Of a stretch of DNA of 64,000 nucleotides, positions 1 through 64,000 are shown in pieces (the first letter of the stretch is position 1; each line of letters opens with the position of its first letter). Source of the stretch: Hymenopus coronatus (Eukaryota > Arthropoda > Insecta > Mantodea > Hymenopodidae); contig CM060895.1 in assembly GCA_030762935.1 (NCBI GenBank), positions 32,044,501 to 32,108,500 of the forward strand. Reading direction: 5' to 3'. The translations under genes were made by a program, and so were the position numbers. The notes beneath the pieces were generated by a model. The model searched no databases and was not told the origin of the DNA. It saw nothing but the letters and a program-made list of their open reading frames with translations.

Positions 1-113
1 ACAGGGACCCTAAAATATACATTTCCGGTGAAATCTTGGTATCGAATTTTTTGGTGGAGTGCAATACATTCTCTATTCACTATGTACATAGTGAGTATAG
101 AGGAAGTAAAAAG
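1..113 (+). mobile_element. HLE right-end fragment
   Basis: Only the last 110 bases of an HLE are present, cut by the window edge. They hold the region just before the end and the terminal palindrome (about 76-92, CACTATGTACATAGTG), followed by TAGAGGAAGTAAAAA. The usual TAGAGAAAGT has one substitution. Confidence 0.85.
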
Positions 114-463
114 GGATGAAAGGAAAGGTAGCTCTGTTTGAGAAAATCTTCTAGTTAAAATTTGAAATAAATATCTTGGTACGGACAACACTACAACAGA
201 AATACATATGAACATAAATTGTATGTTTTAATGAATATACATTCTCTGTGCCGTAAGTTTTTGTGTATCTCTTTTAAGATTTACCAGTTATGAAAAATTC
301 AGAAAATCATCTAGAATAAACAGGACTTCAGAGGCTGTTCCCAGAATCTTAGAGATATATTTTATTTGTCATGTAAGTGAGTGTAATAAATTACAATTTA
401 ATCAAAATCATTAGAGCCGTTTTGAGAAACTCGAATAATTTGAAACGCCTTCCACGCAAGGGG
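114..463 (+). mobile_element. Divergent HLE, left-truncated, interrupted by mariner
   Basis: Interior HLE blocks appear in order: the ATGTATTTT-type AT block, a diverged form of the block reading TTACGGTTTACCAGTTATG, then CAGAGGCTGTTCCCAGAA, then TTTAATCAAAATCATTAGAGCC. The L end is missing. At 464 the copy is broken by a mariner insertion and it seems to resume at 1670. Confidence 0.6.
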
Positions 464-465
464 TA

Positions 466-1667
466 TGAGGGCTGTAAAGAAAGTAGTGGTAACATGGTCC
501 CCCACATTCACAGGAGAGCGGGTATGAGCCAATAGGATATAGGAGCGATCAGGTGACTAGTGTCGATGTGTGGTGTGCATTGGTCGGGCTGCCACTTGAG
601 AGAGTGTTGTTGCTGTGTAGCGTTGAAGTGAACAGTGTCAAGTGCACCGCTCTAAAGCATGTTTACCAAAGGCGATCAGCGTTCGTGGAATAAATTCGAG
701 GTACCTGTGGAAAAAATGCATCAGCATGTTATCGAGGATTACGTGAAGCCTGTGACGGGAATGCATTGCATGATGGGTCAAGGCGTTTCGTTTAGGTCGG
801 ACTGAGACTGCGGATGCATCGCACAGGTCGGCCGTCAATTTCGCAAGATCAGATTGACATCGTGAGTGGTCTCGTTGCCATGGACCATCGATGGACTGTC
901 CGGGAGTTATCCGTTGATGTTGGTCTCTGTCATCAAACTGCATGGTATATCCTGACGAAATGTCTTCACCTGAGGAAAATTGCGTCTCGTTGGGTTCCAC
1001 ATCGACTCACTGAGGTACAGAAACGGCACCGGTATCCACTGGCTGGCATCCACCTGGACAGATACCGCAACGAAGGAGACGCACTTCTGCAGCGTATTGT
1101 CGCCATTGATGAGACGTGGGCACGAGCCTATGGGCCGGAATTGAAGCGTCAGTTGAATGAACGGCGTCACCCAGGTTCACCACGTCCACAGAAAGTTCGA
1201 CAGGAACCCAGTCGGGTGAAGCTGGTGCTGATTGTGGCATACAACTACCAGGGGGGTATTCTTAGGCATGCTGTGCCTGAGGGACAAACCGTCAATAGTG
1301 ACTACTATTGCCTATTTCTGGAGCGACTATCTTCGTCCGGCTATGCGGCGCAAACGTCCACGTTTATTGCGAGACCATCACCCCATAGTGTTGCATGACA
1401 ACGCACGACCTGTTTCCGAAGTTGAAGGAACCCCTCCGAGGCCGCCGATTTCCTGACGTGGCATCTGTAGTCCGTGCAGTAGGGCGTCCCATCGCAGTCA
1501 TCAACAGAGATCGCCTTGCCAACGGTCCGCAACGGCAGCTCTACATTGGGCAAAAGGTCAGGGACTTTGTGGGTGCCTACATTGAAGGAATGTAATGCAA
1601 TTGCACTTGTGAGTTCAATAAATATTGTGTTCTATCAAAGTTGCCACTACTTTATTTACAGCCCTCG
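466..1667 (+). mobile_element. Mariner-family transposon, complete ends, dead transposase
   Basis: Two 28-bp terminal inverted repeats lie at 466-493 and 1640-1667 and differ at 3 positions. Each is bordered by a TA dinucleotide (464-465 and 1668-1669), the mariner target duplication. The total of about 1.2 kb is normal for mariner. The flanks read as HLE sequence on both sides, so this element jumped into an HLE. The ends are well preserved although the coding region has decayed. Confidence 0.85.
727..1595 (+). pseudogene. Mariner transposase pseudogene
   Basis: This is a decayed cut-and-paste DDE/D transposase, a nuclear enzyme that binds its own terminal repeats. A frame from 727 reads through an N-terminal helix-turn-helix-like segment, has an in-frame TAG at 793, then continues from the ATG at 814. 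The linker GRPS precedes the second helix-turn-helix segment. The first catalytic aspartate is in the motif AIDETW, residue 99 counted from 814. The second motif, LHDNARP, lies near 1390-1410 but in another frame, so a frameshift falls around 1330-1370. The end of the protein (VRDFVGAYIEGM, stop near 1593) lies in yet another frame. It cannot be active. The family call rests on motif spacing, recalled similarity and the flanking inverted repeats. Confidence 0.82.
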
Positions 1668-1669
1668 TA

Positions 1670-1721
1670 TTTTTCTGAAAATTTTCGAGTTTATATCAAG
1701 TTTAGTACTTAACCAACTTTA
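1670..1721 (+). mobile_element. Probable continuation of the mariner-split HLE
   Basis: After the mariner, about 50 bases resemble the HLE run that includes the central near-palindrome (GTTTAGTACTTAACC against GTTTGGTATTTAACGG). The copy is then cut by hAT-derived sequence. Confidence 0.4.
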
Positions 1722-2412
1722 TGGGTGCACAAACAGTGAGCGCTCTTTGAGCGTGAGCGCTCGGTAGGAGCGGGCGAGCCAGAGTGACAGCTGACTGTGT
1801 GACAGAGCAGAATGACGTAGTAGGGCAGTTTTAAAGCAGTTGACTGGTGGACTGTGTGTTGTGTGCAGCCGGTTGCTAACGCTCCCTGCTTACGTGTCCT
1901 TCTTTAATGCAGGAATCTAAAAGTGACCATGAGGCAAATACCTTCAACGTTGCGTGGGAAAGGGATTACTTTTTCATAGCAGCTGGAACAAATTCTCAGT
2001 GCCTTACAAAATGCTTGTGATGAAAAGGTGTTCAGTGATTACGTTGAAGTGTTAATTAAAATTCAAAATGAATTTGATTCTAGATTTCAAAATCTTGATT
2101 CACTTGAGAGTGAATTTCAAATTCTCGCAACTCCTTTCTTAACATTAGTTGAAATGGTGTGTCATGATTGCAGCTTGAACGTGTTGATCTTCAGTGTGAT
2201 ATAAGAGCTAAAGATCGTTTCAACAATAGCACTAACCTGAATGATTTTCACAAGACTGTACCTCAACGAAAATATCCACGACAACACAGACTAGCTGCGA
2301 AAATTATCTCAATGTTTGGTCTGACATGCGCCTGTGAACAACTGTTTTCTATCATGAACTTAAATAAAAAATGGTATCGAACATCTATGACTGACGTTTC
2401 ATTAAGGTCAAT
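1722..2412 (+). mobile_element. hAT-type transposon relic, internally deleted
   Basis: The segment opens GGGTGCACAAACAG, an hAT-like end, followed by a GC-richer untranslated stretch. It then holds joined pieces of an hAT-family coding region. No matching right end is visible, because an HLE begins at about 2415 and removes it. Confidence 0.6.
1909..2405 (+). pseudogene. hAT/GTF2IRD2-like transposase remnant
   Basis: The N-terminal piece (from about 1909) contains FNVAWERDYFFI, typical of the start of domesticated and live hAT proteins related to GTF2IRD2/ZBED5. Almost directly after it comes the C-terminal part: EFDSRFQNLDSL, then from 2168 a piece ending in the hAT dimerisation region with MFGLTCACEQLFSIMN and MTDVSLRSIL. 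The central catalytic part (normally several hundred residues) is missing, and the pieces lie in different frames. It is a broken fossil from an internally deleted copy. The last codons run into HLE sequence. The match to hAT C-terminal dimerisation domains is recalled, not searched, but the CEQLFS.M core is distinctive. Confidence 0.75.
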
Positions 2413-2414
2413 AC

Positions 2415-3286
2415 TTTTTACTTTCTCTATACGCAATATGTACATAGTGTATAGAGAAGGTATTGCACTCCACCAAAAAATTCGATACCGAGATTTCACC
2501 GGAAATATATGTTTTAGGGTCCCATGTATCCAAAAAAAGTATTTTCAGAAAAAGGTCCGTGTGTGTGTGTCCGTGTGTCAGTATGTCCGTGTGTCCATGT
2601 GTCTGTGAACACGATAACTCAAAAACGAAAAGTCGCTAAAATACCAAACTTGGTATTTAAGTTTAGTATCCTCCAGGGATGCGACACGAAGATTTTGAGG
2701 AAAAAAAAACACCCCAAACTACCTTTACACGGACATTTTTTCGAACATTTTGATTTTCTAAAAAATGACTCTAATGATTTTGATTAAAATATCGAATATT
2801 AAAGATATTTACCTGACAAATAAAATGTATACTTTGAAGTTTCTGGGAATAGCCTCTGAAGACTACTTTATTCTGGGTCAATTATACGCAATTTTCCATA
2901 AATGATAAACCGTAAGAGATGGACAAAAGCTTACCACACAACAAATGTAGAGCACTTTAAAACACACAAACTATGTTATACACATTTTTTTCGTGGAGTT
3001 GATTGTTATTGAGATATTCCCTGTTTTGGTTTCAGCTTTAAAAAATTAATACTTTTCTCATACAGGACTTTGTGAACTCGTGTCCATACAAACAAAGGAA
3101 CTTCATTCACATAGCAACCAGCTTTTGACTATCACTTTAACCTATGGTACCCCCTTATTTCACTTCTAATAACAAGGAAGCAAGTAATAAGGCTATTTCT
3201 GCTAATTTTTTCTCGATTAGATTAAGTAAATACAGCAATTTATTGCAGAGATGTAGAGAAAGCTATGCGAATGGAACACATCAGAT
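2415..3286 (-). mobile_element. HLE, near complete
   Basis: Both ends are present: the R palindrome at 2420-2460 and the L end (GAACACATCAGA) at 3274-3285, each followed or preceded by a T run. The internal order is intact, including the GT microsatellite at 2556-2610. It truncates the hAT relic on its left. Confidence 0.9.
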
Positions 3287-3590
3287 TTTTCTTTCAGCTG
3301 ACAACCACCTAACACCATGTTTTGATGTATTGATAACATATAAGTAGTCTGTACCCGGATTTAATCTGCTATAGAAGGTAATAATTTGTTTAAAATAAGT
3401 ATTTTGCCTAACAATAAATTAGTAACATAATATTTTGAGAAATCGTTTATGAAATCTTGCACTTCTTTTCTGGTACCTACTGTACGATACTTCTCCTCTC
3501 TGTCCACTCGTAAACAAGAGCGCTGGCAGTACCTGTACTATGCCCGGCTTCGGGAGCGCAAACTCTGTGTAAGGCTGTCGTAAGTGGACA
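3287..3590. other. Unassigned DNA
   Basis: No repeat family recognised in this window matches here. A GC-richer patch lies at about 3495-3580. No convincing coding signal. Confidence 0.5.
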
Positions 3591-3722
3591 TTTTTATAAA
3601 CATTATTTATTTTGGATTCATGGGTCCGCAAATATGTATTTCCGGCGATATCACGGTATCTAATTAATGCGTGGTGTACAATATCTTCTCCGCCTACTAT
3701 ATACATTGTACACAATGATATT
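3591..3722 (+). mobile_element. HLE right-end fragment, diverged
   Basis: This fragment runs from the block before the TTTTGGATTCA motif to a terminal palindrome around ACATTGTACACAATG. The final GAGAAAGT motif has decayed, so this looks like an old copy. Confidence 0.65.
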
Positions 3723-4262
3723 GGTGGCAAATTGCCAGGACTTAATGTTCGCTGATAAAGAGATTTTGCTAGTGCGACAAACTTGGTATCCATGGCAACA
3801 TACTGAAGCTGGCGTGTGGGAAAGTTTCTTTCACAACTTGTAGAAAGCTTACGTGAGTTTCTTGTCCTGTGTCGTGTGACCAACCCTTGCTAACCACAAT
3901 TACCGCAAGGTTCTTATATAAAAGCGACGTTACTTAAAACAGAGAGTCACAAAGATTTCCCTTGGGAATAGACCAAACATCTGGTTACAGTGTTTTGTTT
4001 ATTTTTTGTTTAACCCCCCTTTATGCTGATCAGCTGCGTGTGCGGGTTACAAGACCGTCGGACTGGGGTTCTTATTGCCCTTCAGATGTAAGAAAACTTC
4101 CCTGCGAAATTGCGTGCAAAATTACACACAGTGACTACACAAAATAGAACAAATTCTCAAGCATAGCCGGTAGCTACATCTAGAAGTATAACTAAACAAT
4201 TAGAAATAAATTCATAGAGCTAAAGGGAACCATTAGAAGGGCATTATTAAATAAGCTCCCAG
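3723..4262. other. Unassigned DNA
   Basis: About 540 bases with no recognised repeat and no frame with codon structure. It lies between two HLE pieces. Confidence 0.45.
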
Positions 4263-4263
4263 A

Positions 4264-4951
4264 GACCAAATTTCATGCCTTTCATTCGCATGACTTTCTC
4301 TAGCTGTTCCACAAATAAACTTTCCTTAAAGATATTATTCCTGTATTTACGTAATGCTAATTGAGAAAAACACTAGCAGAAATGAATGGCCTTATTACTT
4401 ACTTACTAGGAATTAGAAGGGAAATAAGTTCCTGACAGTAAAGCAAAAGAGATGAAACGAAATTTGACTTCCCTCTTGAGAAAAGTATAAGTAGTTTTAA
4501 GTTGACAACACCTAACTCTACAAAAATATATGTGTAATAAATTGAGTGTTTTAATGAGAACTACATCTCTTTTGTAGTACATTTTTGTCTATCTATTATG
4601 GTTTACGCGTTATACAAAGTCATCCAGAATGAAAAGGTCTTTAGAGGCTATTCCCAGAAAATTCAAGATATATATTTCGTTTCTCATAAAAGTATCTTTA
4701 AAATATTTTAATCAAAATCGTAGTCATTTTTCAGAAAACCAAATTGTTTGAAAAATGTGTCATGTAAAGGATAGATGTGGGGGAACTTTCTTGAAAATTT
4801 TCCTGTCGCATCTATGAATTATACGGAACCCAAATACCTAGTTTGTATTTCCGATGAAATCTCGGAATCGAATTTTTGGGTGGAATACAGTACCTTCTCT
4901 GTCTACAATATATATTGACATCAGAAGAGATCTAAATATAAAAATCTGATG
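4264..4951 (+). mobile_element. HLE with internal deletion
   Basis: The L end is diverged (TTCATGCCTTTCATTCGCATG) and followed by intact ACTTTCTCTA. The copy runs to the gggtggaatacagtacc block and a ruined R end. The microsatellite and its surroundings are deleted near 4825, giving about 690 bases. Its R end abuts a new L end at 4952. Confidence 0.75.
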
Positions 4952-5716
4952 TGTTCCATTCATATGACTTTCTCTATATCTCTGTAACGAATTATTGTTA
5001 ATAAGCTTAACGAAAAGTAGCTAAAGTACCAAACTTGGTATTTAAGTTTAGTATCTTCCAGGGATGCGACACGAAGATTTTGAGAAAAATCCCCCCACCC
5101 CAAACTACTCTTTACATAGAACTTTTTTTGAAAATGTTGATTTTCTTAAAAATGGCTCTAACGATTTGGATTAAAATGTCTTATATGAAAGACATTTACC
5201 TGACAAATAAAATGTATATCTTGAATTTTCTGGGAATAGCTTCTAAAGACCTGTTTATTCTGGATGAATTTGCTAATTTGGCATAACTAGTTAACCGTAA
5301 GAGATAATTAAAAACTTACTATACAAAAAATGTAGGCCTTGTTAAAATACACAAGTTATGTCAGTTACATTTTTTTCGTGGAGCTTACCGTTTTCGAGGT
5401 ATTCCTTTTTATTAGTTTTGGTTGTGAAGTACTTACACTTTTCTCAGAAGGGAGTGTCCGTGTTTCTTTTGTTCTACTCCTGGGCAAGAGAAGAAGCAAT
5501 TCGTAATGACAATCGCATAACGACAGCTTTTAAAACATTTTACTATCGGTTTAGGCTAGTGTATTCCCTTATTTTCTTCCTACTTATAAGGAGCTCAGTA
5601 ATAAGACCATTCTGCTAATGAGTACCACGATTAGCAAGGTGCACAAAGAAGAATAATGTCACGTAAGATATTTGTAGAACAGCTAGAGAAAGTCATGTGA
5701 GTGTAACACATCATAT
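4952..5716. mobile_element. HLE composite with two left ends facing out
   Basis: 4952-5010 is a forward L end of about 60 bases. At 5011 the sequence switches to reverse-oriented HLE interior (from CGAAAAGTAGCTAAAGTACC) and runs to a second L end at about 5700-5716. The piece thus has L ends on both outer sides and no R end. Confidence 0.75.
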
Positions 5717-6049
5717 TTTTGTTCTTATGCAATCCCTATATAGGAAATTAAAGTGAATTAAATAAACCTATACCATTGCAATATACCGTTCTTGGAATGC
5801 TGCAAATTGTTTGTTGGTTGGTCTATGTAAGTTCTGTCTGCATCTAGTCTCTTTGTTACGTTTATCTACATTATTGTAAACTTTTCTGGGTCATTATTGC
5901 TATGTTCTTTCCAATAACATAGCGAGAAACAAATGAATGGTGACAACACCCAAAGATTAAAGTTTGAAAAATTCAATCGAATAACAAGGATATCTCGCAA
6001 ATGGTTGATATCACAAAAATGTCGATATAGATATCTCGTCGGTACTCGT
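5717..6049. other. Unassigned DNA with a short HLE-like island
   Basis: 5962-6024 resembles forward HLE interior (AATAACAAGGATATCTCGCAA). The remainder matches nothing else in the window. Confidence 0.4.
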
Positions 6050-6545
6050 GTTTTGGGATCCTGAATTAAACAGAGCAATGTTAGTGGAAAAACCTACGCG
6101 TGCGTTTGTGTGTTCTTATATGAAAATTAGGATAAATACTAATTTTGATATTGAAGGATACAAGGATACAACACGAACATTTCCAAGAGAATCTCTCTAC
6201 CAACTACCCTTTACATGCTAACGTTTTCGTTATATTTTATTTTCCGAAAAAATAGCTATATTAAAAGGTCATAAAATAGCTATATTTTGATTAAAATAGC
6301 ATAAATTCAGTAGATTTATGAGAAATAAAATTTATATTTTTGGGAACAACCTGGAAAGTCCGATCATTCTAAATCATTTTTGTATACTTTATAAACCGTA
6401 AAAAATAGACTAAACTCTATTGCAAAAAAATGTATATTCATGTACAAGTTTATTCTTCGTGTCGTTAGCTAAACTATTTCTTGTTGGTCTGAATGTTAAA
6501 AATACTTCGAATTTTTCAAATCATAAGTAGTAGATAACTCTGTTT
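6050..6545 (-). mobile_element. Diverged HLE interior
   Basis: Blocks run in reverse order from the diverged GATCCTGAATTAAAC element through ACTACCCTTTACATG and the AATTTTTGGGAACAACCT block to the AAACCGTAAAAAATAGAC block. Both ends are missing. Confidence 0.65.
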
Positions 6546-6730
6546 TCTCTCGTGCTAATGCAAAATCGTGGGTTCTAAGCGTTAGGCTTTAGGTGTGTTT
6601 AAAAGTATCAGCCCATATCAGCAGCTTTACTGGTATCTAAAAGAACTCCTGCGGGACAAAATTGTGGCACACCGCCGGCGCTGATATTATCCTGACAATT
6701 AACAGCATTAACAAACCAAATACTTAATCT
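6546..6730 (+). repeat. Possible SINE tail
   Basis: The run CACACCGCCGGCGCTGATAT with a GC-rich lead resembles 3' parts of arthropod tRNA-derived SINEs as I recall them. No tRNA head or target duplication is visible. Tentative. Confidence 0.3.
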
Positions 6731-6732
6731 AA

Positions 6733-7640
6733 ATATCTGATATGTTACGCTCACATGACTTTCTCTAGCTGCTCTACAAAAGTCCTACAAAAGATTATTC
6801 TTCTTTGTACACAATGCTAATCAAGATAAATGTTAGCAGAATGTTATTACTTAGTTCCTTATAAGTAGAAGAGAATAAGGGAATGCACTATGCTAAAGTG
6901 ATTGTTAAATTTTTTAAAAGCTATCGTTATGCGAGTGTCATTGCAAATCACGTCTTTGCTTGACCAGGAGTAGACAAAAGAAAAACAGACACTTCCTGTG
7001 TGAGAAAAGTTTAAGTACTTCACAATTGAAACCAATAACAAGGAATATCTCGAAAACGGTTACCTCCACAACAAAAACGTGAAGGATAAAAATTGTGAGT
7101 TTTGTCATGAGGTACATTTTTGTGTAGTGAGTTTTTCGTATCTCTTACGGCTTAGCAGTTAAGCAAAATTCAGCAAAATTCATCAAGAATAAAGAGGTCT
7201 TCAGAGGCTATCTCCAAAAAAAATCGAGATATAAATTTTATTTCGGACATAAATATCTCTAATATAATGGATTTTGATCAAAATCGTTGGAGCCATTTTT
7301 AAGAAAATCAAAAATTTCGAAGTTTTTTCCATGTAAATGGTAGTTTCTGGTGGGGGGATTTTTTGGAAATCTTCGTGTCGCATCCTTGGAAGATACTAAA
7401 CCTAAATACCAAGTTTGGTATTTAACGGTATTTTTGTTTTGGGGCTATGCTGTCCACAAACACACACACAGACAGATAGACAGACAGATAGACAGACAGA
7501 CACACGGACCTTTTTTCGGACTCAGGGGACCCCTAAACATATATTTCCGGTGAAATCTCTGTATCGAATTTTTGGGTGCATTACAATACCTTCTGTATCT
7601 TTATGTACATTACATATGGGGCTACAGAAATTAAAAATAA
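6733..7640 (+). mobile_element. HLE, near complete
   Basis: The L end TCTGATATG is at 6737 and ACTTTCTCTA follows. A GACA/GATA-type microsatellite sits at 7460-7502 instead of pure CA. The R end is a variant with an imperfect palindrome around TGTACATTACATATGGGG. About 905 bases. Confidence 0.85.
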
Positions 7641-7749
7641 CATGGGATATATAATCCATCACATATGGACAAACTCTTTAAAATTCTGACTGTCTCTTTA
7701 CCTACTGTATGGTTCAATTTAAGCTGTTTTTGTTTCTTTTATATGTTAA

Positions 7750-7955
7750 CATCCTTAAACCTGATAGATCATATCTGGCGATGAATGCAATGGAGCTCAA
7801 GTAAGCTCGGGATCCATAGAGTATAAACTATACTGAACACTCATCTTTACAACATAAAGCAAAGCAGAAGAAAAAGCCTTATCGAAGTAATTCAGCCTAA
7901 CTCTAACTCGGGATATACCAGACACGCTACCACCACACTACAGAAGTGGGCGATG
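7750..7955 (-). mobile_element. SINE-A copy, old
   Basis: The reverse complement carries the SINE-A tail (diverged form of CGATATGACC...GGTTAAAG) at the low-coordinate end and a decayed tRNA-derived head with promoter-like boxes near 7900-7950. Mismatches are many. The flanking 7641-7749 is unassigned. Confidence 0.6.
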
Positions 7956-7986
7956 AATGTTTTATCTGGATTAAGAAGAACAATAT

Positions 7987-9650
7987 AACGTGTTTCATTT
8001 AAAGAGTTTCTCTAACGTTTCTGCAAGCAAACTATTCATGCAAAGGAGTACTCTTTTTACTTTCTCCATACGCACTATGTACATAGTATATAGAGAAAGT
8101 ATTGCACTCCACTAAAAATTCGATACCGAGATTTCACCGGAGATATATGTTTTAGGGTCCCCAATATCCAAAAAAAGCATTTTCACAAAAAGGTCCGTGT
8201 GTTTGTGTGTGTGTCCGTGTATCTGTGAACACGATAACTCAAAAACGAAAAGTCGGTAAAATACCAAACTTGGTATTTAAGTTTAGTATCTTCCAGGGAT
8301 GCAACAGGAAGATTTTGAGAAAAATCCCCCCACCCCCAACTACCCTTTACATGGAACTTTTTTCGAAAATTTTGATTTTCTCAAAAATGGCTCTAACGAT
8401 TTTAATTAACATTTCGTATATTAAAGATATTTACCTGACAAATAAAATGTATATCTTGAATTTTCTGGGAATAGCCTCTGAAGAGAAGTTTATTCTGGAT
8501 GAATTTTACTAAATTTTGAATAACTGCTAAACCGTAAGAGATGGACAAAACGTTACTACACAAGAAATGTAGAGCACTTTAAAACACATAATTTATGTTA
8601 TATACATTTTTTTCGTGGAGTTTGTCGTTTTTGTGACATTCCTTATTTTTGGTTTCTGCTATGAAAAACGTATACTTTTCTCATACAGGAACTTGTCAAC
8701 TCCTATCCATATACACAAAGGAACTTCATTGACATAGCAACCAGCTTTTGACTATCACTTTAACCTACGGTTGTCCCTTATTTCGCTTCTACTTACGAGG
8801 AAGCGAGTAATAAGAGTATTTCTGCTAATTTTTTCTGATTAGCATAAAGTAAATAGAATTTTTAAGAATTATTTGTTGCAGGGATATGGAGAAAGTCATG
8901 TGAATGGTACACATCAGATTTTTTTCTTCAGCACGCTAGTTGAGATAAACATTAATAGAAATTGTCAGATTACTTGCTTTCTTGTAAGTAGAAAGGAAAT
9001 GAGGGCATACTCTAGACTAAAGCGATAGTCAAATCCTATAAAGGTTAGTCGTTATACGAAACAACTAAAGTAGCTAATATCTCGGAAACGGTTAACTTTA
9101 CAAAAATATGTATATATACATATATAAGTATCAGTAAATATGTATACATATGACATAAATTGTGTGTTTTAACGAGATCCACATTTTTGGTGTAGTCACT
9201 TTTAATCTATCTCTCACAGTTCACCAGTTATACAAACGTTTATCCAGAATAAAAAGATCTTCAGAGGATATTCCTCAATAATTCAAAAAATTCAAGGTAC
9301 ACATTTCGTTTCTAATAAAAATATCTTACACGTATGATATTTTAATCACAAATTTGAGAAATTTTGAAAACATTCCTGAAATCTTTGTGTTGCATCCTTG
9401 GAAGGTTCTGAACCTAAATCCAAGTTAGGTATTTAACAGACCCTTCGTTTTTTAGTTATGTTGTATATAGATACACACACAGAGGCACACACACTAACCC
9501 TTTTACTATTTATTTTCTTTTTTTTTTTGTATTCAGAGGTCTTCAAAATAATGTGTTTCCGGTAAAATCTCGCTATAAAATTTTTGTGTGGAATGCAATA
9601 CGTCTTTGTCTACTTAGTATGTTCATTCTACATATATGCTAGAGAAAGTA
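7987..9650 (+). mobile_element. HLE split by a second HLE
   Basis: The L part is 7987-8053, diverged. The copy is interrupted by an opposite HLE (8054-8921) and resumes at 8922 with CTTCAGCACGCTAGTTGAG, the expected next block. It then runs to an R end with TAGAGAAAGTAATG at about 9640-9650. Confidence 0.8.
8054..8921 (-). mobile_element. HLE nested inside another HLE
   Basis: Complete, 868 bases. The R palindrome is at about 8063-8095, the GT tract near 8195-8222, and the L end ACACATCAGA at 8910-8919. It lies inside the oligo-T run of the host HLE, with T runs on both sides. Confidence 0.92.
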
Positions 9651-9657
9651 ATGCAGA

Positions 9658-10443
9658 GTAATAATCTTCTTATTTTTCTATCTTCACGCTAATCGAGATG
9701 AACATTTGCAGAAATAGCCTTAATACTTGCTTTCTTGTAAGTAGAGGGAAATAAGGGAGTACCATAGGTTAAAGTGATAGTAAAATCTTTTAAAAACAAT
9801 TCCTATGTGATATACATCCATTTCCAGGAGTTTAGAAATTCCGAAATGAGAAAGGTATTTTAAAAAGCAAGCAATAAAAAGGAATATCTAATCTATGGGC
9901 AAATCAACGAAAAATATACATATGACGTAGCTTGTGTTTTTAAAGAGATCTACATGTTTTGTGTAATATATTTTTGTCTCTTACAGTTTACTGTTATGCA
10001 AAATGCAGCTAAATTCATCCAGAATAAAGAGGTCTTTAGAGGCTATTCCCAGAAAATGCAATATGTATATTTTGTCATGCAAATATCTTTAATATAGGTA
10101 CGGTATGCTAATCAAAATAGTTAGGCATTTTTGAGAAAATCGACATTTTAGAAATGTTTTACCATATAAAGGGTAGTTGGCGTGCGCCGATTTTTCTCAA
10201 AATCTTCGTGTCGCAGGTACTAAACTTAAATAACAAGTTTCGTATTTTACCGAGTATTCGTTTTTGAGTTACCGTGTTAACACATACACACACGCACACT
10301 GACTTTTTTTATAAAAATCCTTTTTTTGGATACAGGGACCCTAAAACGTGTATTCACGATGAAATCTCGGTATCGAATTTTTGGGCGGAATACAATATAT
10401 TTCTCTATACGCTATGTACATAGTGCGTACAGAGAAAGTAAAA
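9658..10443 (+). mobile_element. HLE, left end missing
   Basis: Starts in the ATAATCTTCTTATTTTTCTATC block about 60 bases inside the element and ends with an intact terminal palindrome (GCTATGTACATAGTGC) and GAGAAAGTAAAA. It directly follows the R end of the previous copy. Confidence 0.8.
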
Positions 10444-10466
10444 CAGTCTAAGTTTGGTTCATCAAA

Positions 10467-11315
10467 TTTTTGCTCTCTCCATACATATTAGAGAAGGTAT
10501 TGTAATGCACACAAAATTTGATACCGAGATTTCACTGGCAATACATGTTTTAGGACCCCCTAAATCCAAAAAAAAGCATTTTTAGAAAAAGTCCGTGTGT
10601 GTGTGTATGTGTGTGACTGTGTGTATGTGTGTGTGTCATAGCTCAAAAATGACAATACCGTTAAATATCAAACTTGGAATTTAAGTTCAGTATCTTCCAA
10701 AGAATTGACATGAAGATTTTCAAGAAAATCCTTCCACTGCAAACTACTCTTTACATGGACTAATTTTCGAAAATTTTTATTTTCTTAAAAATGGTTATAA
10801 TGATTTTGATTAAACTCCCGTATATTAGATATATTTACATCCTAAATAAAATGTATATCTTACATTTTTCAGGGATTAACCTCTGAAGACTTCTTTATTC
10901 TGGATGAATTTTGCCAAATTTTGTTTAACTGCTAAACCGTAAGAAGTAGACAAAAACTTACTTCACAAAAAATGTAGATCTCGTCAAAGCTTACAATGTA
11001 TGTCCGTTACGTTTTTGTTGTGGAGGTAACCGTTTCCGAGACATTCCTTGTTATTATTTTCAACTGTAAAGTACATATACGCACTTTTGTAAGACAGGAA
11101 GTGTCCGTTTTTCTTTTGTTCTACTCAAGAAGCGATTTGCAATGATAATTGCATAACGATATCTATCTGTTCCTTTAGTTCTGTTCTACTTATCAGAAAC
11201 TAAGTAATAAGAACATTCTACTAATGTTTATCTCAATTAGCATAGTGTAGAACGAAGAATAATCTTTTGTAAGAAGTAAATAGAGAAAATCATGTGAACG
11301 TAACATATATTTATT
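10467..11315 (-). mobile_element. HLE with shortened terminal palindrome
   Basis: The R end is reduced to a partial palindrome (CTCTCCATACATATTAGAG). The GT tract is at 10596-10640 and the L end is diverged (AACGTAACATATATTT). About 850 bases. Confidence 0.82.
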
Positions 11316-11690
11316 TTAGTTCCGAGCATGAGATTTGAAACGAAATTGCTCATGACAGAGCAGATGGTTGCTGACAATGGAGACATCCTCTGTTGGCATG
11401 ATTCATCATGTTGCCCTTAGAGGCACTCTCTCCAGGGAGACAAGAGAGCGGTGACCCTCAAGAAATGCACAGCGATCGATTCCAGGGCGACAGCCCGCCT
11501 TGCTGGGAACCTGTGCTTCACAACCCGGCCGGATGTTCAGCTGTGTCACCTCAGTACCTCAGGATTATCGACAAAATCCTACTTCTCAAGTGAGGTAAAA
11601 GCAATAAGTAAGCCAGCGAATCATTTTGAAATCACCAATCAATTTGGGAACGTCGAAGTAGAGAGGGAATTTATCTGGGGAAAATTAAAA
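11316..11690 (+). other. Unassigned GC-richer segment, possible transposase scrap
   Basis: This stretch is clearly GC-richer than its surroundings. A forward frame from 11451 reads TLKKCTAIDSRATARLAGN, which loosely recalls the N-terminal helix-turn-helix of Tc1-like transposases. No inverted repeats or catalytic motifs were found, so no family is assigned. Confidence 0.3.
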
Positions 11691-12722
11691 ATCTGATGTA
11701 TGCAATTCACATAACTTTCTCTAGCTGTTCTACAAATTCTTCTTTCTACGTCATGCTAATCGAAATAAACGTTAGCAGAATGTATCTTAATGTACTTTAA
11801 CCTGGCTGGACATATCGGACGATGAATGAAATTGGTGAAATGATGCTCAAATGATCTCGGTGTCCATGGAGTTCAAAGTTATTCGACATTCGTTTTCTCA
11901 GAATAAGGGAAAACCTCGAAATAAAACCTTATCCGGGTAACTCATCATAAGCGAGATTCGAACTCACAACCTTTTGAATGTAAAGGAGAAGCGCTACCCC
12001 ACACTACTCAGGCGGGCAATGTACTTATTACTTCCTTATAAGTAGAAGGGAACTACAGGAATGCACTATGCTAAAGCGATAGTCATTGTAATTCGCTTCT
12101 TTGCATAGCCAGGAGTAAAACAAAAGAAGCACGTGTAACATCTTGTCTGAGAAAAGTATAAGTATTTTAAAATTGAAACGAATAACATTTACCTCAGAAA
12201 CTGTTAAATCCACAAGGAAATGTAAAGGACAATATAAATTGCGTGTTTTGACGACATATAACTTTTTTGTTTAGTAAGGTTTCGCAGATATTCAAAAGTC
12301 ATATATTATGCCCAGATAATTCAATATATATATATATATTTTATTTGTCATGTAAATATATTAAATATACGATATTTTAATCAAATTCCTCAGAGCCATT
12401 TTTGAAAAAAATAAAGTCTTCAAAAATATTTCAACGAAAAGGGTACATTTGGATGCATTATTTTCTTAAAAATCTTCAGGTTCGCTTTTTTGGAGACATT
12501 AAATTTAAATACGAAGTTTGATATTTAATGAGTTTTTTGTTTTTAAGTTATACTGTTCACAGACAAGTACACAGATACGCATTTCATTTTTTTCAGACGG
12601 TCTCAAAACATATATTTTCGGTGATCTCGGTAACTGAATTTTCGGTAGAATACAGTACATTTTTTATCTACTATTGCATTGTGCATCCGTGCACTGTACA
12701 TATGTGATAGAGAAAGTAAAAA
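11691..12722 (+). mobile_element. HLE carrying a SINE-A insertion
   Basis: The L end is at 11692 (TCTGATGTATGC) and the R end at about 12705-12722 (GATAGAGAAAGTAAAAA). Without the SINE and its duplicated target the length is about 800 bases. The copy contains a (TA)n tract at 12330-12345. Confidence 0.85.
11798..12017 (-). mobile_element. SINE-A with 9-bp target duplication
   Basis: AATGTACTT is present at 11789-11797 and again at 12018-12026. On the reverse strand the element starts with a tRNA-like head (GGTAGCGCTTCTCC, then AAGGTTGTGAGTTCGAATC as the B box). It ends in the tail GTCCGATATGTCCAGCCAGG. It was inserted by target-primed retroposition into a pre-existing HLE. Confidence 0.9.
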
Positions 12723-13140
12723 TTACTAATTACATTTATTAAGACTTAATGCACAGATAAGAATTTCAGAAGCTATCACTTATCTTCGAGACGTTGTGAA
12801 GTTGTACGATAAATTGCTATGATACTTAAGTTGATTCATATGTGAAATTGGAAAATTCCAGTTATGTAAGATATATTATTGAAATTTATACCAGTTATTA
12901 TACATAATAATAGTTAATTTTTTCCAATTTATCAATATTCTAGATGGCAAGGTTATTTAAATAATGATTATTATCCTATCCTATAGACTTCATGTATACA
13001 TTTCTTGTATCCTAGGAAACAACAAAAAATGAATCATTTCATTATAACTTTATTTATTAAACACAAAAATAAACCAAACAAATGAAGCAAATTGTGGTTT
13101 TATTAACACAAAATATTCCATTTACTGTTGGTAAAGATAT
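12723..13140. other. Unassigned AT-rich DNA
   Basis: Very AT-rich with no recognised family and no coding signal. Confidence 0.5.
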
Positions 13141-13750
13141 GTTTTTATATTTTTAATTTTAGAATACTTAAAACTTTTCTCAAATGGAAAAGTGTCATTT
13201 CTGTTTCTTTTGTTTTATTCTTGGTCATATAAGAGAATCAAATTTCAATGGCACTTGCACAGCGAAAGCCTTTAAAGGATTTGATCGTCACTTCAGCTTA
13301 GTGTGCCTTTTACTTACAAGAAAGCAAGCAATAAGATAATTTCTGCTAATAACACAGCTCCATGGCACGACAGCTCACGGGGAACCTTGGCCCACCGCCC
13401 GGCCGCTGCGTCCCCCATCTCGGTCCACTACAGACGTCATGGATGGGGTGCAGTATTGGAGGGTGAGACGTGGCCAGCGCCTCGAGCCCCTCCCGGCCGG
13501 TTAATGCGGTCCTCACGACCTGGAGCCGCTACTTCTCCATCAAGTAGCTCCTCAATTGGCCCCCCAGGGACCTCACGAGGCTGAGTGCACCCCGGTCCAG
13601 GTCTCCCAGCGGGGGAAAAATCCCCACGCCGGTACTGGGGATCGAACCCAGGTCTCCCGCTTGGTAGGCAGCTGCGCTACCACCGCGCTAAGGAGACGAC
13701 CAATTTCTGCTAATGTTTAATATTAATTAATGTTTACCTTAATTTCCATG

Positions 13751-13786
<36 letters not shown>

Positions 13787-13853
13787 TCCTTACAGTGTTT
13801 TGTAGAAATAGTTCGTTGCGAATAAGTAGAGAAACTCATATAAATGTAACATC
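13141..13853 (-). mobile_element. HLE left half carrying SINE-C
   Basis: Only the L-side part is present (from the TTTTAGAATACTTAAAACTTTTC block to GTAACATCAG at about 13853). It is interrupted by SINE-C at 13351-13701 and contains a CA/TA tract at 13751-13787. Confidence 0.8.
13351..13701 (-). mobile_element. SINE-C, full length, 13-bp target duplication
   Basis: AATTTCTGCTAAT is duplicated at 13338-13350 and 13702-13714. The reverse strand opens GTCTCCTTAGCGCGGTGGT, a tRNA-derived A-box region, with a B box in GGGTTCGATCCCC. A GC-rich body of about 270 bases follows, ending near CCATGGAG. It is much GC-richer than its neighbours. An open frame inside it is a by-product of GC content. Confidence 0.93.
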
Positions 13854-13855
13854 AG

Positions 13856-14622
13856 CTTTTTACTTTTTCTAGCCCACATGTACAATGTACATAGTAGAAA
13901 GAGAAGGTGTTGTTTTCCACCCAAAAATTCAATATGGAGATTTCACTGGAAATATATATTTTGAGACCCACTGAATCCAAAATAAGCAATTTTAGAAACA
14001 TGTCCGTGTGTGTGTGTTTCTGTGGGCAACATAGCTGAAAAAAGAAAAGTCTGTTAAATACCAAATTTAGCATCTAAGTTCCCTATCTTCCAAGGATATG
14101 ACACGGAGATTTTCATAAAATCCTCCAACTACCCTTTACATGGATCATTTTTTGAGAATTTTGATTTTCTCAAACATGGCTCTAACGATTTTAATAAAAT
14201 GCCGTATGTCAAAGATATTTGCATCCTATATAAAATATATATTTTGAATTTTCTGCGAAAAGCCACTGAAGAGCTGTTTATTCGGCAGGAGTTTTACAGA
14301 ATTTTGCATACCAGTTAAACCGTAAGGTATGTACAAAGAACTACTTTGCAAAGACGTAGATCCTGTTAAAGCACATAATTTATGTTTTAGTGTTGAATGT
14401 TTTTGAGATATTCCTTTTTATTGTTTTAAATTTTGAACTGCCTAACTTTTCTCAGACGGAGCATACAAAGGGCACCAAATCTCAATAGTTTCACATAACA
14501 TTTAGCTTTTAAAAGATGTGATTGTCGGTATAGCCTAAAGTATTCCATTATTTTCCTTCTACTTATAACCAACCAAGTAATATGACCAATTCTGCATATG
14601 TTTATCTCGATTAGCATAATGT
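13856..14622 (-). mobile_element. HLE, fused to the next copy
   Basis: The R end is a variant palindrome (CCACATGTACAATGTACATAG). The order is normal up to the L-side hairpin (TTATCTCGATTAGCATAATG). At 14622 the sequence jumps to the GT microsatellite of another copy, so the L end is lost. Confidence 0.82.
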
Positions 14623-15343
14623 CCGTGTGTGTGTGTGTGTGCAGCATAGCTCAAAAACGAAAAGACCGTTAAATACCAAACTTGGTATTTAAGTTTGGTA
14701 TCTTCCAAGAACGTGACACGAGGATTTTCAAGAAAACTCCCCCACACCCAACTTCCCTTTACAGGAAAAAAATTCGAAAATTTTGATTTTCTCAAAAATA
14801 GCTCTAACAATTTTGATTAAAAGATCTTATGTTTAAGATATTTAAATTACAAATAAAATATGTATCTTCAATTTTCATGGAATAGCCTCTGAAGATATAT
14901 TTATTCTGGATATATTTTTTGAATTTTTGCATTACTGACGAACCGTAAGATATAGACAAAAAGTGCAGATCTCGTTAAAACACACAGTTTATGTTATATA
15001 CATTTTTTTCGTGGAGTTGATCGTTTATTAGATATTCCTAGTTATTGGTTTTAGCTTTGAAAAACTTATACTTTTCTTATACGGGAATTTGTCTACTGCT
15101 GTCCATACAAACAAAGGTACATCAATCACATTGCAGCCAGCTTTTAAAATATTTCACTATCACTTTCACTTAGCTTATGGTAATCCTTCATTTCCTTTCT
15201 ACTTACAAGGAAGAGAAGTAATAAGGCCCTTTATGCTATTTTTTTTCTCGATTAGCTTTAAGTAAATAGAAGAATACGCTTTTTAATAATAATTTACTGT
15301 AGCAATTTAGAGAAAGTCATGTGAAATAGACACATCAGATTTA
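14623..15343 (-). mobile_element. HLE lacking its right end
   Basis: Starts abruptly in the TCCGTGTGTGTG tract and continues in normal order to an L end with GTCATGTGAAATAGACACATC. The fusion point at the microsatellite suggests recombination between copies. Confidence 0.85.
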
Positions 15344-16007
15344 TTTTTGGTTTGATTTTATCTTTATAAGAAATATTTAACCTAAATTATATGCCTAACT
15401 TAATATAAAGTATTTGCGATTTTAACGTACCTTAGACTCAACTTAAATCGAGAGCAAATTCATTACTTTGATTAGGAAAAGAACGCCTTTGGGTATCGAT
15501 GCTGTAAAGAGGGACTTACATCATCCATAGCGTCTATTTGTGAAAAACTTAATCGGCGCCCTTTAGCAACCGACAGGGCGGATCGGAAAGAGCCTCGGGG
15601 TAGAAAGTGAAAGGGTGGGACAGCACCATCAACTTCTCTGAGAGGTCTTTCTGCATTAAATGGATCCCGTGCCTTATAAACACAGGGAAGAAAAGAGAAT
15701 GTCAACAAAGTGAGCGGAAATGTTCCAGCATAATTAAAAGAAGAGTAGCGTTTAGAATGGATGACCATGTTCTTTAAGTTCCGTTAGTCCGGGATTAAGG
15801 CATAGTTAACGCTGTTAAACCGTTTGGAAACTTAGATTAGACAGCGAACAAAGGAAAAAGAGAAGGATGTTGTAACGATAGATCTTAAACGTTTTCCGCA
15901 CCTTGGTGCTTCCACTGGGGCAAGGTGTGGATCTCTCGAAATTTCCCCTCCACCCCTCCCTCCCTACGAGGTTAAGACTTAACCCTTGACTTTTGAAAGC
16001 CTGTAAC
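15344..16007. other. Unassigned DNA
   Basis: Moderate GC at 15530-15700 and 15900-15980. Short open frames exist on the reverse strand but have no recognised domain. Single-copy within this window. Confidence 0.45.
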
Positions 16008-16009
16008 AA

Positions 16010-16648
16010 AAATCAGATGAGTTCCATAAACATGACCTTCTCTAACCGTTCTTTAAACAAACTAATCTTTCAAAAAGATATTCTTTTATCTACATCATAC
16101 TAATCGACATAAATATTAGCAGAAATTGTTTTACTATATGATTCCTTGAAAGGAGAAATAAAATATGGGAATACGTTAGGCTAAAGTGATAATAAAATCT
16201 TTTAAAAGCTGGTTGCTATGTGAACAATCAAAGTTTGGTTCCCCTTGCAAGGCCAGCAGTAAACGGAAGAGAACTGACAGAAAAGGTAACCAACCCTATT
16301 TGACAAAACTGAAACCAACGTAAGAGATGGTCTTGGAGACGGTCAACTTGGCAACAAAAATGTGTATGGCATAAATTATGTATTTTAACAAGATTTACAT
16401 TTTTCTGTGGTAAGTTTTTCTCTACTTCTTACGGTTCACTAGTTATGCAAATTCAGCAAAGAGGTCTTCAGAGACTATTCCCAGAAAATTCAGAATATAC
16501 ATTTTATTTCCGTTGTAAATATCTTTACTATACGGTATTTTAATCAAAATCGTTAGAGCCAACTTATATTTGCAATGAAATGTTGGTATTACATTTTAAG
16601 GTGAAATGCAATGTTTTCACTATCTATTTACTAAGTAGAGAAAGTAGA
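16010..16648 (+). mobile_element. HLE with large internal deletion
   Basis: The L end is TCAGATGAGTTCC. The interior is normal up to AATCGTTAGAGCCA, then it jumps to the ACTTATATTTGCAATGAAA block near the R end, so the whole microsatellite half is missing. The R end is short (TATCTATTTACTAAGTAGAG). Confidence 0.8.
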
Positions 16649-17027
16649 AATTGATAGTTTGCAACAATAGAGGTTATGTAACTACCTATTAAAAACCTGA
16701 TCACTACTCGTAAGGGACTCCATCACCAATTGCCATGATCAGTTTAAGAAATTGCTTTGAGTGGCCACAAACTTTCTAAGTTTACTGTATCAATATTATA
16801 GCAGGAGAAAGATAGGAGGCTGTCATGGCAGCTCAATGGAAAAGCGTTGACATGAAAACTTGCAGTTGTCCTTTGGATTCTGGCTATGAATTGAATTTCT
16901 TTCTCTTTCTTCTTCTCCTGGCCGAACTTCCGTTCCTGGGGAAAGAGCCAGAAGAAATAATGCAAAATAAAAAGGATAAGTTTCTACTTAAATGTTTCAT
17001 TTTTACTGATATGAGTATCATATTTAG
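16649..17027. other. Unassigned DNA
   Basis: No repeat recognised. A forward frame at 16825-17067 has a hydrophobic run, but no start context, homologue or splice logic supports it. Confidence 0.4.
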
Positions 17028-17029
17028 AA

Positions 17030-17347
17030 AAAAGTCTGACATGTTACACTCTTGTGACTTTCTCTAACTGCTCTACAAACAAACTTCTTACAAAAGATTA
17101 TTCCCCTTTCTACACAATTCTAATCGAGATAGACATTAGGAAAATGTTCTTATTACTTAGTTCCTTACAAGAAGAAGGAAACTAAAGGCATGCACTATAA
17201 CGATAGTCATATGTTTTCTGAGAAAAGCATAAGTATTTTAAAATTTAAACTAATAACAAGGAATGTCTTGAAAACGCCAAAATCCACGAAAAAAATGTAT
17301 ATGACATAAGCTGTGTATTTTAACGAGATCAGCATCGTGTGTAGTAA
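17030..17347 (+). mobile_element. HLE left part, cut by the next HLE
   Basis: L end (GTCTGACATGTTACACTC) through the block ending GTAGTAAGTTTTT. There the R end of an opposite HLE begins in the T run, and the right half is never recovered. Confidence 0.8.
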
Positions 17348-17517
17348 GTTTTTACTTTCTCTAGTCCCATATGTGCAATGTACATAGAGATAGAGAAGGT
17401 ATTGTAATGCACCCAAAAAGTCGATATCCAGATTTCACTGGAAATATGTTTTAGGACCCCCTGAGTCCAGAAAAAGCATTTTCAGAAACAGGTCTGTGTG
17501 TGTGTGTGTGTGTGTGT

Positions 17518-17561
<44 letters not shown>

Positions 17562-18279
17562 CTATGTATGGGTCTGCGGACAGATAGCTCAAAAACGAAA
17601 AGGCGGTTAAATACCAAACTTGGTATTTAAGTTTGGTGTCTTCCAAGACTTTCAAGAAATACCCCCACTCTCAACTACCCTTTACAAGAAAAAATGCCCG
17701 AAAGTTTTGTTTTTGTTAAAAATGACTAACAATTTTGATTAAAATACACATTATAAAGCTATTTCTATCACAAATAAAATATACATCTTGAATTTTCTGG
17801 GAATAGCTTCTAAAGACCTGTTTATTCTGGATGAATTCTGTTTAATTTGGCATAACTAGTAAAGCGTAAGAGATAGACAAAAACTTACTGTACAAAAAAA
17901 AAAAAAAAAAAATATAGGTCTTGTTAAAATACACAAGTTATCTGGTGCATTTTTTTTTCGTGGAGCTTACCGTTTTCGAGGTATTCCTTGTCATTAGTTT
18001 CAGTTGTGAAATACCTACACTTTTCTCAGACGGAAGTGCCCGCTTTCTTTTGTTCTATTCCTGTCCAGGCAAAGAAGCGATTTGCAATGACAATCGCATA
18101 ACGACAGCTTTTAAAACATTTGACTATCACTTTAGCCTAGTGCATTCCATTAGTTACAGTCTACGAATAAGGAACTAATGTTTATCTCGATTAGCGTGGT
18201 GTTGGAAGAAGAATTATCTTTTCTAAGAAGCTAGTATGTAGAGTAGCTAGAGATAGTCATGTGAGTGTAACACATCGCT
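17348..18279 (-). mobile_element. HLE, complete, with expanded microsatellites
   Basis: The R variant palindrome is at about 17356-17392 and the L end GTGTAACACATC at 18266-18277. It carries (GT)n followed by (CT)n at 17494-17560 and an A run of about 18 at 17887-17905. About 930 bases. Confidence 0.9.
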
Positions 18280-18291
18280 TTTTTTTTTTTT

Positions 18292-18553
18292 TTCCGTGAT
18301 GTTCTTTGTTGTTGGTTTCAATTTTAAAACTTCAAACTTTTCTCATAAAAGAACTTTTCAACTTCTTGGTATGCAAAGAAAACGATTTGAATCACATAGG
18401 CAGCTTTTAAAAGACTGGACTATCGCTGTAGCGTGGTATATTCTCTTGCTAATGTTTATCTGGATTAGCATAAAGTAGTCAGAAAAATGTGTTTTTTGGA
18501 ACAATATATTACAGAGAAACTGAGAAAGGCGCGTGAATGAAACACATCAGGTT
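18292..18553 (-). mobile_element. HLE left-end fragment
   Basis: From CCGTGATGTTCTTTGTTGTTGG to the L end GAATGAAACACATCAGG. It directly abuts the previous copy's L end through a long T run. It has its own copy of the L hairpin (GCTAATG...ATTAGC). Confidence 0.78.
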
Positions 18554-18607
18554 TTAAGAACTAGCGCTGCGCTACTGAACACGATGGATCAAAGCGTTTA
18601 TTCGCTT

Positions 18608-18745
18608 GAATATCAAACTTGATATTTAAGTTCAGCATTTTCCAAAGAGGCAACAAGAAGATTTTCAAGAAACTCCCCCACCCCAACTCAAATCTACCCT
18701 TTACATGGAAACCTTTTCGAAAATGTTGATAATCTCTAAACTGAC
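18608..18745 (-). mobile_element. HLE central fragment
   Basis: Central palindrome region (TCAAACTTGATATTTAAG) through CCCTTTACATGG and TCGAAAATGTTGAT, truncated on both sides. Confidence 0.7.
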
Positions 18746-18962
18746 TAATAATAGGCAGTTGTCAGATACCCTGACCTGGATCATATTTGCCACATACTAT
18801 TGGATTCTGCTGGTTGGAGACGCGGCACAACTTCCGGACTTCCAGATCTTCAACCGGAAAGAACACTGGGAATTAGAAAAACGGGCCCTGCTGTCGTTGG
18901 ATCTTCGGCATTTACTCTAGGTTCCGAACTGTGATAGATTCAGATAAAAAAAAAAATAAATA
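18746..18962 (+). mobile_element. Possible retroposed 3' end with A-rich tail
   Basis: A GC-richer stretch ends in a frame stop (about 18918), a short untranslated part and an A-rich (AAATA)n tail at 18945-18971, as in LINE 3' ends. The peptide is not recognised. Confidence 0.35.
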
Positions 18963-18971
18963 AATAAATAC

Positions 18972-19770
18972 AATGCGTCACATCCACCTTAGTTATTCTG
19001 AATTACAAGTTACAATTACCATTTTGATTAATGTAACTGTTTCTTCTGTATTATTATGTATAATATGAAATATTAATAACAATAGTCAATAAAAATAATT
19101 TAAATTAAATTACCGTATATTAAAAATATTTGCATTAGAAATGCAACAGATTTTCATCAACAAATGTTGAAATTGCTCAAATTTTTATGATGAGGTAATT
19201 GTTTTATTTATATTTACACCTAACAGGTTTTCTTTGCTTTAAATTATTTAAATTCCTCTCTTTAAACAATTATATTAATTAGTCCGAAGGAAAATTTCTT
19301 TTACTATGGATTACTTCCTCCGTGGTGAATACTAGGTATAACTAATCATTAAAGTCTATTTATGTAATAAAATTGCTTGTGGTTGCTACAGTACTAAGGT
19401 AGCATATTCTATTTAAGTTTTAAAGCACGATGAACAAAGGAAGTTAAAAGAGAAATAGGGTCCTAGATTCTTTGTGCAGTATTATCGGTCCAACGATAAC
19501 AAAAGAACTGTAAATAAAGTAACCTATTTAAGGCAGTGGTATCTTTATCTGAAAATAAATGGAGCAATTTAAGTCCTTCTTTTATTATCCTTTGTATTAT
19601 AGAACTCGTGGATAAGGAAAAATCATCTTGTTGCACAATACAGTAATTTCAAGATTCGCAAACAGTCCTGTGTGCATTTATTTATCTAGGATGTGATTTA
19701 AAAGTTTTAGCTTATATTGTCTAATAACATACATTTTCTCGAATGCTCCTTAAGGAAAATCTTTCTTGTA
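18972..19770. other. Unassigned AT-rich DNA
   Basis: About 800 bases of AT-rich sequence with no repeat of this window and no coding signal. Confidence 0.5.
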
Positions 19771-19775
19771 TGATT

Positions 19776-20632
19776 TTTTACCCTCTCTATATGTACATAA
19801 TGCATAGAGAAGGTATTGCATTCCACCCAAAAATTCGATACCGATATTTCACCGAAAATACATATTTTGGGTCCCCCTGAATCCAAAAAAAAAAAAAACA
19901 TTTTCAGAAAAAGGTCTCTGTGTGTGTGTCTGTCTGTCTGTCTGTGGGTCTGTGGACAGCATTGCTCAAAAAGGAAAAGACCGTTAAAAACCAAACTTGG
20001 TATTTAAGTTTGGTATCTTCCAAGGATGCGACACGAAGATTTTCAAGAAAATCCCCGCACCCCCAACTAACCTTTCAATTTTCTAAAAAATGGCTCTATC
20101 GATTTTGATTAAAATATCGTATATTAAAGATATTTACTGGCAAATAAAATGTATATCTTCAATTGTTTGGGAACAGCCTCTGAAGACTAATTTATTCTGG
20201 ATGTCTTTTACGGGATTTTTCATAACTGCTAAACCGTAAGAGATGGAAAAAACTTACCACACAAAAAATGTAGAACACGTTAGCACACACAATTTGTGTT
20301 ATGTATTATATATTTATTGTTTATATATTTTATTTATATATTTCTTGTTTTTGGTTTCAGCTTTGAAAAACTTTACTTTTCTCATACAGGAATTTGTCAA
20401 CTTCTATCCATACAAACAAAGGAACTTCAGTCACATAGCAACCAGCTATTGACTATCACTTTAACCTATGGTACTCCCTTATTTCGCTACTACTTACAAG
20501 GAAGCAAGTAATAAGACTATTTCTGCTATTTTTTTCTCAAACAGCATGAAGTAAATAGAAGCATAAGCTTTTCAACAATACTTTGTTGCAGAAATGTAGA
20601 TAAAGTCATGTGAATGGAACACATAAGATTTT
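19776..20632 (-). mobile_element. HLE, near complete
   Basis: R end with the short palindrome CTCTATATGTACATAATGCATAGAG. The GT/CTGT tract is at 19918-19950 and the L end is GGAACACATAAGA. About 857 bases. Confidence 0.9.
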
Positions 20633-21309
20633 TTTTTAAATATGACTTTTCCATTCTCATGACTTTCTGTACATCGCTGGAACAAATAGTTGTTAAATGG
20701 CTTATTCTTCTATTTATTTAATGTAAGTAGAAGGAAAATAAGGAAATACACTAGGCTAAAGCGATAGACAAATCTTTTAAAAGCTGGTTACTATGTAATT
20801 GAAATTTCTTTGTTTTTATGGCCAGGAGTTGAAAAATTGTCAAATGAGAAAAGTGTAAATATTTCAAGACTGAAACCAATAACCAGGAATATCTCAATAA
20901 CCGTCAGCTCTACGTTAAAATGTACAGGATTTAAATTGTTTGTTTTAATGAGATTTACAGTTTTATGTAATAAATGTTTGTCTATCTATTACGGTTTGCC
21001 AATTATGCAAAATTCAGCAAAATTAATCCAGAATAAAGAGGTATAGAGGCTAATCAAAATCTTTAAAGCCATTTTTGAAGAAATTAAAATATTCTGAATT
21101 TGTTCATGTAAAGAGTAGTTTGGGGTGGGGCGATTTTCTTCCAAATCTTCTTGGCGCATCCTTGAAAAATTTAAACTTAAATACAAAGTTTGGTATTCCA
21201 CGGATTTTTCGTTTTTAACTAGCTGTCCACACACACACATATACCTGTTGACGTCGTTGTTAATTAAGCTTTTTTTTTTTATTCATGTGGTCTCAAAACA
21301 TATATTTTC

Positions 21310-21684
21310 AATCTGACTCTACCTATCCAATTCCTGTCCTACACAGGGCTTGTGTGAAAAAATAAACAACAAATTATTCCAATACCAATTGACCATAATA
21401 GTTGGTTATTCTATGAATCCTGGTTCTAAATTACTTACAAAGTGGGGTTTCATCTCAAAATAATTTGAGATCACCTTGTGGTTTACCAGGAAACAAGCGA
21501 GTCAGTTGCGAAATTTAATGCTATGCCAGCACGTTGCTATGGTAGCTCAGTGGCAGAGCAACCGGCTAGAGATTGAGAGATCCGTGGTTCAAATCCCGGC
21601 TATGGCATTGCATTTTTCAGTCTGCCTCTACTTGTCCAACTCCTGTCGTACACACGGCTTGTGTGAAAAAACTATTATTCCAAT
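21310..21684 (+). mobile_element. SINE-B unit with 13-bp target duplication
   Basis: AACATATATTTTC flanks the insert at 21297-21309 and 21685-21697. The inserted piece begins in the SINE-B tail (CTGACTCTACCTATCC), passes through a spacer (CTCAAAATAATTTGAGATC, itself palindromic) and the tRNA-like head, and ends in a second copy of the tail. The head is internal rather than at the 5' end. Confidence 0.85.
21536..21607 (+). tRNA. tRNA-like SINE-B head (not a functional tRNA)
   Basis: An acceptor-type stem can form between GCTATGG (21536) and CTATGGC (21600), with wobble pairs. The D arm GCTC...GAGC and the A-box sequence are intact, and the B box GGTTCAAATCC is present. The T stem pairs poorly (CGTGG against CCCGG) and the anticodon arm (ACCGG/TTGAG) has decayed. 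This points to a pseudo-tRNA that drives SINE transcription by RNA polymerase III. Confidence 0.45.
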
Positions 21685-21782
21685 AACATATATTTTCGGT
21701 GAATTCTCGGTATTGAATTATTGGGTGGAATACAATATCATCTATATACACTACATACGTAGTACTTCTAGAGAAAGTAAAA

Positions 21783-21862
21783 AATCTGATATTGCATTCA
21801 CATGATTTTCTCTAGCCCTATGTTTTATTTTAATAACTCTTCAAAAAACTGTTCTTTAAAAG

Positions 21863-21897
<35 letters not shown>

Positions 21898-21940
21898 TCT
21901 CCATATGCTAGTTCAGATAAACGTCTCAGAAAATCTTTCA
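21783..21940 (+). mobile_element. HLE left-end fragment with (CT)n
   Basis: L end, ACATGATTTTCTCTAG, then a (CT)13-14 tract at 21867-21894 and the ATGCTAGTTCAGATAAACG hairpin block. The rest is lost. Confidence 0.75.
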
Positions 21941-22062
21941 ATATATTCTCCATGTTAAGTTCAAGAGGCATACAAGACAATGTATTATGGTTTACCATAA
22001 TATACAAAATTGTTCAACGCTTATTCATAACTTCACTGACTGTCCTAAGAGATAAATATACA

Positions 22063-22820
22063 GGGTTACTACAAAAGAAATAGACAACTTCAACTGCCTG
22101 TAAAACAGAAACTATTAGAGATAGCAACCTAATTATTTCGGAGGTATGTTGAGAAACTCTCAAAATTTTGTTTGTTACTATTGGTAACGCTGTAGTGTTT
22201 TGTTTGTTGTTGCAGAAGCTGAAAAGCTGTTGTCCAACGACATTTTAGAACACGTTACCACAAAATGCCACCGACTAGATAGTCAATCTACGACTGGTAT
22301 AGAAAATTCGAGACAACGGGATGTTTGTGCAAAGGGAAGAGCTCGGGAAGACCAAGAGTTTCGGAAGAAAACGTTGAACGTGTTCGTTCTGCCTACATAA
22401 GAAGCCCACAGAAATCGACATCTAGGGCAAGCATGCAATTACAAATTCCACAGCAAACTGTATGCAAAATCTTGCGGAAGCGACTGCATATGATGCCTTA
22501 CAGATTACAGATGTTGCAGTTTCTGAGTGAAGAAGATAAGGTCATACGGCGTGACTTTTGCATCGACATGTTGCGACATGATGAAGACGATGCTGGTTTT
22601 TGTGAGCACATCATTTCATTTTTGTGGTAACGTGTTCTAAAATGTCGTTGGACAACAGTTGCTGATTGCGTTCTAGCAAATTCCAACACGCAATATGCCT
22701 TTTCCACAGGATTTTCCGCCATTTCAGCTTCTGCAACAACAAACAAAACACTACAGCGTTACCAATAGTAACAAACGAAACTTTGAGAGTTTCTCAACAT
22801 ATCTCCAAAATAATTAGGTT
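22063..22820. mobile_element. Foldback derivative of a Tc1/mariner-like element
   Basis: Long inverted arms: about 22126-22270 on the left and 22612-22820 on the right, sharing AACCTAATTATTTCGGAG through the 5' untranslated region. The left arm also begins the transposase, but about 70 bases of coding start are deleted there, whereas the right arm keeps them inverted. The outer 60 bases at the left (CAGGGTTACTAC...) have no partner on the right. The element appears to have lost its 3' half and gained an inverted copy of its 5' end. Confidence 0.85.
22276..22610 (+). pseudogene. N-terminal half of a Tc1/mariner-like (DDE_3 type) transposase
   Basis: Frame with SIYDWYRKFETTGCLCKGK, GRPRVSEENVERVRSAY and SPQKSTSRASMQLQIPQQTV. 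These are the two helix-turn-helix DNA-binding segments and GRP linker of a transposase type common in arthropods. An in-frame stop precedes SIYDW. The frame then leaves known sequence at about 22610, where the inverted arm starts. The true start codons survive only on the opposite strand in the right arm (MAENPVEKAYCVLEF, around 22700). No catalytic domain, so it is dead. Confidence 0.78.
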
Positions 22821-23330
22821 ATATTTTTTATTAGTTATGTAATTATCACACCATGGTATTTGAACCTGTATTAAATACAAATTAATTGTCTCTCTACGTA
22901 TTGCTTTTTCACTCTCTCCCACAAAGTCTTACTCCTCCATATTATACTTTCCACTATGCCTCCAGCTCTTCTCTGTATAAATAACTTAATGTAATCTGTT
23001 TTGAAAGGCAATTATAAAACTCTTTTTTTCCGGAATGTTAATACAAGTAAAAGAAAATGCTTTAGCAGAACACAGAATTATACCTTTTTCTTAAAATTGC
23101 AAGTAAAGCATAACTTTTCTCTAGCTCATCTAGGGCTACACGCTCTTAATTTTCCATTCTATGGAAATAATGGAATAAAGAAATTTAACAGAAACATTAT
23201 AGATATAGTCTATGTTTTTTACGTAAGTTATTTTTTTAAATTCAAAAGTAAGGGCTACATATATACTTTCTTTACCAAGAATAGTAAATAGGGAACGAAG
23301 ATTCTATCTCCATTTGTTTCTGGAAATACG
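22821..23330. other. Unassigned AT-rich DNA
   Basis: No recognised repeat. A forward frame at 23001-23291 is lysine/phenylalanine-rich, as expected for AT-rich noncoding DNA. Confidence 0.45.
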
Positions 23331-23334
23331 CTAT

Positions 23335-23988
23335 GAACACAAAAAGTACCAAAGAAAAATGTCCCGAGTCTGTGTATGAGAGTGTCTAAGCATAGCTCAA
23401 AACCGAAAAGTTATTTAAATACCATACTTGTTAAGCATTTTATAGGTTGTAACATGAAGGTTTTCAACAAAATCATCCACCCCAAACTACTCTTTTCTCA
23501 AAAAATGATTCTAAACGACTTTTATTAAAATAAAAATTATTATAAGACTTTTACTTAAATGAAATGTAAACACTCAATTTTCTGGTAATAGCTCCTGAAA
23601 TTCATCTGGAAACCGTTGACAAATCTTATTACACAAAAAGGCTCGGACTTGTAAAAGCACCATTTATCTCAACTATATGCTTTTTCGGTACCAAATATTT
23701 CTGAGATATTTCTTATTTAGTTTAAATTTTCCAATACTTTCAGTTTTCTTAAAGGTAAAGTTATTTGTTTTTTCATCCTACTCATGCACAGACCATGCTA
23801 TCACATAAGGATACTCTCTTAAAAGGATTTGAGTCGCTTTAACATACTGTATTTATTATTGCGCTCTAACTAGAGGCAAATACTAATGTTTATGTCGATT
23901 GCTACAACTAGATATAAGAATAAGCTTTTGTAATATAGTTTGTTGCAGAAGAGACAGAGAAGGTCATGTAAACGTAATAACATATAAA
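23335..23988 (-). mobile_element. Diverged HLE, right end lost
   Basis: From the TGTGTATGAGAGTGTC tract through ACCGAAAAGTTATTTAAATACC to the L end GTCATGTAAACGTAATAACAT. Many substitutions mark it as old. Confidence 0.72.
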
Positions 23989-23992
23989 AATT

Positions 23993-24552
23993 TTATTTTC
24001 TCTATTGCGTGCCTATAGCCATATCAGAAAACACTGCATTTCATCCAAAAATTAAAAATGCGGATTTTACTATAAATGCAGATTTAAGGCTCCCTAATAC
24101 AAAAAATAACATATTTTCAAAACTTTTTTGCGCAATCTCGAGTTTATGTGTGTTTATATCTGTCTGTGAATTCACAACTCTAAAAATTCGGTTAAGTGCA
24201 AAACCTGATATTTAAGTGGAGGGCCTTCTCAGGATGCAAAACAAAGATTTTCATCAAAATCGTCAGATGTTTGATGATATTTGCATGACAAAAGGCGTAT
24301 AAATTTTCTTCGAATAACCTTCATTCTGACTTATTTTTGAGAAATTGGTAAACCGTTAAGACAGAAAATGTTACTACAAAAGCACACAATATACGTTAAA
24401 TGAAAGTATTTGAGACGTGAACTATTTGCTAGATATTGGTTTGAAATATCAAATACGTATTCTTTTTTTTTTTCTAGGGGTAAGTCGCAATTCGTTTTTT
24501 CTCGTGTTCATGGTGAGAATACAGAACTTCAAAGCCATTACCTAGAAACTTT
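23993..24552 (-). mobile_element. Diverged HLE, left end lost
   Basis: The R-end palindrome is gone but CATTTCATCCAAAAATT and the following blocks are present in order. It is cut at about 24552 in a T run where the next HLE starts. Confidence 0.68.
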
Positions 24553-24564
24553 TTTTTTGTATTT

Positions 24565-25362
24565 TTTTTTTCTTTCTCAATCCGTGTGCTCAATGTACAT
24601 ACTAAGTAGGGAAGATATATTTCATCCAGCAATTCAGTACCGAGACTTTACCATAAATACATATTTTAAGATCCCTTGATCCAGAAAAAGCACTTTTAGA
24701 AACATATATATTTAAATTCAGTATCTTCCAAAGATGCAACACGAAGATTTTCAGTAAAATCCCCCAACGCAGCTATCCTTTACATGGAACTTTAGTCGAA
24801 AACTTTGATTTCCTCAAAAATGACTATTTGGATAAAAATACCACATTTAAAATATAGTACCAACAAAATATATTCTTAAATTTTCTGGAAATTGCCTTTG
24901 AAGACCTGTTCGTTCTGGAGGACTTTTATATAACTGGTAAACCGTAAGGGATAGGAAAAGTATATTGTACACAAAACATATAGATCTCATTAAATCACAC
25001 AATTAATGACAAATGTTTTTGGTTTTGTAGAGAACCATTTCCGAGATATTTTTTCTTATTGGTTAATTACATAATCTTTTCTCAGTCACATTTCACTTCA
25101 TATCTCTTTTGTTTTACTTCAAGTAATGCAGACAGAACCGAGTACAATTGTTTCACATAGCATCCAGCTTTTAAAATATGTGACTATCACTTTAGCCTAG
25201 TGTATTTCATTATTTCCCTTCTACTTACAAGGGAGCAATAATAAGGCCAAGTTTGCTAATTAGTAAGTATCTCCATTATCAGGATGTAGATAAAAGAATA
25301 ATCTTTTGTAAGAATAGATTGTTTGTGGAACAAATAGAAAAAGTCATGTGAATGGACAAATC
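24565..25362 (-). mobile_element. HLE without microsatellite
   Basis: R end with TCAATGTACATACTAAGTAG. The microsatellite-to-palindrome stretch is replaced by ACATATATATTTAAATTC. The L end is at 25340-25362 (GTCATGTGAATGGACAAATC). Confidence 0.82.
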
Positions 25363-25740
25363 TGACAGTCACTTTAGACTGCTACTTTGGCTAATGTAGA
25401 CTACTATTAACGTAAGTTTCCTCACAAGACTAGGCAGATACCTTGTATTCCGGATAGGTAGAGTCAGACTGAAAAATTTAATGCCATATCCGGCATTAGC
25501 CGGTTGCTCTTCCACTGAGCTACCATGACAACATGCCGGCATAGCATTGAATTTCTCAACTGATTCGCATGTATCCCGGTAGACACCAATGGCGACTTAC
25601 AATGCTGCAATACAAGTCCCAGGATTCATAGTATAGCCAACTATTATGGTAAGGGGCGTTGGTTTAATTGTTTTTTCACACAAGCCAATACCCTTACACA
25701 TGCGAGTCAGCAGAGAAATTGAATGCTATGCCGGCAAATT

Positions 25741-25811
25741 GCCATAGTTGCTCAGTGGAAGAGCAAACGGCTAGAGACCGGGAAACCCGTGGTTCAAATC
25801 CCGGCTATGAA
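25741..25811 (+). tRNA. tRNA-like SINE-B head 1
   Basis: GCCATAG pairs with CTATG(A). The D arm is changed (GTTGCTCAGTGG), and the B box is GGTTCAAATCC. The anticodon arm ACGG...CCGG is partly paired. A pol III promoter relic, not a tRNA gene. Confidence 0.4.
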
Positions 25812-26047
25812 ATTTTTTCAGTCTGACTCTACCTACCCAACTGCTGTCCTACACACGGCTTGTGTGAAAAAACAATTAAACCAATACCAATTGACCCTAA
25901 CAGTTGGCTATACAATGAATCATGGAACTTAAAGTACTTGCAACATTGTAAGTCGCCATTGTCATCTCAAAATAATTTGAGGTCACCTTGTGGATTACTG
26001 GGAACCATGCAAGACAGTTGAGGAATTCATTGCTATGCCAGCATGTT

Positions 26048-26118
26048 GCCACGGTAGCTCAGTGGAAGAGCAACCGGCTAAAGACCGGGAGATCCGTGGT
26101 CCAAATCCCGGCTATGGC
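26048..26118 (+). tRNA. tRNA-like SINE-B head 2
   Basis: GCCACGG/CTATGGC stem, A box TAGCTCAGTGGAAGAGC, and a B box altered to GGTCCAAATCC, which should weaken transcription factor binding. Confidence 0.4.
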
Positions 26119-26213
26119 TTTGCATTTTTCAATCTGACTCAAACTATCTAACTGTTGTCCTGCACATGTCTTGTGTGAAAAAAAAAATACAAGTAAACCA
26201 ATAACCTTGTATT

Positions 26214-26945
26214 TTGTTAAATATTTTAGGGGTGAAAAGAACATTTTAAAATGTTTGCGCTACAATCTCTGTTAGTGGTTTAAAAAGCACACAGTTGAAT
26301 TTTTTTGACGCAGCGCTTGTTTTCTTCGTCATCTCCGTGCGAAACGTAAAGTTAAGGAGATATTTACCACAGCTAAGGCTCGCCTCAAGATAATTGGGTG
26401 TGAATATTTTATTGTTCTGTGCAACGCAACTGAGTGACACCGGATCTGACATTTTGCTCCTCCACCCCGCAATGTTTTGCTGAAAATTTCATTTTCTCCA
26501 GGTCATTATTTTTTCATACGCCAGTTGCCATGCGACTGCCTCTGTGCCTTTTGTACGTTTAAACGTACAAATAACTGTCACACACATACACACTGCTCCT
26601 TTTGCCTCACGTTCTTCTGTTGTTTGTTCACAGGTGCGTGTTGGTACATAACATGTGTTTTCGTGTGTAAACTGCTGTGTTTTTACCTGGACGATGGCGC
26701 TCAAGTGCTTACTCTTTTGTTTATAGTGCAGCACAGTTGGAGAGAAACATGAAGACTCGCACTTTAGTATATAATGACTTGAAGGACAACTTTAGAGTAA
26801 TTAGCAAAACCATTGCGAATAATCCAAGTTTTTTTAGAAGTTTGTGTATAAATCTGCTAAAGGTTTACTTTTATAATTTGTGATTTTATATAGAGAACGA
26901 TTAGATCACTATAAGAGATTTTATGATTTTAAATGTTATTTAACT
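26214..26945. other. Unassigned DNA with CA tract
   Basis: Moderate GC, single-copy in this window. Short overlapping frames exist on both strands without recognisable domains. The pyrimidine run before CACAG|GTGCG (about 26632) resembles a splice acceptor, but no exon could be supported. Confidence 0.4.
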
Positions 26946-27790
26946 AACAAATCTGATGTGTTCCTTTCACATGACTTTCTCAAGCTGTTCCGCAAATAAG
27001 TCATTTATTCAGAAGATTAATCTTTATGTACATCATGCTAATCAAGATAAAGGCAAACAGAATTAGTCTCATTACTTGTTTTCTTGTAAGTACACGGAAA
27101 ATAGGGGAAAGCACAGGCTAAAGTGATAAATAAGTCGCTACCTGAAACAACTGAAATTTCATTCTTTTCTTGCCAGGAGTAAACAAATGAGAAACGAGAA
27201 AAAAGATGTCTTCCCATTCGCTAAAAGTTTAAGTGCCTTAAAACTGATACCAATAATCCGGAGTATCTCGAAAACGGTTAACTCCCAAAAAAATAATGTA
27301 CATAACATTAATTGTGTGTTTTAATGAGATCCACATCTTTATTTAGCAAGCTTTTGTATATATCTTATGGTTTGCAAGTTATATAAAAGTCGTGCAGAAT
27401 GAAGAAGTCTTCAAGGGTAGTCCCAGAAAGTTCAAGATATACATTTCATTTGTCATAAAAATATCTTAAACATAAGGTATTTTAATCAAAAGCGTTTGAG
27501 CCATTTTTAAGAAAATCAACATTTTCGAATTTTTTTCCATGTAAAGGGTAGTTTGTGGTGAGGGGATTTTCTCGTGTCGTATCCTTGGAAGATACTAAAT
27601 CTAAATACTAAATTGGCTTTGTAACGGCTATTCGTTTTTGATCCATGCTCTGCACGCACACACACACACCCGCGCGCATACATACACACACGCACACACA
27701 TACATGCATGCATACATACAAACATACACACGTATGCACGTATATTTTTCTAAAAATTCTCTTTTTCGGACTCGGGGGATCCTTATCATA

Positions 27791-28785
27791 CACAGGGTTA
27801 TTCAAAAAGAAAGAACAGATTTCAAACTTTTATTGCTTCCAAACTACAAAAGATAGAAGCATGATTCCAACGTTCATGGAGAGAGAAAAGTTTACAATTG
27901 AAATAGTGCGGAGGGGGGGTGGAAGTTCCATTCACAGCCGCATTGGCACTGTTGTTTGTTGTTATATATCTGTAGTGAAATGGCGGCGACTTCTCAAGAG
28001 AAATAATTTTGTGTGCTGCAATTAGTAAACCGAGTGGCATCGAAAATTCGTAGAAGATGATTGCTTGTGCAAAAGGAAAAGCACGGGACGTTCTCTCACA
28101 TCGGACGTAAATATCGAGCCCAAAGAAATCCACATCACGAGCAAGCAACCAACGGTATGGCGAGTTCTAAAACATCGTCTGCACCTGAAGCCATACAAAC
28201 TGCAGTTATTGCAAGCATTGAATCTTGACGACCACAACAAAAGGTACGAATTATTGGCATGTTAGAAGATGTGGAAGAAGACAATTTTACTCAACGATTG
28301 ATTTTTTCCAATGAAATTTTCCATGCAAGATGGTGCCCCGCCTCATTTCTCTTGCCACGTCCGACGTTACTTGAATAACACGTTTGCAGGACGTTGGATT
28401 GCGAGAGGAGGAGCAGATCAACTTTATCGCCGATGGTCTCCCAGGTCTCCAGATCTCACTCCGTGTGATTTTTATCTATGGAGTTATGTAAAAAACTGTG
28501 TTTTTATTCTTCCTATGCCTGACACTCTTGCAGATCTACGACATCGAATTATTGAAGCTGTAAATTCGATAACTGGAGACCAGCTGATTCGTGTGTAGCA
28601 AGAAATGTTCCACCGTTTTGACATATGCTGTGTACCACACGGTGCTCATCTTGAATACATATTATAAAAACATACACTTTTTTATCTCCATCAACGTTGA
28701 AATCATGTTTCTATCTTTTGTAGTTTGGAAGCAATAAATATTTGAAATCTGTTCTTTTTTTTTTTTTTTTTTTTGAATATTCCTG
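27791..28785 (+). mobile_element. Tc1/mariner-like element, internally deleted
   Basis: TA at 27789-27790 and 28786-28787 fits a TA target duplication inside the HLE. The ends are inverted repeats of about 75-85 bases. The left arm has CAGGGTTATTCAAAAAG and CAAACTACAAAAGATAGAAG. The right arm has the inverse, with an expanded T run at 28755-28774. About 995 bases. Confidence 0.88.
28022..28602 (+). pseudogene. DDE_3-type transposase pseudogene, catalytic centre deleted
   Basis: N-terminal pieces (CKRKSTGRSLTSDVN, then QPTVWRVLKHRLHLKPYKL) give the helix-turn-helix region. A frame change leads to LEDVEEDNFTQRLIFSNE, where the first catalytic aspartate would be expected in the IFSDE motif but asparagine is read. 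Immediately after, the sequence jumps to MQDGAPPHFS at about 28323, carrying the second aspartate. The 80-100 residues between are deleted. The C-terminal part (SPDLTPCDFYLW, then IIEAVNSITGDQL) is well kept to a stop near 28596. Same family as the foldback at 22.1-22.8 kb. Non-functional. Confidence 0.85.
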
Positions 28786-28878
28786 TATCTACGGTGAAAA
28801 CTGACATCGAATTTTTGGGTGGAATACAATACCTTCTCTATCCACTAAGTACATTGTATATGGGGATAGGGAAAATAA

Positions 28879-29668
28879 AATCTGATGTGTTCCATTCACA
28901 TGATTTTCTCTACATTTCTGGAACAAATTATTTTTGAAAGCTTATTCTTCTATCTACTTCATGCTAATTGAGATAAACATTAACAGAAATGCCCTTATCA
29001 CTTGCTTCCTTACAAGTAGAAGGGAAATAAGGAAATGCACTAGGGTAAAGTGATAGTCAAATCTTTTAAAAGCTGGTTGCTATGTGATTGAAATAAGTTT
29101 GTTGGATGACCAGGAGTTTACAAATTTCCGTAAGAGAAAAATTTATCTTAAAACTGAAACCAATAAGATGGAATACCTCGGAAACGATTAACTCCACGAA
29201 AGAAAGTGTGTGTTTTTACGAAATCTACACTTTTTGTGTATGTGTTTGCCCATTTCTTACAGTTTACCTTACGCAAAAGTCATCCAGAATGATAAGGTCT
29301 TCAGAGGCTACTCCTAGAAAATTTAAGATATGCATTTCATTTTACATAAATATCTTTAATATAGGATATTTTAATCAAACCATTAGAGCCTTTTTAAGAA
29401 AATCAAAAAGGGTTGAAAGGATTTTCTTGAATATCTTCCTGTCGAATCCTTGGAAGACACTACACTTAAAAACCACATTTGAAATTTTAGTCTTTTAGTT
29501 TTTGAGTTGTGCTATTCTCACACACTTTTTTCTAAAAAATTATTTTTCGGAGTCAGGGGACCTCAAAACATATATTGCCGGCGTAATCTGGACATTGCAT
29601 CTTTGGGTGAATATAATACCTGCTCCATCCACTATGTACATTATACATATGGACTACATAAAGTAAAA
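28879..29668 (+). mobile_element. HLE in tandem with the previous copy
   Basis: The L end follows the previous R end with one shared A run (GGGAAAATAAAATCTGATG). The microsatellite is almost absent. The R variant palindrome is TATGTACATTATACATATGG. About 790 bases. Confidence 0.87.
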
Positions 29669-30096
29669 ATGTCTAAGTTAACTATTTCAATGTTGAAAAC
29701 ACTAAAACACACAAAACCGTAAACTGTTCAAGTAAAGTGCGTGTAAAAGAGCGATAAGAATCGATCGTTGCAGCGGTTTTTGTTTACGCCTGAGCTTATA
29801 CTCTATGCATGTAGGCAAGATAAAGAAGCTGCCTATGCAGCAGGGGGAGGGGGAGTTCTTATTTTATCCTACTAACAAAGCTGATTCAATATCACCATGC
29901 ATTTTCACTGTGACGAGAAGTGCCATAGATGCTTTACTTGCACAGAATTGAAAATTTGAAGTGTCATATTCACACGAGAATCTCTATCCACTATCGTTTA
30001 TTTTTATTTAGCGCCTGCAACGCATTTTTGCAACCGCTTATTCTGTCGAACAACAGGTGTCGTATCTAATAATCGAAATTGAACCCCTTACACAAA
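29669..30096. other. Unassigned DNA
   Basis: GC-richer at 29735-29860. No recognised family or coding signal. Confidence 0.45.
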
Positions 30097-30098
30097 CT

Positions 30099-30965
30099 GT
30101 TTTACTTTCTCTATACGCACTATGTACATAGGTATAGAGAAGGTATTGCACTCCACCCAAAAATTCGATACCGAGATTTCACCGGAAATATATGTTTTAG
30201 GGTTCTCTGTATCCAAAAAAAGTATTTTCAGAAAAAGGTTCGTGTGTGTGTGTGTCCGTGTGTCAGTGTGTCTGTAAACACGATAACTCAAAAACGAAAT
30301 CTCAGTAAAATACCAAATTTTAGTATCTTCCAGGGATGCGACACGAAGATTTTGAGAAAAATCCCCCCACCCCAAACTACCCTTTACATGGAACTTTTTT
30401 TGAAATTTTTTATTTTTTAAAAAAATAATCTAACAATTTTGATTAAAATATCATATATTAAAGATATTTACCTGACAAATAAAATGTATATTTTGAATTT
30501 TCTGGGAATAGCCTCTGAAGACTACTTTATTCTGGGTCAATTTTACGGAACTTTGCATAACTACTAAACCGTAAGAGATGGATAAAAACTTACCACACAA
30601 CATATGTAGAGCACTTTGAAACACACAATTTATGTTATATACTTTTTTCGTGAAGTTGATTGTTTTTGAGATAACCTTGTTTTTGGTTTCAGCTAGAAAA
30701 AACATATTTTTCTCATACAGGACTTTGTGAACTCGTGTCCATACACACAAAGGAACATCAGTCACATAGCAACCAGCTTTTGACCATCACTTTAACTTAT
30801 GGTACTCCCTTATTTCGCTTCTACTTACAAGGAAGCAAGCAATAAAGACTATTTCTGCTAATTTTTTCTCGATTAGCAGGAAGTAAATAGAAGCATAAAC
30901 TTTTTAACAATAATTTATTGCAGAGTTGTAGAGAAAGTTATGTGAATGGAACACATCAGATTTTT
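30099..30965 (-). mobile_element. HLE, near complete
   Basis: R end with asymmetric palindrome CACTATGTACATAGGTATAG, GT tract at 30241-30275, and a clean L end GGAACACATCAGATTTTT. The central palindrome is shortened by deletion of one arm. Confidence 0.92.
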
Positions 30966-32135
30966 GTAATAGTGCAGTCAAAAATTGTTTGATAGGAGTT
31001 TTGATAATTTTAACTTTATACTACCATACTACTACTTCAAAACTATTAAAACATTATTATTTATTCATATGTCTGGTAGAAAGCTTATATTTAGTTAATT
31101 GTTCTATAGTATTACGCACTAAATTTTATGACTTAGGTGCATTTTGCAAATAACTTTTGTTGTGCTAAACTTGGACTCAAACCAAAATTGAACATTTTAA
31201 ATACCTTAAGTATGTCATTCTATAACAAAATACCTATTAAATGCCATTTTAAAATATTAAATTATCAGCACAACAAAGGCAGTATATGTTTTTCCTATTT
31301 CCATTTTTAAAATATGACTTAAGTGGTATTTAGAAAGTAAGCTTCTGTTTATCACTTATGGCTGTTTTCAGTTTACTCAATTGGATAAAATTAGATAAAA
31401 ATAAAAACTATTTCACGGTCTGTTATAAAATGCCAAATCATATTTGTTGTTCAAATATCAGTATTGTAATAAAAACCTATTGAGCCATTTGTGGAAAATA
31501 ATAAATTATTTCTATGTATAGTTTGAAATGGAGAATTTCCTCAACAATTTCCACCTGATAGTAGAAACATGCAACACACACAACTGCAAGCATACATTTC
31601 TTCATCTAAACATTTTTCTTGATTAATGTAAACTAAAATGTGCCTTCTCAGTTAAATACCAATTAAATACCATTTGCATGAATTATTCAAACCTGCAACC
31701 GGAATGCTTTAACGACATTATAACCTAAAATACTACTCGTTTGTAGCTTTGAAAATATTATTTTATATTGTTTCCTTTTCTGAATTCCTCGAACGAGAAG
31801 CAAGCAAAGCCGCCATTCCCCAATGGTTTTCGTGCGCTTTCAGCAACACTATTTTCCAAACAAACGAGCTACAGAAGTGGGTGAGGCCAACGCTATCTGC
31901 TGGCAGAATTTAAATAAGGCTGGTACCCAAGGGAAGAACTTGCAGGAAAAAGAAGACTGTCTTACACTATGCACCTTATTTTACTTTGGGCTTCTGCTAT
32001 TTATTATTTTTAAGATACATAAAGCTTCAGCATACATAAAACTACACATTTCCCTCGCGAGAGGGCAAAAATGTAGCTGCTTATCTGAGGCCAGAATATG
32101 CGTCCAACTAACCAGTTAAAAACCAGTCATAAACT
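30966..32135. other. Unassigned AT-rich DNA
   Basis: About 1.17 kb without any family seen elsewhere in the window. A forward frame at 31823-32119 has a hydrophobic stretch but no other support for being a gene. Confidence 0.5.
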
Positions 32136-32306
32136 CGCTTTTCTTACTTTCTCTACACTACACTGCATATAGTAGTTAGAGGAGATATTGTATTCCATCC
32201 AAGAATTTGATATCGAAAGTTCACTGATGATGCATACTGTTAGGCCCCTGAATCCAAAATTAAGCAGTTTAGAAACAGGTCCGCGCAGCGCGTGTGTGTT
32301 TTTTGG

Positions 32307-32522
32307 TAGTGTTTAACGCCCGCTTTCACTACTTGTGGCGATGACACTGGTGAAGATGGAGCACCGGTGGAATGCGATGGCGGGGGAAACTGGAGAACTC
32401 GGAGAAACCCCGCTCCTGCGCCGCTTTGTCCACCACAAATCTAACATGCGGTCACTTGGGGATTGAACCCTGGTCGTCTAGGTGAGAGGCGAATGGTCTA
32501 ACCACTCGATCACGGCGCGGCC
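32307..32522 (-). mobile_element. SINE-D copy in the HLE microsatellite
   Basis: On the reverse strand: GGCCGCGCCGTGATCGAGTG head (A box), GGTTCAATCCCC (B box), GACAAAGCGGCGCAGGAGCG, GCATTCCACCGGTGCTCC, and the end GCGGGCGTTAAACACTA. GT-rich sequence lies on both sides, so the target duplication may be hidden in the microsatellite. Confidence 0.88.
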
Positions 32523-32544
32523 CTATGTGTGTGTGTATATGTGG

Positions 32545-32620
32545 GAGAAAATCCCCACACCGGAACCGGGAATCGAACCCCGTTTGGTAAGTAGCGGCGC
32601 CACCATCGCGCTAAGGAGAC
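32545..32620 (-). mobile_element. SINE-C head, 3'-truncated
   Basis: Reverse strand reads GTCTCCTTAGCGCGATGGTG, then a B box GGGTTCGATTCCC, then GTGTGGGGATTTTCTCCC. Only the tRNA-derived 75 bases are present. The GC-rich body is missing. Confidence 0.75.
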
Positions 32621-32933
32621 CCCCTTACCCAATAGAGCCGGGCTAAAAAGATTAGACTATCGCTTTAGTGTAACTTATTCTTTTATTTTCTTTTAGTTAT
32701 AAGCTAAGTAATAAGACCATTTCTACTAATGTTTGTTTCTGTCACCATGGAGTAGATAGAGTATAAGATTTTGTAAGAATATGTATAAACTGAGGCTTTC
32801 ATGGCCGATGTCTTGAATAATGAAACTATTTTCCAGTTTCGTTTTGTAAGAATAGTTTGTTTGCAGAACAGGTAGAATAGTCATGTGAATGGAACACATC
32901 AGATTTTTGTTTTTGTGAAATATGTTTCCTTTT

Positions 32934-33688
32934 GTATGGAATTACTGTTTTTTTACACATAGCCGTGTGAAGGACAGGAGTTGGATAGGTAGAGTCACAC
33001 TGAAAACCATTTCCGTGGTTGAGTGCGGCACTGAAGCCTCCCACGGTCCGAAAAATAGCCCCGAAGTCTCCCGGACCCTTAAGGTCCCTAATAACATAGC
33101 CCTCAAGCCTCCCGGTGGAAACAGGTAACAGTTGCAGTTTGGTGTTTTAATATTTGATAATTATATTAGTTTGATGGTCTTCCACATATATGTTCCGTAG
33201 CTTTTCTATTCAGATCACAAGGCACTTTCTGTCTCCGAATTTTGTGACTAGGTGGTGTCGCGTGGTTATGGTCCTCTTGAATATCCAGGGCATCTATTTC
33301 TTCAATGGAAAAGGTTTTAATAAAACTTTTGTAACTTTCAATATTGCACTCCATCGCGCTAAACCACCTTTTAAACGCTTCTGGATTCCGAAAGTGTAAC
33401 CGTTCCGAAGTAGACTTTTCCTTCCTGTCCTACTCCCCGTAACTTCAGACTCGTCGGAAAACATGTCAACTGTGAACTAATTTGCCGTACACTGAAAGAA
33501 ATCAAGGGAAAAATTAGGCGTACCCATTCCACCCCTCCTGCTGGCTAATTACACCAATTTCGCGGGAGGCTTGGGGGTTGTTACCTGCTAAGCTTACCTG
33601 GGTACGGGAGGCTTCGGTCCTGCGCCCCCGTGGTTCAAATCCCGGCTATGACATTGCATTTTTCAATCTAACTCCACCTATCCAACAC
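32934..33688. mobile_element. SINE-B-bordered inverted-repeat element, 12-bp duplication
   Basis: ATGTTTCCTTTT lies at 32922-32933 and 33689-33700. The outer arms are the SINE-B tail, reversed on the left (to about 33008) and forward on the right (33626-33688, including the B-box half of the tRNA-like head). Inside are imperfect inverted arms rich in GAAGCCTCCCG (about 33025-33125 and 33560-33615) around a 430-base core. Whether one DNA transposon or two nested elements is unresolved. Confidence 0.7.
33166..33464 (-). pseudogene. Possible FLYWCH-type zinc-finger fragment
   Basis: The reverse strand starts MFSDESEVTG and continues LLRNGYTFGIQKRLKGGLAR. After one frame change it reads FIKTFSIEEIDALDIQEDHN and ATPPSHKIRRQK, ending at a stop near 33166. 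The pattern G-Y-T-F, a following basic tryptophan segment, and a terminal H-N-H is that of FLYWCH zinc fingers, which are found alone and at the N terminus of some MULE-type transposases. The expected cysteines are not clear in the frames seen, and at least one frameshift is needed. It lies wholly between inverted repeats, so it is probably a transposon exon or captured gene piece. Family call is from recalled pattern only. Confidence 0.45.
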
Positions 33689-33700
33689 ATGTTTCCTTTT

Positions 33701-34112
33701 ATCTGCTATATGTATGCAGTATGAGTACGTTAGCATCGGGGTACACCTCGGCAACTGCGACTTACCACTATTGCGATCTACCACCACCGGGGGAAGGGAT
33801 GAGAACAGGGTAAACCAATAGCCAGCACACAGGAAATGACGGAACTAAGCGCATAGACGCACAGAAGTCACTAACTGTTCACTAGATGGCAGCCCTGGCT
33901 TGCCACGGAGGATATGCAGGCACCGGAACGCCGTCGGAAGGATGCCTCTACATTGGCACCTAGCTTCAACCGGCGCAACCAGGGGGAAGAGCAAGGAATC
34001 GTATCATCTGTCTGCAAATCCTCGGGTCACCCTTAAATATGAAGGGAAAGGGAATGAAGGGACCCGTATAGGTATACAGTACCCCAGCATTCGCCTAAGC
34101 GTCCCCAGAAAA
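33701..34112. other. Unassigned GC-richer DNA
   Basis: About 410 bases, single-copy here. The stretch at 33750-33790 (CTGCGACTTACC) weakly resembles the reversed SINE-B spacer near 25590. No coding evidence. Confidence 0.4.
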
Positions 34113-34113
34113 A

Positions 34114-34955
34114 ATACCTGATGTGTTCCATTCACATGACTTTCTCTACATCTCTGCAACAAATTATTGTTAGAAATTCTATGTTAATTCTATTTTCTTC
34201 ATGCTAATCGAGAAAAAATTAGCAGAAATAATATTATTACTTGCTTCGTAAAGTGATAGACAAAAGCTGGTTGCTATGTGACTGAAGCTCCTTTGTTTGT
34301 ATGGGCAGGAGTTGACAAATTCCTGTATGAGAAAAGTATAAGTTTTTCAAAGCTGAAACCAATATCAAGGGATATCTCAAAGACGATCAACTCCACGAAA
34401 AAAAAATGTATATTACATAAGTTGTGTTTTAACGTGCTCTACATTTTTTGTATTTCAAGTTTTTATCCATCTCTTACGGTTTAGTAGTTATGCAAAATTC
34501 CGTAAAAGTCATCTAGAATAAAGTAGTCTTCAGAGGTTATTCCTAGAAAATTCAAGATATACATTTTATTTGTCAGGTTCAAAATCGTTAGAGCCATTTT
34601 TGAAAAAAAAATCTAAATTTTAGAAAAAAGTTCCATGTAAAGGGTAGTTGGGGGTGGGGAGATTTTCTTGAAAATCTTCGTGTCGCATCCTTGGAAGATA
34701 CCGAACCTAAGTACCAAATTTGGTTTTTAACGGAATTTTTGTTTTTGAGCTATGCTGCCCACAGACACACACACACATACACACACAGACAGCTAGACAG
34801 ATACACACATGGACATTTTTCTAAAAATGCTTTTTTTGGATTCAGTGGGTCTCAAAACATGTATTTCCAGTGAAAACTGAGTATCGAATTTTTGGGTGCA
34901 TTACAATACCTTCACTATATACACACTATGTACATAGTACGTGTGGAGAAAGTAA
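34114..34955 (+). mobile_element. HLE, near complete
   Basis: L end CCTGATGTGTTCC, hairpin block CTAATCGAG...TTAGCAG, CA/GACA tract at 34764-34810. The R end has CACTATGTACATAGTACG, with the final GAGAAAGT followed by AACACAC instead of A run. Confidence 0.9.
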
Positions 34956-35914
34956 CACACAAAAACCCGGGCCCGAATACGCGGTCAACGGGAAGCAAAC
35001 CTTTCGAAAGCCAGTTACAGAGGAAAGCGCCACCTGACTCGATATCTGCTGGATATAGAAGGCAGAGAAAGTAGCAAACTGCAATATTTATACCAGCATT
35101 TAATAATTTGATCGGAAAGCATTTGAATATCCGCAACAGCCTGACAGAGAACACACATATAGTAATGCTGTTACATACTAAGTTAGAGAGGCCATTGTAA
35201 TTATTAATGTGTCATTATACTTGCCAGCGATCCACCACTTGCTACTCTAAGCTGAACCTCTGAGCAGCCTATCTACTAATTACTGGCTACCACAGTGGCT
35301 GTGACATGCTTCATCGAACAGACATTGAAATCGATTGTACTCCATAGACATCATGCACCATTAAAGGCAATTTGTCAATTATAATGGCATGGCCAAAGCT
35401 TTGCGGCTTAGCTCCAGATTAATAGCTCAGAAAATTGACTTAGGCTATCTTCGCAAGAATAGCAAATCCATCGTTCCAAAGTAAACAGGTTTGTTTTTAC
35501 ATTAGCAGGTATTTTATGAAACCATTAAAGTATTTAATTAGCTTTCTAGTCTCAATGGGAAACTTACCAATTTTATAGTCTTCAAAGTTGTTTATAAAGA
35601 CTGCCAGCATGACAAATTACCTATTTTATTCTAATCAAGGTTAATAAATGACAAAGTATTTAGTTGAACAGCATTTACAGCTCTTGTGAACAGTATTTTG
35701 CTACTTATAATTCCAATGCCTGCTTTAGAATTAATTAAACATAATAGAAGTTGTGGGTGATCAGGTCTGAGCAGAACAGGTTTCGCGGATCTTTGCCGCC
35801 CGGCGGTGCTGCTTGCTATGAGCGTGAATGGATGATAACACGTCCACAGTGTCACTACACTACGTTGTTTCTAACAAAGAAACAAAAATGAAAATATATT
35901 ATTCACATATATCA
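34956..35914. other. Unassigned DNA
   Basis: No recognised repeat. 34965-35060 and 35755-35860 are GC-richer. No supported gene. Confidence 0.45.
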
Positions 35915-36040
35915 AGCTAAAAGGTGTTGGAAGTGCCTCCCTTGGTTATTCAAGCATTTCTGGCATCTGTTTAGGAAATTCACCATTAAAACTTGTAAGT
36001 ATACTCTGAGAAATGGCAACAATTTCTTGACGAATGTTAT
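35915..36040 (-). pseudogene. C-terminal scrap of a DDE_3-type transposase
   Basis: The reverse strand reads IRQEIVAISQSILTSF and then, in other frames, VNFLNRCQKCLNNQGRHFQH followed by a stop. This resembles the last ~40 residues of the transposase type at 27.8-28.8 kb (alpha-helical tail ending in a G-x-H-F-x-H-L pattern). The rest is gone, cut by the HLE at 36043. Confidence 0.5.
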
Positions 36041-36042
36041 TA

Positions 36043-36855
36043 ATTTCTCTACCAAATTTTATGTACGTACATAGTAGGTAGAGAAGATGTTGTATTCCAC
36101 ACAAAAGATTCTATACCGAGATTTCACCGAAAATATATGTTCTGAGGATCCCTGAGTCAAGAAAATTAGAAAATGGCACGTGTGCCTGTTTATCTGTGTG
36201 TATGAGCGCCAGCATAACTCAAAAACGAACAGTTTGTTAAATACCAAACTGGTATTTAAGTTTAGTATCTTCCAAGTATGCGATACGTAGATTTGTAGGA
36301 AACATTCCCGCACCAAACTACTATTTACATACAAGAGTTTTTGAGATTTTTGATTTTCTCAAAAGTGGCTGTGATGATTTTGTTTAAAATACCGTATATT
36401 TAAATGGCAAATAAAATGTATATCTTGAATTTGTTGGGAATAGGCTCTAAAGTCCTCTTCATTCTGAATGAATTTGCATAAATGGTAAACCGTTACAGAT
36501 AGACAAAAGCTTACAAAAATGTGCATTTCCTATAATGTCATACACAACATTTATTGTAGAACTAAGCAGTTTTGAGATATTCCTTGTTATTGGTTTTAAA
36601 ATTTCAAATATTTGTATTTTTCTCAAATAGATAGTATTTATTCGTTTCGTTATTTGATTTTTTCATCCTGGTCATCAAAGAGAAGCGAATTACATACCCG
36701 GATTATAAACAATTTCGATATCGTTTCTCTTCAACAAGTAATGCGACTAATATTTTCGACGATGAGCACACAGTAGAGAAATGAATAGATTTGGAAGAAA
36801 AATTTGTTTGCGGAATACATTGAGAAAGTCATGTGAATGGAACATTTGATTTTTT
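36043..36855 (-). mobile_element. HLE
   Basis: R end with TATGTACGTACATAG in place of the usual palindrome. The GT tract is reduced (CTGTGTGTATGAGCG). L end GTCATGTGAATGGAACATTTG. About 810 bases. Confidence 0.83.
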
Positions 36856-37029
36856 ATGTTCCTTTAACGTGTGTGGATAATTGCCTAGTTAACTTTTTAT
36901 TGTATTCTACATCTAATATGAAGTATAATGGATTAATACTCTTATATAATATTTATATAACTTTTAAGATTATGATGTTCACGGCGGCGTTCATGGAGTT
37001 GAAACGTCATAGTCCTATAATTAAATGGA
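36856..37029. other. Unassigned DNA
   Basis: Short AT-rich spacer between an HLE and SINE-D. Nothing recognised. Confidence 0.4.
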
Positions 37030-37203
37030 GGCCGCGCCGAGGCCCGGGTTCGATCCCAAGTGACCGTATGTGAGATTTGTGGTGGACAAAGCGGCGCAGT
37101 GACGGATTTTCTCCGGGTTCTCCGGTTTTCCCTGCCTTTGTATTCTACCGGTACTCCATCTTCGTTCCATGTATCACTAGTGTCATCGTCTGTGGTGCCA
37201 AAA
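37030..37203 (+). mobile_element. SINE-D, head shortened
   Basis: GGCCGCGCCGAGG is joined to the B box GGGTTCGATCCC, so the D and anticodon arms are deleted. The body (GGTGGACAAAGCGGCGCAG, CTCCGGGTTCTCCGG, CGGTACTCCATCTTCG) is intact. It abuts the next HLE. Confidence 0.82.
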
Positions 37204-37205
37204 TA

Positions 37206-37998
37206 GTAAAAATCTGATGTGTTTCATTCACATGACTTTCTCTATATCTCAGCAAATTGTTAGAAGGCTTATGCTTCTATTTACTTCATGCTAATCGAGA
37301 AAAAATTAGCAGAAATAGTCTTACTACTTGCTTCCTTGTAAGTAGAAGCTCCCATAGGTTAAAGTTGACAGGAGTTGACAAATTTTTGTGTGAGAAAAGT
37401 TAGTTCTTTAAAGCTGAAACCAAAAACAAGGAATACTTCAAAAACGACCAACTCCATGGAAAAAGTGTATATGACATAAATTATGTGTTTTAACGTTCTC
37501 TACATTTTTGTGTTGTAAGTTTTTATCTATCTCTTATACTCCAGCAGTTAGGCAAAATTCCATAAATTTCATCCAGAATAAAGCGAACTTAAGAGGCTAT
37601 CCCCGAAAAATTGAATACATACATTTTATTTGTCAAGAAAATATCTTTAATATACCATATTTTAATCAAAATCGTTACAGCCATTTTTGTGAAAATCAAA
37701 ATCTTCGAAAAAAGTTCCATGTAAAGGGTAGTTTGGGTTGGGGGATTTTTCTCAAAATCTTCATGTCGTATCCCTGGAAGATAATAAACTTAAATACTAA
37801 GTTTGGTATTTTACCGACTGTTCGTTTTTGAGTTATCGTGTTCACAGACACACGGACCTTTTTCTGAAAATGCTTTTTTTTTTGGATACAGGGGACCCTA
37901 AAACGTATATTTTCGGTGAAAACTCGGTGTTGAATTTTTGGGTGGAGTGTAATACATTCTCTATACACTATGTACATAGTACGTATAGAGAAAGTAAA
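37206..37998 (+). mobile_element. HLE, near complete
   Basis: L end TCTGATGTGTTTC, hairpin, central palindrome (TAAATACTAAGTTTGGTATTT), microsatellite reduced to ACAGACACACGG. The R end is the perfect CACTATGTACATAGT class followed by GAGAAAGTAAAAA. Confidence 0.92.
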
Positions 37999-38808
37999 AA
38001 GGTGTCGTTAAACATATCTAAAAAAATACAATTATTAGTTTTCTCCAAATTGACAGTTCTTTCATTATTTAACTAAAAGGTGTCCATATTTAATGCTATA
38101 CCTTAATAGCAAAACTAATATTTTACATCTGGGATCATTTGATGAAAGTAGAACATCTATCTAAAACAAAGCTCAAATAAGAGTGCCCTTAATTACTGTT
38201 TCATCGGGGTTTGTCTTTGGGTGTTCATTTTGTAATTCGCTAAGTTTGATTACAGAGAGAATTTGAAGGTGATGTGAGTCTCACTGACCCCGATGATAGG
38301 TTAATGACGAGATGGTGGAGGTGACCTAAATCTTAACGCAGGATCCGAACCATCAAGGATGTCTGGCGCAGTTCCCAAATTACCACATTTGGCAGAGGCG
38401 GAGGCTCAATGAAGGCAACCTAAAAGTAATCAACGTGTTGGAGAAGCGCGACTACGTACGTTGGATAAGACCGCAGAGTTTTGCAGCTGATAGTTTCACA
38501 CAGATAGATGATCAATCCAAAAGGAATAGAAAACCCTCGTCCCATTTTCTCGAAATACTATCTTTCCTGCTGATGGAAACCTAGTTTTGTCACTCTATAC
38601 GTTTTGTAATTCTTTCCAGGTCTCTCCTTAACAGATAAACCGATTTCTCGGGTTTGTGTGAAATTGCGATTTACGAAGACGTACCTGGCTTTAAGCAGAG
38701 TAAATCAAAGACTTAATTTTCTGAATGTAACACACTAAAGCGAGGTGAATTTCTGTAAGACCAAATTGCATACGCTGCTTCAGTAGTACTAGCGGGCGTT
38801 AAACTCTG
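37999..38808. other. Unassigned DNA, possible old SINE at its end
   Basis: About 800 bases. The last bases (GCGGGCGTTAAAC, 38796-38808) match the SINE-D terminus, but no head was found upstream. 38330-38540 is GC-richer with a short open forward frame and no recognised domain. Confidence 0.4.
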
Positions 38809-39671
38809 ATGTGTTCCATTCACATGACTTTCTCTACATCTCTGCAACAAATTATTGTTAAAAAGATTATGCCTCTATTTACTTCATGCTACTGGAGAAC
38901 AAATTAGCAGAAATAGTTTTATTTCTTGCTTCCTTGTATGCAGAAGCGAAATAAGGGAATACCATAGGTTAAAGTGATAGTCAAAAACTGGTTGGTATGT
39001 GACTGAAGTTCCTTTGTTTCTATGGATAGGAATTAACAAATTCCTGTATGAGAAAAATACAAGTTTTTAAAATCTGAAATCAAACAAACAGGGATATCTA
39101 AAAAAACGATCAACTCCACGAAAAAGATATATATAAAATAAATTGTGTGTTTTAATATGCTCTACGTTTTCTGTTTGGTAAGTTTTTGTCCATCTCTTAC
39201 GGTTTAGTAGTTATGAAAAATTCCGTAAAATTGATCCAGAGAAAAGTAGTCTTCAGAGGCTATTCCCAGAAAATTCAAGATATACATTTTATTTGTCAGG
39301 TAAATATTTTAATATACGATATTTTAATCAAAATCGTTAGAACCATTTTAATAAAATAAAAATGTTCGAAAAAAGTTCCATGTAAAGGGTAGTTGGGGGT
39401 GGGTGATTTTCTTGAAAATCTTCGTGTCGCATCCTTGGAAGGTACCAAACTTAAATACCAAGTTTGGCATTCAACGGTCTTTTCGTTTTGGAGATATGCT
39501 GTCCACAGACACACAGACACACACGGACCTTTTTCCAAAAATGCTTTTTTGGATTCAGGGGGACCCAAAACATGAATTTCCGGTGAAACCTCAGTATCGA
39601 ATTTTTAGGTGCAATTCAATGCCTTCCCTATCCCTATGTACATTGTACATATTGGACTAGAGAAAGTAAAA
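38809..39671 (+). mobile_element. HLE, near complete
   Basis: L end TCTGATGTGTTCC abuts the GGGCGTTAAAC terminus. The R variant end is CCTATGTACATTGTACATAT, then TAGAGAAAGTAAAA. About 860 bases. Confidence 0.92.
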
Positions 39672-39834
39672 TATATATGACGAAAATGCTCAAAAATATT
39701 TGTGCACCACAAGTAGCTTTTACATGAAAATTAGTCTTTACTCGCTTGTGTAATCTATAAAAGTCTTCATATTTTTCTTCAAAACACTATTATGCCACTT
39801 GAAGTAGTTCAGATACCTTATTAAAAGTAAAAGT

Positions 39835-40165
39835 GACGCCTTGGTTGAGTGGTTAGTCCGCTCGCCTTCCACCTAGGCTGCCATGGTTCGATCCCAAGAG
39901 CCTGCATGTGGGATTCGTGGTGGACGAAGCTACGTCTTGGCGTTTTTTTCTCCTGGTCCTCCGGTTTTCCCCGACACTTATCCCACCAATTGTTTCATCA
40001 TCACATTCATCAATTTCTCTTCCTTTTCATATTATCTCATATACATGCCTCCATAAAAGGTTCTGCATTCTATGGTTTCGTGCCGTTGGTTCCCCGACAG
40101 GCTTCTGACCCCTAGGCATTCTTTTGTAAGTCCTAGGGAGGTGACAGTCCTATAAATACGGGAAA
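39835..40165 (+). mobile_element. SINE-D-related copy, diverged body
   Basis: tRNA head with A box TTGAGTGGTTAGTCCGC and B box ATGGTTCGATCCCAAG. It continues GGATTCGTGGTGGACGAAGC as in SINE-D, then a different 3' part. AAAGTAAA occurs before 39832 and again near 40194, a possible short target duplication. 39672-39834 and 40166-40278 are unassigned. Confidence 0.7.
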
Positions 40166-40278
40166 GGTAAGTCGATTAAGAAACGAAACTGAAAGTAAAT
40201 ATAGTATTACTAAAATCGTTTTGAATTCCTATTAAGGAAAACATTTAATTATATTTCACCTCATCTTAGAGCTCTGAA

Positions 40279-40400
40279 ATTTTGTGAAAACTCTAAAGTT
40301 GTCTTGTTTAAAATGCTATCATTCGAAAACTAAACAACTATCGTCTAACTGGCATAGTAGCACCATATCTGTGAGAGATCCGGGACTTATCAGTTGACCG
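40279..40400 (-). mobile_element. Solo mariner 5' end
   Basis: Same sequence as the end of the mariner at 60.99-63.06 kb: GTGAAAACTCTAAAGTTG through a terminal repeat whose reverse complement is CGGTCAACTGATAAGTCCCG. Only the promoter-side 120 bases remain, with no coding part. A reverse HLE continues directly from its outer edge. Confidence 0.78.
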
Positions 40401-40705
40401 TAAATTCCGATACCCAGATTTAAACTAAATATATGATTTGAGAACTCTGATTCCAAAACAGAAGCATTTTAGAAACATGTCTGTGTGTGCCTGTCTATGT
40501 GTGTTTATATATGTATGTGTGTCTGTGAGCAGCATAGCTCAAAAACGAAAAGAGGGTTAAAAACTAAATTTGGTATTTAAGATGAGCATCTCCCAAGGAT
40601 GCGACGCGAAGATTTTCAAGAAAATCCTCCCACCCGCAGCTGCCTTTTACATGGAACATTTTTCGAAACGTTTGATTTTTTTAGAAATGGCTCTAATGAT
40701 ACACA
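40401..40705 (-). mobile_element. HLE fragment beside the mariner end
   Basis: Starts at TAAATTCCGATACCCAGATT, just inside the R palindrome, and runs to GAAATGGCTCTAATGAT. Ends abruptly. Confidence 0.78.
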
Positions 40706-40970
40706 ATGTTACTGTACACATATTTCTGACTTTCCGCTCTACACACAACGGCCAACGTGGCGCAGTTGCCAAGCTAGTGACTAGAGCTTAATTGCAGTAG
40801 ACACGCTGGAGTCCAAATATTTAATACTATTTCGTGGCTAGAGGACTCGTTTTTCTATCAAACGGTAACACAAATAACTCATCTTTTGTACCTCTACCTC
40901 ATTATTCTAATTCCAGAAGTAAACTATAAAGGATTGGTGACATATTCGCCATCAAACATTTGATCAATTT
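40706..40970. other. Unassigned DNA
   Basis: Contains GTGGCGCAGTTGCCAAGC and GGAGTCCAAAT, weakly suggestive of a worn tRNA-derived head. Not strong enough to call. Confidence 0.3.
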
Positions 40971-40972
40971 TA

Positions 40973-41834
40973 TTTTTACTTTCTCTATACGAACTATGTA
41001 TATAGTGTATAGAGAAGGTATTGCATTGCACCCATAAACTCGATTCTGAGATTTCACCGGAAATACATGTTTTGAGACTCACTGAATATAAAAAACGCAT
41101 TTTTAGAAAAATGTCCGTGTGTGTGTCTGTCTGTGTGTCTGTGGGCAGAATAGCTCAAAAACGAAAATACCTTTAAAGCCCAAACTTGGTATTTAAGTTT
41201 GGTATCTTCCAAGGATGCGAAACGAAGATTTTCAAGAAAATTCCCCCACCCCAAACTACCCTTTTCATGGACAAACTTTTCAAAATTTTGATTTTCTTGA
41301 AAATGGCTCTAACGATTTTGATTAAAATATCCTATATTAAAGATACTTACCTGACAGATAAAATGTATATTTGGAATTTTCTGGGAATAGCCCCTGAACA
41401 CTATTTTATTCTGGATGCATTTTATGGAATTGTGCATAGCTGCTAAACCGAAGATATGGACAAAACCTTACTGTACAGAAAATGTAACTCGCGATAAAAT
41501 ACACAATTTATGTCATATACATTTTTTTCGTGGAGTTGATCATTTTTAAAATATTATTGGTTTTTCGTTTTAGCTTTGAAAAACTTATACTTTTCTCATA
41601 CAGGAATTTCTTAACTCCTGTCCATAAAAACAAAGGAACTTCAGTTACATAGCAACCAGCTTTTGGCTATCATTTTAACCTATAGAACTATCTCATTTCT
41701 CTTCTGCTTACAAGGAAGCAAGTAATAAGTCTATTTCTGCTAATTAGCATGAAGTAAATAGAAGCATAACCTTTTTAACTACAATTTGTTGCAGAGATAT
41801 AGAGAAAGTCATGTGAATGGAGCACATCATATTT
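40973..41834 (-). mobile_element. HLE, near complete
   Basis: R palindrome ACTATGTATATAGTGTATAG, GT/CTGT tract at 41116-41142, L end GGAGCACATCATATTTT. About 860 bases. Confidence 0.92.
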
Positions 41835-42136
41835 TCATTTATGCAATCAGGCTCCTAGAGGAAAATGATACAGGAATTTATGTTTCAGTGAAACGTCAGG
41901 AAGTCTGCGCACTGATGCCCCTAAGACATTGTATAGAATATTGCGTTAAGCAATTTATTAAACATTTTTAAACACTGTATAATGTTTCATGGTTGCTAGA
42001 GAAACTACGCCAGAAGCAGATTATCTTGAAATTAGTAACAGACCATTAGCATCATACATTCTTGTTGAATAAAACATAATTTGAAAAAAAAACAACTAAT
42101 TTTATAATTTCGCCTATCAAAGAGATAAATACTGTT
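41835..42136. other. Unassigned DNA
   Basis: Ends in AATAAAACATAATTTG and an A run at 42084-42093, possibly a retroposed 3' end. Nothing else recognised. Confidence 0.35.
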
Positions 42137-42137
42137 A

Positions 42138-42963
42138 TTACTTTCTCTACACTATTATGTGCATAGTGTATAGAGAAGGTATTCTACTCAACCCAAAAAT
42201 TTGATACCGAGATAAAATATATGTTTTTAGGTTCTACTGTATAAAAAAAAAAGAAAAGAAAAAAAACATTTTCACAAAAAGGTCCGTGAGGTGTCCGTGT
42301 GTCCGTATGTCTGTGAACACGATAACTGAAAAACGAAAAGTCGGTAAAATACCAAACTTGGTATTTAAGTTTAGTATCTTCCAGGGATGCGACACGAAGA
42401 TTTTGAGAGAAATGCCCCCAACCCAAGCTACCCTTTACATGGAGCTTTTTTTTTTTTGAAAATGTTGGTATTTTCAAAAATGGCTATAACGATTTTGACT
42501 AAAATATCGTATATTAAAGATATTTACACGAAAAATAAAATGTTTATCTTCAATTTTCTGGGAATAGCCTCTGAAGACTACTTTATTCTGGATGAATTTT
42601 GCGGAATTTTGCATAACTGCTAAACCGTAAGAGATGGACGAAAACTTACCCACCAAAAATGTAGAGCACGTTAAAACACACAATTTATTTTATACATTTT
42701 TGTGGAGTTGATCGTTTTTTTAGATATTCCCTGCTTTTGATTTCTGCTTTGACTGTCCATACAAATAAAGGAACTTCAGTCACCTAGCAACCAGCTTCTA
42801 TCACTTTAAACTTATTTCGCTTCGAAATAAAAGGAAGAAAGAAATGACTATTACTGTTATTTTTTCCTCGATTAGCATGAAGTAAATAGAAGCATAAGCT
42901 TTTAAAAAATAATTTGGTGCAGAGATGTGGAGAAAGTCATGTGAATGGAATGCATCAAAGTTT
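42138..42963 (-). mobile_element. HLE, near complete
   Basis: R end CACTATTATGTGCATAGTG, an A-rich expansion at 42244-42266, central palindrome ACCAAACTTGGT, and a diverged L end GGAATGCATCAAAG. Confidence 0.9.
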
Positions 42964-43336
42964 TGATAGTGTTTGTAATGGCTATTTGAAGTAGATACAT
43001 ATTGGAAGGAACTTATCAACTTCACTTTCTTGCTAGGTAACTAAATACAACCTGAGAATGCTAATTGGCTTGTGCTTCATTAGGAATGTATAACTTAGTG
43101 TATCATTGAAAATAAATAAACGTAATACTATTTTAAGTGTTAAATATTTATCAATTAACTATTGATTATGTCATCTTCAGTCTTATTTACATTTAAACTC
43201 CTGAATAGGGATGATTTATATTTATATTGAGTAAATATTAAAAGACAGATAAAAGCTTCTTAATTCGTGCTCATGACATTACTTAACAGTAGCATGCATT
43301 GGTTTCTGATAAAGCTTACTTCCCCAGTAAAGATAA
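42964..43336. other. Unassigned AT-rich DNA
   Basis: No recognised repeat or coding signal. Confidence 0.45.
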
Positions 43337-43338
43337 AA

Positions 43339-44212
43339 AAATCTGATGTGTGCCATTCACATGACTTTCTTTATATCCCTGCAACAAATTATTCTTAAAA
43401 AGCTTATACTTCTATTTACTTTACGCTAATTAGAAAAAATGAGCAGAAATAATCTTATTACGTGCTTCCTTGTAAGTAGAAGCGAAATAAGGGACTACCA
43501 TAGGTTAAATTGATAGTCAAAAGCTCGTTGCTATGTCAATGAAGTTTCTTTGTTTGTATGTATGGATAGGAGTTGACAAGTTCCTGAATGAGAAACGTAT
43601 ACATTTTTCATAGCAGAAAGCAAAAACAAGGAATGTCTCAAAAACGATGACCTCCACGAAAAAATATATATATAACATACATTGTGTGTTTTAACGTGTT
43701 CTAAATTTTTCGTGGAGCAAGTTTTTGTCCATCTCTTACGGTTTTGCAGTTACTCAAAATTCAGTAAAATTCATCCAGAAAAAACTACTCCTCAGAGGCT
43801 ATTCCCAGAAAATTCAAGATATACATTTTATTTGTCAGGTAAATATCTTTAGTATACGAAATTTTAATCAAAATCGTTACAGCCATTTTTGAGAAAATCA
43901 AAAATTTCGAAATAAGTTCCATGTAAAGGTAGTTGGGAATAGGGGTTTTTTCTCAAAATCTTCGTGTCGCATCCTTGGAACATACTTAACTTAAATACCA
44001 GGTTTGGTATTTTACCGACTTTTCGTTTTTGAGTTATCGTGTTCACAGACACACGGACACACACACACGGACCTTTTTGCGAAAATACTATTTTTGGATA
44101 TTGGGGACCCTAAAACATATATTTCCGGTGAAATCTCGGTATCGAAATTTTGGGTGGAGTGCAATACCTTCCCTATACACTATGTACATTGTGCGTATAG
44201 AGAAAGTAAAAA
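43339..44212 (+). mobile_element. HLE, complete
   Basis: Sharp L end TCTGATGTGTGCC after an A run and sharp R end (CACTATGTACATTGTGCG, TAGAGAAAGTAAAAA). 874 bases with all internal blocks, useful as a reference copy. Confidence 0.94.
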
Positions 44213-45064
44213 GTCATTTGAATTTAAATTTTACAGATGACTAAAGAAGAGGAACCTCTGTTATAGCTGTAGTCTACTTTGGGAGCTTCTATTTCGTCAA
44301 CGTTTAGTAACCCATCTCGTACATGAGAAGGTAAGATAATTTTTATTAGATTTGTTATGGAATATTATTTTCTCTTAGAATTTTAGAAGTGTGATTTTGT
44401 GTGAACACATATGAGAAAATCTTAGATTGGAAGAGTGGAAAGCTCGTAAGGTTTTAGACGATGCTGATAGGAGGATTTGCCCATTATGCGGGGAACGGGA
44501 AAATTAGGCGCACATTGTGGTTGTTTGCATTCAGAGGAACATGCTAGAAAAAATTATAGCCTGGGATAATTTTAGCGTCAAACTGATTGATTTTAAACAG
44601 CAAAAAACTGGCCAAGTCCAATGGATGTACCTGGGCTAAGATATAAGGTGTTTGTATAAATATTGTGGTTACATATTTAGTAAATAGCGCCTGTATGTGT
44701 GTAAATACGTAGGGATAGGTGTCAATACTGATATCATGGTGTTTTGTTGATGTAGTGGATGTGTGATTATATAGTATTGTAAATATAAAATATGATTAGG
44801 TAATATTCTCAATTCAAGTACTGTCTTCTCACCCATGTGGAGGAGTGACGCCATTGAAGTAATTGATGTAATTCTATGCATTTAATAAATACAACTAAAA
44901 TATAAACATATAATTATTATTAACTTAAACAATATAATTAAAGTATAAACTAAACAACTTAATAAAGGTGCGTAAATCCATGGGTGCCTTGGAACTTGGA
45001 AATTAAATGGGATATCCAACATTTTTTAGAGACAATCCCAAAATTCTTTACGGGACAATTAGAC
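44213..45064 (+). mobile_element. 3' part of a LINE-like retrotransposon
   Basis: From about 44428 a frame reads EEWKARKVLDDADRRICPLC, then GERE, a TAG stop, and AHIVVVC. This makes a C-x2-C-x7-H-x4-C knuckle like that at the C terminus of Jockey/R1-type reverse transcriptases. The frame continues IQRNMLEKIIAWDNFSVKL to a stop near 44638. AT-rich 3' sequence with AATAAATACAACTAAAATA near 44884 follows. Reverse transcriptase core not present. Upstream 44213-44427 is unassigned. Confidence 0.5.
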
Positions 45065-45067
45065 ACT

Positions 45068-45069
<2 letters not shown>

Positions 45070-45121
<52 letters not shown>
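45070..45121. repeat. (CA)n microsatellite inside an HLE scrap
   Basis: About 25 CA units, followed by CGGACCTTTTACTT, which is HLE sequence read forward. This looks like an expanded HLE microsatellite left with only a few flanking bases. Confidence 0.85.
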
Positions 45122-45124
<3 letters not shown>

Positions 45125-45143
45125 CCTTTTACTTAATGCATTT

Positions 45144-45955
45144 TCCTTTCTCTAGCCACTATGTACATACAATGAGAAGGTATCGTATTCTACTAAAAAA
45201 AAAATTGATGTCGAGGGTACACCGGATGTATGTTTTAAGGTTTACTGAGTCCGAAAAAAGGATTTTTAGAAAAAGGTCAGTGTGTGTTGTGCGTGGACAA
45301 CATAGCTCAAAAACGAGAAGACCATTAAATACCAAATCTGGTATTTATGTTTACCCTAGTATCTTTCAAGGTTGCGATACGAACATTTTAAAGAAAATCC
45401 TCCCCACCCCCGCAAGCCCAACCACAATACCTCTTTTTACATGGAAAACGTTTTGAAATATTTTTTTCTCAAAAATGTCTCTAGCGATTTTGATTAAAAT
45501 AATGTACATTAAAAATATTTACATCACAAATAAAATTTATATTTTAAATTTTTTTGGGAATGGCCTCTGAAGACCTATTTATTCTGATTGAATTTTGCAG
45601 AATTTTGCATAACAGTTAAACCGTAAGAGACAGACAAGAACTTAGTGCACAAAATAGTCGATCTCATTACAACCCGTCATTTATATCCTACACGTTTTTC
45701 TTGTAGAGTTAACCGTTTCAAGATATTCACTGTCATTGGTTCAATTTTAAATTGCCTAACTTTACTCAAACGGGATCATACAAAGCAAATCGAACCTTAA
45801 TTGTTTCATATAGTGACCACCTTTTAAAGAATTTGACCATCGCTTTAGCCTTATGTATTCCATTATTTCCCTTCTTATAAGGAAGCAAGTAGTAAGATAT
45901 GTTTATCTTGATTAGCATGACGTAGATAAAAGAATTTTTGTTGGAATGGTTTGTT
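45144..45955 (-). mobile_element. HLE, left end lost
   Basis: R end GCCACTATGTACATACAATG, normal interior, then stops after the L hairpin region at about 45955, where a forward R-end piece begins. Confidence 0.83.
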
Positions 45956-45956
45956 T

Positions 45957-46056
45957 TTTCTGAAAATGATATTTTTATTTAGTGAGTCTCTGTATGAAAT
46001 TTTTTGGTGAAATACAATATCTTTCCTACTTAATATGCGTAGTAGAGAAAGTAAAA
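45957..46056 (+). mobile_element. HLE right-end fragment
   Basis: From TTTTTTCTGAAAATGATATTTT to GTAGAGAAAGTAAAAA. The palindrome is reduced to CCTACTTAATATGCGTAGTAG. Confidence 0.78.
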
Positions 46057-47825
46057 ATCTGATGTGTTACACTCACACGACTTTCTCTAGCTGTTCTACA
46101 AACTTCTTACATAAGATTGTTCTTCTTTTTGCAACTTGCTAATCGAGGTACGCATTAGCACAATGTTCTTATTACTTAGTTCCTTATAAGTAGGAAGAAA
46201 TTAAGGGAATACACTAGGCTAAACCAATAGTCAAATGTTTTAAAAGCTGTCGTTACGCGATTGTCATTACAAATCACTTATTTTCTTGGTCAGGAGTAGA
46301 ACAAAAGAAAAACGGACACTCCCGCCTGAGAAAAGTATAAGTACTTCACAACTGAAACTAATAACAATGAGTAACTCGAAAACGGTAAGCTCAACGAGAA
46401 AAATGTATATGACATAACTTGTGTATTTTAAAAAAATAACCTACATTTTTTGTTTAGTAAGTTTTTGTCTATCTCTTACGGTTTACCAGTTATGCCAAAT
46501 TAAGCAAAATTCATCCAGAATAAACAGGCCTTCAGAAGCTATTCCCAGAAAATTCAAGATACACATTTTATTTGTGAGGTAAATATCTTTAATGTAAGAT
46601 ATTTTAATCAAAATCGTTAGAGCCATTTTTTAGAAAATCAAAATTTTCGAAAAAAATTCCATGTAAAGGGTAGTTTGGGGTGGGGGGATATTTCTCAAAA
46701 TCTTCGTGTCGCATCCCTGGAAGATACTAAACTTAAATACCAAGTTTGGTATTTTAGCCACTATTTGTTTTTGAGTTAACGTGTTTATATACACACGGAC
46801 ACACACACACACGGACCTTTTTACTTTCTCTATACTCACCATATACATAGTGTATAGAGAATGTATTGCACTCCACCAAAAAATTCGATACCGAGATTTC
46901 ACCGGAAATATGTTTTAGGGTCCCCTGTATCCAAAAAAAAGTATTTTCAGAAAAAGATCCGTGTGTGTGTCCGAGCGACAGTGTGTCCGTGTGCTGTGAA
47001 CACGATAACTCAAAAACGAAAAGTCGGTAAAATACCAAACTTGGTATTTAAGTTTAGTATCTTCCAAGGATGCGACACGAAGATTTTGAGAAAAATCCCC
47101 CCACCCCAAAAAACCCTTTACATGAAACATTTTTCGAAAAATTTGATTTTCTAAAAAATGGCTCAAACGATTTTGATTAAAATATCGTATATTAATTTTA
47201 TTTACTTGACAAATAAAATGTATATTTTGAATTTTCTTTGGTATAGCCTCTGAAGACTACTCTATTCTGGATAAATTTTTCATAACCACTAAACCGTAAG
47301 AGATGGACAAAAACTTAACCCACAAAACATGTAGAGCACGTTAAAACACACAATTTATGGTATTTGCATTTTTTTCGTGGAGTTGATCGTTTTTGAGATA
47401 TTCCTTTTTCTAGGTTTCAGCTTTGAAAAACTTATACTTTCTCATACAGAAATTTGTCAACTCCTGTCTATAAAAACAAAGGAACATCAGTCACATAGCA
47501 ACCAGCTTTTGGCTTTCACTTTAACCTATGGTACTCTCTTATTTCGCTTCTACTTACAATAAAGCAAGAAATAAGACTATTTCTGCTAATTTTTCTCGAT
47601 TAGCATGAAATAAATAAAAGATAAGCTTATTAACAATAATAATTTACAGAGATATAGAGAAAGTCACGTGAATGGAACACATCAGATTTTTCTGAAAATG
47701 CTTTTTATGGATACATGGGGTCCTAAAACATGTATTTCCGGTGAAATCTCGGTATAGAATTTTTGGGTGGAATACAATACTTCTCTATCCCTATTACATT
47801 GCACATACAGGGCTAGAGAAAGTAA
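46056..47825 (+). mobile_element. HLE split by a nested HLE
   Basis: The L end directly follows the previous R end (tandem junction AGAGAAAGTAAAAATCTGATG). The interior runs to CACACGGACC at 46816, is interrupted, and resumes at 47692 with CTGAAAATGCTTTTTATGG. The R end is GGCTAGAGAAAGTAAAAA. The two halves join without missing bases. Confidence 0.92.
46819..47691 (-). mobile_element. HLE nested in the CCTTTTTCTG site of another HLE
   Basis: Complete. R starts ACTTTCTC after TTTTT and L ends CATCAGA before TTTTT. The uninterrupted sites in other copies carry a single TTTTT, so the insertion shows the exact termini and leaves an oligo-T on each side. Confidence 0.95.
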
Positions 47826-49130
47826 AAATTATTGTCAATATTCTATATTAAAACGATATTTTGCTTAACAAAACTTTTTATATAAAAGTAGATTATTCCA
47901 CTTTGATGACACTGATGTATGTCCTGTGTAGACAATAAATCTAATATACTAGTTAGAGAGAGGCCTTTAAAATTAGTTCAAATTCAGTTAAGTATATTGA
48001 TTTGGGTGATTAAACATAACTTTATAAACGGAGTTCATAAAATTCTTCTTTAAACTTTACTCTAACAAAATGGATGACGAATTTAGCAGATTTACCATAG
48101 TCGGGTTAAGCTTTCCATCTTCTCTTAATTTCTAAACGTTCTGTCTAGGGAACACGAGAACGGAGAATTATTTGCTTGCGATAAGAAACATTTTCTGTCA
48201 TCTGAGTGTTGTTTAAGCCTGAAACAGATCTGCTTACAGACCAAACAGAATATATTATTTATTATAACATAGCAATATCATAAAAAAGAAGCTAGAAAAA
48301 GTAAGGAACAGACGCCTCGGGAATATGGATTAACTCCCCATACGCAAAACAAAACTTCTGAAGCTGCAATATCAGATTATTCCCCTCCTTCCTGCGCATC
48401 TTTTCAACGAAAGTTATGTGTTTTTATTGGAGAAGAAAAACAAAACGTGGAACTGAAGCGAGGACGACTCTATCTTTTTATTTGTTTCTTCTTTTTTTTC
48501 CAGTGCTCATTTCTCAAAGCTGCAGCTTCCCACTCTCATCTTCACGATCCCTTTCTCTCTGGCACAGAGATTCGCAATTTGACGCACACTCGCTCGCCCT
48601 ATTATTTCAGCGGCCAAAGTTTTATTGCCCGTAATATTAATATACTGCATTATACCGAGCCATATGTCGTGCGTTTTATGGCGGCTTCGTGGAGTAGACG
48701 GAGAGGAAACGACGGCCAATAAAACACGAGGGAATGAAATGAATATAAATCTATTACCTATTTCAGCCGTCAAACACATAATCATTCCTTTCCTGCTGTC
48801 AAGATGCGCAGTAGTGCAAATATTTTCAAAGCCAAACTTGTTTACAACTCAGCTCATCGCTGAAAATACATCTCCGAAGAATACAAAAGTCGTTTTTGCA
48901 CGATAGCGCGTAAAATTGAATTTTACGCAGTGCTGCCAGTGCATAAAGGACAGTTTTTAACATCTAAACGTAAGAACAGCAAGTTTTAACTTCATGCACT
49001 ATCATAAAACTGATTTTAGGTAACAAATATCTTACAGCATGTTCCGCTACATTTTTATTTCCGCTGGACTATAACTGAATGTGCAAAATCTTCTAAATAA
49101 GCCATGGTTTTATTTTGTCACCTTAATTCA
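47826..49130. other. Unassigned DNA, longest non-repeat stretch but one
   Basis: About 1.3 kb without the window's repeat families. 48480-48740 is less AT-rich, with short overlapping frames on both strands, none recognised. Confidence 0.5.
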
Positions 49131-49896
49131 TAGAAAATAGGTAGAGAGGGTATTGCATTCCATCCAGCAAATGTATACCAAAATTTCACTTGAGGCAGGT
49201 TTTAGGGCCCCTGAATCAATAAAAAGAGAAGTAATTTTAGAAAAAGTTCCATACATTTGTGAACACAATAATTATAAAACCAAAAGTAGTTATTTACCAA
49301 ACTTGATATTTAAGTTCAACATCTTACATGAATTCCTCACGAAGATTTTCAAGAAATTATCTTCACCCCAAAACTACTACTTATATGGACCAAATTCCGA
49401 ACATTTGATTTTCCCAAATTATGGCTGTAACATAATAAACTGTATATCTCGATTTTTTTAGGAATAGGCGCTGAAGTCCTCTTCATTCTTCTCATAAGTG
49501 GTAAACTGCAAGAGATACGTAAAAAGTTACTACACAATAAAAGTAGAGCTCGTTTAAAACACACAATTCATGTCGTATGCTGTATTTTGTGGAGGTAACC
49601 ATTTCCGAGATATTCCTTGTTATGTTTTCAATTTTAATATATGTAAGCTTTTCTCATATAGGAATTTGTCAACTCCTGGCCATGTAAAGGAAAAGAATTT
49701 CATTCATATAGAAAATTTTAAAATATTGGATTATCGCTTTAGCTTAATTTGTTATCTAATTTCCACTCCAATTATAAGGAGTTAAGTAATAAGACCATTT
49801 ATTGTAAACTTTATCTCGATTAGCATGAAGCAGATAGAAGAATAAGCTTTTTGGAAATAATATAGAGAAAGTAATGTGAATGGAATGCAACAGATT
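49131..49896 (-). mobile_element. Diverged HLE
   Basis: The R end lacks its palindrome (CATAGAAAATAGGTAGAGAGGG). The GT tract is absent. The L end reads GTAATGTGAATGGAATGCAA. Many small deletions. Confidence 0.78.
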
Positions 49897-51425
49897 TGTT
49901 TGATTATTCAATGTTTTTGAAACAGATAACTAAGCAGAGCAACTGTTCTCAGACTTGTCATTGCCACCTGTATTCAATTATTTCCAATGTTTATTTAAAC
50001 ACATATGATTACAAAAATAATTGCTGTTTTATAATTGGGTATGTCCGTGAAAATGGTAATTCCTTTCTAATATTTTTATTTTGCTCTTCCGTGCAAAAAC
50101 AGTATATGATACGCATGTGCAAAGTCTTATTTTATTCTCGTGTGGTTATGAAACGAGGTGTAGACATACTCGATTAAAAAAGACCACTTCACACACTTGT
50201 ATTACAAATAGCTATTTTAAAGTGTACTTAAAAATACATGCTTCGTGTGAATACAGAATACGAAATAATAATAATAATAATAATTAATAATAATAATACT
50301 TTTAGAAACATTTTCGTTTGTGTGTGTGTATCTCCCTGGGCTCACGCAATTGAACAGTATATAATAAGATAGAATTAGCCGCGGAGGACATTGCTACCTA
50401 GAAGATCTTTTTTATCTCTAGCGGGGCAACCCGTGAGAAAGGATGAGACGAGAAGAGACAGAGGGTAACCGACGCAAGGAGTCACGACAGAACAGTGGCG
50501 AGGGTCCCTACCTTTTCCAGATTGGAACTCTCCGGCGGCACCTAGTACAACATCTATAGTCTGGCAAGGTAATTAAAATACTACCTTTTTCGGTTCGCGC
50601 AGTTCAAGCCTTGAAGGGAGGGAGAGTTTGCCATCACCCCTGTATCATTGTTACTATACGCGCGTGCATGTTGAACGTAGGATGAAAACAAGTACTTGTA
50701 AGTGGCAACAATGTAAACAATCTCCTTAGCCTGTCCTCTAAGGGGCTTACCAGAGGAGAGCTCAGGTGTTGAAGGTCCCGACATTATTGTTAATACTTCT
50801 CTTACAATAAACAAGATACTATGCTTTTTGTAATCACTCACTGCCGCTTGCAATTTCCTCTCTCCCTCCACTGAAAAACCCTCGCGATGCGCTTGCGTGT
50901 GTGATGTCACCTGGAACATGCCGGAGAAGGAAGAATGACGTAATCGGCAATATTTACGCCCACAACGTTCTGCGCAGCTTTTTCATTAACCTGACAGAGA
51001 GTACTCTTCCCCTTGCGGGCTTGAACTGCCCACTGGGGAACTCGGAGAGCGAATGCGTCCCCACCGGAGGACAGTTGACTAGAGAGCATTCTTTATCACT
51101 GTCATGCAGCGCCGAGATCCACGCTCACATTTTCAACCCTGAAACAGACCAATCAGATGAAGTGTGAAGTGAAATGTGTAGGGAGGTGAAATGGAAGGAC
51201 AGGAAATTTGGGGGATGAAATTAATTTTCTCAGCATTAAAATGGTGTTCCATACTTATATCCAACCCGGTAGTTACCTTGGCGAGTGAGGGAAAGGAGTA
51301 AAAAACCTCAGCCAGATTGGTTGGCCCTGAAGCCAGGACTTCCCGAATACGAGCCACAGACATTCCGCTCGGATCTCGTTCACTTACTTATGGCGCTACC
51401 ATAGAAAGAGTACTGCATTTAAAGA
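49897..51425. other. Unassigned DNA including a GC-richer island
   Basis: Contains an (AAT)n tract at 50262-50300. 50370-51170 has the highest GC of the non-SINE DNA, with open frames on both strands (for example reverse 50581-50919) but no recognised domain, splice structure or repeat. It is the only place where an undetected host exon or promoter seems plausible to me. Confidence 0.4.
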
Positions 51426-51427
51426 CC

Positions 51428-51627
51428 AGCATATAACATCAGCTTTTAAACTATCGATTCGTTTTCTTCTACACCTTTAACGAAGTGTATTATGACCATT
51501 TTCAGCAAACATTTATATGTATTTTAACATGAAGTGGACAAAAATAAGCTTTTTAAAAATAGCTTATGGAAACTGTATAAATAGAATCGTTAGAAGATAA
51601 CGTTATGGGAATGTAATACATCAGAAT
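51428..51627 (-). mobile_element. HLE left-end fragment, diverged
   Basis: From AACATCAGCTTTTAAACTATCG, through TTATGACCATTTTCAGC, to the L end GGGAATGTAATACATCAGA. Confidence 0.65.
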
Positions 51628-51637
51628 GTTTATATTC

Positions 51638-52670
51638 TTTACCGAGTTTTATGTACGTACATATGTTGAGAAGGTGTTGTAATCAGCCCAGAAATTGGGC
51701 ACCGAGATATCAACGGAAGTACATGTACTAAATACCCATGAATGAAAAAACCATTTTAGATTTAGGAAAAGGCCCAAGTGTGTCTGTGAAATAAAATGCA
51801 GCTTTGTTTATGGAAGCTCTCTTAACTTCTGTAGTCTTCAGTGTCCCATTCTTAAAGATAGCGTGAAAGATAGCTTAGTTTGCTCAATTGCCTCTTTATC
51901 AGTCATGACGTTATTATTTTACGTGCCATAAATCTACGAAATGGGACCACCGGCTTTACTTCCCTTCCGAAGAAAGCCATGCCCGAAAAAATCCATCCGC
52001 CGGGTTTGAACCCGCCTCCTTGGGTATAGGAGATAACCACACTACGGTGGACGGCATATGTGTATCTGTATTTTTATATCTGTAGACATCCTAAAACAAA
52101 AATGAAAAGTTAGTTAAAAACCAAAATTGTATTTAAGTTTAGCATCCTCCTAGGATGCCACTTGAAGATTTTCAGGAAAATCCCCCACCCCCAAACTACT
52201 CTTAATTGGAAAGGTCTTCGAAGATTTTCATTTTAGAAGTGTCTTTAACGATTTTGACTTATATGGAAAATAAATAAATTGTATATCTCGAATTTTCTGA
52301 GCACTGCCACTAAATGACTTTTGAAAACTGTAAACTATAGATTACACATCCGTTAAAACACAATGAAGTTAACCATTTCCAATACACCTTGTTGTCGGTT
52401 TCAGTTTTAAAACACTTAAACTTTGTTATTCCTGCTTTTTTATTTTAGTCCTGGCCACCTAAAGAGAACTGAATTTCAATTATATATAGACCAGCTTTTA
52501 AAAGAGTTTACTTTCGCTTTAGCCTAGTGTATTCTATTATTTCCGTTCTACTTATAATGAACTAATTAATAAGACGATTTATGGTAATGTTGACCTTCAT
52601 GAAGTAAATGTAGGAATAGTGTGTTAAGTATATAAAGAAAGTCATGAAACACATTACGTTTTTTTCTTTC
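51638..52670 (-). mobile_element. HLE carrying a SINE-E insertion
   Basis: R end TATGTACGTACATATG. The GT tract (AAGTGTGTCTGTG) is broken by about 275 foreign bases, then resumes ATATGTGTATCTG. The L end is GTCATGAAACACATTACG. Confidence 0.78.
51787..52062 (-). mobile_element. SINE-E, tRNA-derived
   Basis: Reverse strand: head near 52060 with CACCGTAGTGTGGTTATC, B box GCGGGTTTGAACCC, then GGCGGATGGATTTTTTCGGG and a 3' part with CGTAAAATAATAACGTCATG. Only copy in the window. The target duplication is not clear. Confidence 0.65.
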
Positions 52671-53972
52671 TCTACACGGAATATAGAAAAGATGTATTCC
52701 AGCCAAAATTTAGATACCAATATTTCACCGGAAATATATGTTATGAGTAACCCTGAATAAAAAAAAAATATATTTTTAGAAAAACGTCAAAGTGTCTGTG
52801 TTTGTGTTTGTGTTTATGGACAGTTCAAAAACTTAAATGCTGTTAGATACCAGATGTGATAGTTATTTAAGTTTAGTATCTCCCAAGGATGCAACACGTA
52901 GGTTTTCAAGAAAATCCCTCATACCAAACTACCCTTTACATGGACAACTTTTCGAAGTGTTATATCTCAAAAATGACTATCAATTTGATTAAAATGTATG
53001 CTAAAGATATTTAAATGACAAATAAACTATGTATGTTGAAATTTCTGAGAATAGCCTCTAAAGAGCTCTTTGTTATGAATGAAAGTTGTGTAAATCGTAA
53101 ACCGTGAGAGATAGACAATAAACTTACAACACAAAAAATGTAGATCTCATTTAAAACAATGTATGTGTGTAGGTATGTTTTTGTAGAGCTGACCGTTTCT
53201 GAGATATACCTTGTTATTGGCTTCAGCTTTAAGATACTACTTGCAATTTTCTTATAAGGGAATTTCTCAATCCCTAGCTATACAAAGAAGTGAATTTCAA
53301 TTACATACCAACCAGATTTTAAAAGATTTGACTATTACTTTAACGCAGTGTATTTCCTTATATTTCCTCTTCGTTGGTTTGAAAGTGCTGCCCTCCTAGC
53401 CACGACTTCAGTTCAGGGAAAAGGTGAAACTCGCTGGGTGCCATGTCAGGACTGTACGTCCCATTGAAATTGTTCAAGGAGCCGATGGGTTGTGCCAGCA
53501 TTGTGTGGACGAGCGTTGTCGTGGATCAACACAATTCCTAAAGACAGCACTCCTCTTCGTTTGTTTTGAATGGTTCACCGCAAACGTTGTAAAGTACGAA
53601 AATCTTCAAAACAACGCCAATACTCAGTTGAAAACATTGGCGGCAACATGTTTTGAAGCGGGTATTGCAAAGCTTGTGCACAGGTACGAAAAGTGTCTCA
53701 ATGTTTTCGGTGAGTATGTTGAAAAGTAATCATAAGTGTACAAAACTTTTAGTAATAAAATAATTGTTTTCTATGAACTTGTCTTTTATTTATAGCCTAT
53801 CAGAGTTTGAAAAAAAAAAAAAAAAAGGTCCTCGTACTTAAAAGAAAACAGGTAATAAGATCACTTATGCTGGTTGCATCTCGATTAGAATGAAACAGAA
53901 GAATAATCTTTTTAACAATAGTTTGATACAGAGATGTAGAGAAAGTCTTGTGAATGGAATACATCAGATTTT
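52661..53972 (-). mobile_element. HLE split by mariner fragments
   Basis: R end worn (CTACACGGAATATAG). The interior runs to TGTATTTCCTTATATTTCC at 53370, is interrupted by mariner-derived DNA, and resumes at about 53834 (CGTACTTAAAAG). The L end is GGAATACATCAGA. Confidence 0.82.
53371..53830. pseudogene. Two mariner transposase pieces in opposite orientation
   Basis: The reverse strand of 53371-53545 reads VLIHDNARPHNAGTTHRLLE, then an HLFPELKSWLGG-like end, which is the second catalytic aspartate and the region after it. The forward strand of 53546-53728 reads CFEAGIAKLVHRYEKCLNV and FGEYVEK then stop, the normal mariner C terminus. The two neighbouring parts of one protein thus point tail to tail. 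An A run at 53811-53826 precedes the resumed HLE. No ITRs recognised. Confidence 0.75.
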
Positions 53973-55115
53973 TTTTAAAAATTGTTTACAATCTATCGTG
54001 ATATGATATAAAGAGATTATATTTATTTGACGGTAAAAACAAACCCTAGGCAATAGATTTAGTGTGCTTTTTCTTCAGTCTTGCAAATGGATATTTCCGA
54101 AACGAAACATAGATTATTGGTTAGGAGGATGAAGGGAAGTTAAGCCGAGCAGAATTAAGCAAAGACGGCAAGATAGAGAAGCAGCGTAATTAACTTTTTT
54201 TGCGTTTCCAATCCTCTATGAAGTAAAAAGGGTAAGAGCGGAAAGAAAAAGAAGTAGTTGAATACATTGCTCCCGTGGGATCAAAGTGTCAGAGTTATCG
54301 TGTTGTAGCTTGTGCTACTTGCCTTTCAGTTGAAATACAGTGCAGTGACCGCAGCCACAACTATTTGGACGGACGTGGCGAGAAATGTTCGCTTACGGTG
54401 ACAGAGATGCAGCACAAGCCTCCACACACACTGAAATTAGCACTACAAATACTCGGCGCTTTAACGCTCCTTTGTATCTGACTTTAACCTCTTTCCTTTT
54501 CCGCACCATTACAAAAAAAACATCTTTTTTATTTCTTCAGTACATGGTAGGCATAGAAAGTTTTGCATTTCACCCAATACTCGGTATCAACAAGGTGATT
54601 CAGGATCTAACGACCGCTGAGCAGATCTCTATAACGCTTCTATATGGTTTCCTCTAGTCTTTCCTCAGCATTGTAGTTTAGTCGAAAATATTTTAATGTG
54701 TATTCTGTGATTGTTCAAAATGAACTCTGTGATATAAATTTGTGTGATTTCTGAGATATTCGTATTTGAATAACTGGAAGTTGAAACGTGCTGAAACTTA
54801 TATAAACTAAAGAAGTAATTAACTAAAGAAATTTGAAAAAGTGATATTAAATATTCAACTGCTTGAAGAAACTCGATCTGAACATACGTCACTATAACAG
54901 TTGATATGAGAATCAAGCGAAAGAAGTAAATAAACAATATAGGGCGTGTAATCTTAGAAAAGTTACATATTTCTTTCTCAAGTTTTCTCATCCTTTAATT
55001 GGTGAAATTGTATAAGAGCATTTTAGGCTAGCGGAGGCCAACTAGAACACTGAAGAATTAGACAAATAATGAGCTGATCATTCAGAGAAACAAAGTATAC
55101 TTCTACTTTGAATGT
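53973..55115. other. Unassigned DNA
   Basis: About 1.1 kb. A GC-richer part at 54250-54480 has overlapping forward frames but no recognised product. The rest is AT-rich. Confidence 0.45.
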
Positions 55116-55116
55116 G

Positions 55117-55225
55117 ACATTTTTTACTTTTCATCGTAAGTAGGGGAGCTATTGTATTTCACCCAAAAATTCTATATCGAGATTTTACCCGAAATATACG
55201 TTTTGAGACTCTCTAAGTCCTCCCG
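55117..55225 (-). mobile_element. HLE right-end fragment
   Basis: ACTTTTCATCGTAAGTAGGGG, then TTTCACCCAAAAATTC and CCCGAAATATACGTTTTGAG. No full palindrome. Ends near 55225. Confidence 0.7.
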
Positions 55226-55253
55226 TCCCACCTCAATAATCATTTTTACAAGA

Positions 55254-56012
55254 AAATTGATGTGTTCCATTCACATAACTTTCTCTACATGTTCTACAGG
55301 CCAACTTCTTACAAAAGATTATTCTTCTTTCTACTCCATGCTAATCAAGACAAGCATTAGCAGAATTTATCTACTTACTTCCTTGTAAGTAGAAGGGAAC
55401 TAAAAGTATACACTAGGCTAAAACGATAGTCAAATATTTTAAAAGCTGTCGCTATTCCATTGTCATTGAAATTCGCTTCCTTTTATGGCTAGAAGTAAAA
55501 ACAGGAGACCTCCTGTTTGAAAAAGTAAATATTTTAAATTTGAAACTAATAACAAGGAAACTCAGAAACGGTAAGCTCCGGAACAAAAATGTAAAAGGGC
55601 ATACATTTTATTACTTGAAAGAATATATATATTTTGTGTAGTAAGTTTTTGTCTATCTCTTAAGGTTTACCAATTACACAAAATTCATTCAGAATGAAGG
55701 GATCTTCAAAGGATACTCCCAGGAAATTCAAAATCCACATTTTACTTGTCATTAAATACATTTAATTTATGGTATTTTAGTCCAAATCGTTAGAGCCATT
55801 TCTATGTAAAAGGTGCGAGAGACTTTCCTCAAAGTCGTCTTGAAAGATTTTAAACTAAAATACTAACCAACTTTTAGTTACACTATCAAATCAAACAGAC
55901 ACACAGAAACACACAAGGATCTTTTTCTAAGACTTTTTTATGTATGGGAACCTAAAACGAGTATCTTGGATAAAATCATGATATCGGAATTTGTTACCAA
56001 TGTACTACATAG
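55254..56012 (+). mobile_element. HLE, right end worn
   Basis: L end TTGATGTGTTCC, hairpin ATGCTAATCAAGACAAGCATTAGC, normal interior with a small deletion before the CA tract. The R palindrome is lost (ATGTACTACATAGAGAATG). Confidence 0.82.
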
Positions 56013-56065
56013 AGAATGAAGACAAAATATCCCGCCTAGTAGTGTCGTATTTTTATTTTTTTTTG

Positions 56066-56274
56066 TAGTATCTAACGTCCGCTTTAACTGCTTATGACAC
56101 CGCAGGCGGTGACACTGATGATACATGAATGAAAATGGAGCACCGGTGGAATGCGATGGCAGGGGAAACCGGATAACCAGGAGAAAATCCGCCCCAGCGC
56201 CGCTTTGTCCACCATAAATGTCACATGTGATCGCTTGGGATCGAACCCGTCTGACCACTCAGCCACGGCGCGGC
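56066..56274 (-). mobile_element. SINE-D
   Basis: Reverse strand begins GGCCGCGCCGTGGCTGAGTG with the anticodon region deleted, B box GGGTTCGATCCC, body GGTGGACAAAGCGGCGCTGG and CACCGGTGCTCCATTTTC, end TAAAGCGGACGTTAGATAC. Its head touches the head of the next SINE. Confidence 0.87.
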
Positions 56275-56500
56275 CGGGTAGTGTGGTGATAGCGTCTCTG
56301 CCTCACATTCAAAAGGTCATAAGTTCGAATCTCACTTAGGGTAAGTTACCCGTATAAGTTTTTTTGGGTTTTTTTCCCTTATCCTGAGAAGACGAAGGTC
56401 GAGTAACTTTAAGCTGCATGGACCTATAGATCATTTAAATATCATTTCGCCAATTTCATTCAACGTCCGATATGACCAATCAGGTTAAAAGTACAATAAA
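56275..56500 (+). mobile_element. SINE-A
   Basis: Head CGGGTAGTGTGGTGATAGCG, B box ATAAGTTCGAATCTC, then TTACCCGTATAAG and CCTTATCCTGAGAAGACGAA. The tail is CGTCCGATATGACCAATCAG, ending in an A run. Confidence 0.87.
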
Positions 56501-56518
56501 CTACAAAAAAAATTCATC

Positions 56519-56655
56519 TGATGAGTTCCATAACCATGACCTTCCGTACCCGTTCTTTAAACATATTATTCTTACCAAAAAGTTTTTTTTTTTTATCTAC
56601 ATCATGGTGTAGATAAAATATATGTAATGTGAATGCAATACATTAGGGTTTTAAA
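56519..56655. mobile_element. Two HLE left ends in inverted contact
   Basis: A forward L end (TCTGATGAGTTCC, 56517-56606) meets a reverse L end (GTAATGTGAATGCAATACATTA, to about 56652). They join at ATCTACATCATGGTGTAGAT, a 20-base near-palindrome. Confidence 0.72.
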
Positions 56656-57232
56656 CATTACAAATATAATTTTAGACAATTTTCCCCATTTAATCTCTCC
56701 TTGAGTTAAAGGTAAGTTGCTTGAAAATCTAGGAACAGACAACAGAATGCGCTAGCACACTATTTACGAGTTTTTGTTTGTGTTGACCTTGTATTTAATT
56801 TACCTGCTCCGGGTGTAATATCTGTATTGCCGTGCTTGAAGAAACACCTCGTGGATGGCGGCGTGTCATAAAATCTCAACTACAGGATTGTCATAAAGGG
56901 GCTTATGTTCAATTCCCTCCGGTCCTAAATTCCTCTGTTTATAAAATGTGGAAGAGCAGGAAAAAGTTGTTTTCTACGGTCCTGTGAGGGTCATTATTTT
57001 TCTATGGCCTCCCCAAAGTTTGCCCCTGTCCACTTCCTGCAGAGTAGGCGACCCCGAAAGCAAATTTATCTTTATAGCCACAGCAACCAGCTCTTGATTT
57101 GTTTGTTGAGGTCCTTGCTCCAGTTCCTTGCGTCATGCATTTCCTAGAGTCAATCTAATGATGCCATCTTTCACTGCGGAGTAGCACTTCTGAGCCAGAA
57201 TCTCACGTAGCTTTCTCCTCCCATTCTTAAAA
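56656..57232. other. Unassigned DNA
   Basis: 56840-57200 is GC-richer. No recognised repeat or supported gene. Confidence 0.4.
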
Positions 57233-57233
57233 A

Positions 57234-57587
57234 ATCCGATGTGTTCCATTCACATGACTTTCTCTATATCTCTGCAATACATTATTTTTAAAAAGCTTAT
57301 GCTTCTATTTACTTCTGCTAATCGAGAAAAAATTAGCAAAAATAGTCTTATTTCTTGCTTCCTTGTAAATAGAAGCGAAATAAGGGAGTACCACCGGTTA
57401 AAGTGATAGTCAAAAGCTGGTTGCTATGTGACTGAAGTTCCTTTGTTTGTATGGACACGAGTTCACAAAGTCCTGTATGAGAAAAATGTAAGTTGTTATA
57501 GCTTAAACCAAAAACAATCAACTCCACGAAAAAAATGTATACACATAAATTGTGTGTTTTAATGTGCTCTACATTTTTGTGTGGTAA

Positions 57588-57624
<37 letters not shown>

Positions 57625-58110
57625 CCTCTTATGGTTTAGCACTTATGCAAAATTCCGTAAAATTCACTCAGCATAAAGTAGTCTTCAGAGGCTATTCCCA
57701 GAAAATTCAAAATATACATTTTATTTGTCAGGTAAATATCTTTAATATACGATATTTTAATCAAAATCGTTAGAGCCATTTTATAGAAAATCAAAATTTT
57801 CGGAAAAACTTCCATGTAAAGGGTAGTTTGGAGTGGGGGGATTTTTCTCAATATCTTCGTGTCGCATCCCTGGAAGATACTAAACTTAAATACCAAGTTT
57901 GGTATTTTAACGACTTTTCGTTTTTGAGTTATTGTGTTCACAGACACACGGACACACTGACACACACGGACCTTTTTCTGAAAATACCTTTTTTGGATAC
58001 AGGGGACCCTAAAACATATATTTCCAGTGAAATCTCGGTATCGAATTTTTTGGTGGAGTGCAATACCTTCTCTATACACTATGTACATAGTGAGTATAGA
58101 GAAAGTAAAA
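57234..58110 (+). mobile_element. HLE, reference-quality complete copy
   Basis: Landmarks: L end TCCGATGTGTTCC at 57236. ACTTTCTCTA at 57257-57266 is inverted as TAGAGAAAGT at 58097-58106, about 840 bases apart and asymmetric to the ends. A hairpin TGCTAAT/ATTAGCA lies at 57316-57338. A (CT)n run at 57591-57620 is specific to this copy. The central near-palindrome AAATACCAAGTTTGGTATTT is at 57888-57907, the CA tract at 57942-57970, and the perfect terminal palindrome CACTATGTACATAGTG at 58077-58092. No Rep, helicase or other long coding region. The longest frame (reverse 57636-58088, 150 codons) is open but unlike any protein I know. Best explained as a non-autonomous Helitron2/Helentron-type element; a MITE with worn ends is the main alternative. 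Confidence 0.93.
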
Positions 58111-58178
58111 AACTACTCTGAGATATGCATGTCCCTTTAATTGCAAAATCTTCAATAATTACTAATAAGCTTATTCTT

Positions 58179-58424
58179 GCCCGCCTGGGTAGTGTGTGGT
58201 AGCGTGTCTGCCTCACATTCAAAAGGTCGTGAGTTCGAATCTCGCTTAAGGTGAGTTTGCTCGGATAAGGTTTTTTTCGGTGTTTTCCCTTATCGTGAGA
58301 AGACGAATGTCGAGTAACTAAGCTCCATGGACCTCGAGATCATTTGAGCATCATTTCACCAATTTCATTCATCGTCCGATATGACCAATCAGGTTAAAGG
58401 ACGTTAAACTACAAAAAAAAAAAA
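58179..58424 (+). mobile_element. SINE-A with oligo-A end
   Basis: Head GCCCGCCTGGGTAGTGTG, B box GTGAGTTCGAATCTC, body GTTTGCTCGGATAAGG, tail CGTCCGATATGACCAATCAG, A run at 58412-58424. It splits the L side of an HLE (GCTTATTCTT before, CTTCTATCTACTTC after). Confidence 0.9.
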
Positions 58425-59068
58425 AAGAAAACAACTTCTATCTACTTCATACTAAGCGACCAAAACGTTAGCAAAAATGCCTTATTTGTTTATTTATAAG
58501 TAGGAGGAAAATAAGGGAATACACTTGCCTACACCGACAGTCACATACTTTAAAATGTGGTTACTATGGGAATGAAATACGATTCTTTGCGTGGCCAGGA
58601 GTTGACAAGTTCCTTTATGAGAAAAGTGTTAAGTATTTTAAAACTGAAATCAATAACAAAGTATATTTTAAAATCAGTCAACTCCAGGAAAAAATGCTTA
58701 TAACATAACTTGTATATTTTGACGTGCTCTACATTTCTTGTAAGTTAGAGCCATGTTTGAGAAAATTAACATTTTCGAAAATGTTTCCATGTAAAGTATA
58801 GTTGGGGGTAGGAGATTTTTTTGAAAATCTTCGTGTTGCATCCTTGAAAGATACTGAACTTAAATACTAAGATTGGTATTTAATGAACTTTTCGTTTTTG
58901 AGCTATGCTGTCCACAGACACACAAACGCGCGGATCTTTTTTCTAGAAATATCTTTTTTGGATTCGGGACGTCTCAAAATATGTATTTCCGGTGAAATCT
59001 CGGTATCAACTATTGGGTGCATTACAATACCTTCTCTACTATGCACATAGTACGTATAGAGAAAGTAA
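58425..59068 (+). mobile_element. HLE, left end mostly lost to the SINE
   Basis: CTTCTATCTACTTCATACTAAG onward, with a deletion that removes the block reading TTACGGTTTACCAGTTATG in other copies. The CA tract is very short. R end CTACTATGCACATAGTACG and GAGAAAGTAAAG. Bases 58140-58178 may be its displaced L part. Confidence 0.82.
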
Positions 59069-59154
59069 AGAACTACTCTAAGATATTCATGTCCCTTTAA
59101 TTGCAAAATCTCCAATTATTGAACGCATTTTGTGAGTATTTAATTGTTGCTAAC

Positions 59155-59488
59155 TTAAGGCTTTTGATTAAAATACATATATGAAGGATATTTACATGAC
59201 AAATAAAATATATTTCTTGAACTTTCTGGGAATAGCCTCTGAAGTCCTCTTCAATCTGGATGAATTTTGCATAACTAAAAAAAAAACAATAGAAGATAGA
59301 CAGAAACTATTACACGAAACTGTAGAGTTAAAAAACAAACTTTATATCTTAAACATTTTTTTGCGTGGAGTTTCCGATATATTCCTTGTTTTTGGTTTCA
59401 GTTTTAAAATGGTTCAGCTTTGCTCATACGGAAATTTATCGACTCCTGTCAATGCACAGAAATGGATTCAATCCCATAGCAACCAGTT
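59155..59488 (-). mobile_element. HLE interior fragment
   Basis: TTTTGATTAAAATACATATATG through GGGAATAGCCTCTGAAG to CCCATAGCAACCAGTTTTAG. Both ends missing; it abuts the R end of the next copy. Confidence 0.78.
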
Positions 59489-60380
59489 TTAGTTTCTCTA
59501 AATGTACTAAGTACATAGTGCATAGGCAAAATATTGCATTCCATCAGTACCCAGATTTCACCTGACATACACGTTTTAGGGTCCCCTGTATCAAAAGAAA
59601 ACAGTTTTAGAAAAAGGTCCTTGTATGAATGACAGTGTTTACATGTATGGATGTCGTGTGTGTGAATACGATGACTCAAAAACGAAAAGTCGGTAAAGTA
59701 CCAAACTTGGTATTTAAGTTCAATAACCTCAAAGGATATGACACGAAGATTTTCAGGAAAATATCCGCACCCCCAACTACCTTTTATGTGGAACATTTTT
59801 TGACATTTTTGATTTTCTTAAAAGTGGCTCAAATGTTTTTAATTGTAATACCGTATACTAAAGATAGCTATATGACAAAATAATGTATCTCCTGAACTTT
59901 CTGGGAATAGCCTTTGAAATCCTCTTTCTTCTGGATGAAATTTGCTGATTTTAACATAACTGGTAATCTGTAATAGATTCACAAGAATTTACTACACAAA
60001 AAACACAGATCTCATTAAAACACAATTTATGTACATACCTACAGTTATTTTTTCTTAAGTTGACCATTTCCGAGACATTCCCTGTTATTGGTTTCAGTTT
60101 TAAAATACTTAAACCATTCTTATATTGTATTGCATTTGTTAACTTCTGGAAATACAAACAAACGGACTTCAACCACATAGCAACCAGCTTTTAAAAGATT
60201 TGAGCATCATTTTAGCCTAGTGTACTCCTTTATTTCTCTTCGGATTACAAGGAAGCAAATAATAAAGAAAATTTCTGCTAATGTTTATCTCGATTAGAAT
60301 GAAACAGATGAATAAGGTTTTTAAAAATAGTTTGTTTTAGAGATGAAGAGAAGGTCAATGAATGGAACAATTCAGACTTT
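59489..60380 (-). mobile_element. HLE, near complete
   Basis: R end TACTAAGTACATAGTGCATAG, weak GT tract (GTCGTGTGTGTG), central palindrome ACCAAACTTGGTATTT, L end GTCAATGAATGGAACAATTC. Confidence 0.88.
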
Positions 60381-60468
60381 TTAGATTGTAGTTTAATTAG
60401 TAGATACGCGATAACATTTTTGAGCTACAGTATGTAATATGAGAGAAATAAATCCAATTTTCACATGG

Positions 60469-60748
60469 TCGTCTCCTCAGCGCGGTGGTTGCGTTGCCGA
60501 GAGACCTGGGTTCGATTCCCAGTATCAGCATGGGTTGCACTCATCCTCGTGAGGTCCCTGTGGGGGCAATTGAGGGGCTACTTGCTGGAGAGGTCCACAT
60601 TAACCCGCCGGGGGGGGGGATTTCGAGGCACTGATGTCTCACCCTCCAAGACTGTACCCCATCCATGACGTCTGTCATGGACTAAGATGGGGGACGCAGC
60701 GGCCGGGCGGTAGGCCAAGGTTTCTTGTAAGCTGTCGTGCAATGGAGA
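60469..60748 (+). mobile_element. SINE-C, shortened
   Basis: GTCTCCTCAGCGCGGTGGT head with the anticodon region deleted, B box GGGTTCGATTCCC, body with GAGGTCCCTG, GCCGGGGGGGGGG and GGGGGACGCAGCGGCCGG, end near GCAATGGAGAGG. Same family as 13351-13701. Confidence 0.88.
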
Positions 60749-60988
60749 GGAGGACAATATAAAATAAAATGTATGCACTCAAAAATTTCTCGGGCTTCTA
60801 GACAGGCATCATCATCAAAACGTTGGAGTCAGTCCATATTCCTACCTGCTAGAAGCCCGAGCACATTTTGATTGAATAGCTCTTACTTTAAAATGTATAT
60901 GCTTATAAAATAATATATTGGGCAAGAATAACTCATTATGACTCAAACTAGCTCTTGTTTATGGTGAAAGGTTTGGTACTATATATGT
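60749..60988. other. Unassigned DNA with a strong hairpin
   Basis: CTCGGGCTTCTAG at 60790-60802 is exactly inverted at 60849-60861 (CTAGAAGCCCGAG), extended by CAGG/CCTG. The rest is AT-rich and unassigned. Confidence 0.6.
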
Positions 60989-61043
60989 ACTACGGTCGAT
61001 TGATAATGACCTCAATTAAAGCAGCATTACTTTTTTTGTTGCT

Positions 61044-62879
61044 TTATTTCTCAACATAATCTCCAGAAAGGCTAATTAATACATTTGTTATATCGGTGTT
61101 CTAATTTAATTAAACCATCTCTGTAGTGTGATTTATCAAGGTCCTCAAAATAGCTGTTTGCCGCATCAATGACCGCCTCCTTACTATGAAATCTTCATCC
61201 TCCAAGAAATTTCTTGAGGTTTGGGAACAGGTGGTAGTCACTGGGTGGTGAATCTAGCGAATAGAGTGGATGTTCAAGCAATTCGAACTTTAATTCGCAC
61301 ATTTTTACTTTCTCTATACGCACTATGTACATAGTGTATAGAGAAGGTATTGCACTCCACCAAAAAATTCGATACCGAGATTTCACCGGAAATATATGTT
61401 TTAGGGTCCCCTGTATCCAAAAAAATTATTTTCAGAAAAAGGTCGGTGTGTGTGTCCGTGTGTCCGTGTGTCTGTAAACACGATAACTCAAAAGCGAAAA
61501 GTTGGTAAAATACCAAACTTCCAGGGATGCGATATGAAGCTTTTGAGAAAAATCCCTCCACCCCAAACTACTCTTTACATGGAACTTTTTCGAAAATTTT
61601 GATTTTCTAAAAAATGGTTCTAACGATTTTGATTAAAATATCCTATATTAAAGATACTTACCTGACAAATAAAATGTATGTTTTGAATTTTCTGGGAATA
61701 GCATCTGAAGACTTCTTTATTCTGGGTCAATTTTACGGAATGTTGCATAACTGTTAAGAGATGGACAAGAACTTACCACACAACAAATGTAGAGCACTTT
61801 AAAACACACAATTTATGTTATTCGCATTTTTTTGGTGGAGTTGATTTTTTTTAGATATTCTTTGGTTTCAGCTATGAAAAATATACTTTTATCACACAGG
61901 ACTTTGTGAACTCGTGTCCATACAAACAAAGGAACTTCAGTCACATAGAAACCAGCTTTTGACTATCACTTTAACCTATGGTACTCCCTTTTTCGCTACT
62001 TACAAGTAAGCATGTAATAAGACCATTTCTGCTATTTTTTTCTCGATTAGCAGGAAGTAAATAGAAGCATAAGCTTTTTAACAATAATTTATTGCAGAGT
62101 TGTAGAGAAAGTCATGTGAATGGAACACATCAGATGTTTCCGTTGCAATGACTGAACGATGGGCTGGAGCATTGTAATGATGAAACAATATTTTTTGGCC
62201 AAATGAAGACTTTTTCTTTTCACCTCATCACTCAAACGTTGCAGTAAGCTTGCATAGTAATCAGCGGTGATACTTATACCCTTTTCCAAATAATCAATAA
62301 AAATAATTCCTTGTCCATTCCAGAAAACACTCGCTGATAAAATTGACTTTGCTTTTTTGGGAGTTGGTTCACCTGGTGCAATCCATTACTTTGACTGTGA
62401 TTTACTTTCTGGGGGGTAATTATGTATCCAAGTTTCATCCATGGTAATAAGCTGTCTCAAAAATGTACTGGACATTTTAAGGTAGAGCTCTACATTCTTA
62501 ACAGAAACAATTCTTAACTTTTGATCAGGTGTCAACAAACGCGGCACCCATCCTGTACAAACCTTGAGAGAGCCCAAAACATTACTTAAAATATTACCTG
62601 TACGTTCTTTTGATATGTTTAGAGCCTTTGCTATCTCAAACAACTAGACGAACATTTTTTCAATTATCTCTGGAGTTGTCACTTCTACAGGGCGTCCAGA
62701 GCGAGGCTCATGACTAGTTCTCGTACGTCCCATTTTAAACTCTGCAACCCACCTTTTAATCATTGAATATAAAGGGGAAGAATCTTGTAAGGTACTGTCC
62801 ATCCCCTCCTGATTTGTTTAGGTGTCAAGCCTTTCAAATGGAAGTATTTAATCACTGCTCGTTTTTCCAAATCCTCCAT
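61044..62879 (-). pseudogene. Mariner transposase pseudogene (HLE inserted)
   Basis: The start ATG is at 62879 with MEDLEKRAVIKYFHLKG. Several stops follow, then FEIAKALNISKERTGNIL (helix-turn-helix), WVPRLLTPDQK, and MDETWIHNYPPESK with the first catalytic aspartate. A frameshift leads to FHHYNAPAHRS, where the second catalytic aspartate of the usual HDN motif is tyrosine. An HLE of about 830 bases then interrupts. Coding resumes NVCELKFELLEHPLYSLD, PSDYHLFPNLKKFLGG, and ends SGDYVEK with a stop at 61044. Clearly inactive before or after the HLE insertion. Confidence 0.9.
61303..62135 (-). mobile_element. HLE nested in mariner
   Basis: R end after TTTTT with CACTATGTACATAGTG. GT tract at 61446-61475. 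One arm of the central palindrome is deleted. L end GGAACACATCAGA at 62122-62134. The flanking mariner codons join across it, fixing the element's limits in a host whose original sequence can be inferred. Confidence 0.95.
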
Positions 62880-63058
62880 TTTGGTGAAAACTCTAAAGTT
62901 GATTTGTTTAAGATGCTGTCATTCGAAAACTAAACAAGCTATTGACTTGTAACTTTGAATACAAGCTAGTCTAGAGTTACACTATAGGATGCTACTGTCT
63001 AACTGGTCTAGTGGCGCCATATCTGTGTGAGGCCCGGGACTTATCAGCCGACCTTCTT

Positions 63059-63487
63059 ATTATGGTAGGACTTCTGGCTATAATTTGTCAGATAAAACTG
63101 ATTATGAAATATTTGAATGTAATATTCAAATTTGAAAATTAATTTAACTAAAAACGTCCAGGATGAAAGCTACTAATGTACCACATGTTATTAGTTTACA
63201 TAACATTATGTAGCATATGGATGTGGACTACAAGCAATGACGTAATGTGAAAACTCAGAACGCTGGCATGTGGACAGTGTATTGTTTATTGCTTTCTGCA
63301 GCTCGCTTTATTTCCTTATCGCCAGACATTCCGGCGGCTTGTTTTGTCACCAACAGTCTCCCTTGATGTAGCTTTCTTTTAATGTCGCATCCTATTTTGT
63401 TTTGTTTTTATTTCATTATTCCTTGTGCGGCTATCCTAATTATGGTATTTTCTCTGTCGTGAACAAAAATACAGTCAAATTGTAATT
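63059..63487. other. Unassigned DNA
   Basis: No recognised repeat. GC-richer around 63235-63365. No supported gene. Confidence 0.4.
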
Positions 63488-64000
63488 TTTACTTTCTCTA
63501 CACACACACACTCTGTACATAGTGTATAGAGGAGGTATTGCATTTCACTCAAAAATTCGATACCAAGATTTTATCGGAAATACATGTTTTGGGTCCCCCT
63601 GAATCCAAAAAAAAAAGGATTTTTACAAAAAGGTCCGTGTGTGTGTCTGTAGACAGCATACCTCAAAAACGAAAAGACAGTTGAATAACAAACTTGGTAT
63701 TTAAGTTTGGTATCTTCCAAAGATGCGACACGAAGATTTTCAAAAAAATCATCCCAGCCCCAACTCCCCTCTACATGGAACTTAATCTCTTATATTTAAG
63801 ATATTTATATGCCAAATAAAATGGATATCTTGAATTTTCAGAAAATAGCCTCTGAAGACTACTTTATTCTGGATGAATTTTACGGAATTTTGCAAAGTAA
63901 CAGACGGCCAAAAGCTTACCACACAAAAATGTAGAGGATTTTTATATACTAGGTTTTCGTGGAGTTGATCGTTTTTTAGATATTCCTTGTTTTTGGTTTC
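63488..64000 (-). mobile_element. HLE cut by the window end
   Basis: R end has a small CA expansion inside the palindrome's left arm (CTACACACACACACTCTGTACATAGTG). Interior normal with one deletion (CGAAAATTTTGATTTT block lost near 63784). It continues beyond 64000. Confidence 0.9.

Follow-up and report, generated by a model that had tools for sequence, protein, structure and literature searches.

HLE, the commonest repeat of the 64 kb stretch of DNA analysed here (the window), is a small non-coding mobile element. Very probably it is a HINE, a non-autonomous rolling-circle element for which Helentrons in the same genome supply the machinery in trans. HLE is non-coding, carries subterminal repeats and a 3' palindrome with one of the repeats upstream of it, and shares its ends with a partner; in that partner, S follows RG in the Rep motif, and an Exo_endo_phos_2 domain lies downstream of the helicase in frameshifted copies. 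A sequence-only reading had described the repeat as Helentron/Helitron2-like and mobilised by a Rep-helicase encoded elsewhere. The HINE end plan and the presence of Helentrons with HLE-type ends bear out that description, but the polarity has to be turned round. What was a structural guess has become a tested assignment through the partner-type element in the same genome.

Abundance and anatomy of HLE

A profile built from 15 near-complete copies returned 77 stretches in the window, of which 4 are self-matches of the palindrome, and the remaining 73 matches account for 55.5% of the bases. We identified 17 of the 73 as full-length copies, with 5.2-19.1% divergence from the HLE consensus. The sequence-only reading had estimated about 55 copies and fragments, so that the multiplicity was right and the number differs. 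BLAST of the focal copy against the window gave 125 pieces, including the copy itself and palindrome and microsatellite matches. The window contains the decamer ACTTTCTCTA/TAGAGAAAGT 40 times, where 0.19 occurrences would be expected, and with the 17 full-length copies this establishes the real repeat with fixed ends that had been proposed. The full-length copies, all called with the profile, are as follows.

2416..3285, plus strand: HLE, full length
8056..8918, plus strand: HLE, full length
10470..11307, plus strand: HLE, full length, diverged
19777..20628, plus strand: HLE, full length
28881..29662, minus strand: HLE, full length, head-to-tail with a 5' piece at 28782-28879
30101..30960, plus strand: HLE, full length
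34117..34956, minus strand: HLE, full length
36040..36845, plus strand: HLE, full length, diverged
37213..37999, minus strand: HLE, full length
38805..39670, minus strand: HLE, full length; 3' flank GTTT, not TTTT
40975..41830, plus strand: HLE, full length
42138..42958, plus strand: HLE, full length
43342..44211, minus strand: HLE, full length
46819..47686, plus strand: HLE, full length, nested in an older minus-strand HLE (46058-46822 and 47678-47826), also from the empty-site comparison
57235..58110, minus strand: HLE focal copy, full length (profile positions 1-874, E 1.6e-279)
59488..60376, plus strand: HLE, full length, diverged
61303..62134, plus strand: HLE, full length; 5' TTTT retained, 3' flank TGTTT

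Across the genome (3,126,739,099 bases in 384 contigs), the exact 38-base HLE 3' end was found 19,791 times (control 0) and the exact 18-base 5' end 59,096 times (control 9); recognisable ends of this putative HINE thus number in the tens of thousands in a genome of 3.1 Gb. The 18-base 5' end has a density of 18.9 per Mb genome-wide versus 7 occurrences in the 64-kb window, which is therefore about 6 times denser in HLE than the genome average; the exact 38-base 3' end has 0 occurrences in the window. At Helitron-centred loci, HLE made up 16,739 of 200,000 bases, and extrapolation from these loci and the 18-mer density gives, as a rough guess, a genome share near 8-10%.

The focal copy reads 5' to 3' on the minus strand, with its 5' end at 58110. 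The polarity implied by the sequence-only reading, with its L end first, is thus reversed, its R end corresponding to 5' and its L end to 3'. From 5' to 3', HLE consists of a T-run, TTTT-ACTTTCTCTA inside a palindrome, a CA/GT interior, TAGAGAAAGT-CATGTGAATGGAACACATCAGA and a second T-run, and once turned round it therefore matches the HINE order of PMC4067079. The following features were located in the focal copy.

58107..58112, minus strand: T-run before the 5' end (A on the plus strand), from the sequence
58097..58106, minus strand: 5' subterminal inverted repeat ACTTTCTCTA, from the sequence and the decamer count
58064..58107, minus strand: 5' palindrome, which holds the 5' subterminal repeat (self-match of 831-874 to 58107-58064)
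about 57940..57972, no strand: CA/GT microsatellite, from the sequence
57590..57629, no strand: CT microsatellite, absent from the consensus, with similar CT tracts at 17503-17563 and 21860-21902 (self-comparison)
57257..57266, minus strand: 3' subterminal inverted repeat TAGAGAAAGT (ACTTTCTCTA on the plus strand), from the sequence and the decamer count
57239..57255, minus strand: 3' terminal hairpin, stem ATGTG/CACAT with a 7-nt loop, from the sequence
57229..57234, minus strand: T-run after the 3' end CAGA (A on the plus strand), from the sequence

The end architecture was obtained from 54 3' ends and, once 4 self-matches of the palindrome had been taken off a total of 56, 52 5' ends in the window and in 20 further loci (L009-L028), diverged copies included; most of these ends could be aligned, older copies less well. 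The inverted decamer is asymmetric, lying about 4 nt from one end and 22 nt from the other, with the 3' subterminal repeat ending 22 nt from the HLE 3' end, and the outermost bases of HLE form no inverted repeat. T was the commonest base at positions -5 to -1, before ACTTTC, in 29-39 of 44 anchored 5' ends, which is an underestimate because 4 rows are palindrome self-matches and 4 were anchored a few bases too far upstream. The 5' palindrome folds at -20.4 kcal/mol (RNA parameters), and its outer stem shows hardly any variation in the alignment (A1), so that covariation is uninformative there. The hairpin ATGTG-TTCCATT-CACAT was recognisable in most 3' ends, its stem ending 4-5 nt from the terminus. 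This is the most important hairpin of the element, and the sequence-only reading had passed over it at the L terminus; the internal L hairpin that it named instead is also present, as CTTCTATTTAC...GTAAATAGAAG, enclosing TGCTAAT...ATTAGCA. Its asymmetric inverted decamer, palindrome at R, CA/GT tract and oligo-A/T flanks were likewise all found in the focal copy, at 57257-57266 and 58097-58106, about 58064-58107, about 57940-57972 and, as A-runs, on both sides, respectively.

We also agree that HLE has no coding capacity: open stretches of the consensus reach at most 75 aa, and substitutions are near-flat by codon position (10.1/10.1/8.3%). The focal copy has a 150-aa ORF with 0 Pfam matches at E 1, and a coding role for it was ruled out on this result and the flat substitution pattern.

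Two other elements of the window were classified by eye. A Tc1/mariner-type element at 472-1661 has a 194-aa open frame (814-1398) and inverted ends CTGTAAAGAAAGTAGTGG...CCACTACTTTATTTACAG, and a tRNA-derived, SINE-like stretch at 58176-58300 adjoins the focal HLE; ARAGORN made no call there.

Insertion sites and orientation

A run of at least 3 T was identified within the first ten bases past the 3' end in all 22 full copies considered, 17 from the window and 5 from other loci, and the insertion strand is fixed, with T on the HLE top strand. Insertion into the 3' T-run of an older copy therefore yields head-to-tail neighbours, and insertion into the internal GGACCTTTTTC site yields the opposite orientation, as at 46819-47686. 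Close HLE neighbours comprised 5 head-to-tail pairs (gaps of 2-9 bp), 1 head-to-head pair (28 bp) and 1 tail-to-tail pair (21 bp).

Empty sites were compared for several insertions. For the nested copy at 46819-47686, the empty site has 5 T and the occupied site 5+5, and for an HLE inside the Helentron on contig C16, compared with its counterpart on C11, the empty site has A7 and the occupied site A6+A6. An HLE inserted in a canonical Helitron of family B (locus L024) has six best paralogues with T-runs of varying length, and the copy at 37213, whose paralogues are only 72-80% alike, gave TTT versus TTTTT on both sides. Where the empty site could be read clearly, as at the nested copy and in the C16 Helentron, the net gain is about 5 T, either Ts of the element or a duplication within T-runs. 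Copies 61303 and 38805 have TGTTT and GTTT, respectively, as 3' flank and yet retain TTTT at the 5' end, which suggests that the Ts on the 5' side belong to HLE. A HINE would insert into T-rich sites and leave the target unmodified; as the targets of HLE are themselves T-runs, about 5 T may be duplicated inside them at each insertion.

Helentrons of the same genome and the ends they share with HLE

We searched the genome with the PF14214 profile and obtained 112 matches. Rep motif 2 was examined at 12 low-scoring places, and S follows RG in 10 of the 12 (e.g. RVEFQMRGSPHEHMFFWL), a residue given as diagnostic of Helentron in PMC4067079; 2 of the 12 places (L033 and L034) are of Helitron type. 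The Rep of these Helentrons, in the same genome as HLE, carries GSPH. A Rep query taken from one of the loci (L038) had 55 genome matches, and the closest named protein outside the genome is the Helentron-type P0001 of Diabrotica virgifera, which carries RVEFQMRGSPHEH and aligns to 96% of the query at 44% identity. On C16, the order of domains across three pieces (L053, L041 and L054) is a weak Herpes_teg_N-like stretch, DUF6570 (50.8 bits), Helitron_like_N (38 bits) and PIF1 (52.2 bits). Exo_endo_phos_2 (PF14529) was identified in the uninterrupted copy on C11 at 34.7 bits, against a cut-off of 27.4, downstream of helicase pieces, and Pfam returned no endonuclease match for the interrupted endonuclease pieces of C16. 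The N-terminal stretch (L053:4909-5490) scored 17.1 bits to Herpes_teg_N, below the cut-off; OTU-like proteases are reported in Helentrons (PMC4067079). Neither an intact Helentron nor one continuous Rep-helicase-endonuclease frame was seen among these frameshifted copies, the one on C16 being also interrupted by HLE and the others having been read in part.

Helentron 3' windows were tried at four loci, and those on C16 and C11 held a terminus; the predicted windows on C10 and C13 had no Helentron end, consisting of HLE DNA and other DNA, respectively. The C16 terminus, GTAGAGAAAGTTATGTGAATGGAACACATCAGATTTTT (L054:3605-3642), scores 17.7 bits to the HLE profile; the sequence on its upstream side is not HLE, and on its downstream side there are pieces of old HLE copies. 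The C11 terminus (L060:493-530) is decayed, at 6.4 bits, and stands at the same place. The alignment of the two loci (85.6% identity) stops where the T-run ends, and their last 60 bases are identical at 54 of 60 positions. Against the HLE consensus, 32 of the last 35 bases are identical in C16 and 28 of 35 in C11, and over the last 60 bases, ungapped, the counts are 36 and 32. The 3' end of the C16 Helentron carries the stretch GTAGAGAAAGT exactly as the HLE consensus does, and in C11 this stretch has one change.

According to PMC4067079, a HINE and its partner form one family when they share 11 bp or more, and 80% over the last 60 bp defines a subfamily. On this comparison of ends, HLE and the Helentrons read belong to the same family and to different subfamilies, because 36/60 (C16) and 32/60 (C11) are below 80%. 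The Helentrons read are relatives and not the direct source of HLE, the 5' block on C10 being 76% identical to it. The sequence-only reading had proposed a search for a Rep/helicase element with the same last 60 bases; a Helentron with the HLE terminus was indeed found, but only 36 of the 60 bases agree, and HLE shares only about 34 bp with the 3' side of the Helentrons read.

Upstream of the coding region, a same-strand HLE-like 5' block was identified at 4 of 4 loci (L055-L058), all picked because a separate match to a remnant lay there. The 5' end proper is present in 3 of the 4 blocks, and the one at L057 begins at profile position 126. The identity of the C10 block to HLE was measured over positions 1-872 (76%), and C16 keeps a remnant only, beside an unrelated minus-strand HLE (L053:3303-4158). 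On C11, which was not picked by the remnant, the junction of block and Helentron lies at C11:16906984-16907366 (82%), and since the same locus has the 3' terminus, both the 5' block and the terminus are seen at one locus. The Helentron loci on C10 and C19 start in the T-runs of older HLE copies. These two loci are colinear for about 950 bp (74.7%), through an HLE-like 5' end, a decayed terminator and Helentron DNA; in both, the internal terminator keeps its 3' hairpin, and its subterminal repeat has been destroyed differently in each. In a search with the junction (L055:960-1321), 40 of 3,956 candidates were scored, and in 38 of the 40, counting the query locus, the alignment continues beyond the terminator for 100 bp or more. 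Among the other 2, one (C5:64127482) stops exactly at the terminator (query 1-236), and one stops 41 bases after it. The 38 matches do not amount to 38 independent events, because long matches are favoured among the best-scoring hits and many of the 38 may be copies of a single duplicated block close to contig ends. Five junction matches directly adjoin Helentron 5' matches (C10, C11:16.9M, C13:93.6M, C18:132.0M and C19:95.1M).

HLE is very dense, an unrelated minus-strand copy does lie upstream on C16, and the four upstream loci were chosen because the remnant had matched there, so one might suppose that HLE copies happen to adjoin each coding region and that the Helentron ends are a product of chance. 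We regard this as highly improbable in view of the colinearity of C10 and C19 through the decayed terminator, the scored places that align past the junction, five of which adjoin Helentron 5' matches, and the 3' terminus, which stands at the same place in C16 and C11 although the flanks are different.

Movement by canonical Helitrons can be considered because these are abundant: the 20 best PF14214 places (L009-L028) all fall into three DNA families, Helitron A, B and C, with 7, 11 and 2 loci, respectively. Rep motif 2 could be read at 11 of these 20 places; the residue following RG is L in 10 of them and M in 1, and never S. The 3' end CAGCTAG was found in 6 of 7 end rows of Helitron A and 8 of 11 of Helitron B, and families A and B are therefore canonical Helitrons; their 5' start lies in a (TA)n-rich tract, and they have no end sequence in common with HLE, which sits in T-runs. 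The HLE ends lack the canonical 5' TC, 3' CTRR and insertion between A and T, and no HLE copy with a CTAG 3' end between A and T was seen. Canonical Helitrons were ruled out as the partner on these differing ends of A and B, and that families A, B or C move HLE is exceedingly unlikely. An origin of HLE as a MITE moved by a DDE transposase would find some encouragement in the Tc1/mariner-type ORF of the window, since DDE elements exist here, and in the gain of a few Ts per insertion, which is readable as a target duplication. It was rejected on end structure, however, as there are no terminal inverted repeats at the very ends and the decamer is placed asymmetrically. Further, the 5' TTTT is kept in copies 61303 and 38805 where the 3' flank is not TTTT, the mariner of the window has its own inverted ends, unlike HLE, and Helentrons with HLE-type ends exist in the same genome; we consider the MITE reading very unlikely.

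Helitrons A and B are about 5.2 kb long, with copies within each about 82-95% alike, and the longest open stretch across the 20 loci is 368 aa.

Proposed mechanism, known relatives and possible origin of HLE

As a HINE, HLE would be nicked by Rep at the 5' T-run and palindrome, the helicase would unwind one strand, the 3' subterminal repeat and hairpin would act as terminator, and the endonuclease would open T-runs for the insertion of HLE. Apart from the terminator mosaic described below, the mechanism of HLE is unremarkable.

Several known systems resemble HLE. HINE-Mo and Helentron-Mo of the mite Metaseiulus occidentalis share with HLE the palindromic subterminal repeats, 3' palindrome, T-rich target and microsatellites, the last in some copies of the mite HINEs, and Helentron-Mo has the Rep-PIF1-endonuclease plan of the HLE partner (PMC4067079). 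In the mite HINEs, the distance of the subterminal repeat from the terminus is 2-4 nt on the 5' side and about 38-60 bp on the 3' side, whereas the HLE 3' repeat is 22 nt from its end, and the palindrome near the 3' end is 8-35 bp (PMC4067079). HLE also differs from them in that a simple internal deletion in the Helentrons read would not produce it, only about 34 bp of their 3' side being common to both. DINE-1 of Drosophila is, like HLE, very abundant, non-coding and Helentron-dependent, with subterminal repeats and a stem-loop near the 3' end (PMC4067079; PMC2374699); it has an extra inverted repeat and a core sequence that are absent from mite HINEs (PMC4067079), and we liken it to HLE by description. 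Cg_HINE of the Pacific oyster has a 5' subTIR with a complementary inverted repeat, a microsatellite, a 3' subTIR with a palindrome, and oligo-T sites, as HLE does, and no target duplication was found for it (PMC7492417); the HLE consensus, unlike Cg_HINE, is without a central satellite array. The Helitron2-type FoHeli of Fusarium oxysporum (PMC5148889), also likened by description, has asymmetric inverted repeats and hairpins, and its 3' inverted repeat lies about 20-40 bp upstream of the end, a range that includes the 22 nt of HLE; its insertion site is TNAT/T, versus the T-run of HLE.

HLE is homologous to the Helentron 5' block over its whole length, up to the decayed internal terminator. 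By the junction and terminus data, the Helentron is therefore composed of an HLE, coding DNA and a second terminator, and the whole-length homology implies that HLE arose by early termination on a Helentron or that the Helentron arose from HLE by reading past the terminator. Probably, one of the two gave rise to the other, either through use of the internal terminator or through its being skipped; the decayed internal terminator in C10 and C19 shows only its present non-use there. End-bypass is a known Helitron route to downstream DNA (PMC5148889, citing Grabundzija and others). We tentatively raise the possibility, which we hold to be rather less likely than not, that the Helentron was assembled from a HINE, with an HLE that lost its terminator passing by end-bypass into Rep-helicase-endonuclease DNA and stopping at a second HLE-type terminator. 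If so, a non-coding parasite would have turned into an autonomous element. Among the titles and abstract openings listed on terminator bypass, HINEs or Helitron2 in arthropods, Helentrons in spiders, Helentron abundance and subtelomeric Helitrons, none dealt directly with HLE or with a HINE turning into a Helentron. For the interconversion of non-autonomous and autonomous rolling-circle elements, the terminator mosaic is a natural test case, and it bears on the origin of HINEs.

Many of the junction matches lie near contig ends. Among the 40 scored (of 3,956), 26 were located 142-270 kb from an end, one per end, with 16 at left ends, all on the minus strand, and 10 at right ends, all on the plus strand, so that all 26 point at the contig end; of the remaining matches, 9 are internal and 5 are on contigs of a length not seen. 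A Helentron-derived block seems to be common to many chromosome ends. In the minus-strand HLE at L053:3303-4158, an inverted 3' end has become joined to the 5' palindrome (GGTACACATCAGATTTTTTTT), and both ends of this copy therefore look like 3' ends; the similar stretches ATGTACATGG and ATGTGAATGG suggest that a strand switch between them made this copy.

The telomere repeat TTAGG was identified as 89,136 exact 25-mers against 34 in the control, with the first listed at base 1230 of C1. TTAGG is the usual arthropod telomere motif, and the host of HLE is likely to be an arthropod on the basis of these repeats.
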